Assembly: GCF_003812745.1 (NCBI RefSeq)
Contig: NZ_CP033831.1
Location: 2,976,001-3,040,000 of the forward strand
Length of the DNA stretch: 64,000 bases
Source: Serratia sp. FDAARGOS_506
GTDB lineage: Bacteria; Pseudomonadota; Gammaproteobacteria; Enterobacterales; Enterobacteriaceae
Direction: 5' to 3'
Numbering within the stretch: position 1 is the stretch's first letter; the number at the start of each line of letters is the position of its first letter. The notes beneath the pieces are model-generated. The model saw only the letters and a program-made list of their open reading frames with translations. It was not told the DNA's origin and did no database searches. Both the position numbers and the translations under genes were made by a program. Shown piece after piece: positions 1 through 64,000 of the stretch.

Positions 1-920
1 AGGTGCTGCAGGCGGTGGCGGATCTGGGCTATCGCCCCAACGCCAACGCGCAGGCGCTGGCGACCCAAAGCAGCGATACTTTGGGTGTGGTGGTGATGGA
101 CGTCTCCGACCCGTTCTTCGGCGCGCTGGTGAAAGCGGTAGACACGGTGGCGCAGAAACACCACAAATACCTGCTGATCGGCAACAGCTATCATCAGGCG
201 GACAAAGAGCGCCACGCGATCGAAGTGCTGATCCGTCAGCGTTGTAACGCCCTGATTGTCCATGCCAAAGCCTTGAGCGACGCCGAGTTGATCGGCTTTC
301 TGGAGCAGGTGCCGGGCATGGTGCTGATCAACCGGATTATCCCCGGCTATGAGCCGCGCTGCGTTGGGCTGGATAACGTCTGCGGCGCCGATATGGCGAT
401 GCGTCTTTTGCTGTCGCAGGGCCATCGGCGCATCGGCTATCTGGGCTCCAATCACCCGATCGAAGACGGGCCGCTGCGCCAGCAGGGCTATGCGCTGGCG
501 ATGGCCGCCGCCGGGCTGGCGACGCCCGACAACTGGCGCGCCTACGGTTCACCGGATCTGCAAGGCGGCGAAGCGGCGATGGTGGAGCTGTTGGGGCGCA
601 ACTTACAGCTGAGTGCGGTGTTCGCCTACAACGATGCCATGGCCGCCGGCGCCATGGCGGTGCTGAAAGAAAACGGTATCACGGTGCCGCAGCATTTCTC
701 GCTGATCGGCTTCGACGATATCCCCATCGCGCGTTACACCAGCCCCAAACTCACCACGGTGCGCTACCCGATCGTCTCGATGGCTACGCTGGCGACCGAG
801 CTGGCATTGCAGGGCGCAGCAGGCCTGGTGGAGCCGCAGGCCGGTCATCTGTTCATGCCGACGCTGGTGCGCCGCCATTCTGTCGCCCCCTGGCAAAGTG
901 AGGCGACGGTCACTCTCTGA
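1..920 (+). CDS. galS: LacI-family galactose regulator GalS, 5' end outside window
   Basis: Transcriptional isorepressor of galactose uptake genes. The 305 visible residues lack only about the first 37 of the usual 340-residue family, so the helix-turn-helix is missing and the frame enters the window open; the first GTG is an internal Val, not a start. What is seen is the hinge ([11 protein letters not shown]), the periplasmic-binding-protein-like effector core ([53 protein letters not shown]) and the C-terminal LVRRHSV typical of GalR/GalS. It lies immediately upstream of mglBAC, as in E. coli, which favours GalS over GalR. A matching operator lies 13 bases after its stop codon. Confidence 0.9.
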
Positions 921-932
921 CGATTTAATCTT

Positions 933-948
933 GTGTAACCGTTTTCAA
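933..948. promoter_or_regulatory. GalS/GalR operator upstream of mglB
   Basis: GTGTAACCGTTTTCAA fits the gal operator pattern GTGNAANCGNTTNCAC except for the last base. It sits directly upstream of a perfect CRP site and just downstream of galS, so it probably mediates GalS repression of mglBAC. The match is by eye only. Confidence 0.75.
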
Positions 949-950
949 TC

Positions 951-993
951 TGTGAGAAAATTCACAGAATATTAACATCACGCCGTCTATGCT
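951..993 (+). promoter_or_regulatory. CRP site and promoter of mglBAC
   Basis: TGTGAGAAAATTCACA at 951-966 is a perfect TGTGA-N6-TCACA CRP site centred at 958.5. A TATGCT -10 element at 988-993 predicts a start near 1000, putting CRP at -41.5, the class II activation position. The transcript would have a leader of about 185 bases before mglB. Catabolite activation of mgl is established in E. coli; here it is inferred from the sites. Confidence 0.8.
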
Positions 994-1184
994 CTAGGCG
1001 TTTTCCGGCGCAAAGGCCCTTGCCGCTGCAACCTTTACCTCGCGCTGACACAGCATTTCTCGGAAATAACAAGATCCACGGACGACAGGTGTTGAGTGGA
1101 AATCGCCTGGCCTGGGGTGTGCGCACTGCCGGTGACCATTGGCTCAAAGACGAGTAATACCCTACACAGAACCGGAGACTGACA

Positions 1185-2177
1185 ATGAATAAGAAGGTTT
1201 TCACCCTGGCCGCCATGGCCGCAGCCATGATGTTTGGCGCCGCAGCCCATGCTGACACCCGTATTGGCGTCACGATTTACAAGTATGACGACAACTTCAT
1301 GTCGGTGGTGCGCAAGGCAATCGAGAAAGACGCCAAGGCTTCACCGGACGTCACCCTGCTGATGAATGACTCGCAGAACGACCAGTCCAAGCAGAACGAT
1401 CAGATCGACGTGCTGCTGGCCAAGGGCGTGAAAGCGCTGGCGATCAACCTGGTCGACCCGGCTGCGGCGCCGGTGGTTATCGATAAGGCGCGCGCAAACG
1501 ATATCCCGGTGGTGTTCTACAACAAAGAGCCTTCCCGCAAGGCGTTGGACAGCTACGACAAGGCGTATTACGTCGGCACCGATTCCAAAGAATCCGGCGT
1601 GATCCAGGGCGAGCTGATCGCCAAACACTGGAAAGCCAACCCGGCCTGGGATCTGAACAAAGACGGCCAGATCCAGTACGTGCTGCTGAAGGGCGAACCG
1701 GGCCACCCGGATGCCGAGGCGCGCACCACCTACGTGGTGAAAACGCTGAACGACCAGGGCATCAAAACTCAGCAGCTGCAGATGGATACCGCGATGTGGG
1801 ATACCGCGCAGGCGAAAGACAAGATGGACGCCTGGCTCTCCGGCCCGAATGCCAACAAGATTGAAGTGGTGATCGCTAACAACGACGCCATGGCGATGGG
1901 TGCGGTGGAAGCGCTGAAAGCGCACAACAAGACCAGTATCCCGGTGTTTGGCGTCGATGCGTTGCCTGAAGCGCTGGCGCTGGTGAAATCCGGTGCGATG
2001 GCGGGCACGGTGCTGAACGACGCCGACAACCAGGCGAAAGCCACTTTCGAACTGGCGAAGAACCTGGCGGCAGGCAAACCGGCCACCGAAGGCACCCAAT
2101 ATAAAATCGAAAATAAAGTCGTGCGTATTCCTTACGTCGGCGTAGATAAAGACAACCTGTCTCAGTTCATTAAATAA
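1185..2177 (+). CDS. mglB: Periplasmic galactose/glucose-binding protein MglB
   Basis: Substrate-binding component of the Mgl ABC importer for galactose, glucose and methyl-galactosides, and in enterics a chemoreceptor ligand. It is 330 residues with a Sec signal peptide ([23 protein letters not shown], cleaved before DTRIGV). The mature protein starts with the family hallmark [15 protein letters not shown] and carries the EF-hand-like calcium loop DLNKDGQIQ and the ligand residues in [13 protein letters not shown] and [10 protein letters not shown]. The ATG has a GGAGA ribosome site 7 bases upstream. It is first in mglBAC, followed by an intercistronic hairpin that may help keep MglB more abundant than the membrane parts. 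Confidence 0.96.
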
Positions 2178-2201
2178 GAATTGAGATCCCGCTAAGACCC
2201 T

Positions 2202-2234
2202 GCCTGCGGCGCCAACACCAGGAATACCGCAGGC
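2202..2234 (+). other. Intercistronic stem-loop between mglB and mglA
   Basis: GCCTGCGG at 2202-2209 pairs perfectly with CCGCAGGC at 2227-2234 across a 17-base loop. There is no following U-run, so it is more likely an mRNA-stabilising or partial-attenuation hairpin than a strong terminator. Such a structure fits the usual excess of binding protein over the other ABC components. Confidence 0.5.
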
Positions 2235-2276
2235 GGGGATGTTTACGACTGCAAGATCGTTAAGCCAGGTGTATTT

Positions 2277-3785
2277 ATGGCCGATAGCTCACGCGAATTT
2301 CTGCTGGAAATGACGGATATCTGTAAGTCGTTTCCCGGCGTCAAAGCCTTGGACAATGTCAATTTACGCGTCCGTCCACACTCGATTCACGCTCTGATGG
2401 GGGAGAACGGCGCGGGGAAATCGACCTTGTTGAAATGCCTGTTCGGCATTTACAAAAAAGACAGCGGCAGCATTGTATTTCAGGGCCGGGAAATCGATTT
2501 CAAGAGTTCGAAGGAAGCGCTGGAGCACGGCGTTTCCATGGTGCACCAGGAGCTGAACCTGGTGCTGCAGCGCACCGTGATGGACAACATGTGGCTGGGG
2601 CGCTACCCGACCAAAGGCCTGTTTGTCGATCAGGAAAAAATGCTCAAAGACACCCAGGCGATCTTCGACGAGCTGGATATCGACATCAACCCGCGTGAAA
2701 AGGTGGGCAACCTGTCGGTGTCGCAGATGCAGATGATCGAGATCGCCAAGGCGTTCTCCTACGATGCCAAGATTGTCATCATGGATGAACCGACCTCTTC
2801 GCTGACGGAGAAAGAGGTCAATCACCTGTTCACCATCATCCGCAAGCTGAAAGAGCGCGGTTGCGGCATCGTTTATATCTCGCACAAGATGGAAGAGATC
2901 TTCCAGCTGTGTGACGAGATAACGGTGCTGCGCGACGGGCAGTGGATCGCCACCCAGCCGCTGGAAGGGCTGGATATGGACAAGATCATCGCCATGATGG
3001 TCGGCCGCTCGCTCAGCCAGCGCTTCCCCGACAGGCAGAACACGCCGGGTGAGGTGATCCTCGAGGTGAAGAACCTGACGTCGCTGCGTCAGCCTTCGAT
3101 CCGCGATGTGTCCTTCGATCTGCATCAAGGCGAGATCCTCGGCATCGCCGGGCTGGTGGGCGCCAAGCGTACCGATATCGTCGAGACGCTGTTCGGCATT
3201 CGTGAGAAGGTGGCGGGCACTATCAAGCTGCACGGCAAGGCGATTGATAACCACAGCGCCAACGAAGCGATCAATCACGGCTTTGCGCTGGTGACCGAAG
3301 AGCGGCGATCCACCGGGATTTATGCCTACCTCGACGTGGGCTTCAACTCGCTGATCTCCAATATCCGCAATTATAAAAACAAGCTCGGCCTGCTGGATAA
3401 CGCGCGGATGAAAAGCGACACCCAGTGGGTGATCGACGCCATGCGGGTGAAAACGCCGGGGCATCACACCCATATCGGCTCGTTGTCCGGCGGCAATCAG
3501 CAGAAGGTGATCATCGGCCGCTGGCTGCTGACACAGCCGGAGATCCTGATGCTGGATGAACCGACGCGTGGCATCGACGTGGGCGCCAAGTTCGAGATTT
3601 ATCAGCTGATGACCGAACTGGCGAAGAAGGGCAAGGGGATCATTATCGTCTCGTCCGAAATGCCGGAGCTTTTGGGGATCACCGACCGCATTCTGGTGAT
3701 GAGCAATGGTCAGGTTGCGGGCATCGTTAACACCAAGCAAACCTCGCAAAATGAAATCTTACGTCTCGCCTCCCTGCACCTTTAA
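2277..3785 (+). CDS. mglA: Galactose/methyl-galactoside ABC importer ATPase MglA
   Basis: Duplicated ATPase driving galactose import with MglC and MglB. It has 502 residues with two nucleotide-binding halves, as in RbsA and XylG. The N-terminal half has Walker [10 protein letters not shown] near residue 43, the short signature [12 protein letters not shown] and Walker [13 protein letters not shown]. The C-terminal half has the degenerate P-loop GLVGAKRTD normal for MglA, an intact LSGGNQQKV signature and Walker [13 protein letters not shown]. It sits 99 bases after mglB, with mglC 11 bases downstream. Confidence 0.95.
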
Positions 3786-3796
3786 GGATCGGAATT

Positions 3797-4807
3797 ATGA
3801 ACGCGCTAAATAAAAAAACCTTATTTACCTATTTCAAGGAAGGCGGCATTTACGTGGTGTTGCTGGTGCTGTTGGCCATCATTATCATTCAGGATCCGAC
3901 TTTCCTCAGCCTGATGAACCTGAGCAACATCCTGACGCAGTCTTCGGTACGCATCATCATCGCGCTGGGTGTGGCGGGGCTGATCGTGACACAGGGCACC
4001 GACCTGTCCGCCGGGCGGCAGGTGGGGCTGGCGGCGGTGGTGGCGGCCACGCTGCTGCAATCGATGGATAACGTCAACAAGGTGTTCCCGCACATGGAAA
4101 CCTGGTCGATTCCCCTGGTCATCCTGCTGGTGTGTGCGGTCGGCGCGGTGATCGGCCTGGTTAACGGCCTGATTATCGCCTATCTCAACGTGACGCCGTT
4201 CATCACTACGCTGGGTACCATGATCATCGTCTATGGCATCAACTCGCTGTATTACGATTCGGTCGGCGCTTCGCCGGTCGCGGGCTTCGATCCGAAGTTT
4301 TCCACCTTTGCCCAGGGGTTCTTGCGCTTCGGTGACTTTAAACTGTCGTACATTACCTTCTATGCGCTGATCGCCATCATATTCGTCTGGATCCTGTGGA
4401 CCAAGACCCGCTTTGGCAAGAACATCTTCGCCATCGGCGGCAACCCGGAAGCGGCCAAGGTGTCCGGGGTCAACGTGCCGTTGAACCTGATCATGATCTA
4501 TGCGCTGTCCGGCGTGTTCTACGCCTTCGGCGGCCTGCTGGAAGCGGGGCGCATCGGCAGCGCCACCAACAACCTCGGCTTTATGTACGAGCTGGACGCC
4601 ATCGCCGCCTGCGTGGTGGGGGGCGTCTCCTTCGCCGGCGGGGTGGGTACGGTGTGGGGCGTGGTGACTGGGGTAATCATCTTTACCGTCATCAACTACG
4701 GCCTGACCTATATCGGCATCAACCCGTACTGGCAGTACATTATCAAGGGCAGCATCATCATCTTCGCCGTGGCGCTGGACTCGTTGAAATACGCCAAGAA
4801 GAAGTAG
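3797..4807 (+). CDS. mglC: Galactose/methyl-galactoside ABC importer permease MglC
   Basis: Inner-membrane permease of the Mgl importer, 336 residues, the usual family length. The sequence is a series of hydrophobic segments, starting with YVVLLVLLAIIIIQDP, with the BPD_transp_2 motifs GTDLSAGRQVGLAA and AIGGNPEAAKVSGVNV characteristic of RbsC/MglC-type permeases. It is the last gene of mglBAC, starting 11 bases after mglA with a GGA-rich ribosome site, and a strong terminator follows 22 bases after its stop. Confidence 0.95.
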   Translation: MNALNKKTLFTYFKEGGIYVVLLVLLAIIIIQDPTFLSLMNLSNILTQSSVRIIIALGVAGLIVTQGTDLSAGRQVGLAAVVAATLLQSMDNVNKVFPHMETWSIPLVILLVCAVGAVIGLVNGLIIAYLNVTPFITTLGTMIIVYGINSLYYDSVGASPVAGFDPKFSTFAQGFLRFGDFKLSYITFYALIAIIFVWILWTKTRFGKNIFAIGGNPEAAKVSGVNVPLNLIMIYALSGVFYAFGGLLEAGRIGSATNNLGFMYELDAIAACVVGGVSFAGGVGTVWGVVTGVIIFTVINYGLTYIGINPYWQYIIKGSIIIFAVALDSLKYAKKK

Positions 4808-4829
4808 AGCTACCGCAGCACAGACGACA

Positions 4830-4857
4830 GGGCCGGCCTATTGCCGGCCTTTCTTTT
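4830..4857 (+). terminator. Rho-independent terminator of mglBAC
   Basis: AGGCCGGC (4830-4837) pairs with GCCGGCCT (4843-4850) around the loop CTATT, followed by TTCTTTT. It lies between the convergent mglC and sanA; the U-run favours the mgl direction. Confidence 0.85.
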
Positions 4858-4871
4858 GGGCGTTTGCCGCA

Positions 4872-5652
<781 letters not shown>

Positions 5653-5807
5653 TCAAGGCTACTTTACCTGACCGATCGACGCAAGACGCGAACCGCCTGA
5701 AGCACGTGTGCCGCCGCATTTTTCGGCGGTTCAGGCTGAAAAAATGTTGATCGGCCTCGTGTGAGGAGACACGCAGTAGGAATAGATAGATAACGATGAA
5801 AAGGCAA

Positions 5808-5829
5808 CCCTGAAACGCAGTGCTCAGGG
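5808..5829 (-). terminator. Weak hairpin downstream of the GT2 gene
   Basis: CCCTGA (5808-5813) pairs with TCAGGG (5824-5829) with a ten-base loop. Read on the minus strand it lies about 20 bases after the GT2 stop codon and is followed by a loose T-rich stretch. It is only a candidate terminator. Confidence 0.35.
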
Positions 5830-5847
5830 CTGATTTTGAGTGACGCT

Positions 5848-6789
5848 TCAAAAGTAAGAGAAAATAAATCTGGCTAAAGTTTTTTTCCTAACATTCATCC
5901 AGCCAATATCTTTGATGACGTTCAGGTACTCTTTTCTTAATTCTTTTGGTATACGCGTGAAACAAGCTCTAGCGTCGTTCAGTGATGAGCTAACACAATG
6001 AGAAATAAAACTATTTAAGCAAGCGTTCAGTTCATCATCCGTTTGAGAACGTAATGCGGTCATTTTTTTTGCTACCGTTAAATAACCGATGGCATTTTGT
6101 TCACTTTTCTTTGATGTCATGACTGAATTCGGGCGTATGCGCCTTCTGTACAGAATGTCATTTATACAAATAATATTTGATTTCTGCGATAGCAGGATCT
6201 TGGTAGTAAATAAGTTATCTTCATGCACTATGCCAGGATAAAATGGATTATCTCTTACAAGCTGAGTCCTGGAAACGAACATGCACGGACTTACCGTATA
6301 GTTTTTTAACTTCCATGATCTTTTGAAAAATGTATGGCTATCCATCGCTGCTTCGCATAGTTGGCTATTTCTAATGTACTTAGGAGTAAAACCCATCCTA
6401 AGCTCATCATCTGCATTATCGTAAAAGCTTTCACCATTGAAGAAAACAATGTCGCTTTTAGTAACATTGAGTGCTGATATACATTTTGATATCAATAAGT
6501 TATCGATGGTGTCATCACTATCGAGAAAAATGACGAACTCACCTGTAGCCAGCGTTAGCCCATTATTCCTAGCGACTGACTGCCCTTGGTTTTTTTGCGT
6601 CAAAATTTTCAGTTTAGTGTTATTACGAGCTAGTTCAGATAATAACGCTTCAGTGTTGTCCGTTGAACCATCGTTGACAACGATGACTTCAATGTTTTCG
6701 TAATCCTGCCCAAGCGCAGAGTCTACACACTCAACAATGTATTTGTCCGTGTTGTAACTTGCTATAATAATGCTAACTGTTGGGGTCAT
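5848..6789 (-). CDS. GT2-family glycosyltransferase, acceptor unknown
   Basis: Cytoplasmic GT-A glycosyltransferase of 313 residues. The N-terminus TPTVSIIIASYNT, the VIVVNDGSTDNT nucleotide-binding segment and EFVIFLDSDDTID with the metal-binding DSD are classic GT2 features; FYPGIVHEDNLFTTKILL supplies the catalytic-base ED motif. The C-terminal part is not recognisable. An upstream in-frame TTG would add five residues, but the ATG before TPTVS fits the family. The gene is AT-rich, unlike sanA and maeA, and forms a minus-strand pair with the upstream flippase (about 210 bases apart). The substrate cannot be told; it probably decorates a lipid-linked glycan or an LPS/O-antigen unit. Confidence 0.8.
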   Translation of the reverse strand: MTPTVSIIIASYNTDKYIVECVDSALGQDYENIEVIVVNDGSTDNTEALLSELARNNTKLKILTQKNQGQSVARNNGLTLATGEFVIFLDSDDTIDNLLISKCISALNVTKSDIVFFNGESFYDNADDELRMGFTPKYIRNSQLCEAAMDSHTFFKRSWKLKNYTVSPCMFVSRTQLVRDNPFYPGIVHEDNLFTTKILLSQKSNIICINDILYRRRIRPNSVMTSKKSEQNAIGYLTVAKKMTALRSQTDDELNACLNSFISHCVSSSLNDARACFTRIPKELRKEYLNVIKDIGWMNVRKKTLARFIFSYF

Positions 6790-6961
6790 GTTTATTAAGC
6801 TCAATCGGGATTGTTTTTAATAAGACTACCATGGAAATCAGCGGTTTTAAACATAAAAAAACGAACTGGCATAATTTTACAGAAAGAAAAACGGGCTGGT
6901 GATTCATTTATGATAATTTGATGACGCTGAGATGACTGATTGACTTCCTATTTCATGGCAA

Positions 6962-6989
6962 CAGGTCCAAGAGAGCGTTCCTGGACCTG
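6962..6989 (-). terminator. Inverted repeat between flippase and GT2 genes
   Basis: CAGGTCCA (6962-6969) pairs perfectly with TGGACCTG (6982-6989) across 12 bases. It begins 11 bases downstream of the flippase stop on the minus strand. There is no U-run, so it could be an attenuator or a processing site in a two-gene operon. Confidence 0.4.
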
Positions 6990-6999
6990 CTGAGTTAAA

Positions 7000-8439
7000 T
7001 TATGCTTTCTTAAATACAGCCTTCTTGAAGTAAACAATTCTGTCACGTAAGAAAAGCATGGATGCGATGAAATAAACAAGTGCACCAAAAAATGATACGC
7101 AAATCAATGAAAATACACTATTTACTGTAATATTTAAGTTGGAGAAATGTAACAACCAATAGAGTGCTGTGAACATGACCCCTGAACAAAATGCTGGTCC
7201 AACGAGACGAGCAATGACCTCGAAGAGGTTACCTCCCAACAGCCGCATTGTAATGAACATTGCCGGAATGAAGTTTATTACGTTAGCAACGAAATAAAGC
7301 ATGGTGAGTGTAATAATGTCGTATTGCACACCTATGATAAATGCACTTAATAGCAGGAAAGAGCCCAAGAAACCAAGCATCAACAATATCCCTGCACGCC
7401 CCTTAGACATTAAAACTGCGCCAGTAGAGCTGGTCAGTGACTGAACAATCCCTGTCGGCGCCAGCCAGAGCATAATTGTAGCACTCAGCGCCCATTCAGG
7501 TCCGAAAACAATATTAAAGAACGGCTCTCGTAACGTTGCTAGACCTACCATCAGAGGAAAAACAAGGAATGTGATTACATCAATCGATTTCAGAAATAGT
7601 TTTTTGACCTCTGCTTCATTATCTTGCTGACGGCTCATTATAGGGAACAGCGATCGGGACGCGATGAATGTTAAGTTTTGAAGCGGGAATAACATGATTC
7701 TGTAGGCCAGAGAGTAGGAGCCGAGAACGTTGGCACTCATATAGCGGCCGATAAGCATGCTGTCGGCGTTTCTGGAGAAGTAATTGACAAAATTGAATAA
7801 TGTAAGATTGCCGCTAAAAGAGAAAATTAACTTCAACTCCTCTCTGTTGAAGATTTTTTTTAGTCTTGGGCGCCAGTCACTTTTTATCCAAAGTAGGGTC
7901 GTTGATATAATTGCCGTCAGCAAGTTTGATATGACAAGGCTATAAACGCCTGCACCCATGTATGCAAGTATAATTGCAGCGATAAGTGATATAATTCCCG
8001 CAGACAATTCAATCAAAGAAACTGTCATGAATTTTGAATCTCTTTCCAATAACGCCATGTGGGTCGAGCCACTGCTGGCAATAGGAAATGAAATAGACAG
8101 GAGAAGTAAAACCTCGACCAATCGAGGTTCCTTGAATAAATGTGCAATTAGAGGTGACAAAATTACAATCGCGATGGCGATGATTGTTCCCATTGTAATG
8201 TTGAGACCGAAAATAGCGTTAATTGTGCTGTTCTTTAACTCTCGATGTTGAATAATGGCTGCAGAGGTGCCTAAGTCCCTGATTAAAAGGGAGAAATTAA
8301 TCACGACGTAAGCCATGGCCATTAAACCGAACTCCCCCGGAGGAATCAGCCTTGCCAGAACGAGCATGCTCATTAGCTGGGTGAAAACCTTACCCATTTG
8401 TGACAGAGTTACCCACTTTGCATTACTTAATGCGTTCAT
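7000..8439 (-). CDS. Wzx/WzxC-type MOP-superfamily polysaccharide flippase
   Basis: Inner-membrane lipid-linked oligosaccharide translocase of 479 residues, rich in hydrophobic helices (about 12-14). The N-terminus WVTLSQMGKVFTQLMSMLVLARLIPPGEFGLMAM is typical of WzxC/TuaB flippases (Polysacc_synt family). FSGNLTLFNFVNYFSRNADSM and SLAYRIMLFPLQNLT are further family hallmarks. AAGG lies close before the ATG. It is an orphan: no polymerase or initiating transferase is adjacent, only the GT2 gene downstream. Low GC compared with both flanks suggests acquisition. It may move a modified sugar or a capsule or O-unit, distinct from the capsule flippase at 40,544. Confidence 0.85.
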   Translation of the reverse strand: MNALSNAKWVTLSQMGKVFTQLMSMLVLARLIPPGEFGLMAMAYVVINFSLLIRDLGTSAAIIQHRELKNSTINAIFGLNITMGTIIAIAIVILSPLIAHLFKEPRLVEVLLLLSISFPIASSGSTHMALLERDSKFMTVSLIELSAGIISLIAAIILAYMGAGVYSLVISNLLTAIISTTLLWIKSDWRPRLKKIFNREELKLIFSFSGNLTLFNFVNYFSRNADSMLIGRYMSANVLGSYSLAYRIMLFPLQNLTFIASRSLFPIMSRQQDNEAEVKKLFLKSIDVITFLVFPLMVGLATLREPFFNIVFGPEWALSATIMLWLAPTGIVQSLTSSTGAVLMSKGRAGILLMLGFLGSFLLLSAFIIGVQYDIITLTMLYFVANVINFIPAMFITMRLLGGNLFEVIARLVGPAFCSGVMFTALYWLLHFSNLNITVNSVFSLICVSFFGALVYFIASMLFLRDRIVYFKKAVFKKA

Positions 8440-8861
8440 AAAAAACCTTAAAACTAATTCAGTCCCTGAAAATAATGTTCACATTTAAACAATAAGGACA
8501 TTGTTAATAAGTAAGTTGTTGAATTCCCATCAATTTCAAGATGTTGTTAAAAATGCGAAATCTCGTCAATATAATACTGTGTTCTTTTGTTTTTCAAAAT
8601 TATATGCCTTGAAAAAATAACTTATGAGGTATTTAGACATAGCAAGTCACATTTTTCAAGGGTTCTGTAGGCGAAGAGAGCATTATCAGAATAGGTTGAG
8701 ACTGACAGGAGGGCTAACTTCAAAGTCGAGCCGTGAAGTTTGCTGACGAGGTGGTTAAAATCTATTCATGACTGTGAGGGCGTAGGTATTATAAATGTCA
8801 TGCACAGTATACTGAAGGATGGTACGGCAATAATAACTGGGCATTCAGGCGGTGTGCTCTG
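8440..8861. other. AT-rich intergenic region upstream of flippase
   Basis: About 420 non-coding bases. On the minus strand a perfect TATAAT at 8604-8599 could be the -10 of the flippase/GT2 transcript, but no good -35 lies at the right distance. I see no other gene or repeat. The composition matches the flippase/GT2 patch, not maeA. Confidence 0.4.
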
Positions 8862-8893
8862 ATAAGAAAGCCCTTGGCAGAACCACAAGGGCT
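8862..8893 (-). terminator. Rho-independent terminator of maeA
   Basis: AGCCCTTG (8869-8876) pairs with CAAGGGCT (8886-8893) with a nine-base loop. On the minus strand the hairpin is followed by TTCTTATC. It lies about 60 bases after the maeA stop. Confidence 0.7.
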
Positions 8894-8953
8894 AAGAAAA
8901 ATTGCATGCCTATCGTTACAGACGCAGGGAAGGTTGCGATAGGACTGGCTAAT

Positions 8954-10663
<1,710 letters not shown>

Positions 10664-10841
10664 TCACGTATCAGATAACTTTATTGCCGACGATCCTAAG
10701 AGATAAAGAGAAGATGTACAGCATTTGTTGCCAGATGATGAACCAGGTTGGCGTAATTATCGACAATCAAATGATTTTTTAACTAAAGAAAGTGTCTCTG
10801 GCGGCGTCGGGGCATTGTATTTGGCGGGTGGGGCTGTTAAT

Positions 10842-10863
10842 GGCGGAACCCGGTGGCTCCGCC
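10842..10863 (-). terminator. Hairpin downstream of cdd
   Basis: GGCGGA (10842-10847) pairs with TCCGCC (10858-10863), starting about 10 bases after the cdd stop on the minus strand. The following run (ATTAAC) is poor, so this is a weak or factor-assisted terminator. Confidence 0.45.
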
Positions 10864-10872
10864 GTTGCGCAT

Positions 10873-11757
10873 TCAGAAGGTGGCGCGGCTGACGTTCTGG
10901 CAGCCCAGTGCCGCCAGCGTGGCGCGGGTGGCGTCCCACTGGCTGAGGATTGCCTCCTGTGGCTCGACCAGCACGGCGCGGCGGATGTTCAGGCAATCGC
11001 CGCCGGAGATGTTCAGCAGGATCAGCGCGGCCTGCAGCGGCGGCAGGCTCGGATTGAAGGCGGCGTTTTCCGCATAGCGACCGGCGTAGAGGTTACCGTC
11101 CTGCGTTTCCAGCGCCACGCCGCTGTGGGCGTTGCTGTACGGCGCGTGGCTCTGATTGGCCGCCGCCAGCGCCGCCTGCGTCAGCGTATCGTCCAGCGTC
11201 AATCGGTGACCGTGATCGACCTTGTCCATCAGCAGCGAAGCGATATCCAGATCTTTCGGGCCGAAGGCGTCCGGCAGATAGTCCGCCAGCGTGGCCGGTG
11301 CGCGGCCCGGCAGACGGATCTGCAGCTCGCCGCCGCTGTTCAGTTCATTCATAAACTGACGGCAGTGGCCGCACGGCGTGTAGTTGACGGTGACCGAGGC
11401 CAGCGCCGGTTCACCGCGCAGCCAGGCATGGGTAACTGCACATTGTTCCGCATGCACCGTTTGCTGCAGCGGCGCGCCGCTGAATTCCATATTGGCGCCG
11501 AAATAGAGGTTGCCACTGTGCCCGCGCGCGATGGCGCCGACGTGGAAGTGCGATATCGGGGTTAACGAGCAGGCCGCCGCCAGCGGCAGCAAAGCGAATG
11601 CCAGCGCATCATCGTCCAGCCCGCAGCCTGTGCGGATTGCCGCCGCTTGCTCGGCCGTGAACATCGCCGGGAAGTCAGGCGCGTCCAAATAGGGCAGCAG
11701 GGCGGATTGCAGTGTCGCGGGCAGTGCGCTGAAAGCGGTATGAAAACGCGGATGCAT
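10873..11757 (-). CDS. cdd: Cytidine deaminase
   Basis: Deaminates cytidine and deoxycytidine to the uridine forms in pyrimidine salvage. It has 294 residues, as in E. coli, the long dimeric enterobacterial type. The zinc site is visible: the HAEQ motif has His102 and the proton-shuttle Glu104, and TPCGHCRQF supplies the two Cys ligands. The C-terminal half keeps the degenerate second deaminase fold ([27 protein letters not shown]). GAGAGA precedes the ATG. The upstream region has the CRP-CytR-CRP layout known for E. coli cdd. Confidence 0.95.
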
Positions 11758-11781
11758 AGAAAGTCTCTCTACAGGTTAACG

Positions 11782-11881
11782 GGATAACATTCTAGGCAGG
11801 CCGGAGATATTAAAGTGTGATAAATGTCTCTTAATTGATGAAATCAATGCAATGAGATACATAAATGCGAGATGTATCGCA
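11782..11881 (-). promoter_or_regulatory. cdd promoter with two CRP sites and a CytR-like octamer
   Basis: On the minus strand a TAGAAT -10 (11794-11789) predicts a start near 11782. A half-conserved CRP site, TGTGATAAATGTCTCT (11816-11831), is centred at about -41.5, and a symmetric TGCGAGATGTATCGCA (11866-11881) at about -91.5. Between them, ATTGCATT (minus strand, 11853-11846) is one base from the CytR octamer GTTGCATT. E. coli cdd is known to have two CRP sites with CytR between them. The region overlaps only the non-coding gap before yohK. Confidence 0.75.
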
Positions 11882-11894
11882 AGTTTTACCCTGT

Positions 11895-12590
11895 TCAACC
11901 GAACAGGTGCAGCAGTACCGGGAACAGGAACGGTGCCAACAGCGAGGTGATGATGCCGCAGATCACCAGCGCCAGCGAGCCGAAAGCACCTTCCTGGTAG
12001 TCCATCTCCGCGCAGCGTGCGGTGCCCAGCGCGTGGGATGCTGTGCCCATCGCCAGACCGCGCGCCGAGTGGGTGGTGATTTTCAACAGGTTGAACAGCG
12101 TATGGCCGAACACGGCGCCGAGGATACCAACGAAAATGACACAGACCGCGCTGATCGCCGGAATGCCACCGAGCGAGTCCGCAACGGCCATGGCGATCGG
12201 CGTAGTGACCGATTTTGGCAGGATAGAGGCGGCGATTTCCGGCGTGGCGCCCAGCCACAGAGCGATGGCACCGCCGCTGATCATGGCGGTCAGGCTGCCG
12301 ATGAAGCACACCGCGATAATCGACTTCCAGCGTGCGCGGATCTGGTGCAGCTGTTCATACAGTGGGAACGCCAGCGCGACGACCGCCGGCTGCAGCAGAT
12401 CGTTGAGGATTTTGCTGCCCTGAAAGTAGCGCTCATAGGAAATGCCGGTGAACAGCAGCAGCGGAATGATCACCGCCATGGAAACCAGCAGCGGGTTGAG
12501 CAGCGGCATGTTCAGCTTGCGCGCCAGCCAGCGCGCGGCGAAATAGACCGCCAGCGTCAGCGGCAGCGACCACCAGATTTCATGGATCAT
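11895..12590 (-). CDS. yohK: CidB/LrgB-family membrane protein YohK
   Basis: Polytopic inner-membrane protein of 231 residues, close to E. coli YohK throughout ([59 protein letters not shown]). The LrgB family has been linked to murein hydrolase/holin-like control and to pyruvate or metabolite export; no function is proven here. I chose the ATG that gives [11 protein letters not shown], because the 36 extra upstream codons overlap yohJ and lack conservation. Its ATG overlaps the yohJ stop (ATGA), indicating translational coupling. Confidence 0.9.
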
Positions 12591-12994
12591 TTTTTGCCCT
12601 CCGTGTCGCCGGGCTTGCCGGAGATGCGGCGCTCGCGATGAAAATAGTGTGAGGTATAGCCGACCACCACCAGCACCATCAGCGTGCTGATCAGGCAAGA
12701 GATGACCAGTGGGCCCAGATGCGCGACGATCTGATCGTAGTATTTCATCACCCCGACGCCGATCGGCACGAACAGCAGCACCATGTAGCGGATCAGCAAA
12801 TGACAGCCGGGTTTAACCCATTTGGCCGGCATAATCTGGGTAGAGAGCAGGGCGAACAGCAGCAGCATACCGAGGATGCTACCGGGAATGGCGAACGGCA
12901 GCAGCGCCGCCAGCGCATTGCCGACGAACAGACAAAGGTAGATGAGGAGCAGGGCTCTCAGGTATTTCCAGCACAGTGTGAGCACGTTGGCCAT
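12587..12994 (-). CDS. yohJ: CidA/LrgA-family membrane protein YohJ
   Basis: Small inner-membrane partner of YohK, 135 residues with about four hydrophobic helices. The family core [22 protein letters not shown] and [17 protein letters not shown] is clear. The start at ATG 12994 ([14 protein letters not shown]) matches the E. coli length; the longer frame adds 40 non-conserved residues. It is upstream in a two-gene yohJK operon with a four-base overlap. The LrgA/LrgB pairing is known; the substrate is unknown. Confidence 0.9.
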
Positions 12995-13132
12995 TGTCTT
13001 TTCCCGTTTAACCGATGCATTCATCATACAATTAAACTGTGAGCCATGCCACAGATCGAACCATGAATTCTCGCTATGAGTGCCATGCCCGATCGGCGGG
13101 TTGACAGCCCGCAATGGCTACTACGCGCGGGT

Positions 13133-14347
13133 TCAGCGCGTATCTTCGGCGGTTGCCGCCGCGTGTTCTGCCAGCCGGTGGCCGAGGAAGAAAAACAGCA
13201 GGCTGAGCAGCGCGGCGACGATCAGCATCACGAACATCAACGGCGGCGCGGCATAGCTGAGCAGCACCCCGCACAGCACCGGGTTGATGGCGCCGCCCAG
13301 CGCGCTGAGGTTCTGTACCCCATAGTAACTGCCTTTCAGGTGCGGCGGCGCGATAAAGTCGATGAACATGTATTCCACTGGGATAACGATGATTTCGCCG
13401 AGGGTAAACACCGCCATCGCCGCCAGCCACAGCCAGACCGCCTGGCCGGCCATCATAAAGCCGAGCAGACCGACGATGAAAAACAGCGTGCCCAGCGCCA
13501 GCCAGCGCAGCATATTTTCCTGACGCATGCCGCGGCTGAGCAGGTATTGCAGGGCGATGACGATACCGGCGTTGACGATCATCACCAGCCCGATGATTTT
13601 GTAGGCAAACTCGGCGCTGGAGACGGTGATCAGGTACTGCGACAGATAGCCGGTGAACTGACCGAACACGACGGCGCCCAGGGTACTGCCGAGGGTGAAG
13701 TAGATCAGCCGCCGATCGCTGCGCAGGATAGTCAGCGTCTGGCGGAAGTTGGGGAGCGCTGCGGGTGTGGTGGCGGCTGGCGTTGCGCGCTGTTCCCGGC
13801 CGCGCAAACGCAGGCTGAGTGCCGCCACCGTCGCCAGCGCCAACCCGCCCGACAGGTAAAACGGCAGCAGCGGGCTAAGCCCGGCCACCAGAACGCCGAG
13901 CGCAGAACCGATCGCCCAGCCGACGTTGACCAGCGTGTAGTTGATTGAAAAAGCCTTGATACGCTGCTCGACCGGCAGCCAGTCGGCGAAGCAGGCCTTA
14001 ATGGTGATGCTTAGCACCGAATAACAGGTGTGCAGGATCGCCAGCACCACGATCACGCCGCCGGGGCGCGGGATCCAGGGAAGGGCGAAGAAGCTCAGCG
14101 CAAACAATAAAATCGACAGCAGGATCAGGCGGTTCTTGCTGAATTTGTCCACCAGATAGCCGCCGTACAGGCTGGCAAGGATGCCGAGGGTCAGGCTGAC
14201 GCCCAGGATCACGCCCACGCTCTTTGGCAGCAGTTGGAAATGCTCGGTGAGATAAATGGTGATAAACGGCAGCGTGACGCCGCGGCCGATGGTCAACACC
14301 AGCGAGCTGGCCAGCAGTACGTTGATCAGCGAGGGGAATCCCTTCAT
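13133..14347 (-). CDS. MFS transporter, YdeE-like
   Basis: Inner-membrane secondary transporter of 404 residues with about 12 helices. The N-terminal ASSLVLTIGRGVTLPFITIYL, the loop-2 to -3 segment GGYLVDKFSKNRLIL, KAFSINYTLVNVGWAIGSALG and VFTLGEIIVIPVEYMFIDFIAPP resemble E. coli YdeE, which has been associated with export of dipeptides and other small compounds. The cargo is inferred only from this likeness. It is separated from both neighbours and probably monocistronic. Confidence 0.8.
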   Translation of the reverse strand: MKGFPSLINVLLASSLVLTIGRGVTLPFITIYLTEHFQLLPKSVGVILGVSLTLGILASLYGGYLVDKFSKNRLILLSILLFALSFFALPWIPRPGGVIVVLAILHTCYSVLSITIKACFADWLPVEQRIKAFSINYTLVNVGWAIGSALGVLVAGLSPLLPFYLSGGLALATVAALSLRLRGREQRATPAATTPAALPNFRQTLTILRSDRRLIYFTLGSTLGAVVFGQFTGYLSQYLITVSSAEFAYKIIGLVMIVNAGIVIALQYLLSRGMRQENMLRWLALGTLFFIVGLLGFMMAGQAVWLWLAAMAVFTLGEIIVIPVEYMFIDFIAPPHLKGSYYGVQNLSALGGAINPVLCGVLLSYAAPPLMFVMLIVAALLSLLFFFLGHRLAEHAAATAEDTR

Positions 14348-14436
14348 GCGAAGCCTGTGTATGCATACAGTTATTGGGCAATGCAGATAACATAGCGCAT
14401 TTTGGCGAGGACGGAAGGGGGAAGCCGAAAATTAGT

Positions 14437-14465
14437 TTAAAAACAGAGGCTGCGTCGGCAGCCTC
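14437..14465 (-). terminator. Terminator downstream of the orphan binding protein gene
   Basis: GAGGCTGC (14446-14453) pairs with GCAGCCTC (14458-14465) around a GTCG tetraloop. On the minus strand it is followed by TGTTTTTAAA. It starts 14 bases after the stop at 14,479. Confidence 0.85.
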
Positions 14466-14478
14466 GTCAAAAACAGCA

Positions 14479-15546
14479 TTATTTACCGTGTTCGGCCTGC
14501 AGCGTGGCGAACCACGGCTGTACGAAGTCGCTGCTGCTGCCCCAGCCGGGGATGATCTTCGCCAGCCCGGCGACGTTGACCGGCCCCGGCTGCGCCAGCA
14601 ACAGCGCCTGCGGAATGACCGTCGCTTTGAACTGATAGCTGTCCGGTGTGCTTTCCCCGGCGATCTTGTTGGCCACCAGGCGCAGGTTGACTGCGCCGAT
14701 AAGTTTCGGATCCACCGCCACGCTGACTTGCCACGGGCTGCCGGCTTCGCGCATCAGTTGCAAGTCCTGGTTGGAGATATCGATGCTGTACAGCTTGATC
14801 TCGGTGCGGCCGTTCTCTTTCAATGCCTTGTAAGCACCTTGGGTGAAGGCGTCCCAGGTGCCCCAGATGGCGTCGATCTTGCCTTTCGGGTATTTCGCCA
14901 ACACCGCGCCCACCTTGTTGGCGGTATCACCCTGTACGTCGGAGGAGACGGCGCCGATCGATTCCAGCTCGTGAATGCCCGGATGTTGTTTCAGCAGCTG
15001 CTGATAGGCGGCCTGGCGGCGTTCCATCGGCGGGAAGCCGGCTACCCAGAGTTTGATGATGTTGGCCTGGCCGTTGAAATCCTTCACCAACTGGCCGAAG
15101 GAGGCGTTGGCCAGCGAAGCGTCGTCCTGCTGCGAGACGGTGACGCCGGGAACGCTGCCGTTAACGTCGGTATCGAAAGCTGCGACGGCGATGCCGGCCG
15201 CCGCGATGCGTTTAACCAGATCGGTGGAATAGGGGGCCCGTCCCTGCGAGAGAATGATGCCGTCATATTTCTGGCTGATAGCCTGGTTGACGAAGTCCTG
15301 GAAGCGCGCGTCGTCGCCGTTGCTGAGGAAAGTGTCCACCTTGAAGCCCAGCTTGCGTCCTTCCTGAATGGCGCCCGCCAAAAATTGTGTGGTGTTATCA
15401 TCGGATCCGAGGTTACGGATCACCGCGATGCGTACCGGCCCCTGATGTTGGGCGATGGCGATCGGTACGGCGGCATTTTCCGCCGCCTGCAGCGGCAGGG
15501 CGGACAGCAGGCAGAGGGCGAGCAGCGAAGTCTTGAGGTTTTTCAT
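14479..15546 (-). CDS. Orphan periplasmic sugar-binding protein (Peripla_BP_4 type)
   Basis: Predicted ABC-importer binding protein of 355 residues with a signal peptide (MKNLKTSLLALCLLSALPLQA). The mature protein has the RbsB/YtfQ-like fold: VRIAVIRNLGSDDNTTQFLAGAIQEG, AISQKYDGIILSQGR, VAAFDTDVN and the hinge/ligand segments IDAIWGTWDAFTQGAYKAL and LYSIDISNQDL. A GGAG site nine bases before ATG 15546 decides this start over an upstream TTG. No permease or ATPase gene is adjacent, so it may feed a transporter encoded elsewhere or act as a sensor protein. A sugar ligand is family inference. Confidence 0.82.
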   Translation of the reverse strand: MKNLKTSLLALCLLSALPLQAAENAAVPIAIAQHQGPVRIAVIRNLGSDDNTTQFLAGAIQEGRKLGFKVDTFLSNGDDARFQDFVNQAISQKYDGIILSQGRAPYSTDLVKRIAAAGIAVAAFDTDVNGSVPGVTVSQQDDASLANASFGQLVKDFNGQANIIKLWVAGFPPMERRQAAYQQLLKQHPGIHELESIGAVSSDVQGDTANKVGAVLAKYPKGKIDAIWGTWDAFTQGAYKALKENGRTEIKLYSIDISNQDLQLMREAGSPWQVSVAVDPKLIGAVNLRLVANKIAGESTPDSYQFKATVIPQALLLAQPGPVNVAGLAKIIPGWGSSSDFVQPWFATLQAEHGK

Positions 15547-15720
15547 TATTATAGGCTCCAAAAAAGCGGGGAAACGATCCCGGTGAAGGTCTGTTATAGC
15601 AGTCTTTCTATCTGGACGTCTATTTGTTGTTGCGGAGCATCATAGCGGGATGCGGCGGGCGAGGGAATCAGAGCGGTTATGACTTTTTCTTACTGTTTAT
15701 AACGTTGGGTTTGAGACCAT

Positions 15721-15747
15721 AAAAAAGGGCCGAGCAAGCTCGACCCT
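15721..15747 (-). terminator. Terminator of metG
   Basis: AGGGCCGAGC and GCTCGACCCT (15726-15747) form a hairpin with one mismatch and an AA loop. On the minus strand it is followed by six T. It lies about 20 bases after the metG stop. Confidence 0.85.
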
Positions 15748-15768
15748 CGATGTTACGCGCTGACGCGA

Positions 15769-17796
15769 TTACTTGACCTGCATACCAGGCTGTGCACCGC
15801 TGTCCGGGCTCAGCAAGAAGATCTCTTTCCCGCCAGGGCCCGCCGCCATCACCATGCCTTCCGAAACACCGAAGCGCATTTTGCGCGGCGCCAGGTTGGC
15901 GACCATGATGGTCAGGCGGCCTTCCAGCGCTTTCGGATCCGGGTAAGCGGAGCGAATGCCGGAGAAGATCTGGCGCGATTCACCGCCCAGATCCAACTGT
16001 AGCTTCAGCAGTTTGTCGGAGCCTTCGACAAAGTCGGCGCTCTTGATCAGAGCGATGCGCATGTCTACCTTGGCGAAGTCGTCGAAGGTGATGGTTTCCT
16101 GAATAGGATCGTCGGCCAATGGACCGGTCACCGGTTTGGCGGCGGCCATGTCTTCCTTCGAGGCGTTGACCATCTCGCTGACCTTGTCCAGATCGATGCG
16201 GTTGAACAGCGCCTTGAATGCGTTTACCTGATGGCCCAGCAGCGGTTGCGGGATCGCGTCCCAGCTCAGCTCGGCGTTCAGGAACGCTTCGGCGCGTTCG
16301 GTCAGCGAAGGCAGCACCGGCTTCAGGTAGGTCATCAGCACGCGGAACAGGTTGATACCCATCGAGCAGATGGCCTGCAGATCGGCGTCGCGGCCTTCTT
16401 CCTTCGCCACCACCCACGGAGCCTGCTCATCCACATAGCGGTTGGCCAGATCGGCCAGCGCCATGATTTCGCGGATGGCGCGGCTGAACTCGCGGCTGGC
16501 GTAAGCTTCGGCGATGCTCTGAGCCGCGTCGACGAAGGTCTGGTACAGCGCCGGATCGGCCAGGCTGTCGGCCAGTTTGCCGCCGAAGCGCTTGTTGATA
16601 AAGCCGGCGTTGCGCGAGGCCAGGTTCACCACCTTGTTGACGATATCGGCGTTTACGCGCTGCACGAAATCTTCCAGATTGAGATCGATGTCATCAATGC
16701 GTGAAGAGAGTTTGGCGGCGTAGTAATAGCGCAGGCAGTCGGCGTCCAGATGCTGCAGGTAGGTGCCGGCTTTGATGAAGGTGCCGCGCGACTTGGACAT
16801 TTTGGCGCCGTTCACCGTCACGTAGCCGTGCACGAACAGGTTGGTCGGTTTGCGGAAGTTGCTGCCTTCCAGCATCGCCGGCCAGAACAGGCTGTGGAAG
16901 TAGACGATATCCTTGCCGATAAAGTGATACAGCTCGGTGGTGGCGTCTTTGCGCCAGAATTCGTCGAAGTTCAGATCGCCGCGCTTGTCGCACAGGTTCT
17001 TGAAGGAGCCCATGTAGCCGATCGGCGCATCCAGCCAGACGTAGAAGTATTTGCCCGGCGCATCCGGGATCTCGAAGCCGAAGTAAGGCGCATCGCGGGA
17101 GATGTCCCACTGCTGCAGGCCGGATTCGAACCACTCCTGCATCTTGTTCGCCACCTGTTCTTGCAGCGCGCCGGAGCGCGTCCACGCCTGCAGCATTTCG
17201 CTGAAGGCCGGCAGGTCGAAGAAGAAGTGCTCGGAGTCGCGCATCACCGGTGTCGCGCCGGAAACCACGGACTTCGGATCGATCAGTTCCGTCGGGCTGT
17301 AGGTGGCGCCGCACACTTCGCAGTTGTCGCCGTACTGATCGGGCGATTTGCATTTCGGGCAGGTGCCTTTCACGAAACGGTCCGGCAGGAACATGCCTTT
17401 CTCCGGATCGTACAGCTGAGAAATGGTGCGGTTCTTGATAAAACCGTTTTCTTTCAGGCGGCTGTAGATCAGGGTGGACAGCTCACGGTTTTCATCGCTA
17501 TGGGTCGAATGGTAGTTGTCATAGCTGATGCCAAAGCCGGCGAAATCCTGTTGGTGCTCCTGGCTCATCTCCGCGATCATTTCTTCCGGTTTCACGCCCA
17601 GTTGCTGCGCTTTCAGCATGATCGGCGTGCCGTGCGCGTCGTCCGCGCAGATGAAATGCACTTCGTGGCCGCGCATTCGTTGGTAACGCACCCAGATATC
17701 CGCCTGGATGTGCTCGAGCATGTGGCCGAGATGGATGGAACCATTTGCGTACGGTAGCGCGCACGTCACCAATAATTTTTTCGCGACTTGAGCCAT
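15769..17796 (-). CDS. metG: Methionyl-tRNA synthetase
   Basis: Charges tRNA-Met with methionine. It has 675 residues in the long homodimeric enterobacterial form. The class I catalytic core has the HIGH motif ([11 protein letters not shown], near residue 15-25) and KMSKSRGT near residue 330. Between them is a zinc knuckle with paired CPKC and CEVC near 145-160. The C-terminal 110 residues form the EMAP/Trbp111-like tRNA-binding domain ([35 protein letters not shown]). It is divergent from mrp with a 159-base gap, the conserved enterobacterial arrangement. Confidence 0.97.
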
Positions 17797-17955
17797 AGTG
17801 AGAACTTGCTTTCTGTAATGAATAAAAGGGCCTTCGATGTTAACCGATCGCGCCCTTCGCTGCTAGGGCGGTTTCTTACAGGTTATACGCGCCAGCCGAC
17901 GGGCAGTTCTGATATGCTTAGCCGGAAGCTACCCATTCAAAATCAAGGAGCCGGG

Positions 17956-19068
17956 ATGAACGCAAAATCCCCTGAGCAGACCAACCCCGAAGTTCTGCGT
18001 GCCCTGGTGACCGGTGTACTGGCCGCCTTTGAACACCCGACGTTGAAAAACAACCTGACTGCGCTGAAGGCCATTCATCACTGCGCGTTGCTGGACGATG
18101 TGCTGCATATCGAACTGTCGATGCCGTTTGCCTGGCAGAGCGGTTTTGAGGCGCTGCAGGCGAGCGTCGGCCCCGAGTTGTTGCGCGTGACCGGCGCTTC
18201 CGCCATCGACTGGAAGCTGAAACACGACATCACGACGCTGAAGCGTGCCAACGGCCAGGCCGGGATCAAAGGCGTGCGCAACATCGTCGCCGTCAGCTCC
18301 GGTAAAGGCGGAGTAGGGAAATCCAGCACCGCCGTCAACCTGGCGCTGGCGCTGGCCGCCGAAGGCGCCAAGGTCGGTATTCTGGACGCCGACATTTACG
18401 GCCCGTCGATCCCCAACATGCTGGGCACCGAACATGAGCGGCCGACCTCGCCGGACGGTCAGCACATGGCGCCAATCGTGGCGCACGGCCTGGCGACCAA
18501 CTCCATCGGTTACCTGGTGACCGACGACAACGCCATGGTGTGGCGCGGCCCGATGGCCAGCAAGGCGCTGATGCAGCTGCTGCAGGATACGCTGTGGCCG
18601 GATCTGGATTACCTGGTGCTGGATATGCCGCCGGGCACCGGTGACATCCAACTGACGCTGTCGCAGAACATTCCGGTGACCGGCGCGCTGGTGGTCACCA
18701 CGCCGCAGGATATCGCCTTGCTGGATGCCGCGAAGGGCATCGTGATGTTCGAGAAGGTGCATGTGCCGGTGCTGGGCATCGTGGAGAACATGAGCGTGCA
18801 TATCTGCAGCAACTGCGGTCACCATGAGCCGATCTTCGGCACCGGCGGCGCCGAGAAACTGGTGCAGAAATACCACAGCCGTCTGCTGGGGCAGATGCCG
18901 CTGCATATCTCGCTGCGCGAAGACCTGGATCGCGGTACGCCGACGGTGATCAGCCGCCCGGACAGCGAATTCGCCGAAATGTATCGCCAGCTCGCCGGCC
19001 GCGTGGCTGCGCAGATGTATTGGCAGGGTGAGGCAATTCCGACGGAGATTGCGTTCCGCGCGCTGTAA
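17956..19068 (+). CDS. mrp: Iron-sulfur cluster carrier ATPase Mrp (ApbC)
   Basis: P-loop scaffold or carrier that delivers Fe-S clusters to target proteins. It has 370 residues: an N-terminal MIP18/DUF59-like domain (residues 15-90) and a ParA-like ATPase with the deviant Walker A SSGKGGVGKSS and the switch sequence DADIYGPSIPNMLG. The cluster-binding CxxC is in ICSNCGHHEPIF. AAGGAG five bases before ATG 17956 fixes the start; a longer frame reaching into the metG promoter is not conserved. It is divergent from metG and has its own terminator. Confidence 0.96.
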   Translation: MNAKSPEQTNPEVLRALVTGVLAAFEHPTLKNNLTALKAIHHCALLDDVLHIELSMPFAWQSGFEALQASVGPELLRVTGASAIDWKLKHDITTLKRANGQAGIKGVRNIVAVSSGKGGVGKSSTAVNLALALAAEGAKVGILDADIYGPSIPNMLGTEHERPTSPDGQHMAPIVAHGLATNSIGYLVTDDNAMVWRGPMASKALMQLLQDTLWPDLDYLVLDMPPGTGDIQLTLSQNIPVTGALVVTTPQDIALLDAAKGIVMFEKVHVPVLGIVENMSVHICSNCGHHEPIFGTGGAEKLVQKYHSRLLGQMPLHISLREDLDRGTPTVISRPDSEFAEMYRQLAGRVAAQMYWQGEAIPTEIAFRAL

Positions 19069-19088
19069 TCTGCCTATGGTAATGCGAG

Positions 19089-19115
19089 AACCCGGCTTAA
19101 ACGCCGGGTTTTTTT
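19089..19115 (+). terminator. Rho-independent terminator of mrp
   Basis: AACCCGGC (19089-19096) pairs with GCCGGGTT (19103-19110) with loop TTAAAC and continues into a T-run to 19115. It ends at the stop of the convergent PAP2 gene, so it separates the two. Confidence 0.9.
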
Positions 19116-19776
19116 ATGGGATGCGAGTAGGGTTGTGCAAATCCGCACGGGTATAAGGGCGTTCGATTTGCGCTAATGTTTTGGCGATATGCTCCAGCAA
19201 TCCCTGGGTGGGGGCCGGCTGCCGATGTCCCATCAGTGCCAACGGCAAGGCCAGCGCGATGGCCAGATGTGGCCAGGAAAGGCATGGGCGAGCCTTGGCA
19301 CGTTGCAGCCACAGGAACAGTGCGCTGGCCAGGTAGCCTAAAATCAGCCCGCTGATCACCTCGGATACCGAGTGCACGCGAATTTCCAGCCGCGACACGC
19401 CGATGGCGAAAGGCAATATCCATCCGGTCAATAGCGCAAGGCTGCGCACCGGATGAGAAAAGCGGCCGGTCAACGCCCAGAGCAGCGGCGGCCAGATGCT
19501 GGCGGCGAGGGCCGAATGGCCGCTGAAGCCGGTGAAATCATAGCGCTCGCTGCCGATACCCCAGCCCATAAAGGCCAGTTTGGACAAGCAAACCACTCCG
19601 CCGGTGAAGCCGAAGATCAGCGCCCACTGCCAGCCAGCTGTGCGGGTGGTGGGAGACGCGAGCAACAATAAAAACAGAATCAGCGCGCAGGGCAGCAGCA
19701 GCATGCTGTCGCCGAAAAAAGTCAAAAAATACCAATCCAGCACATCAATCTCCGATGAAAGGCCACGGGGGAGCAT
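19114..19776 (-). CDS. PAP2-family membrane phosphatase
   Basis: Integral inner-membrane phosphatase-like protein of 220 residues with five to six helices. PAP2 motif 2 is seen as FTGFSGHSA, with the catalytic His in SGH, and motif 3 as SRLEIRVHSVSEV, where Glu replaces the usual final Asp. Motif 1 is a variant, KLAFMGWGIG, rather than the classic K-x6-RP, as in a broad proteobacterial subfamily. Likely substrates are undecaprenyl or lipid phosphates, by family inference. It is convergent with mrp and monocistronic. Confidence 0.8.
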   Translation of the reverse strand: MLPRGLSSEIDVLDWYFLTFFGDSMLLLPCALILFLLLLASPTTRTAGWQWALIFGFTGGVVCLSKLAFMGWGIGSERYDFTGFSGHSALAASIWPPLLWALTGRFSHPVRSLALLTGWILPFAIGVSRLEIRVHSVSEVISGLILGYLASALFLWLQRAKARPCLSWPHLAIALALPLALMGHRQPAPTQGLLEHIAKTLAQIERPYTRADLHNPTRIP

Positions 19777-19979
19777 AAGTCAGCGCAGGAGTGTATCTTG
19801 TTACCGCGCTTTGCCCTAGCCGTGAGATTCTTAAAATGCTGCAGCGCCGATCGATAAGGTGAGCCAGCCCGAATTCACCCGCCGTCGCGCAATATACAGT
19901 GGCGCAAATCCTGACGACTCCCTATAATTGTCGCGTTTTAGTTCCCCCCTTCACATTACGAAATCAGGTCTTTAATTTT

Positions 19980-20621
19980 ATGACTGACAATCCGCATCAG
20001 TGCGTCATTATTGGTATAGCTGGCGCATCTGCCTCCGGAAAAAGCCTTATTGCCAGCACGTTGTACCGCGAACTCCGCGAGCAAGTCGGCGATGAGCACA
20101 TCGGCGTTATTCCTGAAGACAGTTACTATAAAGACCAGACTCACCTGACCATGGAAGAACGGGTCAAAACCAATTATGACCACCCGAGCGCCATGGATCA
20201 CAACCTGCTGTTCCAGCATCTGCAGATGCTGAAGGCCGGCAAGGCGATTGAACTGCCGCTGTACAGCTACACCGAGCACACGCGCAAGAAAGAAACCGTC
20301 CATCTCGAACCTAAAAAAGTGATCATTCTGGAAGGGATCTTGCTGCTGACGGATATCCGCCTGCGCCAGGAAATGAACTTCTCGATCTTTGTCGACACGC
20401 CATTGGATATCTGCCTGATGCGCCGCATGAAGCGCGACGTCAACGAGCGCGGGCGCTCGATGGATTCGGTGATGGCGCAATACCAGAAGACCGTGCGCCC
20501 AATGTTCCTGCAGTTTATCGAACCTTCCAAACAATACGCCGACATCATCGTCCCGCGCGGCGGCAAGAACCGCATCGCGATCGATATTCTGAAAGCTAAA
20601 ATCAGCCAATTCTTTGAATAA
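19980..20621 (+). CDS. udk: Uridine/cytidine kinase
   Basis: Phosphorylates uridine and cytidine in pyrimidine salvage. It has 213 residues, identical in length to E. coli Udk. The P-loop is [11 protein letters not shown] near residue 11-21, followed by [12 protein letters not shown] (base binding), [12 protein letters not shown] and VILEGILLL (Walker B-like). I use the ATG at 19980 giving MTDNPHQCV; upstream in-frame codons are not conserved. It lies upstream of dcd and asmA, the usual enterobacterial order. Confidence 0.96.
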
Positions 20622-20632
20622 TGCCGCTTAAT

Positions 20633-20656
20633 GGCCGGAAATATGCATTTCCGGCC
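20633..20656 (+). other. Perfect stem-loop between udk and dcd
   Basis: GGCCGGAAAT (20633-20642) and ATTTCCGGCC (20647-20656) form a ten-pair stem with an ATGC loop, 11 bases after the udk stop. There is no U-run. It may be a weak terminator or an mRNA end-protecting structure. Confidence 0.5.
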
Positions 20657-20746
20657 GGCGGCCAACTATTTGCACCCCAGCGTAGACCTTTCGCCCGTTG
20701 TGTGGCAATTTTTGTTTAGTGACGCGTTTTGATGGAGAAGAGAGAC

Positions 20747-21328
20747 ATGAGACTGTGCGACCGCGATATAGAAGCCTGGCTGGATAGCGAGAAACTGGTG
20801 ATTTCCCCGCGCCCGCCGCTCGAACGCATCAACGGAGCCACAGTAGATGTCCGTTTGGGCAATCAGTTCCGCGTGTTTCGCGGCCATACCGCGCCTTTTA
20901 TCGATCTCAGCGGGCCGAAAGATGAAGTCAGTGCCGCGCTGGATCGCGTGATGAGCGACGAGATTGTTCTGCCGGAAGGCGAGGCGTTCTTCCTTCATCC
21001 CGGCGAGTTGGCCCTGGCGGTGACGTTCGAATCCGTGACGCTGCCGAACGATCTCGTGGGTTGGCTTGACGGCCGTTCCTCCTTGGCGCGCTTGGGGTTG
21101 ATGGTTCACGTGACCGCGCACCGTATCGATCCGGGTTGGCACGGGCGTATCGTGCTGGAGTTTTACAACTCCGGTAAGTTGCCGCTGGCCCTGCGGCCGG
21201 GGATGCTGATTGGCGCCTTGAGCTTTGAGCCGTTGTCCGGCCCGGCGGCCCGACCATACAACAGCCGTCAGGACGCAAAATATCGCGATCAGCAGGGCGC
21301 AGTAGCCAGTCGAATCGACAAGGACTAA
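20747..21328 (+). CDS. dcd: dCTP deaminase
   Basis: Deaminates dCTP to dUTP, the main source of dUMP for dTTP in enterics. It has 193 residues beginning [12 protein letters not shown], as in E. coli. The conserved trimer active-site segments are [32 protein letters not shown] and the nucleotide-binding tail [17 protein letters not shown] strong GGAGAAGAGAG ribosome site lies just before ATG 20747, rejecting the upstream TTG/ATG. asmA follows 44 bases downstream, probably in the same transcript. Confidence 0.96.
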
Positions 21329-21372
21329 CGGCGCGGGATGCACCGTCGGTGTGGCGCTGACAAGAGGGTGGC

Positions 21373-23205
21373 ATGAGAAGATTACTGACGACATTGGCGA
21401 TTTTACTGGTGGTCGTAGTGGCGGGGATGTCCGCGCTGGTACTGCTGGTCAATCCGAATGATTTTCGCGGTTACATGGTCAAAAAGGTCGAGCAGAAGAG
21501 CGGCTACCAGTTGACGCTCGAAGGCGATTTGCGGTGGCATATCTGGCCGCAGCTCAGCATCCTGGCAGGGCGCATGACGCTGACCGCGCCGGGGGCCAAG
21601 GCTCCGGTGGTGAGTGCGGAAAACATGCGCCTCGATGTCAAGCTGTTGCCGCTGCTTTCGCATCAGCTGTTTGTGAAACAGGTGATGCTGAAAAATGCCG
21701 TTATTCGCCTCACGCCAGACAGCGAAGAACATTCGCAGGTGGACGCCCCGATCGCCCCCGCCGGCAGCGGCACTGATGCGGCGGATGCGGCCTGGAAGTT
21801 TGATATCGATAACTTGCGCGTCGTGGACAGCCTGCTGATTTGGCAGCGCGCCGACAACGAGCAAATCAACGTCCGGGACATCAACCTCACCCTGCAGCAA
21901 ACGGAAAAACGGCAGGCGCAGCTGGAGCTTTCCAGCCGGGTCAACCGCGATCAGCGCGACCTGACCTTCAGCATGGCGGCCGATGTCGATCTGCAGCAGT
22001 TCCCACGTCAGCTCAGTGCCAAAGTGACCCAGTTTAATTACCAACTGGCGGGTGCCGATATTTTGAACGGCGGTATCCAGGGAGAAGGCAATGCGCAGGT
22101 GGTCTATCAGCAGACGCCGGCGCAGATTGCCGTCAGCCAACTGAACGTCAGCGCCAATAACAGCCAGTTGACCGGTGATATCAGCGCCACGCTGGGGGCA
22201 GTGCCCGGCTATGTGGTGAACCTCAATGCGGCTAATCTCGATCTCGACGCGCTTTCCGGCTGGCAATCCAGCACCAATACCGCCGAGCAGCCGGCTGTGA
22301 CCTCTGCGCCGGTGATCGCCAGCCAGGTTGACGATCGGCAGCAAAACCTGGAGGCGCTGCGTGATTTCAATGCGCAGTTGAATCTGCAGGCGGCGCAGGT
22401 GACCTATCGCGGTATGAGCGTCACCCAGTTGGCCGTCGCAGCGGACAATCAACATGGTTTGCTGACGCTGCATAAACTTGCCGGGCAATTGGCCGGTGGA
22501 GATTTCTCCTTGCCGGGGACGCTCGACGCGCGTGGCGATAAACCGGTGATAAGCGTGCAACCGGTGCTGAACCAGGTTGAGCTCGGCACGGTGCTCAAAG
22601 CCTTCGAGATGCCGCAGATGTTGACCGGAAAATTCAGCATGAAAGGGGATTTGACCGGCGATCGCCTCTCTTCACAAGCATTTGAGCACCGTTGGCGCGG
22701 TACGGCGCAACTGGCGATGCAGGATGCGCAGCTGCACGGTCTGAACATTCAACAGCTGATTCAGCAGGCGGTGGCGCGCAATGATAACAGTGTGCGTGGG
22801 CAAGACAGCTATCAGCGCTATACCGAAGTCAAAAGCGTCTCGGCGCAGGCCAGCCTGAATCAAGGCACGGTCAAACTCAGCGGCCTGACGGCGGATTCAC
22901 CGTTGCTGGCGTTAACCGGCACCGGCAGTATCGATATGCCGGGCAAGCAGTGCGATATGGCGCTCAACGTGCGCGTCACCGGCGGCTGGCAAGGGCGCGG
23001 TGAGCTGATCGAGCAATTGCAAAAGACGCCGATCCCGCTACGGGTCTACGGGCCTTGGCAACAGCTGAACTATCAACTGCAGGTCGATCAGGTGCTGCGT
23101 AAAACGCTGCAGGATCGGGCCAAGGATGCGTTGAACAAGTGGGCTGAAAAGAACAAGGATTCGCGCGAAGGCCAGGATCTGAAGAAGTTGCTCGACAAGC
23201 TGTAA
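21373..23205 (+). CDS. asmA: AsmA, bridge-like envelope lipid protein
   Basis: Inner-membrane-anchored periplasmic protein of 610 residues. It has one N-terminal helix (LLTTLAILLVVVVAGMSALVLLV), then the AsmA N-domain (NPNDFRGYMVKKVEQKSGYQLTLEGDLRWHIWPQLSI), a long beta-rich repeat body and the AsmA_2 C-terminal region. The AsmA family is now thought to transport phospholipid between membranes; E. coli asmA mutations suppress porin assembly defects. AGAGGGTGG precedes the ATG. It is the third gene after udk and dcd. Confidence 0.95.
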   Translation: MRRLLTTLAILLVVVVAGMSALVLLVNPNDFRGYMVKKVEQKSGYQLTLEGDLRWHIWPQLSILAGRMTLTAPGAKAPVVSAENMRLDVKLLPLLSHQLFVKQVMLKNAVIRLTPDSEEHSQVDAPIAPAGSGTDAADAAWKFDIDNLRVVDSLLIWQRADNEQINVRDINLTLQQTEKRQAQLELSSRVNRDQRDLTFSMAADVDLQQFPRQLSAKVTQFNYQLAGADILNGGIQGEGNAQVVYQQTPAQIAVSQLNVSANNSQLTGDISATLGAVPGYVVNLNAANLDLDALSGWQSSTNTAEQPAVTSAPVIASQVDDRQQNLEALRDFNAQLNLQAAQVTYRGMSVTQLAVAADNQHGLLTLHKLAGQLAGGDFSLPGTLDARGDKPVISVQPVLNQVELGTVLKAFEMPQMLTGKFSMKGDLTGDRLSSQAFEHRWRGTAQLAMQDAQLHGLNIQQLIQQAVARNDNSVRGQDSYQRYTEVKSVSAQASLNQGTVKLSGLTADSPLLALTGTGSIDMPGKQCDMALNVRVTGGWQGRGELIEQLQKTPIPLRVYGPWQQLNYQLQVDQVLRKTLQDRAKDALNKWAEKNKDSREGQDLKKLLDKL

Positions 23206-23213
23206 CCCTCCCA

Positions 23214-23240
23214 GACGCGGGCCGTCTTGTGGCCCGCGTC
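23214..23240 (+). terminator. GC-rich hairpin downstream of asmA
   Basis: GACGCGGGCC (23214-23223) pairs perfectly with GGCCCGCGTC (23231-23240), nine bases after the asmA stop. The stem is strong but no U-run follows, so termination may be incomplete. Confidence 0.6.
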
Positions 23241-23278
23241 AATATCGACGTTTCCCGCGATAATTTCCCTCCGCTACC

Positions 23279-23292
23279 TTGATGAAGGTCAT
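23279..23292 (+). promoter_or_regulatory. FNR-like box upstream of dcuC
   Basis: TTGATGAAGGTCAT keeps the TTGAT half and most of the second half of the FNR pattern TTGAT-N4-ATCAA. It lies about 90 bases before dcuC, a gene known to be FNR-activated in E. coli. The -10 region at the expected distance is poor, so the call is tentative. Confidence 0.4.
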
Positions 23293-23379
23293 GAAGACTC
23301 GCGCTCAGTTTGTGCAGAGTAAGGCCTGTTCTGCTATGACTATGCGCCTGAGCGCGAAAACATGATGAGTTGAGGAAAC

Positions 23380-24732
23380 ATGATAGAGCTTCTTATTGGC
23401 GCCGTAGTGGCGGCGGGCGTGGGCCGTTACATCATCAAGGGATATTCCGCCACCGGCGTTTTGATGGTGGGCGGGCTGCTGCTGCTCGGCATCAGCGCCA
23501 TGATGGGGAAAACGCTGTTGCCATCCGGCGCTGCGTCTACCGGCTGGCGCGCGACCGACATGATCGAGTACGTCAAGATCTTGCTGATGAGCCGCGGCGG
23601 CGATCTGGGCATGATGATCATGATGCTGTGCGGCTTTGCCGCCTACATGACGCATATCGGCGCCAATGACGTGGTCGTCAAGCTGGCCTCGCGCCCGCTG
23701 CAGATGATCAACTCGCCTTATTTGCTGATGGTGGCGGCATACTTTGTCGCTTGCCTGATGTCATTGGCGGTCTCTTCAGCTACCGGCCTCGGCGTGCTGT
23801 TGATGGCGACGTTGTTCCCGCTGATGGTGAATGTCGGCATCAGCCGCGGTGCGGCGGCTGCGATCTGCGCTTCGCCGGCGGCGATTATTCTGGCGCCGAC
23901 CTCCGGCGACGTGGTGTTGGCGGCCAAGGCGGCGGAGATGCCGCTGGTGGACTTCGCGTTCAAAACCACGCTGCCGATCTCGATTGCCGCCATCGTCTGC
24001 ATGGCCGTGGCGCACTTTTTCTGGCAGCGCTATCTCGACAAAAAGAACAATGAACAGCATCACATCATGGACGTCAGCGAAATCAACACCCACGCGCCGG
24101 GATTCTATGCAATTTTGCCGTTTACGCCGATCCTTGGAGTGCTGATTTTCGACGGAAAATGGGGGCCGGAGCTGCACATCATTACCGTGCTGGTGGGGTG
24201 CATGCTGTTGGCGGCCGTGATCGAGTTCGCGCGCAGCTTCAGCGCCAAACAGGTATTCAGCGGCCTTGAAGTGGCCTATCGCGGCATGGCGGACGCGTTT
24301 GCCAGCGTGGTGATGCTTTTGGTGGCTGCGGGCGTCTTTGCGCAAGGTCTGAGCACCGTCGGTTTTATCAGCGGATTGATTGGGCTGGCACAGTCGTTCG
24401 GCACCGGCGGTTTGATCATGATGCTGGTGCTGGTGGTGATCACCATGCTGGCGGCCATGACTACCGGTTCCGGCAATGCGCCGTTCTATGCGTTTGTCGA
24501 ACTGATCCCGAAACTGGCGGCGCAGATGGGCGTGAATCCGGCCTATCTGGTGATCCCGATGCTGCAGGCGTCTAACCTCGGCCGCACGCTGTCGCCGGTC
24601 TCCGGCGTGGTGGTGGCGGTTTCCGGCATGGCGAAAATCTCGCCGTTCGAAGTGGTGAAACGCACTTCGGTGCCGGTGATTGTCGGGCTGGTGGTGGTGA
24701 TCGTGGCGACCGAGCTGCTGGTTCCCCAGTAA
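23380..24732 (+). CDS. dcuC: Anaerobic C4-dicarboxylate transporter DcuC
   Basis: Polytopic inner-membrane carrier of 450 residues (E. coli DcuC 461) with about 12 helices, mainly for succinate efflux during fermentation and fumarate exchange. DcuC-family segments include GGDLGMMIMMLCGFAAYMTHIGAN, SSATGLGVLLMATLFPLMV, ASPAAIILAPTSGDVVLAA and TTGSGNAPFYAFVELIPK. GAGG lies seven bases before the ATG. It is monocistronic, with a shared terminator facing yegH. Confidence 0.9.
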   Translation: MIELLIGAVVAAGVGRYIIKGYSATGVLMVGGLLLLGISAMMGKTLLPSGAASTGWRATDMIEYVKILLMSRGGDLGMMIMMLCGFAAYMTHIGANDVVVKLASRPLQMINSPYLLMVAAYFVACLMSLAVSSATGLGVLLMATLFPLMVNVGISRGAAAAICASPAAIILAPTSGDVVLAAKAAEMPLVDFAFKTTLPISIAAIVCMAVAHFFWQRYLDKKNNEQHHIMDVSEINTHAPGFYAILPFTPILGVLIFDGKWGPELHIITVLVGCMLLAAVIEFARSFSAKQVFSGLEVAYRGMADAFASVVMLLVAAGVFAQGLSTVGFISGLIGLAQSFGTGGLIMMLVLVVITMLAAMTTGSGNAPFYAFVELIPKLAAQMGVNPAYLVIPMLQASNLGRTLSPVSGVVVAVSGMAKISPFEVVKRTSVPVIVGLVVVIVATELLVPQ

Positions 24733-24758
24733 AAGAAAGGCCGGGCGATGCCCGGCCT
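24731..24758 (-). terminator. Shared hairpin between dcuC and yegH
   Basis: AGGCCGGGC (24738-24746) pairs with GCCCGGCCT (24750-24758) around GAT. On the minus strand it is followed by TTTCTTTT, a good terminator for yegH. In the dcuC direction the tail (CAATGTT) is weak. Confidence 0.8.
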
Positions 24759-24763
24759 CAATG

Positions 24764-26347
24764 TTAAACCTCGTAGTCCTCCGGTGGGGGAGGAGGGGTG
24801 ATCTTCACTTTCAGGATGCGGTGGCTGTTGACCTCGAGCGGTTCGAACAGATAGTCACCGATCTTGATTTGCTCGCCTTCTTGCGGCACGCGCTGACTGT
24901 GTTCCATCAGCAGCCCCGCCAGCGTGTGGTATTCGCGCTTTTCTTCCAGCGGCATCGGCAGGTACAGCACCAGATCTTCCAGCGGCATATAGCCGTTGGC
25001 AATCCAGCTACCGTCCTCGTTTTGCTGAATGTCGTGGCGTGCGTCCACCTCTTCGCCAGCCTCCGGCAGATTGCCGGCGATGGTTTCCATCACGTCCGTC
25101 AGGGTGACGATACCTTCGACGGAGCCGAACTCGTCGACCACAAAGGCAAAGTGCGTCTGCGCCTGGCGGAACTGCTCCAGGGCGCTTAACAGCGTGAGCT
25201 GTTCCGGGAAGATCAGCGGTTGGCGTATCAGCGCGCGCAGATCCAGTGGCGCTTGCGCCAACTGCTGTTTGAGGACGTCGATAGTGTGGATCACGCCCAG
25301 CGGTTCGTCGCTGGCGCTGCTTTCCACCACCACGATGCGCGTGTGCTGATTACGCTCAAGCAGTTGCGTCAGTTTCTCCTGCGGATCGTTCAGTTCAAGG
25401 TACTCGACGTCGTGACGCGAAGTCATGATGCTGCTGACGGTGCGCTGCGCCATGCCCAACACGCGTTCGATCATGCGCCGCTCTTGCTGATTGAAGATCT
25501 CGCCGTTTTCGCTGTCGCTGTCGGCCAGCAGATTGGCGGAATGGCTGTCGACCTCGGCTTCTTCATGTTTACCGCTCAGCATGCGCAGCACCGCCTCGGC
25601 GGTACGCTCGCGCAGCGGTCGCACCTTCGACAGGAAACGACGGCGGTTGAATTGCGCCAGTTGGTTCAATGCTTCGATCATCACCGAGAAGCCGATCGCC
25701 GCGTAGAGATAGCCTTTCGGAATGTGATAGCCGAAGCCCTCCGCCACCAGGCTGAAGCCGATCATCAGCAGGAAGCTCAGGCACAAGATAACGATAGTCG
25801 GGTGAGCGTTGACGAAGCGCGTCAGCGGCTTGCTGGCCAGCAGCATCAAGCCGATGGCAATACAGACCGCGATCATCATCACCGCCAGGTGGTCGACCAT
25901 ACCGACTGCGGTGATCACCGAGTCGAGGGAGAAGACGGCGTCTAACACCACGATCTGTGCCACCACCGGCCAGAAACGCGCGCCTTTGCGTGCACCGTGC
26001 TGCTCTTCATCCTTGCCTTCCAGCCGCTCATTAAGCTCCATGGTGGCTTTGAACAGCAAGAATATCCCGCCGACCAGCATGATCAGATCGCGGCCGCTGA
26101 AGGGGTGCTCCGCGACGATGAACATCGGTTTGGTCAGCGTCGCTAACCACGAGATGGAAGCGAGCAGCGCCAGGCGCATGACCAGCGCCAGCAACAGACC
26201 GACGACACGAGCCTTATCTCTTTGTTGTTTTGGTAGTTTGTCCGCCAGAATGGCGATGAAGACAAGGTTGTCTATACCCAGAACGATTTCCAGCACGACC
26301 AATGTGGCCAGGCCGGCCCAAATTGTTGGATCAGCGATCCATTCCAT
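24764..26347 (-). CDS. yegH: TerC/CBS/CorC-domain membrane protein YegH
   Basis: Inner-membrane protein of 527 residues. The N-terminal 230 residues are a TerC-family membrane domain ([40 protein letters not shown]) whose conserved Asp residues suggest metal ion handling. It is followed by a CBS pair ([14 protein letters not shown] and later [17 protein letters not shown]) and a C-terminal CorC_HlyC domain ([14 protein letters not shown]). Transport of manganese or another metal is family inference. asmA-yegH-wza synteny is shared with E. coli and marks the edge of the polysaccharide locus. Confidence 0.92.
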
Positions 26348-26690
26348 ACGCCCAATTTCACCTGTAAGTTCTACGGCTTATGCCGCATGGGAATGATGGG
26401 CGCTGAGGCGGCAAAATTCAACTTTAATCGGGGCTGTATAGGATAAAACAGAAAAATAGTAATGCATAAATTATTAACCTTCATCGCGTAATTCAGAGCT
26501 GCGAGGAAAGTACTGTACAAATCGTGGACGCGCTTGTTCAGAAAAAAGACATGCCTTAAAAGCTAACTAAATCAACATATTGAGCTGGGTGGATTATGCT
26601 AATATTCGCATGGACTCAACACGTTAGTAGTCTTATTCTGAAAACACCCAACGCCGGGTATCTAAGGCTTGTATCAATAGGTCAATAGTA

Positions 26691-26704
26691 TAAGAATCTT
26701 AGCC
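26691..26704. promoter_or_regulatory. Possible RcsAB box
   Basis: TAAGAATCTTAGCC has a perfect left half (TAAGAAT) of the RcsAB consensus TAAGAATATTCCTA, and its first 11 bases are a perfect palindrome. The right half is poor. The position, about 190 bases before ops, suits colanic-acid-like regulation. Confidence 0.4.
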
Positions 26705-26854
26705 TCATAAGTGGCAACAACTAGCATTGTTTAGTTATAAGGCACAGACTTTTTTGCCGTTTTGTGAGTCACAAAGCATTTGTGTTGGTACGCAGACTCT
26801 GCTGTGCGTAGAGGCGTGATGATAATCCCAGATAATCGCCAACAAATACTGAAC

Positions 26855-26895
26855 CAATAGCACTTTGGCAGCTATAAGCCAAGGGCGGTAGCGTG
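26855..26895 (+). promoter_or_regulatory. JUMPstart sequence with ops element (first)
   Basis: The ops core GGCGGTAGCGTG is at 26884-26895, preceded by GCAGCTATAAGCCAAG, which matches the JUMPstart consensus. It lies 87 bases before galU in an untranslated leader. ops in RNA polymerase's non-template strand recruits RfaH, which suppresses termination across long envelope operons. This predicts one RfaH-dependent transcript through galU-galF-wza-wzb-wzc and beyond. Confidence 0.93.
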
Positions 26896-26981
26896 CCTGA
26901 GCGACTTTTTTCATTACAATACCTTGCCTGGTGGGTTGGGTATATGCCAAATAAATCAGTTATTTGCTTTTGGAAGTGGAA

Positions 26982-27881
26982 ATGCAGAAAAGACTAAAAG
27001 CTGTGATCCCTGTAGCGGGTTTGGGAACCCGCATGTTGCCGGCAACCAAGGCGATTCCTAAAGAAATGTTGCCAGTGGTCGATAAGCCACTTATCCAATA
27101 CATCGTCAGCGAATGTGTTGCCGCCGGTATTAAAGACATCGTATTGGTCACTCATTCGTCCAAGAATGCGATTGAAAACCATTTTGATACTTCCTTCGAG
27201 TTGGAAGCGGTGTTGGAGGCGCGTGTAAAACGCCAGCTGCTGGCTGAAGTACAAAACATCTGCCCACCGGATGTGACCGTGATGCAGGTGCGCCAAGGGC
27301 AAGCGAAAGGGCTTGGGCATGCGGTGTTGTGTGCGAAGCCGATGGTGGGAGATTCGCCCTTCGTTGTATTGCTGCCTGATGTGCTGTTGGATGACGCCAC
27401 TGCGGATCTGCGTAAAGAAAATCTGGCTAAGATGATCCAACGCTTTGAGGACACAGGGCGTAGCCAAATCATGGTTGAGCCGGTACCAGAGCAGGATGTG
27501 TCCAAATATGGTGTAGTGGACTGCGCGGGTGTGGTGCTGGCCGCCGGTGAAAGCGCGCCGATGTCGGCGGTAGTAGAAAAACCCTCTCGTGAGGAAGCGC
27601 CTTCCAACCTGGCGGTTGTGGGGCGATACGTGCTTTCAGGCGCGATTTGGCCGCTGCTGGAGAAGACGCCGCCTGGTGCCGGCGATGAGATCCAGTTGAC
27701 TGATGCGATCGCCATGCTGATGGATGAGCAAAGGGTGGAGGCCTTCCATATGAGCGGTAAGTCTCATGACTGTGGTGATAAGTTGGGATATATGAAAGCC
27801 TTTGTGCAATATGGTTTGCGTCATACCACTGAAGGTGAAGATTTCGCTCGATGGTTGAAGCTGAATTTGAATAACGAGTAA
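26982..27881 (+). CDS. galU: UTP-glucose-1-phosphate uridylyltransferase (GalU, copy 1)
   Basis: Makes UDP-glucose from UTP and glucose-1-phosphate. It has 299 residues with the catalytic nucleotide-binding loop [19 protein letters not shown] including the active Arg, and [20 protein letters not shown] and [10 protein letters not shown] typical of GalU. GGAAGTGGA precedes ATG 26982; a TTG six codons upstream is rejected. It is the first gene of the capsule transcript, tandem with galF and about 31 kb from a second GalU (57,651). Confidence 0.92.
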
Positions 27882-27922
27882 CATTGTGGCTGAGTGCGTT
27901 CACAAGATTGAAGAGGACGAGT

Positions 27923-28816
27923 ATGACGAAGTTAAAAGCTGTCATTCCTGTCGCTGGCCTGGGTATGCACATGCTACCGGCGACCAAAGCGATTCCTAAA
28001 GAGATGTTGCCGATCGTCGATAAGCCTTTGATCCAATACATTGTTAATGAGTGTGTAGCGGCGGGTATCAAAGAGATCATTTTGGTTACGCATTCATCTA
28101 AAAATGCAATAGAAAACCATTTCGATACGTCCTTTGAATTGGAAGCGATGCTCGAGGCACGCGTTAAGCGCCAGTTGTTGGATGAAGTCCAATCGATAAC
28201 GCCGAAAGGCGTAACGTTGATGCATATTAGGCAAGGGCAGCCTAAAGGGCTTGGTCATGCGGTACTTTGCGCCAAACCGCTGATCGGAGACGCTCCTTTC
28301 GTGGTGCTGTTGCCGGATGTGTTGCTTGACGATGCTAAAGCCGATCTGAAAACAGATAACCTGGCTCACCTCATTTCCCGTTTCGAAGAGACGGGTTTGA
28401 GTCAGGTGCTGATCCAACCCGTGGATGAGCATGTTTTGCGCGACTATTCTGTTGTGGAGTGCCAGAACAAGGCGTTGCGGCAAGGTGAATCCTCACCCAT
28501 TACCGCCATCATCGAAAAGCCGGACAGCGGTGTTCAGCTGCAATCCAACTATTCAGCCGTTGGGCGCTATGTGCTTTCAGCCACTATCTGGCCCATTTTG
28601 GAAAAAACCGAGCCAGGTGCCTGGGGGCGTATTCAGTTGACGGACGCGATTGCCGGATTGCTAAAACAGCAGACGGTAGAGGCCACAGAGTTGGTTGGCG
28701 AGTCGTTTAACTGCGGTGAAAAGATGGGCTACTTGCGGGCATTTGTGACTTATGGCTTGCGCCACCCAACGCAGGGTAAGGCCTTTCAAGAGTGGGCTGA
28801 ACAACTTTTTTTGTAA
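27923..28816 (+). CDS. galF: GalF, non-catalytic UDP-glucose pyrophosphorylase paralogue
   Basis: 297 residues, homologous to GalU but with GalF hallmarks: the loop reads [11 protein letters not shown] (Met-His in place of Thr-Arg), and the C-terminal region has [18 protein letters not shown] in place of the Gal[11 protein letters not shown]. In E. coli GalF has little activity and modulates GalU and UDP-glucose levels; galF usually marks the edge of capsule loci. The start at 27923 has GAGGACGA upstream. It lies 41 bases after galU. Confidence 0.9.
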
Positions 28817-28964
28817 AGCTCACCTTATGCTTTTATGGCTGAGACGAGGCATTATTCCAGCAATTGCGGTTAGGTCTCGGATAAAACTATGCGGCTTACG
28901 CTGCTCTTTTTTTTATGAACTATGCAATAATGTTCCGAGAGTTTAAGCCTAACAAATCTGAATT

Positions 28965-29015
28965 CAACGCTTGCTCAATGAAAGCGCATTTTATGGTGCC
29001 TTTGTGCAAGCGTTG
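28965..29015. repeat. Perfect 10-bp inverted repeat upstream of wza
   Basis: CAACGCTTGC (28965-28974) and GCAAGCGTTG (29006-29015) are exact inverse complements separated by 31 bases, in the 293-base gap between galF and wza. It could be a spaced regulator site or an RNA hairpin in the long transcript. A TTGACA overlapping the right arm has no -10 partner. Confidence 0.6.
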
Positions 29016-29109
29016 ACAACTCATTTCGCTAAGTGCCGCGGTAGGTGTCATGGTTGGCATGGGGCTTGGCATTACATGCATTTTTTACTTTGAAAGTGAT
29101 GATAACTCG

Positions 29110-30243
29110 ATGGCAAAAAAACAATGGAAACTGATACCGCTTCTGGTATCTATCAGTGTGGTTAGCGGCTGTACTATCGTGCCGGGCTCTCATCTTTCAA
29201 CCAGTGGTAAAGAGGTTGTCAAACAGCAAGATAGCGATTTTGAACTTGACGAACTGGTTAATATTTACCCAATGACGCCTGGCTTGGTTGAAAAAATGCG
29301 ACCAAAACCTGTTGTTGCACAAACTAACGCTTCACTGGAGCGTGAATTGCAGAACTATGAATATCGCATTGGTATCGGCGATGTTTTAATGGTTACTGTT
29401 TGGGATCACCCTGAGTTAACTACACCCGCTGGGCAATATCGCAGTGCTAGTGATACCGGTAACTGGGTGAATTCCGATGGAACCATTTTTTATCCTTATA
29501 TCGGCAAAGTGAAAGTTGTCGGCAAGACCATGGCACAGGTTCGGATCGAAATTGCCAACAGGTTGGCGCAATATATCGAAAGCCCGCAGGTTGATGTCAG
29601 CATCGCCGCTTTCCGCTCGCAAAAAACTTATGTCACTGGTGAAGTCGCCAAATCCGGTCAGCAGCCTATTACGAACGTGCCATTGACTATTATGGATGCG
29701 ATCAATGCCGCGGGCGGGCTCTCCGAAAATGCGGATTGGCGTAATGTGGTTTTAACGCACAATGGCAGAGAACAGCGTATTTCTCTGCAGGCATTGATGC
29801 AGCGTGGGGATTTGACACAAAACCATCTGCTTTACCCCGGTGATATCCTTTACGTTCCGCGAAATGACGATCTGAAAGTTTTCGTTATGGGTGAGGTGAA
29901 AAAGCAAGCTACCTTGAAAATGGATCGAAGCGGTATGACCTTGACTGAAGCGCTCGGCAATGCGGAAGGTATGGATCAGAATTTTGCCGATGCTACGGGG
30001 GTATTTGTTATTCGTCCACTGCGTGGTGCTGAAGGTAAAAAACTCGCGAATATCTATCAGCTAAATGCCTCGGATGCAACAGCAATGGTTATGGGGACAG
30101 AATTCCAGTTGCAACCTTACGATATTGTTTATGTCACTACTGCACCACTCGCACGCTGGAACCGCGTAGTCACTCAGTTGCTGCCGACTATCTCTGGTTA
30201 TAACAGCCTTACCGAAGGTACTCAGCGTATCCATAACTGGTAG
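29110..30243 (+). CDS. wza: Outer-membrane polysaccharide export lipoprotein Wza
   Basis: Octameric outer-membrane channel for group 1 capsule or colanic acid. It has 377 residues with a lipoprotein signal ending VSGC, so Cys21 is lipidated. The Poly_export domain ([24 protein letters not shown]), two SLBB-type domains ([19 protein letters not shown] and [17 protein letters not shown]) and the C-terminal amphipathic helix near [15 protein letters not shown] are all present. The ATG at 29110 begins the basic-hydrophobic signal. wzb follows 15 bases after the stop. Confidence 0.95.
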
Positions 30244-30258
30244 TTGAGGCTAACTAAA

Positions 30259-30693
30259 ATGTTTGATTCAATTTTAGTGGTTTGCGTAGGTAACATATGC
30301 CGTTCCCCCACGGGGGAGCGGTTGCTAAAAGAAATGTTGCCAGATAAAGAAATAACCTCTGCAGGGCTTGGGGCCTTAGTGGGTAAACCTGCGGATGCGA
30401 CAGCCGCCGATGTTGCTCAACGTCATGGCCTTTCTTTGGATGGTCACCAGGGGAAGCAGATTACCTCATCCCTGTGCCGTGAGTATGACCTGATTCTTGT
30501 AATGGAAAAGGGGCATATTGATGCCGTATGCCGATTGGTCCCTGAGGTTAGGGGGAAAACCATGTTATTTGGCCATTGGCTAGGCCAGCGTGAAATTGCC
30601 GACCCTTATCGCCAAAGCCATGAGGCTTTCGAATTTGTATTTAAGCTTCTTGATGAATCAGCCAAAAAATGGGCTAACGCCTTAAGCCGATAG
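30259..30693 (+). CDS. wzb: Low-molecular-weight protein-tyrosine phosphatase Wzb
   Basis: Dephosphorylates Wzc so that cycling supports capsule polymerisation. It has 144 residues with the P-loop CVGNICRSPTGER; the nucleophile is Cys9 and the P-loop Arg is Arg15. The general-acid Asp is in IADPYRQS. I start at ATG 30259 (MFDSILVVC), with GAGG upstream; an in-frame TTG five codons earlier is adjacent to the wza stop. It sits between wza and wzc in the canonical order. Confidence 0.95.
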   Translation: MFDSILVVCVGNICRSPTGERLLKEMLPDKEITSAGLGALVGKPADATAADVAQRHGLSLDGHQGKQITSSLCREYDLILVMEKGHIDAVCRLVPEVRGKTMLFGHWLGQREIADPYRQSHEAFEFVFKLLDESAKKWANALSR

Positions 30694-30709
30694 CTATTCA
30701 GGATTACCA

Positions 30710-32899
30710 ATGTCAGAAAAAATTAAAGTAACTCATTCGGGAACCGAGAAATCAGAAAGTATCGACATGGGACGCCTTGTCGGAGAGTTAATTGATAATA
30801 GATGGTTGATTGTTACAGTCACGTCTTTTCTTTTATCTCTCGGTGTTCTGTATAGCCTTTTCTCTACGCCGATTTATCGTGCTGATGCTATGCTTCAAGT
30901 TGAGCAGAAGCAGGGAAATGCGATTTTAAATAGCCTCAGTCAAATTTTGCCAGATAGCCAGCCTCAATCTGCGCCAGAAATTGCTTTGCTGCAATCACGA
31001 ATGATTTTGGGGAAAGCAGTTGATGAATTGAACTTGCAGACGAGCGTAGAACAAGATTATTTCCCTGTCTTTGGTAAAGGTTGGTCTCGTTTAAATGGAG
31101 AAAAAGCCGGTAAATTAGACATTAGCCGATTCTATTTGCCTGCCAGCGAAAATACTAAAGGTGTTCCTGAGATCATTTTAACCGTTCTTGACAACAAACG
31201 TTACAAAGTTGAAAACGATGCAATTAGCTTAGAAGGCCATGTTGGTGATTTGCTAGAGAATAACGGTATTTCCTTGAAGGTGAATGCAATTGATGCTGCA
31301 CCGGGGACGAAATTTACCGTAAAATACAAGAGCAAACTTGAGGTAATTAACGAGCTACTTAAAGTTTACTCTGTTGCTGACCAGGGTAAGGATACAGGGA
31401 TGCTATCCCTCACGCTGACAGGCGAAGACCCTGTTAAAATTCGCGAGATTCTTGATAGTATTGCCAACATCTATATGGCGCAGAACATTGCTCGTCAAGC
31501 TGCGCAGGATGCCAAGAGCCTCGATTTCTTGCAGGAGCAAATGCCTAAAGTCCGTTCAGACCTGGATATTGCCGAAAGTAAGCTTAATCAATATCGGCAA
31601 CAGAAAGATTCTGTGGACTTGAATCTTGAGGCTCAATCCGTCTTAAACCAGATTGTCAATGTTGATAATCAATTGAATGAGTTGACGATTCGTGAGGCGG
31701 AAGTTTCTCAGCTGTACACGCAAAGTCATCCTACCTACAAAGCTTTATTAGAAAAACGTAGCACGTTGGAGCAGGAAAAGAAGAAATTGAACAAACGTGT
31801 TTCCGCTATGCCAGAAACACAACAAGAAGTATTGCGGTTAAGTCGTGATGTGGAGTCGGGGCGAGCTGTGTACATGCAGTTACTCAATCGGCAACAGGAG
31901 CTAAGCATTGCTAAGTCCAGTGCAATTGGTTATGTCCGAATCATTGATTCTGCTATAACTGCACCTAAGCCGGTTAAACCGCAGAAAGTGCTAATTATTT
32001 TGATCAGTTTAGTCTTGGGTGGTGTTTTCTCCGTTGGCTTAATCCTTGCGAATATGTTCTTGCGTCGTGGCATTGAGTCGCCAGAACAGCTTGAAGAGCT
32101 TGGTATCAACGTTTATGCGAGCGTTCCGGTTTCTGAATGGTTGATCAAGGAAAGCTTGGATAGTAAGAAAAAGATCAAGTCCATTTCGACGGTTAAAAAT
32201 AACCGGAAGGATGCAGTATTTCTTGCAGTTGAAAACCCTGCTGATTTGGCTGTGGAGGCTATACGCGGTTTACGTACCAGCTTGCACTTTGCAATGATGG
32301 AAGCCAACAATAAAGTATTGATGATTTCTGGTGCCAGTCCAAATGCGGGTAAGACCTTTGTGAGTAGTAACCTGGCCGCCGTGATCGCCAATACAGGTAA
32401 GAAGGTTCTCTTCATTGATGCCGACATGCGTAAAGGCTATATACACAAGAATTTTGGTTTCGAAAATACTGATGGTCTTTCAGATGTGCTGTCAGGAAAA
32501 ATACCGGTAGAACAGGCGATAAAGAACGTTGTTTCTGCCAATTTTGACTTTATTTCTCGTGGGCAGGTGCCGCCTAACCCTGCAGAGTTGCTTATGCATG
32601 AACGCTTAGCGGCATTGCTCACTTGGGCTGACAAGCACTATGACATGATTGTTATTGATACACCGCCAATTTTAGCAGTGACGGATGCCGCGATTATCGG
32701 TGGCTATGCAGGGACAACATTGCTGGTTGCCAGATTCGAGCAAAATACCGCGAAGGAAATTGAGGTTTCGATCAAGCGCTTTGAGCAGAGTGGAGTTGTA
32801 GTTAAAGGCTGCATCTTGAATGGCATGGTGAAAAAAGCAAGTAGCTACTATGGCTATGGCTACAATTATTACGGCTACTCTTATTCAGATAAAAAGTAA
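30710..32899 (+). CDS. wzc: Polysaccharide co-polymerase and BY-kinase Wzc
   Basis: Inner-membrane tyrosine autokinase that with Wza spans the envelope and controls capsule length. It has 729 residues: a first helix near 33-53, a Wzz-type periplasmic domain with long coiled coil (about 260-400), a second helix (VLIILISLVLGGVFSVGLILA, near 425-450) and a cytoplasmic kinase with Walker A GASPNAGKT (about 540), Walker A' VLFIDADMRKG and Walker B MIVIDTPP. The tail is a Tyr cluster (SSYYGYGYNYYGYSYS), the autophosphorylation region. A terminator-like hairpin follows 12 bases after the stop. Confidence 0.95.
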   Translation: MSEKIKVTHSGTEKSESIDMGRLVGELIDNRWLIVTVTSFLLSLGVLYSLFSTPIYRADAMLQVEQKQGNAILNSLSQILPDSQPQSAPEIALLQSRMILGKAVDELNLQTSVEQDYFPVFGKGWSRLNGEKAGKLDISRFYLPASENTKGVPEIILTVLDNKRYKVENDAISLEGHVGDLLENNGISLKVNAIDAAPGTKFTVKYKSKLEVINELLKVYSVADQGKDTGMLSLTLTGEDPVKIREILDSIANIYMAQNIARQAAQDAKSLDFLQEQMPKVRSDLDIAESKLNQYRQQKDSVDLNLEAQSVLNQIVNVDNQLNELTIREAEVSQLYTQSHPTYKALLEKRSTLEQEKKKLNKRVSAMPETQQEVLRLSRDVESGRAVYMQLLNRQQELSIAKSSAIGYVRIIDSAITAPKPVKPQKVLIILISLVLGGVFSVGLILANMFLRRGIESPEQLEELGINVYASVPVSEWLIKESLDSKKKIKSISTVKNNRKDAVFLAVENPADLAVEAIRGLRTSLHFAMMEANNKVLMISGASPNAGKTFVSSNLAAVIANTGKKVLFIDADMRKGYIHKNFGFENTDGLSDVLSGKIPVEQAIKNVVSANFDFISRGQVPPNPAELLMHERLAALLTWADKHYDMIVIDTPPILAVTDAAIIGGYAGTTLLVARFEQNTAKEIEVSIKRFEQSGVVVKGCILNGMVKKASSYYGYGYNYYGYSYSDKK

Positions 32900-32911
32900 T
32901 TGATGAAGACT

Positions 32912-32948
32912 AAAGCTGACATTCTAAAACAATGTCAGCTTTATTTCC
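32912..32948 (+). terminator. Intra-operon terminator/attenuator after wzc
   Basis: AAAGCTGACATT (32912-32923) pairs perfectly with AATGTCAGCTTT (32931-32942) around a seven-base loop, followed by ATTTCC. It separates the conserved assembly genes from the serotype block. Capsule loci commonly have a partial terminator here that RfaH-modified polymerase reads through. Confidence 0.75.
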
Positions 32949-33038
32949 TTGGTCAATGTGGCTGCCTTTAATATCTGAGACATGGCGCTTTTATGACGTG
33001 TTTCACCAAATGTTTGTTATTTTTTAGAGTACCACTTT

Positions 33039-34127
33039 ATGAAAAGAATTCTCATACTGAGTCACACAAGAAGCATATCTACCTTCAAAATAGGTAGTCA
33101 TCACTATGCTAATGAACTACAAAGCGAAGGACGTCAGGTGAGTTTTTCTGGGGTGCCGTTTAGCTTTATTCATTGGGTATTAAGAAGAAAAAATAATACG
33201 GGCAGCAAGAAAACCAACGAGGGTGTTAAAGTTGTAAATATAAGAGCGTTGTTGCCAATTACAATAAAATATAATTATTTTTTATCAAAGGTAAATCTTC
33301 TTTCGATGCGGTTGTTTACCCCAGGAGATTTTTTTGATAAACATTACGATGTAATAATCTGCGATACGCCTTTTTTTGAGCCGTACATAAAGAGAATGAC
33401 GTACACAAAATTAATTTACAGACCTACAGATGATTATTTGTCGATTGCAGGGGAAAAGATAAGGTCGTATGAGGAGCGGATTATACAAAGAGCAAATTGT
33501 ATTGTCAGTACCTCTAATGTGGTTGAGGACAATCTTTTCAAGAATTACCCTTCAGTTATAGAGGGGAAAACCTGTGCTGTCATTGAAAATGGCTATGATT
33601 CAAGAGAGTTCTATAATAAAAATAGCGGATATCGGAATAACGCGGTTTATGTCGGGGCGCTTGATTTCCGCTTTGACTTTGGAATGTTGGCATTCCTTGC
33701 CAGTAATCGACCAGATTTCATTTTTGATATATTTGGCCCCATCGATGAAAAGTATCGCCAGAGTGTCGAAGAAATAAAGAGGCAAAACAGTAATGTTATC
33801 TTCCATGGCGAAATTGACTATGGAAATGTTTGTGATATTCTCAATGAACATAAAATAGGGCTTCTATTGTTCAATTCAAGCCAGGCCAACGTAGGGCGTA
33901 GTCCTATGAAACTCTGGGAGTACTTATCTTCGGGGTTGAGTGTGATTTATTCCAATATTAACTTGAATGCTTCTATTGGGTGTTTATATAAGTATCACGA
34001 CGAAAACGATGTCTTATATGCGTTCGATATGGCTGCCAGCAGTGATAAGCTTGAATCTTCTACCAGCGAGGATATTGGAAAATATTCATGGAAATATAAG
34101 GCTAGTGCCCTTGCGAAATATTTCTAG
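33039..34127 (+). CDS. GT-B glycosyltransferase, possibly GumK/TuaH-like
   Basis: Cytoplasmic, membrane-associated glycosyltransferase of 362 residues. The N-terminal half (MKRILILSHTRSISTFKIGSHHYANEL) and the middle (IICDTPFFEPYIKRM, LIYRPTDDYLSIAG, NCIVSTSNVVEDNL) resemble the GumK/TuaH style of GT-B enzymes; the C-terminal donor lobe has VYVGALDFRFDFGML and SPMKLWEYLSSGLSVIYSN. A glucuronosyl donor would fit GumK likeness, but that is low-confidence inference and no UDP-glucose dehydrogenase gene is in the window. It is the first gene of the AT-rich serotype block. Confidence 0.7.
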   Translation: MKRILILSHTRSISTFKIGSHHYANELQSEGRQVSFSGVPFSFIHWVLRRKNNTGSKKTNEGVKVVNIRALLPITIKYNYFLSKVNLLSMRLFTPGDFFDKHYDVIICDTPFFEPYIKRMTYTKLIYRPTDDYLSIAGEKIRSYEERIIQRANCIVSTSNVVEDNLFKNYPSVIEGKTCAVIENGYDSREFYNKNSGYRNNAVYVGALDFRFDFGMLAFLASNRPDFIFDIFGPIDEKYRQSVEEIKRQNSNVIFHGEIDYGNVCDILNEHKIGLLLFNSSQANVGRSPMKLWEYLSSGLSVIYSNINLNASIGCLYKYHDENDVLYAFDMAASSDKLESSTSEDIGKYSWKYKASALAKYF

Positions 34128-34159
34128 CAACCGATTATAAAAAGAGATGTAAAAAATTT

Positions 34160-35368
34160 ATGCTTAGTACATATGGTACATTCGGGAATATAAGAGTTAT
34201 GCCGGTGCTATTCGCGCTGCTTATGACCCTTCCTATCGTAGTCTTTCCATTCTCCCCATTGTTAGGCTACTATATCTCTATTATTTTATTGCTAACCGTT
34301 TCTGATTTATGTAATGCGAAACCAATAAGGGTCTATTTCTCTCTTATTGCATTGGTCTGTGGGGTTCTGGTTTCTGCTTCGAGAGTACATCTGACATCAG
34401 CAAGTGATGACTTCGGCCATTATTATGCTTCTTATCTTTCTATTCTTCATGGTGGAACAATATTTCAATACGCCGGAGGCGTGGAGTTCTTACTCTCGCT
34501 TTATTTTAAAATTCTGGTAATGATTTTTGGAAACCTTCATCCTAGTAGCATTCTTTTCTTTGTTGCGCTGCTCAACAGTTTCCTTTTCTATCTATGGCTA
34601 GAAAAATTTGGTTTGAATAGGGTAGATGACAAGTTAAAGTCACTATGCATCGCGGCATCACTGACATTTTACATGTTCACAATTAGCACATTGTTAATGC
34701 GCCAAATGTTGGCAACGCCCTTTTTGTTATTTGCTCTTTCTTATACGTTACGTAGCAAGATGGGAATTCTCTCCCTTCTTCTGGCATCTTTTGCACATTT
34801 ATCCTCTATACCGATTTATTTCATCATTCGTATTTTGATGTCAGAAGACAGAAAGAAAAAGAATTTAATGGTTTTGTTCTTTCTGGTTGTTTTGGTTCTT
34901 TTCTCTCTGATTGTTAAGTTTTCTTCCTCCTTGACTGGTCTGCCGGTTATTGGGATCTTGGCATTTAAGCTTGAGTATTATGGCCGGGTTTCATTGTTTA
35001 GTTTTGACAGAATAGATTCGTATGTCAAATATTTGGTTGTCATGTTGATCGCTTCAATATTTTTCTTTTCTGAAAAGCATAAGGATTGGAAGAGCTTACT
35101 CTATTATAGTGGTGCAATTTATATTATCTGGTTACCAATACCGTTGATGTCTGGTCGGATATTTTTGATGTTAGGGACGGTGGCATTAGGGTACATTCTT
35201 TTTCTATCCGCCTACAGAATGAGTATAGTGCTGAGATATTTTTTGGTCATTTACTGTATTTTTAGGGTGCTGACATTAGGTATTTATTATACAAATAATA
35301 ACGACGGATTTGATTTATGGTATAGCTATCCCTGGATATCCGAAAATGCATTTTACTTTGTTAGATAA
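34160..35368 (+). CDS. wzy: Wzy-type O-unit/capsule polymerase (EpsG-like)
   Basis: Very hydrophobic protein of 402 residues with about ten to twelve helices and a large loop. The segments LTSASDDFGHYYASYLSILH, TLLMRQMLATPFLLFALSYTL and LLASFAHLSSIPIYFIIRIL are the pattern of the EpsG/Wzy family that joins lipid-linked repeat units at the periplasmic face. It lies between glycosyltransferase genes, in a block with one other multi-spanning protein that is clearly a flippase, so it is the best polymerase candidate. Sequence identity to known polymerases is expected to be low. Confidence 0.75.
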   Translation: MLSTYGTFGNIRVMPVLFALLMTLPIVVFPFSPLLGYYISIILLLTVSDLCNAKPIRVYFSLIALVCGVLVSASRVHLTSASDDFGHYYASYLSILHGGTIFQYAGGVEFLLSLYFKILVMIFGNLHPSSILFFVALLNSFLFYLWLEKFGLNRVDDKLKSLCIAASLTFYMFTISTLLMRQMLATPFLLFALSYTLRSKMGILSLLLASFAHLSSIPIYFIIRILMSEDRKKKNLMVLFFLVVLVLFSLIVKFSSSLTGLPVIGILAFKLEYYGRVSLFSFDRIDSYVKYLVVMLIASIFFFSEKHKDWKSLLYYSGAIYIIWLPIPLMSGRIFLMLGTVALGYILFLSAYRMSIVLRYFLVIYCIFRVLTLGIYYTNNNDGFDLWYSYPWISENAFYFVR

Positions 35369-35461
35369 CCATAGGGTGAGAATCTGATTTTTACGTCTAG
35401 GATGAGTTACGAGTTCAATAAAATCAGGCAAGCCATATCCGGATGTGTTAAAGAGGGGATG

Positions 35462-36520
35462 ATGATTTATATTAACGGTAGGTTTTTAACCCAAAAGACA
35501 ACCGGTGTACAACGTTTTGCCGAAGAGGTCGGAAAAGCGCTAGTTGGCATACGGAATGATGTCGTCTTCCTTGTGCCTGAAAAAACTCAGGTAGTGAAAA
35601 AAGAGTTTCTATCTAACTTTAAAGTGCAAGAAGTTAAAGGTGGTAACGGGCATTTTTGGGAGCAGTTTACTTTGCCCAAATACCTGAAGCGATTAAATTC
35701 TCCGTTACTCCTTAACCTATGTAGTACTGCTCCTGCATTCTATAAGAACAAAATAGTTACACACCATGATATCACCTATGTCCGATTCCCTGAAAGTTTT
35801 TCGAAGCCGTTCCGGTTATGGTATAGGGCTTTAGTTCCTATTATGATAAAAAACTCGAAATGTTTGCTAACAGTCAGTGAGTTTTCTAAAAAAGAAATTT
35901 CGACATTTTATCGTTGTGAAAACAAGCGGGTAGAAGTAATAAGCAATGCAGTTAGTAAGGAGTTTCAGCCACCACAGCCGTCTTTAGGCAACAGTATACA
36001 TAGTAGTAATCAATATGTGCTTGCCGTATCTTCACCTAATTATCATAAAAATTTTCATGGGTTAATCGAGGCGTTCTCTGCAAGCAACCTTGATATTAAA
36101 TTGAAAATTATAGGTGATCGAGCCGGTACTTTCAGTAAAGTAAAATTCTCTGAAGATGACCCAAGGATTGAGTTTCTCGGCCGGGTTAACGACGACGAGT
36201 TGGTTGCTCTTTATCAGAATGCCAAATTTTTTGCATTTCCATCATTTTATGAAGGCTTTGGGATACCTCCGTTGGAGGCCCAGGCTTGCGGTTGTCCCGT
36301 TATATCATCAGATCGAGCTTCTTTGAAGGAAGTGCTTGCCGACAGTGCTGTGTACTTTTCACCTGATTCAAAAGCAGAAATTATTGAAGCTCTGGAGTCT
36401 GTAGACAAGGATGCATCTCTGAGAGAAAGTCTGAAAAGAAAGGGTGAGAATAATGTTACCCGTTTTTCCTGGAGGTCTTCTGCTGAAAAACTGAATAAAA
36501 TTATTTCAGAAGTTCTGTAA
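35462..36520 (+). CDS. GT4-family glycosyltransferase
   Basis: Retaining GT-B glycosyltransferase of 352 residues from ATG 35462 (MIYINGRFLTQKTTGVQRFAEEV), the conserved start of a common GT4 group; an upstream ATG at 35402 adds 20 non-conserved residues. The acceptor loop includes TGVQRFA, and the donor lobe has FPSFYEGFGIPPLEAQACGCPV with the E-x7-E catalytic motif. Similar proteins are often mannosyltransferases, which would fit the manC-manB pair in the next transcript, but donor and linkage are not shown. Confidence 0.82.
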   Translation: MIYINGRFLTQKTTGVQRFAEEVGKALVGIRNDVVFLVPEKTQVVKKEFLSNFKVQEVKGGNGHFWEQFTLPKYLKRLNSPLLLNLCSTAPAFYKNKIVTHHDITYVRFPESFSKPFRLWYRALVPIMIKNSKCLLTVSEFSKKEISTFYRCENKRVEVISNAVSKEFQPPQPSLGNSIHSSNQYVLAVSSPNYHKNFHGLIEAFSASNLDIKLKIIGDRAGTFSKVKFSEDDPRIEFLGRVNDDELVALYQNAKFFAFPSFYEGFGIPPLEAQACGCPVISSDRASLKEVLADSAVYFSPDSKAEIIEALESVDKDASLRESLKRKGENNVTRFSWRSSAEKLNKIISEVL

Positions 36521-36629
36521 TTAAGCGTGACGGTAAAAAGTACGGGATAATTCCATATTGAAAAATTGAAATTATTAATCCGTTAAAACTACAGCGGCTA
36601 TTAATGTTGGCTTTTAAGGTGAATCCGAG

Positions 36630-37781
36630 ATGAGTAATCCAAGTGTTGGCGTTGTGGCCGATTGGTTAGTAACCTACGCAGGGGCAGAGCGTGTCATAAA
36701 AGAGTTTATAGACATGTATCCAGAGGCTGATCTTTACTCTGTGGTCGATTTTCTTTCAGACGATGCCCGCAGTTTTTTCCATGGAAAAAAAGCAATAACA
36801 ACTTTTATTCAAAAACTACCTAAATCAAAAAAAGCTTACCAGAAGTATCTACCCTTTATGCCACTTGCGATAGAGCAGCTTGATGTTTCAAAGCATGATA
36901 TTGTGCTATCAAGCAGTCACGCAGTAGCAAAAGGGATTCTGACAGGCCCAGACCAGTTGCATATCAGTTACGTTCATTCCCCTATACGTTATGCGTGGGA
37001 TTTACAGCATCAATACCTGAAAGAGTCAGGTCTGGACAGGGGGCTGAAAGGACATCTTGCGCGATGGATTCTGCATAAAGTGAGAATGTGGGATTATCGC
37101 ACCGCTAACGGCGTTGATTATTTTATCGCCAACTCTGATTTTATTGCTCGGCGAATTAAAAAAGTCTACGGTCGAGATGCAGACACTATATATCCACCGG
37201 TTGATGTCGAGCGTTTTTCCTATCAGGAAAACAAAGAAAACTTCTATTTTACTGCATCACGTATGGTTCCCTATAAAAGAATCGATTTAATCGTCGAAGC
37301 TTTTGGTCACATGCCTGATAAAAGGCTTGTTGTGATTGGCGATGGCTCTGAAATGGCTAAAATCAAGGCAAAAGCTAAAAGCAATGTCGAGATTCTCGGC
37401 TATCAGTCAAATGAGGTTATGCTTGAGTGTATGCAGAAAGCTAAGGCATTTGTATTTGCTGCTGAAGAGGATTTCGGCATTACACCTGTTGAAGCTCAGG
37501 CCTGTGGCACGCCAGTGATCGCCTTTGGCAAAGGTGGCTCCTTAGAAACGGTGCGTCCATTTGGTGTATCGAAAGCGACAGGGGTATTTTTTGCCAATCA
37601 AACCGTTACTTCTGTTGTCGAAGCTATTGAGCATTTTCAAAACATTGAGTCATCTATTCTACCCCAAGATTGTCGTGATAATGCTTTACGGTTCTCCGTT
37701 TCACGTTTCCATAAGGAAATGGAGAAATATATAAGTGATAAATGGAAGGTGTTCAATAGCTCAAAAATGATTGAGTACTGA
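36630..37781 (+). CDS. GT4-family glycosyltransferase, probable mannosyltransferase
   Basis: 383-residue GT-B enzyme of the WbaZ-like group: VGVVADWLVTYAGAERVIKEF at the N-terminus, then SSSHAVAKGILTGPDQLHISYVHSPIRYAWD (typical of mannosyl/rhamnosyl GT4 enzymes), NSDFIARRIKKVYGRDADTIYPPVD and AAEEDFGITPVEAQACGTPV with the E-x7-E motif. AGGTGA precedes the ATG. GDP-mannose as donor is inference from family and from manC-manB downstream. It sits after a 109-base gap without recognisable structure. Confidence 0.83.
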   Translation: MSNPSVGVVADWLVTYAGAERVIKEFIDMYPEADLYSVVDFLSDDARSFFHGKKAITTFIQKLPKSKKAYQKYLPFMPLAIEQLDVSKHDIVLSSSHAVAKGILTGPDQLHISYVHSPIRYAWDLQHQYLKESGLDRGLKGHLARWILHKVRMWDYRTANGVDYFIANSDFIARRIKKVYGRDADTIYPPVDVERFSYQENKENFYFTASRMVPYKRIDLIVEAFGHMPDKRLVVIGDGSEMAKIKAKAKSNVEILGYQSNEVMLECMQKAKAFVFAAEEDFGITPVEAQACGTPVIAFGKGGSLETVRPFGVSKATGVFFANQTVTSVVEAIEHFQNIESSILPQDCRDNALRFSVSRFHKEMEKYISDKWKVFNSSKMIEY

Positions 37782-37842
37782 TATGAGTTATCTCTAGATA
37801 ATATTAGTGACCCACATGTCAGGCTTTTGAGAGGTTTTTATC

Positions 37843-38862
37843 ATGAAAAAATTAGCACATATTCTCCTGATTGCTTCAATTTATATTGCCTCTGGCTTTG
37901 GATACTCATACGCATTCTATTCTGGTGTTGGTGTACACCCTAATCAATTTAAAGGAAGTGCTGAGGAACTTATCGGTTTGATGGAGAAGTACCATGTTAA
38001 ATCATTTCGGACCGACTATCCATGGAGCTTGGTCGAGATTCAAAAAGGTGTTCTGAATAGCTCAAAAGATACGACCGACCGTGTTATCAGTATCGCTAAA
38101 GAAAGTGGGATTTCCCCTTTAATTATATTGGATTATGGGAATAAGAACTACGGTGGCGGCAAACCACTTACACCAGAAGCGTCAGCAGCTTTCGTGAATT
38201 ATGCAGCATGGACGGCAAGGCATTTTAAAGGTAAGGCTGATATCTTCGAAGTTTGGAATGAATGGTCGCATCGTAGTGCCAACTCGAACGAGGCCGTGAG
38301 TGAAGCCTCTGCTGAGGCTTATTTTCAGCTAGTTAAGGCAACTTCACTGGCAGTCAAAAAAGAGAACCCTGCAGCTAAAGTTATTGCAGGTGGTTTCAAT
38401 CCTCTTGGTAACGATGATAAAGAGTGGGGAATAATGTTGGTTAAATTGGGCATTCTCAACTATGTTGATGGTATTTCTCTTCATCCCTATTCTTATCAGA
38501 ACAGAACGGTTGCCGACCCAAAATTTAATCTTAAACGAATCGAACTCTATCAGGAAGAGTTGAGCCAATTTTTTGGGAAAATGGTGCCGTTTTATATTAC
38601 AGAGGTTGGATATCCAGCCTATCCAGGTGGAGCTAACCTGACTGACAGTGAAGTTGCACAGTACGCTTATGAGTATATGACATTAGCAAGCAAAATGAAC
38701 TATATTGCCGGTGTCTGGTGGTATGACTTTATCGATGATGGTAATGATAAGAATAAAAGAGAAAATAGCTTCGGCATCCTCAATAATGACTTGTCAGAAA
38801 AAATGGTGACGAAAGAATTTAGCGGTGCTTTAAAAACGATAAACAGTGACGCTGAGCGTTAA
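37843..38862 (+). CDS. Periplasmic clan-A glycoside hydrolase, PslG/GH39-like
   Basis: Secreted (beta/alpha)8 glycosidase of 339 residues with signal peptide MKKLAHILLIASIYIASGFG...YA. The catalytic pair of clan GH-A is visible: acid/base Glu140 in FEVWNEW and nucleophile Glu254 in YITEVGYP, with ISLHPYSY between. The N-terminal HPNQFKGSAEELIGLMEKYHVKSFRTDYPWSLVE resembles PslG and other GH39-like exopolysaccharide hydrolases. In Pseudomonas, PslG sits in the psl cluster and trims the polymer. Its place in the serotype block, just before a strong terminator, suggests it cleaves this strain's own polysaccharide. Confidence 0.82.
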   Translation: MKKLAHILLIASIYIASGFGYSYAFYSGVGVHPNQFKGSAEELIGLMEKYHVKSFRTDYPWSLVEIQKGVLNSSKDTTDRVISIAKESGISPLIILDYGNKNYGGGKPLTPEASAAFVNYAAWTARHFKGKADIFEVWNEWSHRSANSNEAVSEASAEAYFQLVKATSLAVKKENPAAKVIAGGFNPLGNDDKEWGIMLVKLGILNYVDGISLHPYSYQNRTVADPKFNLKRIELYQEELSQFFGKMVPFYITEVGYPAYPGGANLTDSEVAQYAYEYMTLASKMNYIAGVWWYDFIDDGNDKNKRENSFGILNNDLSEKMVTKEFSGALKTINSDAER

Positions 38863-38905
38863 ATAATCATATGCTTATATTGTAGTTGCCAAGTGTATAA
38901 CAGAT

Positions 38906-38939
38906 AAAAGCCATGTTTATTTTTAAACATGGCTTTTTT
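38906..38939 (+). terminator. Rho-independent terminator after the glycoside hydrolase
   Basis: AAAAGCCATGTTTA (38906-38919) pairs perfectly with TAAACATGGCTTTT (38924-38937) around TTTT, followed by TTG. It is a strong terminator inside the capsule block, so downstream genes need read-through by RfaH-modified polymerase or their own promoter. Confidence 0.9.
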
Positions 38940-39395
38940 GTGCGCAGTTAATTGAGGGTGCTAACTTATCAAGAGTTATTATATTGGTAAAATATACGTC
39001 TGTCCGCTGTTAGCACATTTTTCTATTTTTTCCAGTCAGAAATGGTTTTTTTAGGATTCCCACCTCAGCAGTTATCCTCACTCGTGCTATGCACCTCCTT
39101 TTTGCTTGTTCATTCCTTTTCCTTTTCTGGTCCAAAATTTTTTCTTATTAAATCATGTAATTATTCTCCGATTGCTTTATATGGATTAGGCCGAGGGGGA
39201 AAAATGGCTCTGTTTGCATTTTTATTTTAATCATGGTAAGAATATTGTTATGTGTAAAAATGTGAGCTGATGCAAAGAATCCGCCAATAAAAATGGATGT
39301 TTTTGGTTATTTGGGGATAATCTTTCCAGTGCTTTGCTCCTCAGTTGCTATACTTTTCTGGGCTGTTAATGGTTTTAGCTGTTTTACGAGGGTGT
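38940..39395. other. AT-rich gap within the capsule block
   Basis: About 450 bases between the terminator and the next glycosyltransferase. A short open frame at 39293-39454 could encode a 53-residue hydrophobic peptide (MDVFGYLGIIFPVLCSSVAI and on), overlapping the next gene out of frame; there is no convincing ribosome site and I do not call it a gene. A 62-codon frame at 39042 lacks a good start. The gap may hold a promoter for the downstream half of the block or the remains of a lost gene. Confidence 0.4.
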
Positions 39396-40454
39396 ATGTT
39401 AAAAGGCAGGAGAGTCGCGGTTATTTTTACAGCATCCATTATCGGTGGTCATGAATTAATGACGGTCGCTCATCTAAGGCGATACAAGAAAAAAGGGATA
39501 GAGATAACGTGCTACATTCCTTTTGATAACAAAAAGTTATCTGAGCTATTGCAAGTGTCAGAAATAAAACACGATCTCCATGATGTTCGCCATGGAAATA
39601 TAGAAATAATTCATGCCTTTTTGAATCCAAAGCATATTTTCCACGCTGCCAGCTTCCTTGCCAAGATAAAAAAACGACATGACTTCACCTTTGTAATTCA
39701 AGGTGATATAGAATTTGGCGCTGTTTTTATCAATGCAGGAAAAATGCTGGGGATGAAAAATATTATTAGTTACCTTCCGTATACGCATAGCTTCAAAAAG
39801 ATGGATAGCTGGGCTCCTTCCGTTAAAGATTTCTTTGCCAGGTTCGTATATAAAAACTGCAACTGTTTTTTTACCATCTGCGATGCGACAGCTAAGGATA
39901 TCATTGCCAAAAATAGTAATGCTGCTGTCCGGGTTTTGGAGAATTTTGTCACCAGGCCAGAAATATCTGAAATAAGAGGCGTCGGATATGAGTTTATACC
40001 ATCAAATGAAACGTTGAAAGTTGTCATGGCGGGGAGGGTACTTTTTCGTCAAAAGGGACAGGATATACTTATTAACGCATTAAAAAATATAAAATTCCCT
40101 CTTGAATTACGAGTTTTTGGCGATGGCCCGGATCTCAAGCGATTAAGGGAGTTGGCTGCTAATCTCTCTCCGAACATCGAAGTCGTTTTCTTAGGGTGGA
40201 AAAATAATGTTTGGGCAGATTCTAAAGATATAGACTTCATTGTCGTTCCATCACGATATGAAGGGGTTCCATTAATAATGCTTGAGTCTTTGGCGAGAAA
40301 CATACCTGTTATCTCACCAGCTAGAGACGGAATGATTAATTATTTGAAAGACGACTCACTTTATAATACTGGCAGTGCAGACTTCGAAGCGTATGAGTTG
40401 AGTAAGAAAATATCAGATTTTTTCTTCAAGAGAGAAAATAAAAAAGTGACATAA
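39396..40454 (+). CDS. GT4-family glycosyltransferase
   Basis: GT-B glycosyltransferase of 352 residues. The N-terminal lobe begins LKGRRVAVIFTASIIGGHELM, whose GGHE motif occupies the glycine-rich acceptor loop. The donor lobe has VVMAGRVLFRQKGQDILINAL, ELRVFGDGPDLKRLREL and VVPSRYEGVPLIMLESLARNIPV with the E-x7-E catalytic motif. GAGGG precedes ATG 39396; earlier in-frame ATG and TTG codons lack a ribosome site. The donor is unknown. It opens the second half of the serotype block after the terminator. Confidence 0.8.
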   Translation: MLKGRRVAVIFTASIIGGHELMTVAHLRRYKKKGIEITCYIPFDNKKLSELLQVSEIKHDLHDVRHGNIEIIHAFLNPKHIFHAASFLAKIKKRHDFTFVIQGDIEFGAVFINAGKMLGMKNIISYLPYTHSFKKMDSWAPSVKDFFARFVYKNCNCFFTICDATAKDIIAKNSNAAVRVLENFVTRPEISEIRGVGYEFIPSNETLKVVMAGRVLFRQKGQDILINALKNIKFPLELRVFGDGPDLKRLRELAANLSPNIEVVFLGWKNNVWADSKDIDFIVVPSRYEGVPLIMLESLARNIPVISPARDGMINYLKDDSLYNTGSADFEAYELSKKISDFFFKRENKKVT

Positions 40455-40543
40455 CCAGTGTATGCCTTTCTATTTTTATAAGGGTATTAAAAATTTTTCT
40501 TGTTGACTGAAGTATGATGCCAGTGAACAGGAAGGGAGGGGGC

Positions 40544-42067
40544 ATGAACAATAGGCAAACGGTGCTACTTAATTCTTTTGCTTTATATGGTCGAACGTTG
40601 ATATTGATGTTTGTCACTTTGTATACCTCGCGTATGGCGCTAAATTCTCTTGGCGTTTCTGATTTCGGTCTCTATAGCCTTGTTAGTAGTGTCATCTTTT
40701 TGTTTTCTTTCATTCAAAATGTTTTTTCACTTTCCACGCAAAGATTTCTTACGGTTGAGGTGGCAAAAGAAAGTGAGAAATTTGAAAAAAGGTTTGCCTC
40801 TATTATTATCATGTACTTGGGGATCTGTATCCTTGTCTTTTTTTTGGCGGAAACAGTAGGCTTATGGTTTGTTTTGTCGCAAGTGAATTCTTCAACCGTA
40901 AGCACTAACGATATCTTCCTGTTATACCAATTCACAATAATAACCCTCCTTTTTCAAATTATGCAGACACCCTTTATGGGATACTTTCTCGCCACGGAAA
41001 AGATGTCTGTTTTTGCTAAGGTTGGCGTATTTGATGCCTTTCAACGTTGGTTGATGGTTTTTATATTCTCGTCTTTCGACTTTCAAAATAAAGTTGTTTC
41101 TTATTCTTGTCTTGTTCTCATTGGCTTTTTTTTTGGTTTTATTGTGTACGTTTATTCTTGTTCGAAATACGTTAGGTTATATGGAGGGTTTTTCTCAAGA
41201 GATATTGACTTGGTCTTTTTAAAGGAGGTTCTGTCGTTCTCTCGTTGGCCATTGTTAGGTGCGTTCAGTATTGTAAGCGTTTCCCAATCAATTGCATTCT
41301 TAGCTTATTACTTTGTAGGGTTGGTCGCTAATGCTTCTATCTGGTTAGCTGAACAGGTCCTGAACGCCTTTAATCGGGTTACTGGTGCTTTGCAAATGGC
41401 CTTTGCTCCGAAAATAATTAAGAGTGGCTCTTTGGGGCATTATGATGAGATGAATGACTTGATTTTTCTATCTTGCAAACTGACTGCATTTGTCACGATA
41501 TTGTCAGGTGTGCCTATTTTTGTTTTTGCTGATTTCGTGAGCGCTGTATGGCTTGGTAATGTGCCCGATTATCTTCCCAGTTTTATTCGAATTGTCATTG
41601 TTTATGTGTTCATTGACTCTTTATCCAACCCTTTTGTTACTGCTATATATACAAAGGGGGAGTTAAAAAGATATCAATTAGTCATATCTATTATTCTTGG
41701 GTTTTCTGTTCTGTTGATGACTGCTATGTTTTTCTTGCATTATTCAATCTATTTTGTTCTTTTGATAAGGGTGCTGTGCGTGCTGGTACTGCTCGTGTTG
41801 AGGGTTTTGTGGATGCAAAGTATTTTTCCTCTCTGTAACCTGAATGTTTTTTTGGTTAAGCTTCTTCCAAGATTTTTTATTGTGGCGATAATTTCAGTTT
41901 TGACTTGTATTTATATTAAGGAGTGGGTTGTTGATGGTTATTTTTCTTTGTTAATAGTTTGTTCTTTTAACTTGTTTCTTGTTGCTGTAATGTTCTTCTT
42001 TATCGTTTTTGATGCTGATGATAGGGCATCACTTCTCAAGTTGCTTAGGAAACTGAAGTACAGTTAG
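40544..42067 (+). CDS. wzx: Wzx-type capsule repeat-unit flippase
   Basis: Multi-spanning inner-membrane protein of 507 residues with 12-14 helices, MATE/MOP superfamily. NSFALYGRTLILMFVTLYTSRMALNSLGVSDFGLYSL is the characteristic flippase start; LSTQRFLTVEVAKESEKFEKRF, FNRVTGALQMAFAPKIIKSG and DSLSNPFVTAIYTKGELKRYQ are further family segments. AGGGAGG lies just before ATG 40544. It presumably moves undecaprenyl-linked repeat units for the Wzy candidate upstream. It is distinct from the orphan flippase at 7,000-8,439. Confidence 0.85.
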   Translation: MNNRQTVLLNSFALYGRTLILMFVTLYTSRMALNSLGVSDFGLYSLVSSVIFLFSFIQNVFSLSTQRFLTVEVAKESEKFEKRFASIIIMYLGICILVFFLAETVGLWFVLSQVNSSTVSTNDIFLLYQFTIITLLFQIMQTPFMGYFLATEKMSVFAKVGVFDAFQRWLMVFIFSSFDFQNKVVSYSCLVLIGFFFGFIVYVYSCSKYVRLYGGFFSRDIDLVFLKEVLSFSRWPLLGAFSIVSVSQSIAFLAYYFVGLVANASIWLAEQVLNAFNRVTGALQMAFAPKIIKSGSLGHYDEMNDLIFLSCKLTAFVTILSGVPIFVFADFVSAVWLGNVPDYLPSFIRIVIVYVFIDSLSNPFVTAIYTKGELKRYQLVISIILGFSVLLMTAMFFLHYSIYFVLLIRVLCVLVLLVLRVLWMQSIFPLCNLNVFLVKLLPRFFIVAIISVLTCIYIKEWVVDGYFSLLIVCSFNLFLVAVMFFFIVFDADDRASLLKLLRKLKYS

Positions 42068-42078
42068 AGGGGGTTGTA

Positions 42079-43056
42079 ATGACAAAGTATGGATTTCTCA
42101 CATATGAAAGTGATCTTTACCGTAAAAGAGGGTGGATTAATTTAGGTGATTATGTACAAACTCTTGCCGCCAGGCAGTTTCTCCCTTCATGTGATATCCC
42201 AATTCCACGTGATGCTATAGGCAGTTATCATGGGGAGCCTGTGAAGATGATAATGAATGCATGGTATATGGACTCACCAGAAAATTTCCCACCCTCCTGT
42301 AACGTTCATCCCTTTTATACGTCTGTGCATATTAATTCTTCGGTTGAAAATAAAATATTTTCTACTGAAACTATTTACCACCTGAAGCAACATGCTCCTA
42401 TAGGATGCCGGGATTTCTATACGGTAAACTTGCTCAAGAAATATGGTATACCTGCATATTACTCGGGGTGTATGACTTTAACATTAGGCAAAACATATAA
42501 GCGAAATTCCTGCTCGGATGATATTTATTTTGTTGATGTTATGTATGACGCCTTAACACCGTTTGAACTCATGCGGCAACCTCTGCGATTGGCCAAACGA
42601 ATTCTTAATGGGCGTGTGGCAGAGTTTTATCATAAGAAAAAGGTTCTTAAGGAATGCTTCGATGCGGAGCTATTAAGGAAAGTCAAAGTAGTGACTCAAA
42701 TAGTTCCTTACGCTCCCTATCAAGTCGGCATTGAAATGGCTCATGATTTTTTAATAAAACTTTCTTCGGCTAAGTTGGTTGTCACGTCACGTATTCATAC
42801 CGCATTGCCTTGTTTGGCGATGGGGACACCTGTCATTTTTATCAATGGTGGCTTTAAAAACAAGATAGATAATTGCCGCTTTGATGGTCTGCTTGATTTT
42901 TTTAATCGAATTGATGTTGATGGTAGAGGGAGGGGGACGAGAAATTTTGGGTTGCCAAACGATAAAATAAATAATGATACAGTTATCACGAATGGCGATA
43001 AGCATCTTGATTATTCATGCTCTTTGGTTATGGATTGTATGAGGTTTATTGATTAG
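42079..43056 (+). CDS. Polysaccharide pyruvyl transferase family protein
   Basis: 325 residues of the PS_pyruv_trans (WcaK/CsaB-like) family. Seen are the N-terminal GWINLGDYVQTLAARQFLP, APIGCRDFYTVNLLKKYGIPAYYSGCMTLTL (conserved R-D and signature SGC-TLTL) and the C-terminal SSAKLVVTSRIHTALPCLAMGTPVIFI with the SRIH/GTPV donor motif. Such enzymes add ketal-linked pyruvate from phosphoenolpyruvate to a repeat-unit sugar, though some family members act otherwise. A GGGGG-rich ribosome site lies just upstream, 11 bases after wzx. It is the last capsule gene before slaA. Confidence 0.82.
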   Translation: MTKYGFLTYESDLYRKRGWINLGDYVQTLAARQFLPSCDIPIPRDAIGSYHGEPVKMIMNAWYMDSPENFPPSCNVHPFYTSVHINSSVENKIFSTETIYHLKQHAPIGCRDFYTVNLLKKYGIPAYYSGCMTLTLGKTYKRNSCSDDIYFVDVMYDALTPFELMRQPLRLAKRILNGRVAEFYHKKKVLKECFDAELLRKVKVVTQIVPYAPYQVGIEMAHDFLIKLSSAKLVVTSRIHTALPCLAMGTPVIFINGGFKNKIDNCRFDGLLDFFNRIDVDGRGRGTRNFGLPNDKINNDTVITNGDKHLDYSCSLVMDCMRFID

Positions 43057-43366
43057 TTTTATTTTAATAATCTTACTAGAGGTTTTTTTGTTGAGGTTTT
43101 ATTTCTTTTTTAAGCACAGTTCACACTGTTTCGCGCGTTATTATTCACATGTTAATGTATTGTTTGTTAAGTAAGTGTTTATGTGGATTGTTTTCTTTCA
43201 TTAATGCTTTTTCCTATAGGATTATCTTTAGTTTGTTTTCCTTTTGCTGTTTGACAACCCTGCTTTTTTGATCTTTCCTTAACTGGCGTGCATTCGCATG
43301 TTATTTTTTTTGTTTATGTTAACTTTTTGATATCTGAAATAAATTTTTAATTTTGAGGATATACTT
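43057..43366. promoter_or_regulatory. AT-rich upstream region of slaA
   Basis: 310 bases, very T-rich, with no terminator after the pyruvyl transferase gene. AGGATTATC at 43218-43226 is identical to the core of the E. coli wza RcsAB box, but the flanks do not match. TTGACA at 43251-43256 lacks a good -10 at 17 or 18 bases. The long leader and the GAGGAT ribosome site before the ATG fit a highly expressed S-layer gene. Exact promoter unresolved. Confidence 0.45.
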
Positions 43367-46006
43367 ATGGCTTCTCAAGTTTTGCTGTACCAGAAAGTTG
43401 TGGCAGCGATTCAATATGCTGTTCTGGGTCATAGTACTTTTACCGGTCCAGCGGCTTTTGATGCTGATGCTGGCCAAATTCGGACGGGACAAATTACCGC
43501 ACAGACATACGTGGGTAACCTGCTGGCTTCTGCTGAAGGGCAAGCCTTGTATGGCTCAAGCACTTCATTGGATATTTTAAGAACGATTTATACCAAGGTT
43601 TATGGTACTGCACCGGCTGACAGCGTCCTCCAGGGCATTTTGGGTACTACGTCGCTGAATAGTGCTATCTATGGCGCAATTGATAACTTATTAAACTATA
43701 AGCAGTTCGACAGTACTAACCTGGCTGCACAAACCACCCTCGACAACCACGTTGATGCTCTGCTGTATAGTAATTACGGTACTGCGGCGTGGAATCAGTG
43801 GAGCGTAGCGCTGGCCAATCAAGAGCAGGTTGCCTCGCTTTATTTGGCTGCTCCTTATCGAGCTGCCGATGCCAGTGGTTTGAGTTTTTGGACTACTTAC
43901 TTATTGCAGCCAGGAAACACATTCGCGCTTCTGACTCAAAAACTTCTGGCTTCCTCAGAGTTTCAGCAGAAAGGAGCCAATTTGACCGGTGATGCGTTCA
44001 TTCAGCACATTTTTAATGGCGTGTATGGTGTGAACGCTACTGCTTCTCAACTAGCGACTTATAACGCCTTGGGAACGGACAAATCTGTCATTACGCAGGC
44101 TATCATCAATGACTTACGTAACTCGACGGCTACCGATGCCACTACGGTTACGCAACAGCATGCCTTTGAGTACCAGATTGGCACCAGTCTGGTTTACAAC
44201 ACGGCAGCAGCCTTGTCTTCATCTGCTTCAGGTGGTAATGCCATTGGTACGATCAACTCGGGGCTGTCCCACCAGATCAGCAATGCTGAAACGGCGGTAT
44301 TGACTGATGTTCAACTCAATGCCAGCACAGCCAGCCTGGTCAACCTGAAGTTCGCCGATCACTTGGCTAACCTGACCATCAACGGCACCAGCGCAGCGAC
44401 GGTGAACCTGTCTGACAACGGCGCCAGTTCTGGGGTTGCTGTCACCGTCAACAACGGCAACATCATCCTGAACGCCAGCTCGGGCGCAGACAACGTGGTC
44501 GTCACTTCGACGGCAAACATTGCTACCGGCACTGCACAGTTTAACCTTGGCGCCGGCAACGACAGCCTGCACTGGGCGGGGAACGCAGTTTCTGGCGGCG
44601 CAAACACCGTTGCCAATACCGTCAAGGCTGACGGCGGCACCGGCACGGATTCCATCTCTGCCAACTTTATCACCAAAACCGTGGTGACTAACCAGAACGG
44701 CTTGGGCATTCGCACCAGCACCGTGACCAGCAACGCTAACAATTTCTCGAACTTTGAGCAGATTGATCTGACCGGTTATATCGGTAAGTCTGTCGGTACG
44801 TTGGTAACCACACCAGTGATTGGTTCTCCGACCACCACCAGCGTCACTACGCCAACCAACACCTTCGACTTTGGCCTGACCAACGGCACGGCTACGGTAG
44901 AAGGCACTACGGGCGGCACGGTCACCCAGAACGCAGCGGCGACCAACCTGGGGACGCAAGGCTTCGTGATCTCCGGCCTGGCTAACGTCAACGTCATCAA
45001 TGCCGCCGGCGGTAGCGCCGCGCAGCTGGAAGTGAAAGGGGACGCGACCTCAGCCAGCACGCTGAACTTCACCTTCGTCCAAAACGCCACCGACCACTTC
45101 AACATCAACTTTGATGCGGTGAGTTCGGCGAACGTGAATGCCGGCGCCATCAGCCTGAACAGCAGCAGCAGTGCGCTGTTGGGCACCGCGCTGACGACGG
45201 TGAACGTGGCTTCCGGTGGTACCGGTGCGTTCAACAACATTCTGTCTCTGGCTGGCACCAATGCGCAGGTTCAGAATATCAACGTGACCGGCGATCATGC
45301 GCTGAATCTGACCGTGGGCGCGGGCTACAGCAACGTGCGCGACATCAATGCGTCTGCCAATACCGGTGGTTTGAACCTGGATTCAAGCCATGCGGGTACC
45401 GGTGACGGCATTATCGTACAGCTGCTGAAAGCCTTGCCGTTGAGTGCGGCTACCACTGCGCTGCTGACGCCGCTGCTGAACACGCTGGGTCTGAACGGTT
45501 ACCAACTGACGGTGGAAGGGACATCAAAGGCCGACAGTTTCAACGTGCTGGGTAACACCACGCTGACTGGCGGTAACGGCGCGAATATCTACGATCTGAA
45601 ATCCAGTAACTCGCAGGCGGGGGTCACCATCACCGACTTCAGCACCGCGAAAGATAAGATCGTTGATGCCGCTTCCGGCCTGACCTTGTCCAATACCGGC
45701 TCGGCGGTATCAGACTACGGTACTCGTTCTGCGGATACGCTGGATGCGCTGCTGGGGTCGTTGATCGGTGGCCTGACCACCGGCGTCGTCGGCCTGCTGG
45801 GGGGCATCCTGGGGCTGAGCAATCCAAACTCGTTAACCGGGAAAGTGGGTGTGGCCTCGGTGGTGTTCAGCGGTACAGGCAACAATGCTGACTCTTATGT
45901 GATTATTGATAACAACAATAACCACACGCTTGATGCCAACGATACGGTCATTTACCTGACTGGCCAGAACCACCAGCAGTTGGTGGATTCTCTGCACTAC
46001 GCCTGA
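43367..46006 (+). CDS. slaA: RsaA-like S-layer protein SlaA, type I secreted
   Basis: Surface-layer protein of 879 residues without a Sec signal. Residues 1-285 form an N-terminal region including a DUF4214-like motif (157-200: ASLYLAAPYRAADASGLSFW then QKLLASSEFQ). Residues about 290-830 are Thr/Ala/Asn/Gly-rich beta repeats with scattered RTX-like turns (GAGNDSL, GGTGTDSI, LTGGNGANIYD). The C-terminus (NADSYVIIDNNNNHTLDAND, VIYLTG...) parallels the secretion end of Caulobacter RsaA. lipBCD follows directly; S. marcescens LipBCD is known to export SlaA. GC rises sharply near 44,230. Shorter than the roughly 1,000 residues I recall for described SlaA. Confidence 0.88.
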   Translation: MASQVLLYQKVVAAIQYAVLGHSTFTGPAAFDADAGQIRTGQITAQTYVGNLLASAEGQALYGSSTSLDILRTIYTKVYGTAPADSVLQGILGTTSLNSAIYGAIDNLLNYKQFDSTNLAAQTTLDNHVDALLYSNYGTAAWNQWSVALANQEQVASLYLAAPYRAADASGLSFWTTYLLQPGNTFALLTQKLLASSEFQQKGANLTGDAFIQHIFNGVYGVNATASQLATYNALGTDKSVITQAIINDLRNSTATDATTVTQQHAFEYQIGTSLVYNTAAALSSSASGGNAIGTINSGLSHQISNAETAVLTDVQLNASTASLVNLKFADHLANLTINGTSAATVNLSDNGASSGVAVTVNNGNIILNASSGADNVVVTSTANIATGTAQFNLGAGNDSLHWAGNAVSGGANTVANTVKADGGTGTDSISANFITKTVVTNQNGLGIRTSTVTSNANNFSNFEQIDLTGYIGKSVGTLVTTPVIGSPTTTSVTTPTNTFDFGLTNGTATVEGTTGGTVTQNAAATNLGTQGFVISGLANVNVINAAGGSAAQLEVKGDATSASTLNFTFVQNATDHFNINFDAVSSANVNAGAISLNSSSSALLGTALTTVNVASGGTGAFNNILSLAGTNAQVQNINVTGDHALNLTVGAGYSNVRDINASANTGGLNLDSSHAGTGDGIIVQLLKALPLSAATTALLTPLLNTLGLNGYQLTVEGTSKADSFNVLGNTTLTGGNGANIYDLKSSNSQAGVTITDFSTAKDKIVDAASGLTLSNTGSAVSDYGTRSADTLDALLGSLIGGLTTGVVGLLGGILGLSNPNSLTGKVGVASVVFSGTGNNADSYVIIDNNNNHTLDANDTVIYLTGQNHQQLVDSLHYA

Positions 46007-46059
46007 TGGTAAGGCTGCAATAACAAATAATTCCGAGTGGAACTATTTGGAATTAAATA

Positions 46060-46094
46060 ATGCGGGGGCGTAATCCCCCGCATATTTAAATTTG
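46060..46094 (+). terminator. Strong hairpin between slaA and lipB
   Basis: ATGCGGGGG (46060-46068) pairs perfectly with CCCCCGCAT (46075-46083) around CGTAAT, followed by ATTTAAATTTG. It probably ends most slaA transcripts and lets a fraction reach lipBCD, or simply insulates the two. Confidence 0.75.
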
Positions 46095-46384
46095 TGAGCA
46101 GTGTCATCCTCTCTAAGTTATTCCATTTCGTTATCTTCCATTCCCGCCTTTGTTTTTTCATATCACTCTGTTTTATCATGCTTTTTCAAAGCATGGTGGC
46201 CGGTTTTTTTTTTATAACCTACCTTGCCGATTTTCACTTTCTCTACCTATAGTTAACGAAAGTATCTGCAGTCTCGGGCATTTTTTTGGGGTGAGCCTTC
46301 CCGGAGGATTCTGTTTTAGGAATTTCTTTAGGGGAGGGGTCAATGCGGATTGGACTGACAGTGCACATGATGTAAGGGCAGAAC
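46095..46384. other. Leader of lipBCD
   Basis: About 290 bases, T-rich up to about 46,300, with no recognised operator or complete promoter. A purine-rich AAGGGCAG lies just before the GTG start of lipB. An open frame at 46150-46440 overlapping lipB shows no known features and is not called. Confidence 0.4.
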
Positions 46385-48151
46385 GTGAATCAATTTATCC
46401 CGCGCAACGAAATTGCGGATGTTATACGCACGCGCAGTAAAGTCTTCTGGACCGTCGGTATATTCACTGCGTTTATTAACCTATTAATGTTGGTACCTTC
46501 CATTTACATGCTCCAGGTTTACGACCGGGTGCTTCCTTCGCGTAATGAAATCACACTGTTAATGTTGACGCTGATCATGCTGGGGATGTTCGGCATGATG
46601 TCCTTGCTGGAATACGTGCGCAGCATGGTGGTGATCCGTATCGGCAGTCAGCTGGATATGCGGCTCAATACGCGCATTTATACTGCGGCTTACGAGGCGA
46701 ATTTAAAAAACGGTTCCTCCGATGCCGGCCAGATGTTGAGCGATCTGACCAACGTGCGTCAATTCCTGACCGGAAGTGCGCTGTTCGCCTTCTTCGATGC
46801 GCCCTGGTTCCCGATCTATCTGCTGGTGATTTTCCTGTTTAACCCTTGGCTGGGGTTGTTCGCACTCGTGGGCTCTTTACTGTTGATCGCCTTGGCAGTA
46901 ATCAACGAAGTGGTGTCGAAAAAGCCGCTGGCGGATGCCAGCCGGCTTTCAATCATGTCAAGCAACCTGGCCAGCACCAACTTGCGTAACGCCGAAGTGA
47001 TCGAAGCGTTGGGAATGTTGCCCAACCTGAAGGGGCGTTGGTTCGGTCTGCATCAGCGCTTCCTGAACAGCCAACGCATCGCCAGCGAACGGGCATCTCG
47101 TGTTACATCGATCACTAAGTTTGTGCGTCTGTCGCTCCAGTCGCTGGTTTTGGGCCTGGGGGGCTGGCTGGCGATCGATGGGCACATCACGCCGGGCATG
47201 ATGATCGCCGGTTCAATTTTGATGGGGCGTACTCTGGCGCCGATCGAACAGGTGATCAACGTTTGGAAAAGCTGGAGCTCTGCCAAGCTGGCATACCAGC
47301 GCTTGGTGCGTTTGCTGGAACAGCATCCGCCGCGCGGTACCGGCATGTCGCTGCCGCGTCCGGAAGGGGTGATTTCAGTTGAAGGGGTGACCGCAACGCC
47401 ACCTGGCTCGAAGGGGAGCGCGGTGCTGCATAACGTCAACTTCGCGATTCAGCCGGGAGATGTGCTGGGGATTATCGGGCCAAGCGCTTCAGGCAAGTCT
47501 ACGTTGGCGCGCCTGCTGGTCGGCATCTGGCCGGTTAGCGAAGGTATTGTGCGGCTGGACAACGCCGACATCTACCAGTGGAACAAGGACGAACTGGGGC
47601 CTTACATCGGTTATCTGCCGCAGGATATTGAGCTGTTCGCCGGCAGCATCGCGGAGAACATCGCCCGCTTCAACGAGCTGGACTCGGTGAAAGTGATTGA
47701 GGCCGCCAAGTTGGCCGGCGTGCATGAGCTGATTCTGCGCTTCCCCAATGGCTATGATTCGGTGATCGGCAACGGTGGCGCCGGGCTTTCCGGCGGTCAG
47801 AAACAGCGTATCGGTTTGGCGCGTGCGCTGTATGGCGATCCGTCTCTTATCGTGCTGGATGAACCCAACTCCAATCTTGACGATGCCGGTGAGCGGGCGT
47901 TGAACCAGGCCATTACGTTCCTTAAACAGCGGAATAAGACGGTGATCCTGATTACGCACCGCACCAATCTGCTGGCGATGACCAACAAGCTGTTGCTGCT
48001 GGTTAACGGGAACGTCAATGCGTTTGGCCCAACGCAGCAGGTGCTGCAGGCCTTGGCGAATGCGCAAAAAGCGCAGGTACCTCCGCAAGCGGCGCGTGCG
48101 GTGAACTCCGAGCCGGATGAAGGCGATATTCCTAAAACTCAAATTAATTAA
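46385..48151 (+). CDS. lipB: Type I secretion ABC ATPase LipB
   Basis: Inner-membrane exporter subunit of 588 residues, the length of S. marcescens LipB and similar to PrtD. There is no C39 peptidase-like N-domain. Six helices (FWTVGIFTAFINLLMLVPSIYMLQVYDRVLPSRN first) lead into the nucleotide-binding domain: Walker A IIGPSASGKSTLARLL near residue 365, signature LSGGQKQRIGLARAL and Walker B LIVLDEPNSN. It recognises C-terminal signals of SlaA, and in S. marcescens also lipase LipA and the metalloprotease. GTG start with AAGGGCAG. First of three closely packed genes. Confidence 0.95.
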   Translation: MNQFIPRNEIADVIRTRSKVFWTVGIFTAFINLLMLVPSIYMLQVYDRVLPSRNEITLLMLTLIMLGMFGMMSLLEYVRSMVVIRIGSQLDMRLNTRIYTAAYEANLKNGSSDAGQMLSDLTNVRQFLTGSALFAFFDAPWFPIYLLVIFLFNPWLGLFALVGSLLLIALAVINEVVSKKPLADASRLSIMSSNLASTNLRNAEVIEALGMLPNLKGRWFGLHQRFLNSQRIASERASRVTSITKFVRLSLQSLVLGLGGWLAIDGHITPGMMIAGSILMGRTLAPIEQVINVWKSWSSAKLAYQRLVRLLEQHPPRGTGMSLPRPEGVISVEGVTATPPGSKGSAVLHNVNFAIQPGDVLGIIGPSASGKSTLARLLVGIWPVSEGIVRLDNADIYQWNKDELGPYIGYLPQDIELFAGSIAENIARFNELDSVKVIEAAKLAGVHELILRFPNGYDSVIGNGGAGLSGGQKQRIGLARALYGDPSLIVLDEPNSNLDDAGERALNQAITFLKQRNKTVILITHRTNLLAMTNKLLLLVNGNVNAFGPTQQVLQALANAQKAQVPPQAARAVNSEPDEGDIPKTQIN

Positions 48152-48205
48152 GCCGTGAACTGGCCTGGCGGCGCTGTTGCGTCGCCGGCAGTCAAAGGAG
48201 TTGGT

Positions 48206-49537
48206 ATGTCTACGCATATTGGCGAGCCGAATGACTCGTACTCAGAACAAATCCCGCTGGATGAGCGCCGTTATACCCGCCTCGGATGGCTGGCGCTGGG
48301 TGTAGGTGTGTTCGGTTTCTTGGCCTGGGCGGCGTTTGCGCCTCTGGACAAAGGGGTGGCGTCGCCGGGATCGGTAACCGTTTCCGGCAACCGTAAAACG
48401 GTGCAGGCGCCGGCCAGTGGCATCATCAAAAATATCGTGGTGAAAGACGGCGACAAGGTGAAAGCCGGCGAAGTTCTGGTGCAGTTGAGCCAGGTGCAGG
48501 CACAGGCACAGGTCGATTCGCTGCGCGATCAGTATTACACCACGCTGGCGACCGAAGGGCGCTTGCTGGCTGAACGGGATGGTCTGAGCAAGGTCACTTT
48601 TTCCCCTGTTTTCGCTCAGGTTAAGGATCAGCCGCGTGTCGCGGAGATCATTGCGCTGCAGACGCAGCTGTTCGCCTCCCGTCGCCAAGGGCTGCAGAGT
48701 GAAATTGACGGTTATAAGCAGTCGATGGACGGGATCCGTTTCCAGTTGAAAGGCCTGCAGGACTCACGCGCCAACAAACAGATCCAACTCTCCAGCCTGC
48801 GTGAGCAGATGAATAGCATGAAACAGCTGGCGGCGGACGGTTACCTGCCGCGCAACCGCTACCTGGAAATACAGCGCCAGTTCGCCGAGGTGAACAGCAG
48901 CATCGATGAGACCGTCGGGCGGATTGGCCAGCTGCAGAAGCAGCTGCAGGAGTCTCAGCAACGTATCGATCAGCGCTTCGCCGACTATCAGCGCGAAGTC
49001 AGAACGCAACTGGCGCAAACCCAAATGGACGCCAGCGAGTTCCGCAACAAACTGCAAATGGCCGATTTCGATCTGGGCAACACCGCCATCACTTCACCGG
49101 TGGACGGCACCGTGGTCGGATTGAATATCTTCACTCAGGGGGGCGTCGTGGGAGCGGGTGACCACCTGATGGACGTGGTACCCAGCCAGGCGACATTGGT
49201 GGTGGATTCTCGCCTCAAAGTTGACCTGATCGATAAGGTGTACAACGGGTTGCCGGTGGATCTGATGTTTACCGCCTTCAACCAAAACAAAACCCCGAAA
49301 ATTCCGGGAACGGTCACGCTGGTTTCCGCCGACCGTCTGGTCGACAAGACCAATGGTGAACCTTACTACCAGATGCAGGTCACGGTCTCGCCAGAGGGCA
49401 TGAAAATGCTCAGCGGTGAGGACATCAAGCCGGGGATGCCGGTGGAGGTGTTCGTGAAAACGGGGTCGCGCTCGCTGCTGAGCTATCTGTTTAAACCTAT
49501 TTTGGATCGCGCTCATACTTCATTAACCGAGGAATAA
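48206..49537 (+). CDS. lipC: Type I secretion membrane-fusion protein LipC
   Basis: HlyD/PrtE-family adaptor of 443 residues, as S. marcescens LipC. One N-terminal helix (LGWLALGVGVFGFLAWAAFAPL, about 28-49), then the split lipoyl domain (VQAPASGIIKNIVVKDGDKVKAGEVL and, after the hairpin, NTAITSPVDGTVVGLNIFTQGGVV), a long coiled-coil hairpin (about 160-300) and the beta-barrel end. AAAGGAG five bases before ATG 48206 fixes the start; 17 upstream codons in frame are ignored. It bridges LipB to LipD in the periplasm. Confidence 0.95.
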   Translation: MSTHIGEPNDSYSEQIPLDERRYTRLGWLALGVGVFGFLAWAAFAPLDKGVASPGSVTVSGNRKTVQAPASGIIKNIVVKDGDKVKAGEVLVQLSQVQAQAQVDSLRDQYYTTLATEGRLLAERDGLSKVTFSPVFAQVKDQPRVAEIIALQTQLFASRRQGLQSEIDGYKQSMDGIRFQLKGLQDSRANKQIQLSSLREQMNSMKQLAADGYLPRNRYLEIQRQFAEVNSSIDETVGRIGQLQKQLQESQQRIDQRFADYQREVRTQLAQTQMDASEFRNKLQMADFDLGNTAITSPVDGTVVGLNIFTQGGVVGAGDHLMDVVPSQATLVVDSRLKVDLIDKVYNGLPVDLMFTAFNQNKTPKIPGTVTLVSADRLVDKTNGEPYYQMQVTVSPEGMKMLSGEDIKPGMPVEVFVKTGSRSLLSYLFKPILDRAHTSLTEE

Positions 49538-49539
49538 TT

Positions 49540-50916
49540 TTGATTCATTCAAAACGACAGGCTGCCGGTCTGGTTATCGGCACCCTTTTGTTTGCGATGT
49601 CTGCGCCGGTTTATTCGATAGGGATTTTAGACGCATATTCGCTGGCATTAGAAAAGGACCCGACCTTCCGGGCGGCTATAAAAGAAAAAGAAGCGGGAGA
49701 TGAGAACGAAAATATCGGCAGGGCGGGGCTGCTGCCGAAGGTATCGCTGAACTACCAGAATTCGCCGCGTAACTGGCAAACACAGAAATACCCGCAAAGC
49801 GATTTCTTTGGCAATATTACGGAAGCGACGCGGCGGCAGCAGTACCGCAGTTACTCCAGCTCGGTGACGTTGACGCAGCCGCTGTTCGATTATGAGGCCT
49901 ATGCGCGTTACAAAGGCGGTGTGGCGCAGACGATGATGTCGGACGAACGCTATCGCGGCAAACTGCTCGACCTGGCGGTAAGGGTGATCAGCGCCTATGT
50001 CGAAGTGGCCTATTCCAAAGATCAAATCGCCCTGGCCGAGGCGCAAAAAGCGGCCTATAAAGAGCAGCTGGCGTTGAACGATCGGCTGATGAGCGCGGGT
50101 GAGGGGACGTTGACCGACGTATCTGAAACGCAGGCGCGCTACAGCCTGGCCGAAGCTCAGGTGATCGAGGCACGCGATGCGCTGGATGCCGCGCAGCGCG
50201 AGCTGGAGGTGATCATCGGCGTACCGTTGAATCAACTGGATGAGCTGCAGGTCTTACGGCCGGGCAAGTTCCAGGTGGCGCCACTGATCCCGTCGAAGTT
50301 CGAAGAGTGGCAAAAGATCGCCCTGGAGAATAACCCGGTGCTGGCCGCCTCGCGCCACGGCGTCGATGCGGCAAAATACGAGGTAGAGAGAAATCGCGCC
50401 GGCTTTATGCCGAGTGTGCAACTCTATGCTTCGCACTCGGAGAACGATTCCAGCAGCGACAACACGGTTAACCAGAAATACCGCACCGACAGCATCGGGG
50501 TGCAGGTGAGTTTACCGATTTACTCCGGCGGCGGCGTGGCGGCCTCAACTCGGCAGGCGGCGGCGCGCTACGGCCAGGCGATGGCTGAAATGGATACGCA
50601 AGTGGGCTCGACGCTGAACGATCTGCGCAAGCAGTTCAATCTGTGCATCAGCAGTCGCGCCAAACTGGCGGCCTACGAGCTGGCGGTGAAGTCGGCAACC
50701 ACGCAGGTGACGGCGACCCGGCAGAGCGTATTGGCGGGGCAGCGCGTTAACGTCGATGTGCTCAACGCCGAACAGCAGCTCTATAGCGCCCAGCGAGATC
50801 TGGCTTCTGCCAAGTACACCTACATCAAGTCCTGGATTACCCTGCTGAGCGACTCCGGCACGCTAGACGAGAAGGATGTGCTGCGCGTGGCGCAGTATTT
50901 TGCCGCAGGCCATTGA
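49540..50916 (+). CDS. lipD: Type I secretion outer-membrane channel LipD (TolC family)
   Basis: TolC-like trimeric outer-membrane protein of 458 residues. A TTG start gives a plausible signal peptide (MIHSKRQAAGLVIGTLLFAMSAPVYS, cleaved before IGILDAYSLAL); GAGGAA lies about six bases upstream, and the next ATG (49597) would destroy the signal. Two OEP repeats are seen: GILDAYSLALEKDPTFRAAIKEKEAG and NNPVLAASRHGVDAAKYEVERNRAGFMP, plus QVSLPIYSGGGVAASTRQAAARYGQA. It starts two bases after lipC. A terminator follows. Confidence 0.93.
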   Translation: MIHSKRQAAGLVIGTLLFAMSAPVYSIGILDAYSLALEKDPTFRAAIKEKEAGDENENIGRAGLLPKVSLNYQNSPRNWQTQKYPQSDFFGNITEATRRQQYRSYSSSVTLTQPLFDYEAYARYKGGVAQTMMSDERYRGKLLDLAVRVISAYVEVAYSKDQIALAEAQKAAYKEQLALNDRLMSAGEGTLTDVSETQARYSLAEAQVIEARDALDAAQRELEVIIGVPLNQLDELQVLRPGKFQVAPLIPSKFEEWQKIALENNPVLAASRHGVDAAKYEVERNRAGFMPSVQLYASHSENDSSSDNTVNQKYRTDSIGVQVSLPIYSGGGVAASTRQAAARYGQAMAEMDTQVGSTLNDLRKQFNLCISSRAKLAAYELAVKSATTQVTATRQSVLAGQRVNVDVLNAEQQLYSAQRDLASAKYTYIKSWITLLSDSGTLDEKDVLRVAQYFAAGH

Positions 50917-50961
50917 CCAATATTTCAGCGAACAGTTCTGCCTACCCTAAGTATAAATCTG

Positions 50962-50990
50962 AAAGAGCAGCTCAATGCTGCTCTTTTTTG
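50962..50990 (+). terminator. Rho-independent terminator of lipBCD
   Basis: AAAGAGCAGC (50962-50971) pairs with GCTGCTCTTT (50977-50986) around TCAAT, followed by TTT. Confidence 0.9.
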
Positions 50991-51177
50991 TGTTTATACG
51001 TTATGTTAACGCTTGATTGGCGAGGTGAGATAAAAATAGCTTCTCTGCCTGATATAAGCCTTATGAGGTCAGATGTGGTGATGTGTTAACACGCTTTATC
51101 GCCGCTGGTATGCGATGTTTGCCTGGTGACAAACATCGTAGTAGCGACCATTAATGGCAACAAGTGGACGCATACAT
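50991..51177. other. Upstream region of the manC operon with repeats
   Basis: Non-coding. CGATGTTTG (51113-51121) and CAAACATCG (51130-51138) form a perfect nine-pair stem with an eight-base loop. A 25-base sequence at 51048-51072 is repeated imperfectly at 51323-51347, on the other side of the ops element. No convincing promoter hexamers were found, though one must precede ops. Confidence 0.45.
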
Positions 51178-51214
51178 CAGTGATTGGTAACTGTAAGCCA
51201 AGGGCGGTAGCGTT
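51178..51214 (+). promoter_or_regulatory. JUMPstart sequence with ops element (second)
   Basis: ops core GGCGGTAGCGTT is at 51203-51214, preceded by TGGTAACTGTAAGCCAAG, a good JUMPstart match. It lies 306 bases before manC in a long leader, predicting RfaH control of manC-manB-wcaJ, separate from the wza transcript. Confidence 0.92.
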
Positions 51215-51520
51215 TTGTTTTTTTAATTAATTGATCTCTATGGCTTTTTTCGATTTTCTATTGTCAGTACCAGGGCCTCACTCTGAGGGCTGGAGCCATG
51301 TTGTATAATAGTAAGTCACGTTCCTGATATTAACTTTATGACCTCAGGTCATTCTTATTATTGGTTTGAAAAATCTTACCAGTCATTTGCAAGCTTTTGA
51401 GAATTGTCACATTAATAATTTTAAAAATTATTTTCGAATGCACTTATTTCTCTATTTATTATCAAAAATTACAGTTTTTAAAGTTCATTTTGAAATAGCA
51501 GATTAGCGAAGGGTTAAATT
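51215..51520. other. Long leader between ops and manC
   Basis: About 305 bases, AT-rich near the gene. ATGACCTCAGGTCAT (51338-51352) is a perfect 7+1+7 palindrome overlapping the second copy of the direct repeat (51323-51347). Nothing else recognisable; no open frame worth calling. Confidence 0.5.
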
Positions 51521-52945
51521 ATGTCCAAGATAGTTCCGGTAATTATGGCCGGAGGAACGGGTAGCCGCTTATGGCCTTTGTCTAGAGAATCTTTTCCTAA
51601 ACAATTCCTGTCGATTGACGATAGTGGTTTAAGTCTGTTGCAGCAGACGTTAGTGCGCTTGGAGAACGCTTCCAATCTAGAGATTGCGGCACCTTTAGTG
51701 ATATGTAACGAAGAGCACCGTTTTTTGGTCGCAGAACAGTTGCGTGAGATCGGCCAACTGGGGACAAATATAATTTTGGAACCTATGGGGAGGAATACTG
51801 CACCAGCTGTGGCTTTGGCGGCTCATCTGGCGGCAGAAGAAGCCTTTGACGGTATGCTTTTGGTATTGGCTGCCGATCATTTGATCACGAAAGTGAGCGA
51901 TTTTCATGAGGCAATCAATACGGCTACTCAGTTTGCCACAGAAGATCGGCTGGTGACGTTTGGTATTATCCCTCAGCATCCAGAGACGGGGTATGGGTAT
52001 ATTAGACGTGGCGACAGCCTCTCTAGGGAGTGCTTCAAAGTTGATGCCTTTGTTGAGAAGCCTTGTCTGGAAAAAGCAAAAGAATATATCGCTTCCGGCG
52101 ATTATAGCTGGAACAGCGGTATGTTTATGTTCAAGACGGAGAAATTTCTCAGCGAGCTGGAAAAATTTAGCCCAGAGATTTACCAAACGACTAAAAAATC
52201 AGTCATGGAGAGCCAACGCGATATGAATTTCATTCGCGTGGAGCAAGAAACCTTCCAATGTTGCCCGAGTGACTCCATTGACTATGCCGTGATGGAAAAA
52301 ACCCAGGATGCCGTTGTGATCCCGATCGATGCAGGATGGAGTGATGTCGGATCGTGGTCGTCATTGTGGGATGTGTCTGCAAAGGACCATTCGGGAAATG
52401 TGAATGTTGGGGAGGTTATCTCCATTGATTCAAATAACAATTACATATCTTCTGACTCTGCTCTGGTGGCTACGATAGGGTTGCATGACATGGTTGTTGT
52501 TACGACCAGCGATGCCGTGCTTATTGCCACCAAAGATAAGGTTCAAGAGGTGAAGAAAATCGTCGAGGAACTGAAAAAGCGCAATCTTCATCATTTCCGT
52601 CATCATTCGGCCTCCTACCGGCCCTGGGGCAAGATCTGCGATATTGATAGCGGCACGCATTTCCAAGTGAAGAAGATCATTGTTCGGCCAGGGGAAGGAC
52701 TGTCTGTGCAACGACATCTTCACCGTGCTGAGCATTGGGTCGTCGTGAGTGGGGCGGCAAAAGTCAATGTTGATGATAAAGAATTCATCTTATCAGAAAA
52801 CCAGTCTACCTTTATCCCCGCTGGTAGTGTTCACACGTTGGAGAATCCAGGAAAAATCGATTTGGAAATAATTGAGGTCAGATCGGGGCATTATCTGGAA
52901 GAAGATGATATTGAGCGTTTGCAAGATCGATATGGCAGAGTTTAA
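51521..52945 (+). CDS. manC: Mannose-1-phosphate guanylyltransferase ManC (CpsB)
   Basis: Makes GDP-mannose from GTP and mannose-1-phosphate; long type with a C-terminal mannose-6-phosphate isomerase-like cupin. It has 474 residues. The nucleotidyltransferase signature [21 protein letters not shown] is at the N-terminus, with [15 protein letters not shown] and FVEKP; the cupin has [49 protein letters not shown] precedes the ATG. First gene after the second ops; manB follows after a 14-base gap. Confidence 0.95.
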
Positions 52946-52959
52946 GAAAGGGTTTGGCA

Positions 52960-54327
52960 ATGCAAAAGTTAACGTGTTTTAAAGCTTATGACATTCGGGG
53001 AAAACTGGGCGAAGAGCTGAATGAGGACATTGCGTACCGTATCGGGCGAGCCTACGGTGAGTTTTTGAAGCCTAAGAATATCGTGTTGGGCAGCGATGTG
53101 CGGTTAACCAGTGAAAACCTGAAACTGGCTCTGGCGAAAGGTTTACAGGATGCAGGCACCGACGTTATCGACATCGGTTTAACCGGGACTGAAGAAATTT
53201 ATTTCGCCACAACCTATTTAAAAACTGATGGTGGCGTGGAAGTCACCGCCAGCCATAACCCTATCGATTACAACGGCATGAAGTTGGTGCGCGAAGGCTC
53301 TCGCCCGATTAGCGGCGATACCGGGTTACGGGCAATCCAAGAACTGGCGGAGAAAAACCAATTTCAGATGCCGACGGCAACGCGCGGTAACTATGTTCGC
53401 CAGGACGTATTAGGGGCTTATGTAGAACATATTCTGTCCTACGTCGACGTGAAAAATTTCAAACCGTTGAAGCTGGTGATCAACTCGGGCAACGGCGCGG
53501 CGGGGCATGTGATCGATGCTATTGAAGTGAAACTGAAGGCGTGGGGCGTGCCGCTAGAGTTTATCAAGGTGCATCACCAGCCGGACGGCACTTTCCCTAA
53601 TGGTATTCCTAACCCATTGCTGCCTGAGTGTCGTGCGGATACCGCCGATGCGGTGCGTGAGCATGGCGCTGATATGGGCATTGCGTTCGACGGCGATTTC
53701 GATCGCTGCTTCCTGTTCGATGAAAAAGGCGATTTCATTGAGGGCTATTATATCGTTGGCCTGCTGGCGGAGGCCTTCTTGCAGAAACAGCCGGGCGCGA
53801 AGATCATCCACGATCCACGTCTGAGTTGGAACACCATTGATGTGGTCACCGATGCCGGGGGCGTACCTGTGATGTCGAAAACCGGCCATGCTTTCATTAA
53901 GGAACGCATGCGTGCGGAAGATGCCATTTATGGCGGAGAAATGAGCGCCCACCACTATTTCCGTGATTTTGCTTATTGCGACAGTGGCATGATCCCGTGG
54001 CTGCTGGTCGCTGAACTGGTCAGTGTGAAGGGAGAAACTCTGGGGCAGTTGGTGCAGGATCGCATTGCCGCCTACCCGTCCTCCGGTGAGATCAATATCA
54101 AGTTATCGAACCCAGAGAGTTCGATTGAAGGTGTTAAAAACTACTATGTTTCGAAAGCAAGTTCGGTTGATTATACCGATGGCATAAGCGTTGAGTTCCC
54201 AGAGTGGCGTTTCAACCTTCGCTCATCAAATACAGAACCTGTAGTTCGACTTAATGTAGAGTCTAGAAATAATAAAAAATTGATGGAAGAAAAGGTTAAG
54301 GAAATTCTGAATCTGTTGAGTTTATAA
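52960..54327 (+). CDS. manB: Phosphomannomutase ManB (CpsG)
   Basis: Converts mannose-6-phosphate to mannose-1-phosphate for ManC. It has 455 residues, matching E. coli CpsG. The phosphoserine loop is VEVTASHNP with Ser98, the metal-binding loop is FDGDFDRCF and the sugar loop is [10 protein letters not shown]; the C-terminal phosphate-binding loop is [17 protein letters not shown] 52960 is preferred over a TTG two codons earlier; AAGAAAGGG is upstream. Second gene of manC-manB-wcaJ. Confidence 0.95.
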
Positions 54328-54395
54328 TTTAAAGGGTGCGCATTTATTTTTCTTATAGAAGTAATTGCGTACTCATTTATAAGAGTGCTTTTATT

Positions 54396-55793
54396 ATGAA
54401 AATACAACATCAGCGGGCGCATTCCAAAGCAAATGCATCTCTCATATCTATGGTTCAGCGTTTTTCTGATATCTCTATTATTTTCTTTGGCGGGTTTGTT
54501 GCAAGTAAAATAAATGGTTTTAACTTTAACTATGAGAGCATTCTGGTTGCACTCATAGCTTTAGTCGCATTTCAAATGATTGGTGGTATAACTGATTTTT
54601 ATCGCTCTTGGCGTGGGGGGAAGTTCTCATCAGAGCTTCGACTTATACTTAAAAATTGGACGTTAAGCATAATCGTTACTGCCGGTATAACTTCGTTCAT
54701 GCCGAGTTCCAGTTTTACATTTGAAGTATTTTTATACTGGTATCTATCAGTATGTCTAGGGTTCACGTTCTGTCGCTCTGCAATCCGTTTTTTGGTGGGG
54801 ACAATTAGAAATCTGGGATACAACAACCGAAAGGTAGCCGTTGCGGGTTCGATGCCTATCGGTGTAAGACTGCTGAAAAATTTTAAAGAAGAACCTTGGT
54901 TAGGATTTATCGTTGAAGGTATATACGACGATGTACCAAGTCACAATGATAATGAAATAAAGTATTGTGGTGACTTGGATAAGTTAGTCGAGGATGCACG
55001 CCAAGGACGACTTGATTATGTGTATATCGCGATGAAAATGAGCGAAGAGCATAAGTTCAAGAGGATACTGGGGCAGTTAACGGACACAACTTGTTCTGTC
55101 ATGTTTATCCCTGATGTATTTACGTTCAATATCTTGCAGTCAAGAACTGAAGAGGTAAATGGAGTTCCCGTCGTTCCTTTGTTCGATACTCCATTAAATG
55201 GTATAAATAAAGTTTTTAAAAGAGCTGAAGATATTATTTTGTCAATGCTGATATTGATATTTATCTCGCCGGTACTTGCTTTGATCGCGTTCGCTGTTAA
55301 ATTTACATCTCAAGGGCCAGTTATATTTCGTCAAACACGCTACGGTATGGATGGCAAGCCCATCATGGTTTGGAAATTCAGATCTATGACTGTTATGGAA
55401 AATAATGATGTAGTCATCCAGGCAAAGAAAGGTGATGCCAGGGTGACCAAGGTCGGTGCGTTTTTGCGACGAACCTCTTTGGATGAGTTGCCGCAGTTTT
55501 TCAATGTTCTTATTGGCGGGATGTCGATCGTTGGGCCTAGGCCGCATGCTGTGGCACACAATGAACAATATAGAAATCTTATCGAAGGTTATATGCTCCG
55601 ACACAAAGTCAAACCAGGAATTACAGGTTGGGCTCAAATTAATGGGTGGCGGGGAGAAACAGACACCTTGGATAAGATGCAAAAACGAGTCGAATATGAT
55701 CTTGAGTATATTCGTGACTGGAGTATTTGGCTCGATCTAAAAATAATTTTCCTCACAGTATTTAAAGGGTTTATACACAAATCCGCGTATTAA
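54396..55793 (+). CDS. wcaJ: Undecaprenyl-phosphate glucose phosphotransferase WcaJ
   Basis: Initiates capsule repeat units by transferring glucose-1-phosphate to undecaprenyl phosphate. It has 465 residues (E. coli WcaJ 464): four N-terminal helices, a CoA-binding-like cytosolic domain (NRKVAVAGSMPIGVRLLKNF), a re-entrant membrane helix (DIILSMLILIFISPVLALIAFAVK) and the catalytic polyprenyl-glycosyl-transferase domain with VWKFRSM, RRTSLDELPQFFNVL, MSIVGPRPHA and KPGITGWAQINGWRG. The glucose preference rests on WcaJ likeness; a WbaP-type galactose preference is possible. It completes the capsule pathway although separated from the other capsule genes by slaA-lipBCD. Confidence 0.88.
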   Translation: MKIQHQRAHSKANASLISMVQRFSDISIIFFGGFVASKINGFNFNYESILVALIALVAFQMIGGITDFYRSWRGGKFSSELRLILKNWTLSIIVTAGITSFMPSSSFTFEVFLYWYLSVCLGFTFCRSAIRFLVGTIRNLGYNNRKVAVAGSMPIGVRLLKNFKEEPWLGFIVEGIYDDVPSHNDNEIKYCGDLDKLVEDARQGRLDYVYIAMKMSEEHKFKRILGQLTDTTCSVMFIPDVFTFNILQSRTEEVNGVPVVPLFDTPLNGINKVFKRAEDIILSMLILIFISPVLALIAFAVKFTSQGPVIFRQTRYGMDGKPIMVWKFRSMTVMENNDVVIQAKKGDARVTKVGAFLRRTSLDELPQFFNVLIGGMSIVGPRPHAVAHNEQYRNLIEGYMLRHKVKPGITGWAQINGWRGETDTLDKMQKRVEYDLEYIRDWSIWLDLKIIFLTVFKGFIHKSAY

Positions 55794-56149
55794 CGGATAC
55801 TTGTCAGAACACGAGTGTCTCTTTGAAGGTGGCTGTATTGCAGCCACCGCTTGCATAGGTTGTTCTGTGTCACCCTACCTACGATGGGGTGCGCCTTAGT
55901 TTTTTCCTCGCAATAGAACCCACTTTTCCCTCCCTATCCTGATCCTGCGTTTCTCGTGACGCCCCGTTCGGTGCGTGAACCGCATAAAATAGTTACGCTA
56001 TCCTGGCTAGGCCGGTCTTTCTCCGCTACTGGTAGCCTAAAGGCTATGATTAAACCAGATGTATTCTGATGTTTATCACCACGTATCCCGTTAGAATGAG
56101 CATCTATCTAACTTAAGGGCCGTATTTTAGCGTAAATAAAGGAGCTTGC
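55794..56149. other. Gap between wcaJ and galE
   Basis: 356 bases. GGTGGCTG (55828-55835) pairs with CAGCCACC (55841-55848), a hairpin about 35 bases after wcaJ without a U-run, probably a weak terminator. TAGAAT at 56092-56097 may be the galE -10, with no clear -35. AAAGGAG precedes galE. No gene seen. Confidence 0.45.
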
Positions 56150-57163
56150 ATGACAACCCTAGTCACCGGCGGTGCCGGTTACATCGGATCCCACACCGTT
56201 TTATCCCTGTTAGAACGCGGCGAAGACGTGGTCGTGTTGGACAACCTGTCTAACTCTTCTGCTGAGTCGTTACGTCGTGTGGAAAAGCTGACGGGCAAAG
56301 CTGCCGTGTTCTATCAGGGCGATATTCTGGATGCTGAGTGTCTGCAGCGTATCTTCGAGGCGCATGACATCACTGCCGTGATCCACTTCGCCGGCCTCAA
56401 GGCTGTCGGGGAGTCAACGCGCAAACCGCTTGAGTATTATCAGAATAACGTCACCGGTACGCTGGTCCTGTTGGATGCTATGCGCCGTGCCGGCGTACAT
56501 GATTTCATCTTCAGTTCCTCCGCCACTGTCTATGGGGCCAATTCGCCGGTGCCTTATGTTGAGACGACACCGATCGGCGGCACGACCAGCCCTTATGGCA
56601 CGTCTAAGCTGATGGTGGAACAGATTCTGCAAGATTTCGCTAAGGCAGAACCGCAATTCTCGATTATTGCCTTGCGTTACTTTAACCCGGTGGGTGCCCA
56701 TGAATCGGGTTTGATCGGTGAAGATCCTAACGGTATTCCCAATAACCTGTTGCCTTACATCTCGCAGGTGGCTATCGGCAAGCTGGAGAAGTTGGGTATT
56801 TTCGGCGGTGACTATCCAACGAAAGACGGCACGGGAGAGCGTGATTACATTCACGTCATGGATTTGGCCGAGGGCCATCTGAAAGCGATGGACCATCTGG
56901 CGAAGATCAACGGATTTAAAGCTTATAACCTGGGGGCCGGTGTAGGGCATTCGGTGCTGGCGATGGTTCAGGCATTTGAAAAAGCGTCCGGCGTAACGAT
57001 CCCTTACCAAATACTGCCTCGCCGCGACGGCGATCTGCCTGCTTTCTGGGCGAACGCGGATCTGGCATACCAAGAGCTTGGGTGGAAAGTTCGTCGGGGT
57101 ATCGATGACATGATGCGCGACACCTGGAACTGGCAGAAAAAAAATCCGCAAGGGTATAAGTAA
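56150..57163 (+). CDS. galE: UDP-glucose 4-epimerase
   Basis: Interconverts UDP-glucose and UDP-galactose. It has 337 residues of the extended SDR family: NAD loop [12 protein letters not shown], the catalytic Ser-Tyr-Lys set in FSSSATVYG and [14 protein letters not shown], and the C-terminal [29 protein letters not shown] just before the ATG is an excellent ribosome site. It supplies UDP-Galp to the D-galactan type O-antigen genes downstream (Glf and WbbM). Own terminator, so probably its own transcript. Confidence 0.96.
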
Positions 57164-57189
57164 GAATACTGATATAAAGTTAAACAATG

Positions 57190-57218
57190 AAAAGCCCACA
57201 TCAAGCTGTGGGCTTTTT
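57190..57218 (+). terminator. Rho-independent terminator of galE
   Basis: AAAAGCCCACA (57190-57200) pairs perfectly with TGTGGGCTTTT (57207-57217) around TCAAGC, followed by T. Confidence 0.92.
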
Positions 57219-57650
57219 CGTTGTTATCTGTGGCGAAAGAGGGAAACGCAGCTTTAGTAATTAGCAATCATTCTCAATAACTTGATGTTTTTGTTAGCGT
57301 GCTAATTATATTTTTCCTTTTGTGGTCCCCTCCAACCCTGCAGGCGCAAAAAGTGCCAAGGGCCAGAAGACTCTTAGGGTTAGTGAGAAAGCGGGCGTGA
57401 TTTTGCTTTTTTTATTGTTATTCAATGCATTGAGATTTTTCTTGGTGACTGGCGGTTACTGCGTAGACAAATGAAGTTTTGTCTATGTGGCGTTAATGTA
57501 TTAACTTCCCACATGGGTGTATAATTCAGCCCGAAGAAAATAGAGGCCCCTTGGTTGCATAGCAGAGGGCGGTGATAACGTTGAGTGTTATCGCGATAAT
57601 TTTGACATGTTGCATTAATGAAACTGAAGTCGTTGGGAGCCCCCACAGAT
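57219..57650. other. Leader region of the downstream galU
   Basis: About 430 bases with two hairpin-forming inverted repeats: TAGACAAA/TTTGTCTA (57464-57485) and GATAAC/GTTATC (57574-57592). AGGGCGGTGATAACG at 57567-57581 starts like ops but diverges after GGCGGT. TTGACA at 57602-57607 has no -10 partner. No gene seen. Confidence 0.4.
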
Positions 57651-58538
57651 ATGCTGAAAGCTGTCATCCCCGTTGCCGGTCTTGGTACCCGCATGTTACC
57701 GGCCACAAAGGCAATTCCTAAGGAAATGCTGCCGGTTGTAGACAAACCCCTTATCCAATACATCGTAAATGAATGCGTTGCTGCCGGCATTAAAGAGATT
57801 ATTCTGGTCACGCACTCGTCAAAAAATGCGATTGAAAACCACTTTGACACCTCGTTTGAATTGGAAAGCATGTTGGAGTCACGCGTTAAGCGTCAACTGC
57901 TGGAAGAGGTTCAGTCTATCTGCCCGAAAGGCGTGACCCTGATGCATGTGCGGCAAGGGCAATCCAAAGGGTTGGGCCATGCAGTACTTTGTGCCAGGCC
58001 ACTTATCGGTGATGCACCGTTTGCCGTGTTGCTGCCGGACGTGCTGATGGACGATATTGCCTCTGATCTGACGAAAGATAACCTCGCCAGCATGATTGCT
58101 GAATTCGAAACGCATGGTCGCAGCCAGATCATGGTAGAACCTGTGCCAGAAAAAGATGTGTCAAAATACGGCGTGGTCGATTGTCGCGGTGTGGCTGTGG
58201 CGCCAGGCCAAAGCGTGCCGATGCATGCGATCGTTGAAAAACCTTCTCAGGAAGAAGCGCCTTCAAATTTGGCCGTCGTTGGCCGCTATGTCTTGGCTGC
58301 TGATATCTGGCCGCTGCTGGAAAAAACGCCTTTCGGCACTGGCGGCGAGATCCAGCTCACCGATGCTATCGCTATGCTAATGGAGCAAAAACCGGTTGAG
58401 GCTTTCGCCATGGTTGGGCGTTCGCATGACTGTGGTGATAAATTAGGTTACATGAAGGCCTTTGTTGAGTATGGTCTTCGTCATCCAACGCAGGGTGAAG
58501 CCTTTTCTGAGTGGTTAAAGGGGATGCTGCCGGCTTAA
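57651..58538 (+). CDS. galU: UTP-glucose-1-phosphate uridylyltransferase (GalU, copy 2)
   Basis: Second true GalU in the window: 295 residues with [46 protein letters not shown] and [14 protein letters not shown], keeping the catalytic Arg that GalF lacks. I start at ATG 57651 because GGGAG lies 11 bases upstream, although the spacing is long; an ATG at 57618 would add 11 residues without a ribosome site. Protein and DNA are closely similar to the copy at 26,982, in the same orientation. It precedes the third ops element and may serve UDP-Gal synthesis. Confidence 0.9.
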
Positions 58539-58807
58539 ACGCCTGCGGTACCTGACGAATCCAGCCGATTCCTAAAGTAAAATGGAGCGGCTGGATGTAG
58601 CTTGAGGGCAGGCTACATGGGCTCACCGCGGTGTGTAGCGAACTCGGGGCAGGAAGTTTTCCCGGTTATGAAGTAAAATCAAAAGGTTGTTTTAAGTGTG
58701 CTCTGGTTGCCACAACGCCAGGGGCGGTAGCGTGGTTGCGATTAGTTGAGAAACGCATTCTACCCGTCTTGCTACCTAGGCTAGGTTAGACCTGAAGACG
58801 TGCGGCC
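58539..58807. other. Gap between galU and the O-antigen operon
   Basis: 269 bases. ATCCAGCCG (58559-58567) and CGGCTGGAT (58588-58596) form a perfect nine-pair stem with a 20-base loop, a possible galU terminator without U-run. The third ops element follows at 58723. Confidence 0.5.
58696..58734 (+). promoter_or_regulatory. JUMPstart sequence with ops element (third)
   Basis: ops core GGCGGTAGCGTG is at 58723-58734, preceded by GCTCTGGTTGCCACAACGCCAG, a partial JUMPstart match. It lies 74 bases before wzm. RfaH control of O-antigen operons through this element is established in enterics. Confidence 0.93.
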
Positions 58808-59620
58808 ATGTTTCATCTGTCAGGGAATTTCAATCTTAAATCGAGTTTTTATATGAAGTATAGCTTAGGTTATCTTTGGGATTTGGCTTCGGTCATCACA
58901 GAGAAAGAATTAAAAGTAAGATATAAAAGCAGCTTCTTTGGCTATTTATGGTCAATTGCTAATCCGTTGCTCTTTGCCATGATCTATTATTTTATTTTTA
59001 AATTGGTCATGCGGGTTCAAATACCAAACTATACCATTTTTATTATCACAGGCCTGTTCCCTTGGCAGTGGTTTGCCAGTTCTACGTCGAATTCTCTGCA
59101 TTCCTTTATTGCTAATGCGCAAATTATCAAAAAAACCGTATTTCCGCGCTCGGTCATTCCTTTTAGTAATGTTCTGATGGAGTGCCTGCATTTCCTCTGT
59201 ACGATTCCAGTTATTATTGTTTTCCTTTATGTTTATGATATGCGCCCATCGATTGATTGGCTTTGGGGTATTCCGCATATCGGCATTGCGCAGATGATGA
59301 TGACCTTCGGGATTGCGATGATGCTATCAACCCTAAACCTTTTCTTCCGCGATCTGGAGCGTTTTATCACGCTGGGCATCATGCTGATGTTCTACTGCAC
59401 ACCAATTTTGTATTCTGGTGATATGATTCCTGAAAAATACCGCTTTATGATAGATTTTAATCCACTGGCTAGCATGATATTGAGCTGGCGCGATCTCTTT
59501 ATGAATGGGGTTATTGATTATCACCAGGTCGGTATGTTGTACGGTTATGCGCTGTTGTTCATTATCATTGGCGTCAGCATCTTTAACAAGTTGAAATACA
59601 GATTTGCAGAGATATTATAA
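58808..59620 (+). CDS. wzm: O-antigen ABC exporter permease Wzm
   Basis: ABC-2 type inner-membrane permease, 270 residues, six helices, exporting undecaprenyl-diphosphate-linked O-polysaccharide. KYSLGYLWDLASVITEKELKVRYKSSFFGYLW, LITGLFPWQWFASS-like ITGLFPWQWFASSTSNSL, NAQIIKKTVFPRSVIPFSN and MLMFYCTPILYSGDMIPEKY closely resemble Klebsiella O1/O2 Wzm. The true start may be ATG 58853 (MKYSLGYLW), nearer the Klebsiella length; neither has a strong ribosome site. The stop overlaps the wzt start (TAATG). Confidence 0.93.
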   Translation: MFHLSGNFNLKSSFYMKYSLGYLWDLASVITEKELKVRYKSSFFGYLWSIANPLLFAMIYYFIFKLVMRVQIPNYTIFIITGLFPWQWFASSTSNSLHSFIANAQIIKKTVFPRSVIPFSNVLMECLHFLCTIPVIIVFLYVYDMRPSIDWLWGIPHIGIAQMMMTFGIAMMLSTLNLFFRDLERFITLGIMLMFYCTPILYSGDMIPEKYRFMIDFNPLASMILSWRDLFMNGVIDYHQVGMLYGYALLFIIIGVSIFNKLKYRFAEIL

Positions 59621-60360
59621 TGAGCGTAGCTATAGAATTTAAAAACGTCACTAAGCGCTATCCGTTATACCATCATATTGGATCTGGCATTAAAGAGCTG
59701 ATTTTTAACCCCCGTCGAGCATTAAGCTTACTGAGTGGCCGTAGTTATCTGGCGATTGAAGATATCAGTTTCCAAGTGCAAAAAGGCGAATCGGTTGCGC
59801 TTATTGGCCGCAATGGTGCGGGAAAGAGCACGTCGCTTGGTTTGGTTGCAGGTGTGATGAAACCGTCATCCGGTTCGGTTCACGTGGTTGGCCGGGTAGC
59901 TTCGATGCTGGAGTTAGGCGGTGGGTTTCACCCAGAATTGACCGGCAGAGAGAACATTCGACTGAATGCGACGTTGTTAGGCCTTCGTCGTAAGGAGTTG
60001 AAGCAGCGCCTGGATAAGATTATCGAGTTTTCCGAGCTGGGTGAATTTATCGATGAGCCAATCCGAGTTTACTCCAGCGGTATGTTGGCGAAGTTGGGGT
60101 TTTCTGTTATCACTCAAGTTGATCCGGATATTCTAATTATCGATGAAGTTTTGGCTGTGGGTGATATTGCATTCCAACGGAAGTGCATTAATACGATAAA
60201 TGAGTTTAAAAGAAAAGGCGTGACAATTCTTTTTGTTAGTCATAACTTAGATGATGTGGAAAAAATCTGTGACAAGGTTATTTGGATCGAGAACCACAAA
60301 ATGAAAAGTATCGGTGACGCACACTCTATTATATCTCAATATAGAGCAGCTATGGCCTGA
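59620..60360 (+). CDS. wzt: O-antigen ABC exporter ATPase Wzt, short type
   Basis: ATPase partner of Wzm, 246 residues. Walker A GRNGAGKSTSLGLVAG, signature YSSGMLAKLGFSV and Walker B PDILIIDEVLAVGD are intact, with the family N-terminus KNVTKRYPLYHHIGSGIKELIFNP. It ends soon after the ATPase domain, with no C-terminal carbohydrate-binding domain, as in the Klebsiella D-galactan I system, in which export is coupled to synthesis rather than to recognition of a capped chain end. It overlaps wzm. Confidence 0.94.
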   Translation: MSVAIEFKNVTKRYPLYHHIGSGIKELIFNPRRALSLLSGRSYLAIEDISFQVQKGESVALIGRNGAGKSTSLGLVAGVMKPSSGSVHVVGRVASMLELGGGFHPELTGRENIRLNATLLGLRRKELKQRLDKIIEFSELGEFIDEPIRVYSSGMLAKLGFSVITQVDPDILIIDEVLAVGDIAFQRKCINTINEFKRKGVTILFVSHNLDDVEKICDKVIWIENHKMKSIGDAHSIISQYRAAMA

Positions 60361-60389
60361 GTTCGCTTTTTTATTATTAGGTGGTTCGA

Positions 60390-64000
<3,611 letters not shown>

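What the first reader, a model, noticed from the sequence alone, without database searches (positions are those of the whole stretch)
43367..44240. Composition break inside slaA coincides with the anchor-domain boundary
Hand counts of sampled 60-base lines give about 40-48% GC in the first 850 bases of slaA and about 53-72% further on. The change near 44,230 (about residue 288) is where the DUF4214-like N-terminal region ends and the repetitive body begins. The upstream capsule genes are also AT-rich, while lipBCD is GC-rich. A recombination exchange that replaces the serotype block could extend into slaA and carry a matching anchoring domain. A glycan-matched, domain-swapped S-layer anchor would be a new mode of serotype exchange.
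Basis: partly seen in the sequence, partly recalled or inferred. Interest (0 to 1): 0.75.

Follow-up and report, generated by a model that had tools for sequence, protein, structure and literature searches.

The report
Capsule-matched S-layer anchor swap
In Serratia, the part of the surface-armour protein SlaA that probably grips the cell follows the type of sugar capsule made by the strain, while the rest of the protein does not, as if each capsule travels with its own fitting clamp.

Summary
The composition break is real: GC at third codon positions of slaA jumps from 0.45 to 0.73 at residue 294, with no comparable change at positions 1 and 2. The 5' part matches the upstream capsule genes, the 3' part matches lipBCD. 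Identity of residues 1-288 follows capsule-gene content (Mantel r 0.645, p 1e-4); identity of the body does not (r 0.03). The N-part follows neither the O-antigen locus (r -0.03) nor species ancestry (metG, r 0.05). The coupling fades between residues 200 and 300, where predicted helices end and an RsaA-like lattice body begins. The break is weaker where slaA is inverted or away from a capsule locus. A capsule relative in another genus carried the matching N-part. Best reading: capsule exchange runs into slaA and swaps a capsule-specific anchor, so this S-layer probably sits on capsule rather than O-antigen. Binding is inferred, not shown; hitch-hiking by linkage is the main rival. Campylobacter fetus sapA/sapB is a two-type precedent.

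The parts
43367..44230 (+). slaA residues 1-288: capsule-linked, AT-rich, helical N-terminal part (probable anchor), two modules of about eight helices (residues ~5-134 and ~140-275)
   Evidence: GC3 0.46; DUF4214 at residues 191-232; helices in AlphaFold2 models; follows capsule content
44114..44356 (+). Junction zone, residues ~250-330: end of helices, GC3 change-point (residue 294), most breakpoints between alleles
   Evidence: (12 pairs: median breakpoint residue 270, quartiles 260-301, range 196-353)
44231..46006 (+). slaA body, residues 289-879: conserved RsaA-like lattice part
29050..32899 (+). wza-wzb-wzc, capsule export genes upstream of the variable block
   Evidence: Pfam
33039..43056 (+). 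Variable capsule block: five genes with glycosyltransferase hits (33039, 35402, 36630, 39345; 33039 weak), EpsG-family probable polymerase (34160), weak GH39 hit (37843), 517-aa ORF without Pfam hit (40514, probable flippase by my label only), pyruvyl transferase (42079)
   Evidence: Pfam; GC3 0.35-0.40
46385..50916 (+). lipB-lipC-lipD, type I secretion system next to slaA
   Evidence: Pfam ABC transporter, HlyD, OEP
51521..55793 (+). manC-manB-wcaJ-like sugar genes, probably also capsule genes (they lie inside the capsule block in G011, G012 and G016)
   Evidence: Pfam, gene order
57618..63447 (+). O-antigen locus start (galU, wzm, wzt, glycosyltransferase, glf), used as control
   Evidence: Pfam, gene order

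Best explanation
SlaA is a two-part S-layer protein. Its helical N-terminal modules (residues 1 to ~288) anchor the layer; its RsaA-like body forms the lattice and is exported by LipBCD. When a capsule block is exchanged by homologous recombination, one crossover falls in the first conserved sequence beyond the block, which is the start of the slaA body. So the anchor travels with the capsule genes, while the body, lipBCD and the O-locus recombine separately. The pairing is kept because each anchor recognises the capsular polysaccharide of its own type. Shown here: composition break, domain boundary, covariation with capsule and not with O-locus or species, chimeric alleles. Inferred: that the N-part is the anchor (from RsaA), that its ligand is the capsule, and that selection and not linkage alone keeps the pairing.
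Confidence: 0.7

Rival explanations
1. Hitch-hiking only: the N-part is too diverged to recombine by itself and is carried along because it lies next to the capsule block; it need not recognise capsule.
For: In the forward arrangement the N-end adjoins the block, and the first well-conserved sequence is the body. The GC3 step is larger in that arrangement, so linkage clearly matters.
Against: In inverted loci the N-part is the capsule-distal part and still differs between capsule types while the capsule-side body does not (G010 vs G011/G012). Linkage alone does not explain why the N-part became so diverse. The history of the inversion is unknown, so this is not decisive.
Confidence: 0.2
2. The N-part anchors to LPS O-antigen, as in RsaA; the capsule association is indirect.
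For: RsaA precedent (PMC6978808, passages); the O-locus lies on the other side of the operon.
Against: N-identity is unrelated to O-locus content (r -0.03, p 0.65), and the same N-type occurs with unlike O-loci. Binding to a shared core region would not be seen by this test.
Confidence: 0.06
3. Diversifying selection by phages, predators or immunity on the N-part, kept beside the capsule by linkage.
For: 29 N-clusters at 80% identity among 135 sequences (at least one looks like a shortened reading of another).
Against: In RsaA the N-domain is the inner layer below the lattice (PMC6978808, passages), so it should be less exposed than the conserved body; this does not predict the pairing with capsule.
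Confidence: 0.04

Closest known systems
Caulobacter crescentus RsaA
   Same: Type I-secreted S-layer protein with helical N-domain and beta lattice body; body is the best structural match
   Different: RsaA's N-domain binds LPS O-antigen (PMC6978808, passages); SlaA's N-part follows the capsule locus and not the O-locus
Campylobacter fetus sapA/sapB
   Same: Type-specific S-layer proteins with type-specific glycan genes beside the sap locus and sapAB recombinants (PMC4943207, passages)
   Different: Two types and LPS there; here many N-types, a capsule locus, and a breakpoint inside a single gene
Serratia marcescens capsule locus KL1-KL5 (PMC9000132)
   Same: Same galU-wzc, variable block, S-layer operon order
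   Different: That paper (passages and section 7 seen) treats slaA as the conserved edge; no N-terminal variation is mentioned in the passages seen
Klebsiella wzi allele typing (recalled, no call)
   Same: A capsule-attachment gene in the K locus whose allele predicts K-type
   Different: Whole-gene allele, not an S-layer; here one domain of a chimeric gene follows the capsule

Membership tests
RsaA/SlaA-type S-layer proteins | RsaA-like lattice body | tested here: met
RsaA/SlaA-type S-layer proteins | Type I secretion genes beside the gene | tested here: met
   lipBCD at 46385-50916
RsaA/SlaA-type S-layer proteins | RsaA-like helical N-domain | tested here: inconclusive
RsaA/SlaA-type S-layer proteins | N-domain binds LPS O-antigen | not testable with these tools
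   Covariation with the O-locus is absent, which is indirect
DUF4214 (PF13946) | Pfam gathering score | tested here: met
   31.3 bits, cut-off 23.2
Glycan-matched S-layers (as C. fetus sapA/sapB) | S-layer type goes with linked glycan genes | tested here: met
Glycan-matched S-layers (as C. fetus sapA/sapB) | Type-specific binding of protein to glycan | not testable with these tools
   needs purified domains and polysaccharides

The most novel reading that the evidence does not exclude
In Serratia and relatives the S-layer is anchored to capsular polysaccharide, not to LPS, by a type-specific, swappable helical domain; capsule switching is capsule-plus-anchor switching with a crossover inside the S-layer gene.
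Probability: 0.55. Interest if true: 0.82.

Novelty: new variant of a known kind. Interest (0 to 1): 0.72.

Why it matters
Gram-negative S-layers are described as anchored through LPS (PMC6978808, abstract start seen; PMC8559796, passages), and anchoring segments as less variable than lattice segments (PMC8559796, passages). Here the probable anchor is the variable part and follows the capsule. If true, it shows how a cell keeps its S-layer after changing serotype, explains a recombination junction inside slaA, makes the 5' end of slaA a marker of capsule type, and offers a set of related domains for learning how helical S-layer anchors read polysaccharides. It also means slaA is not a neutral conserved edge of the capsule locus.

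Tried and rejected
A start-of-gene or codon-usage effect as the main cause of the GC break: rejected, because the step is weaker where slaA is inverted or away from a capsule locus and small or absent in the three paralogs read (L029-L031: 0.54/0.58, 0.56/0.62, 0.71/0.71).

Species ancestry as the cause of N-type sharing: r(N, metG) 0.05, p 0.25, whereas the body does follow metG (0.32, p 0.005).

Linking window-type SlaA to window-type polymerase through contig lengths in protein searches: one coincidence only (P0142, N 60%, and P0124, polymerase 47%, both list a longest contig of 5,658,553 bases). Not used as a test. All three protein searches scored only the ~8,000 candidates sharing most words and listed at most 120.

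Sequence search for solved relatives: none for SlaA at E 0.1, only chance-level rows for the N-profile. In the Foldseek list for the N-part no match reached E 0.001 and RsaA is not among the 50 rows shown. The full-length VIA list covers mainly residues 469-879 and says little about the N-part.

Rows dropped: of 30 genus genomes 26 have a body match; 24 were used. G022 was left out (slaA in two ORFs, 511 and 503 aa) and G025 (no capsule genes around slaA in about 36 kb); the non-capsule slaA copies of G028 were left out of the correlations. Enterobacter JUb54 and Raoultella BIGb0138 enter only the 26-locus version (r 0.639; body r 0.196, p 0.037). The G004 capsule is cut by a contig end, so its similarity to G018 (73) is a lower bound. 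Capsule gene sets were delimited by rule, with hand rules for G014, G015 and G029; O-sets were capped at nine genes. The 'NB' p value is meaningless (script slip) and is not used. A hand-typed, rounded version of the GC3 test was recomputed exactly in the same call; the exact one is quoted.

Full report
What the window is. The window lies in a genome of 4.86 Mb in two contigs (G000). The region runs: two nucleotidyltransferase genes (galU/galF-like), wza-wzb-wzc, glycosyltransferases, an EpsG-family probable polymerase, a pyruvyl transferase, slaA, lipB-lipC-lipD, manC-manB-wcaJ-like, galE-like, galU-like, and an O-antigen locus with wzm-wzt and glf.

The observation. slaA shows a sharp change at third codon positions at residue 294, from 0.45 to 0.73, with nothing comparable at positions 1 and 2. 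The 5' part has GC3 near that of the capsule genes and the 3' part that of lipBCD. The change lies next to the predicted end of a helical region at residue 274-275 and the start of beta structure at 279-280.

slaA was taken from relatives and aligned. Against the window, the other 23 Serratia capsule-locus copies are 29-71% identical over residues 1-147 and 148-288, and 51-96% over the three blocks of residues 289-879. Among 22 copies (20 Serratia, one Enterobacter, one Raoultella) mean pairwise identity is 37-53% in the windows covering residues 18-209, 63% at 210-249, 80% at 250-289 and 69-92% beyond. Capsule gene sets were read from 12-39 kb around each slaA. Over 26 loci (325 pairs) the seven highest N-identities belong to exactly the seven pairs with the most similar capsule sets. 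In the 24 Serratia loci the Mantel correlation of N-identity with capsule similarity is 0.645 (p 1e-4, 9,999 permutations) and that of the body 0.034 (p 0.32); with one locus per near-identical capsule group (18 loci) they are 0.28 (p 0.004) and -0.06 (p 0.66). In windows of 50 columns the correlation is 0.39-0.69 up to residue 200, 0.28 at 201-249, 0.10 (p 0.11) at 250-299, and between -0.04 and 0.11 after that.

Which glycan. The downstream O-antigen loci were read for the same 24 genomes. N-identity shows no association with them (r -0.03, p 0.65); the body shows a weak one (r 0.22, p 0.004). G018/G004, G011/G012 and G012/G016 share capsule and N-type with an O similarity of only 3; G027/G024 share them at 32; G003/G019 share capsule, N-type and O-type (85). 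Species ancestry, by metG, does not explain the N-types (r 0.05) but explains part of the body (r 0.32, p 0.005); N with capsule given metG is 0.649.

Chimeras and breakpoints. G018 and G014 have bodies 98.8% and N-parts 47% identical, with different capsules; G027/G014 (99.3 and 43) and G005/G007 (98.8 and 54) behave alike. In the 12 pairs with body at least 95% and N at most 62%, the best breakpoint lies at median residue 270, quartiles 260-301, range 196-353. G018 and G004, with the same capsule genes as far as G004's contig reaches, are 97-100% identical in DNA to about residue 300 and about 81% after (breakpoint 309). As their metG genes differ by about 3%, in that pair the body is the part that was exchanged. 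So both sides of the junction move, and the N-part stays with the capsule. In public proteins, 774 of 9,045 pairs among 135 SlaA sequences (115 of 121 proteins in hand plus 20 of my loci) have body at least 97% and N at most 60%; 63 have N at least 95% and body at most 90%; there are 29 N-clusters at 80%. Some of these proteins have shortened N-ends, at least one cluster looks like a shortened reading of another, and there is no capsule context.

Natural controls. In seven genomes slaA is inverted relative to lipBCD, so that its 3' end faces the capsule. In the six usable ones, G010 differs from G011 and G012 in capsule (similarity 21) and in N-part (48-49) while the body, now the capsule-side part, is 89% identical; against G016 the values are 21, 47 and 85. 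G023 and G029 differ from the rest in N-part and body alike, so they do not discriminate. The GC3 step is weaker in inverted or non-capsule copies (mean 0.113 in 8) than in forward copies (0.237 in 20; p 2.6e-4), so the step reflects linkage to the capsule block more than a property of the domain. A locus found later in another genus of the family (G084) has the capsule of G005 (68, next best 27); as the hypothesis predicts, its N-part is nearest to that of G005 (75, next 56) and its body is not (69, best 75).

What stays open. Sharing sialic-acid genes (NeuB-family and cytidylyltransferase) and a flippase is not enough for a shared N-type (G007 against G011/G012/G016), so specificity, if real, must depend on linkage or repeat-unit structure. 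Hitch-hiking without binding is not excluded. The genome sets held here give one genome per species, so pairing within a species was not tested with capsule context.

Literature. PMC9000132 (passages and section 7) ends the capsule locus at slaA, calls the S-layer genes a comparatively well-conserved flank and proposes that this could help recombination. PMC4943207 (passages) reports sapA- and sapB-specific glycan regions next to the C. fetus sap locus. PMC8559796 (passages) says anchoring segments vary less than lattice segments. PMC12175726 (a find) holds neither 'Serratia' nor 'capsul' in its main text. Searches for slaA with capsule, S-layer with domain swap or serotype, S-layer with K-locus and capsule-bound S-layer phrases listed no title or abstract about capsule-matched SlaA anchors; apart from PMC9000132 the listed papers were not opened for this, and most subscription journals and all preprints are outside the library.

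Noticed in passing
G010, G011, G012, G016, G022, G023, G029 slaA loci (L085, L087-L089, L091, L093, L095, L108-L114): slaA is inverted relative to lipBCD and the capsule genes in seven of the Serratia genomes, in both the marcescens and the liquefaciens groups; cause and number of inversions unknown.
   Followed up: partly
G022:C2:524140-527086 (L027, L095): slaA of G022 is split into two ORFs of 511 and 503 aa, so it looks broken although lipBCD and the capsule genes remain.
   Followed up: no
L175-L178 (G214, G069): Two genomes of another genus carry two tandem slaA-like genes (876 and 877 aa) with no lipBCD or capsule match seen around them; N-parts of the two copies are 68-73% and bodies 82% identical.
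   Followed up: partly
slaA N-part, Serratia relatives: Most relatives have an N-part about 120 residues longer (a third helical module after window residue 148); the window, G027, G024, G008, G001, G013, G025, Enterobacter JUb54 and Raoultella BIGb0138 have the short form.
   Followed up: partly
window 44231-46006 and relatives: The slaA body correlates weakly with O-locus content (r 0.22, p 0.004), perhaps through linkage on the other side.
   Followed up: no
protein search, residues 1-288: SlaA-like proteins of about 865-880 aa named Klebsiella aerogenes or Raoultella carry N-parts 50-60% identical to the window's; whether they pair with capsule loci was not looked at.
   Followed up: no
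window 60381-62285: 634-aa O-locus protein combining DUF4422 and a family 8 glycosyltransferase domain.
   Followed up: no
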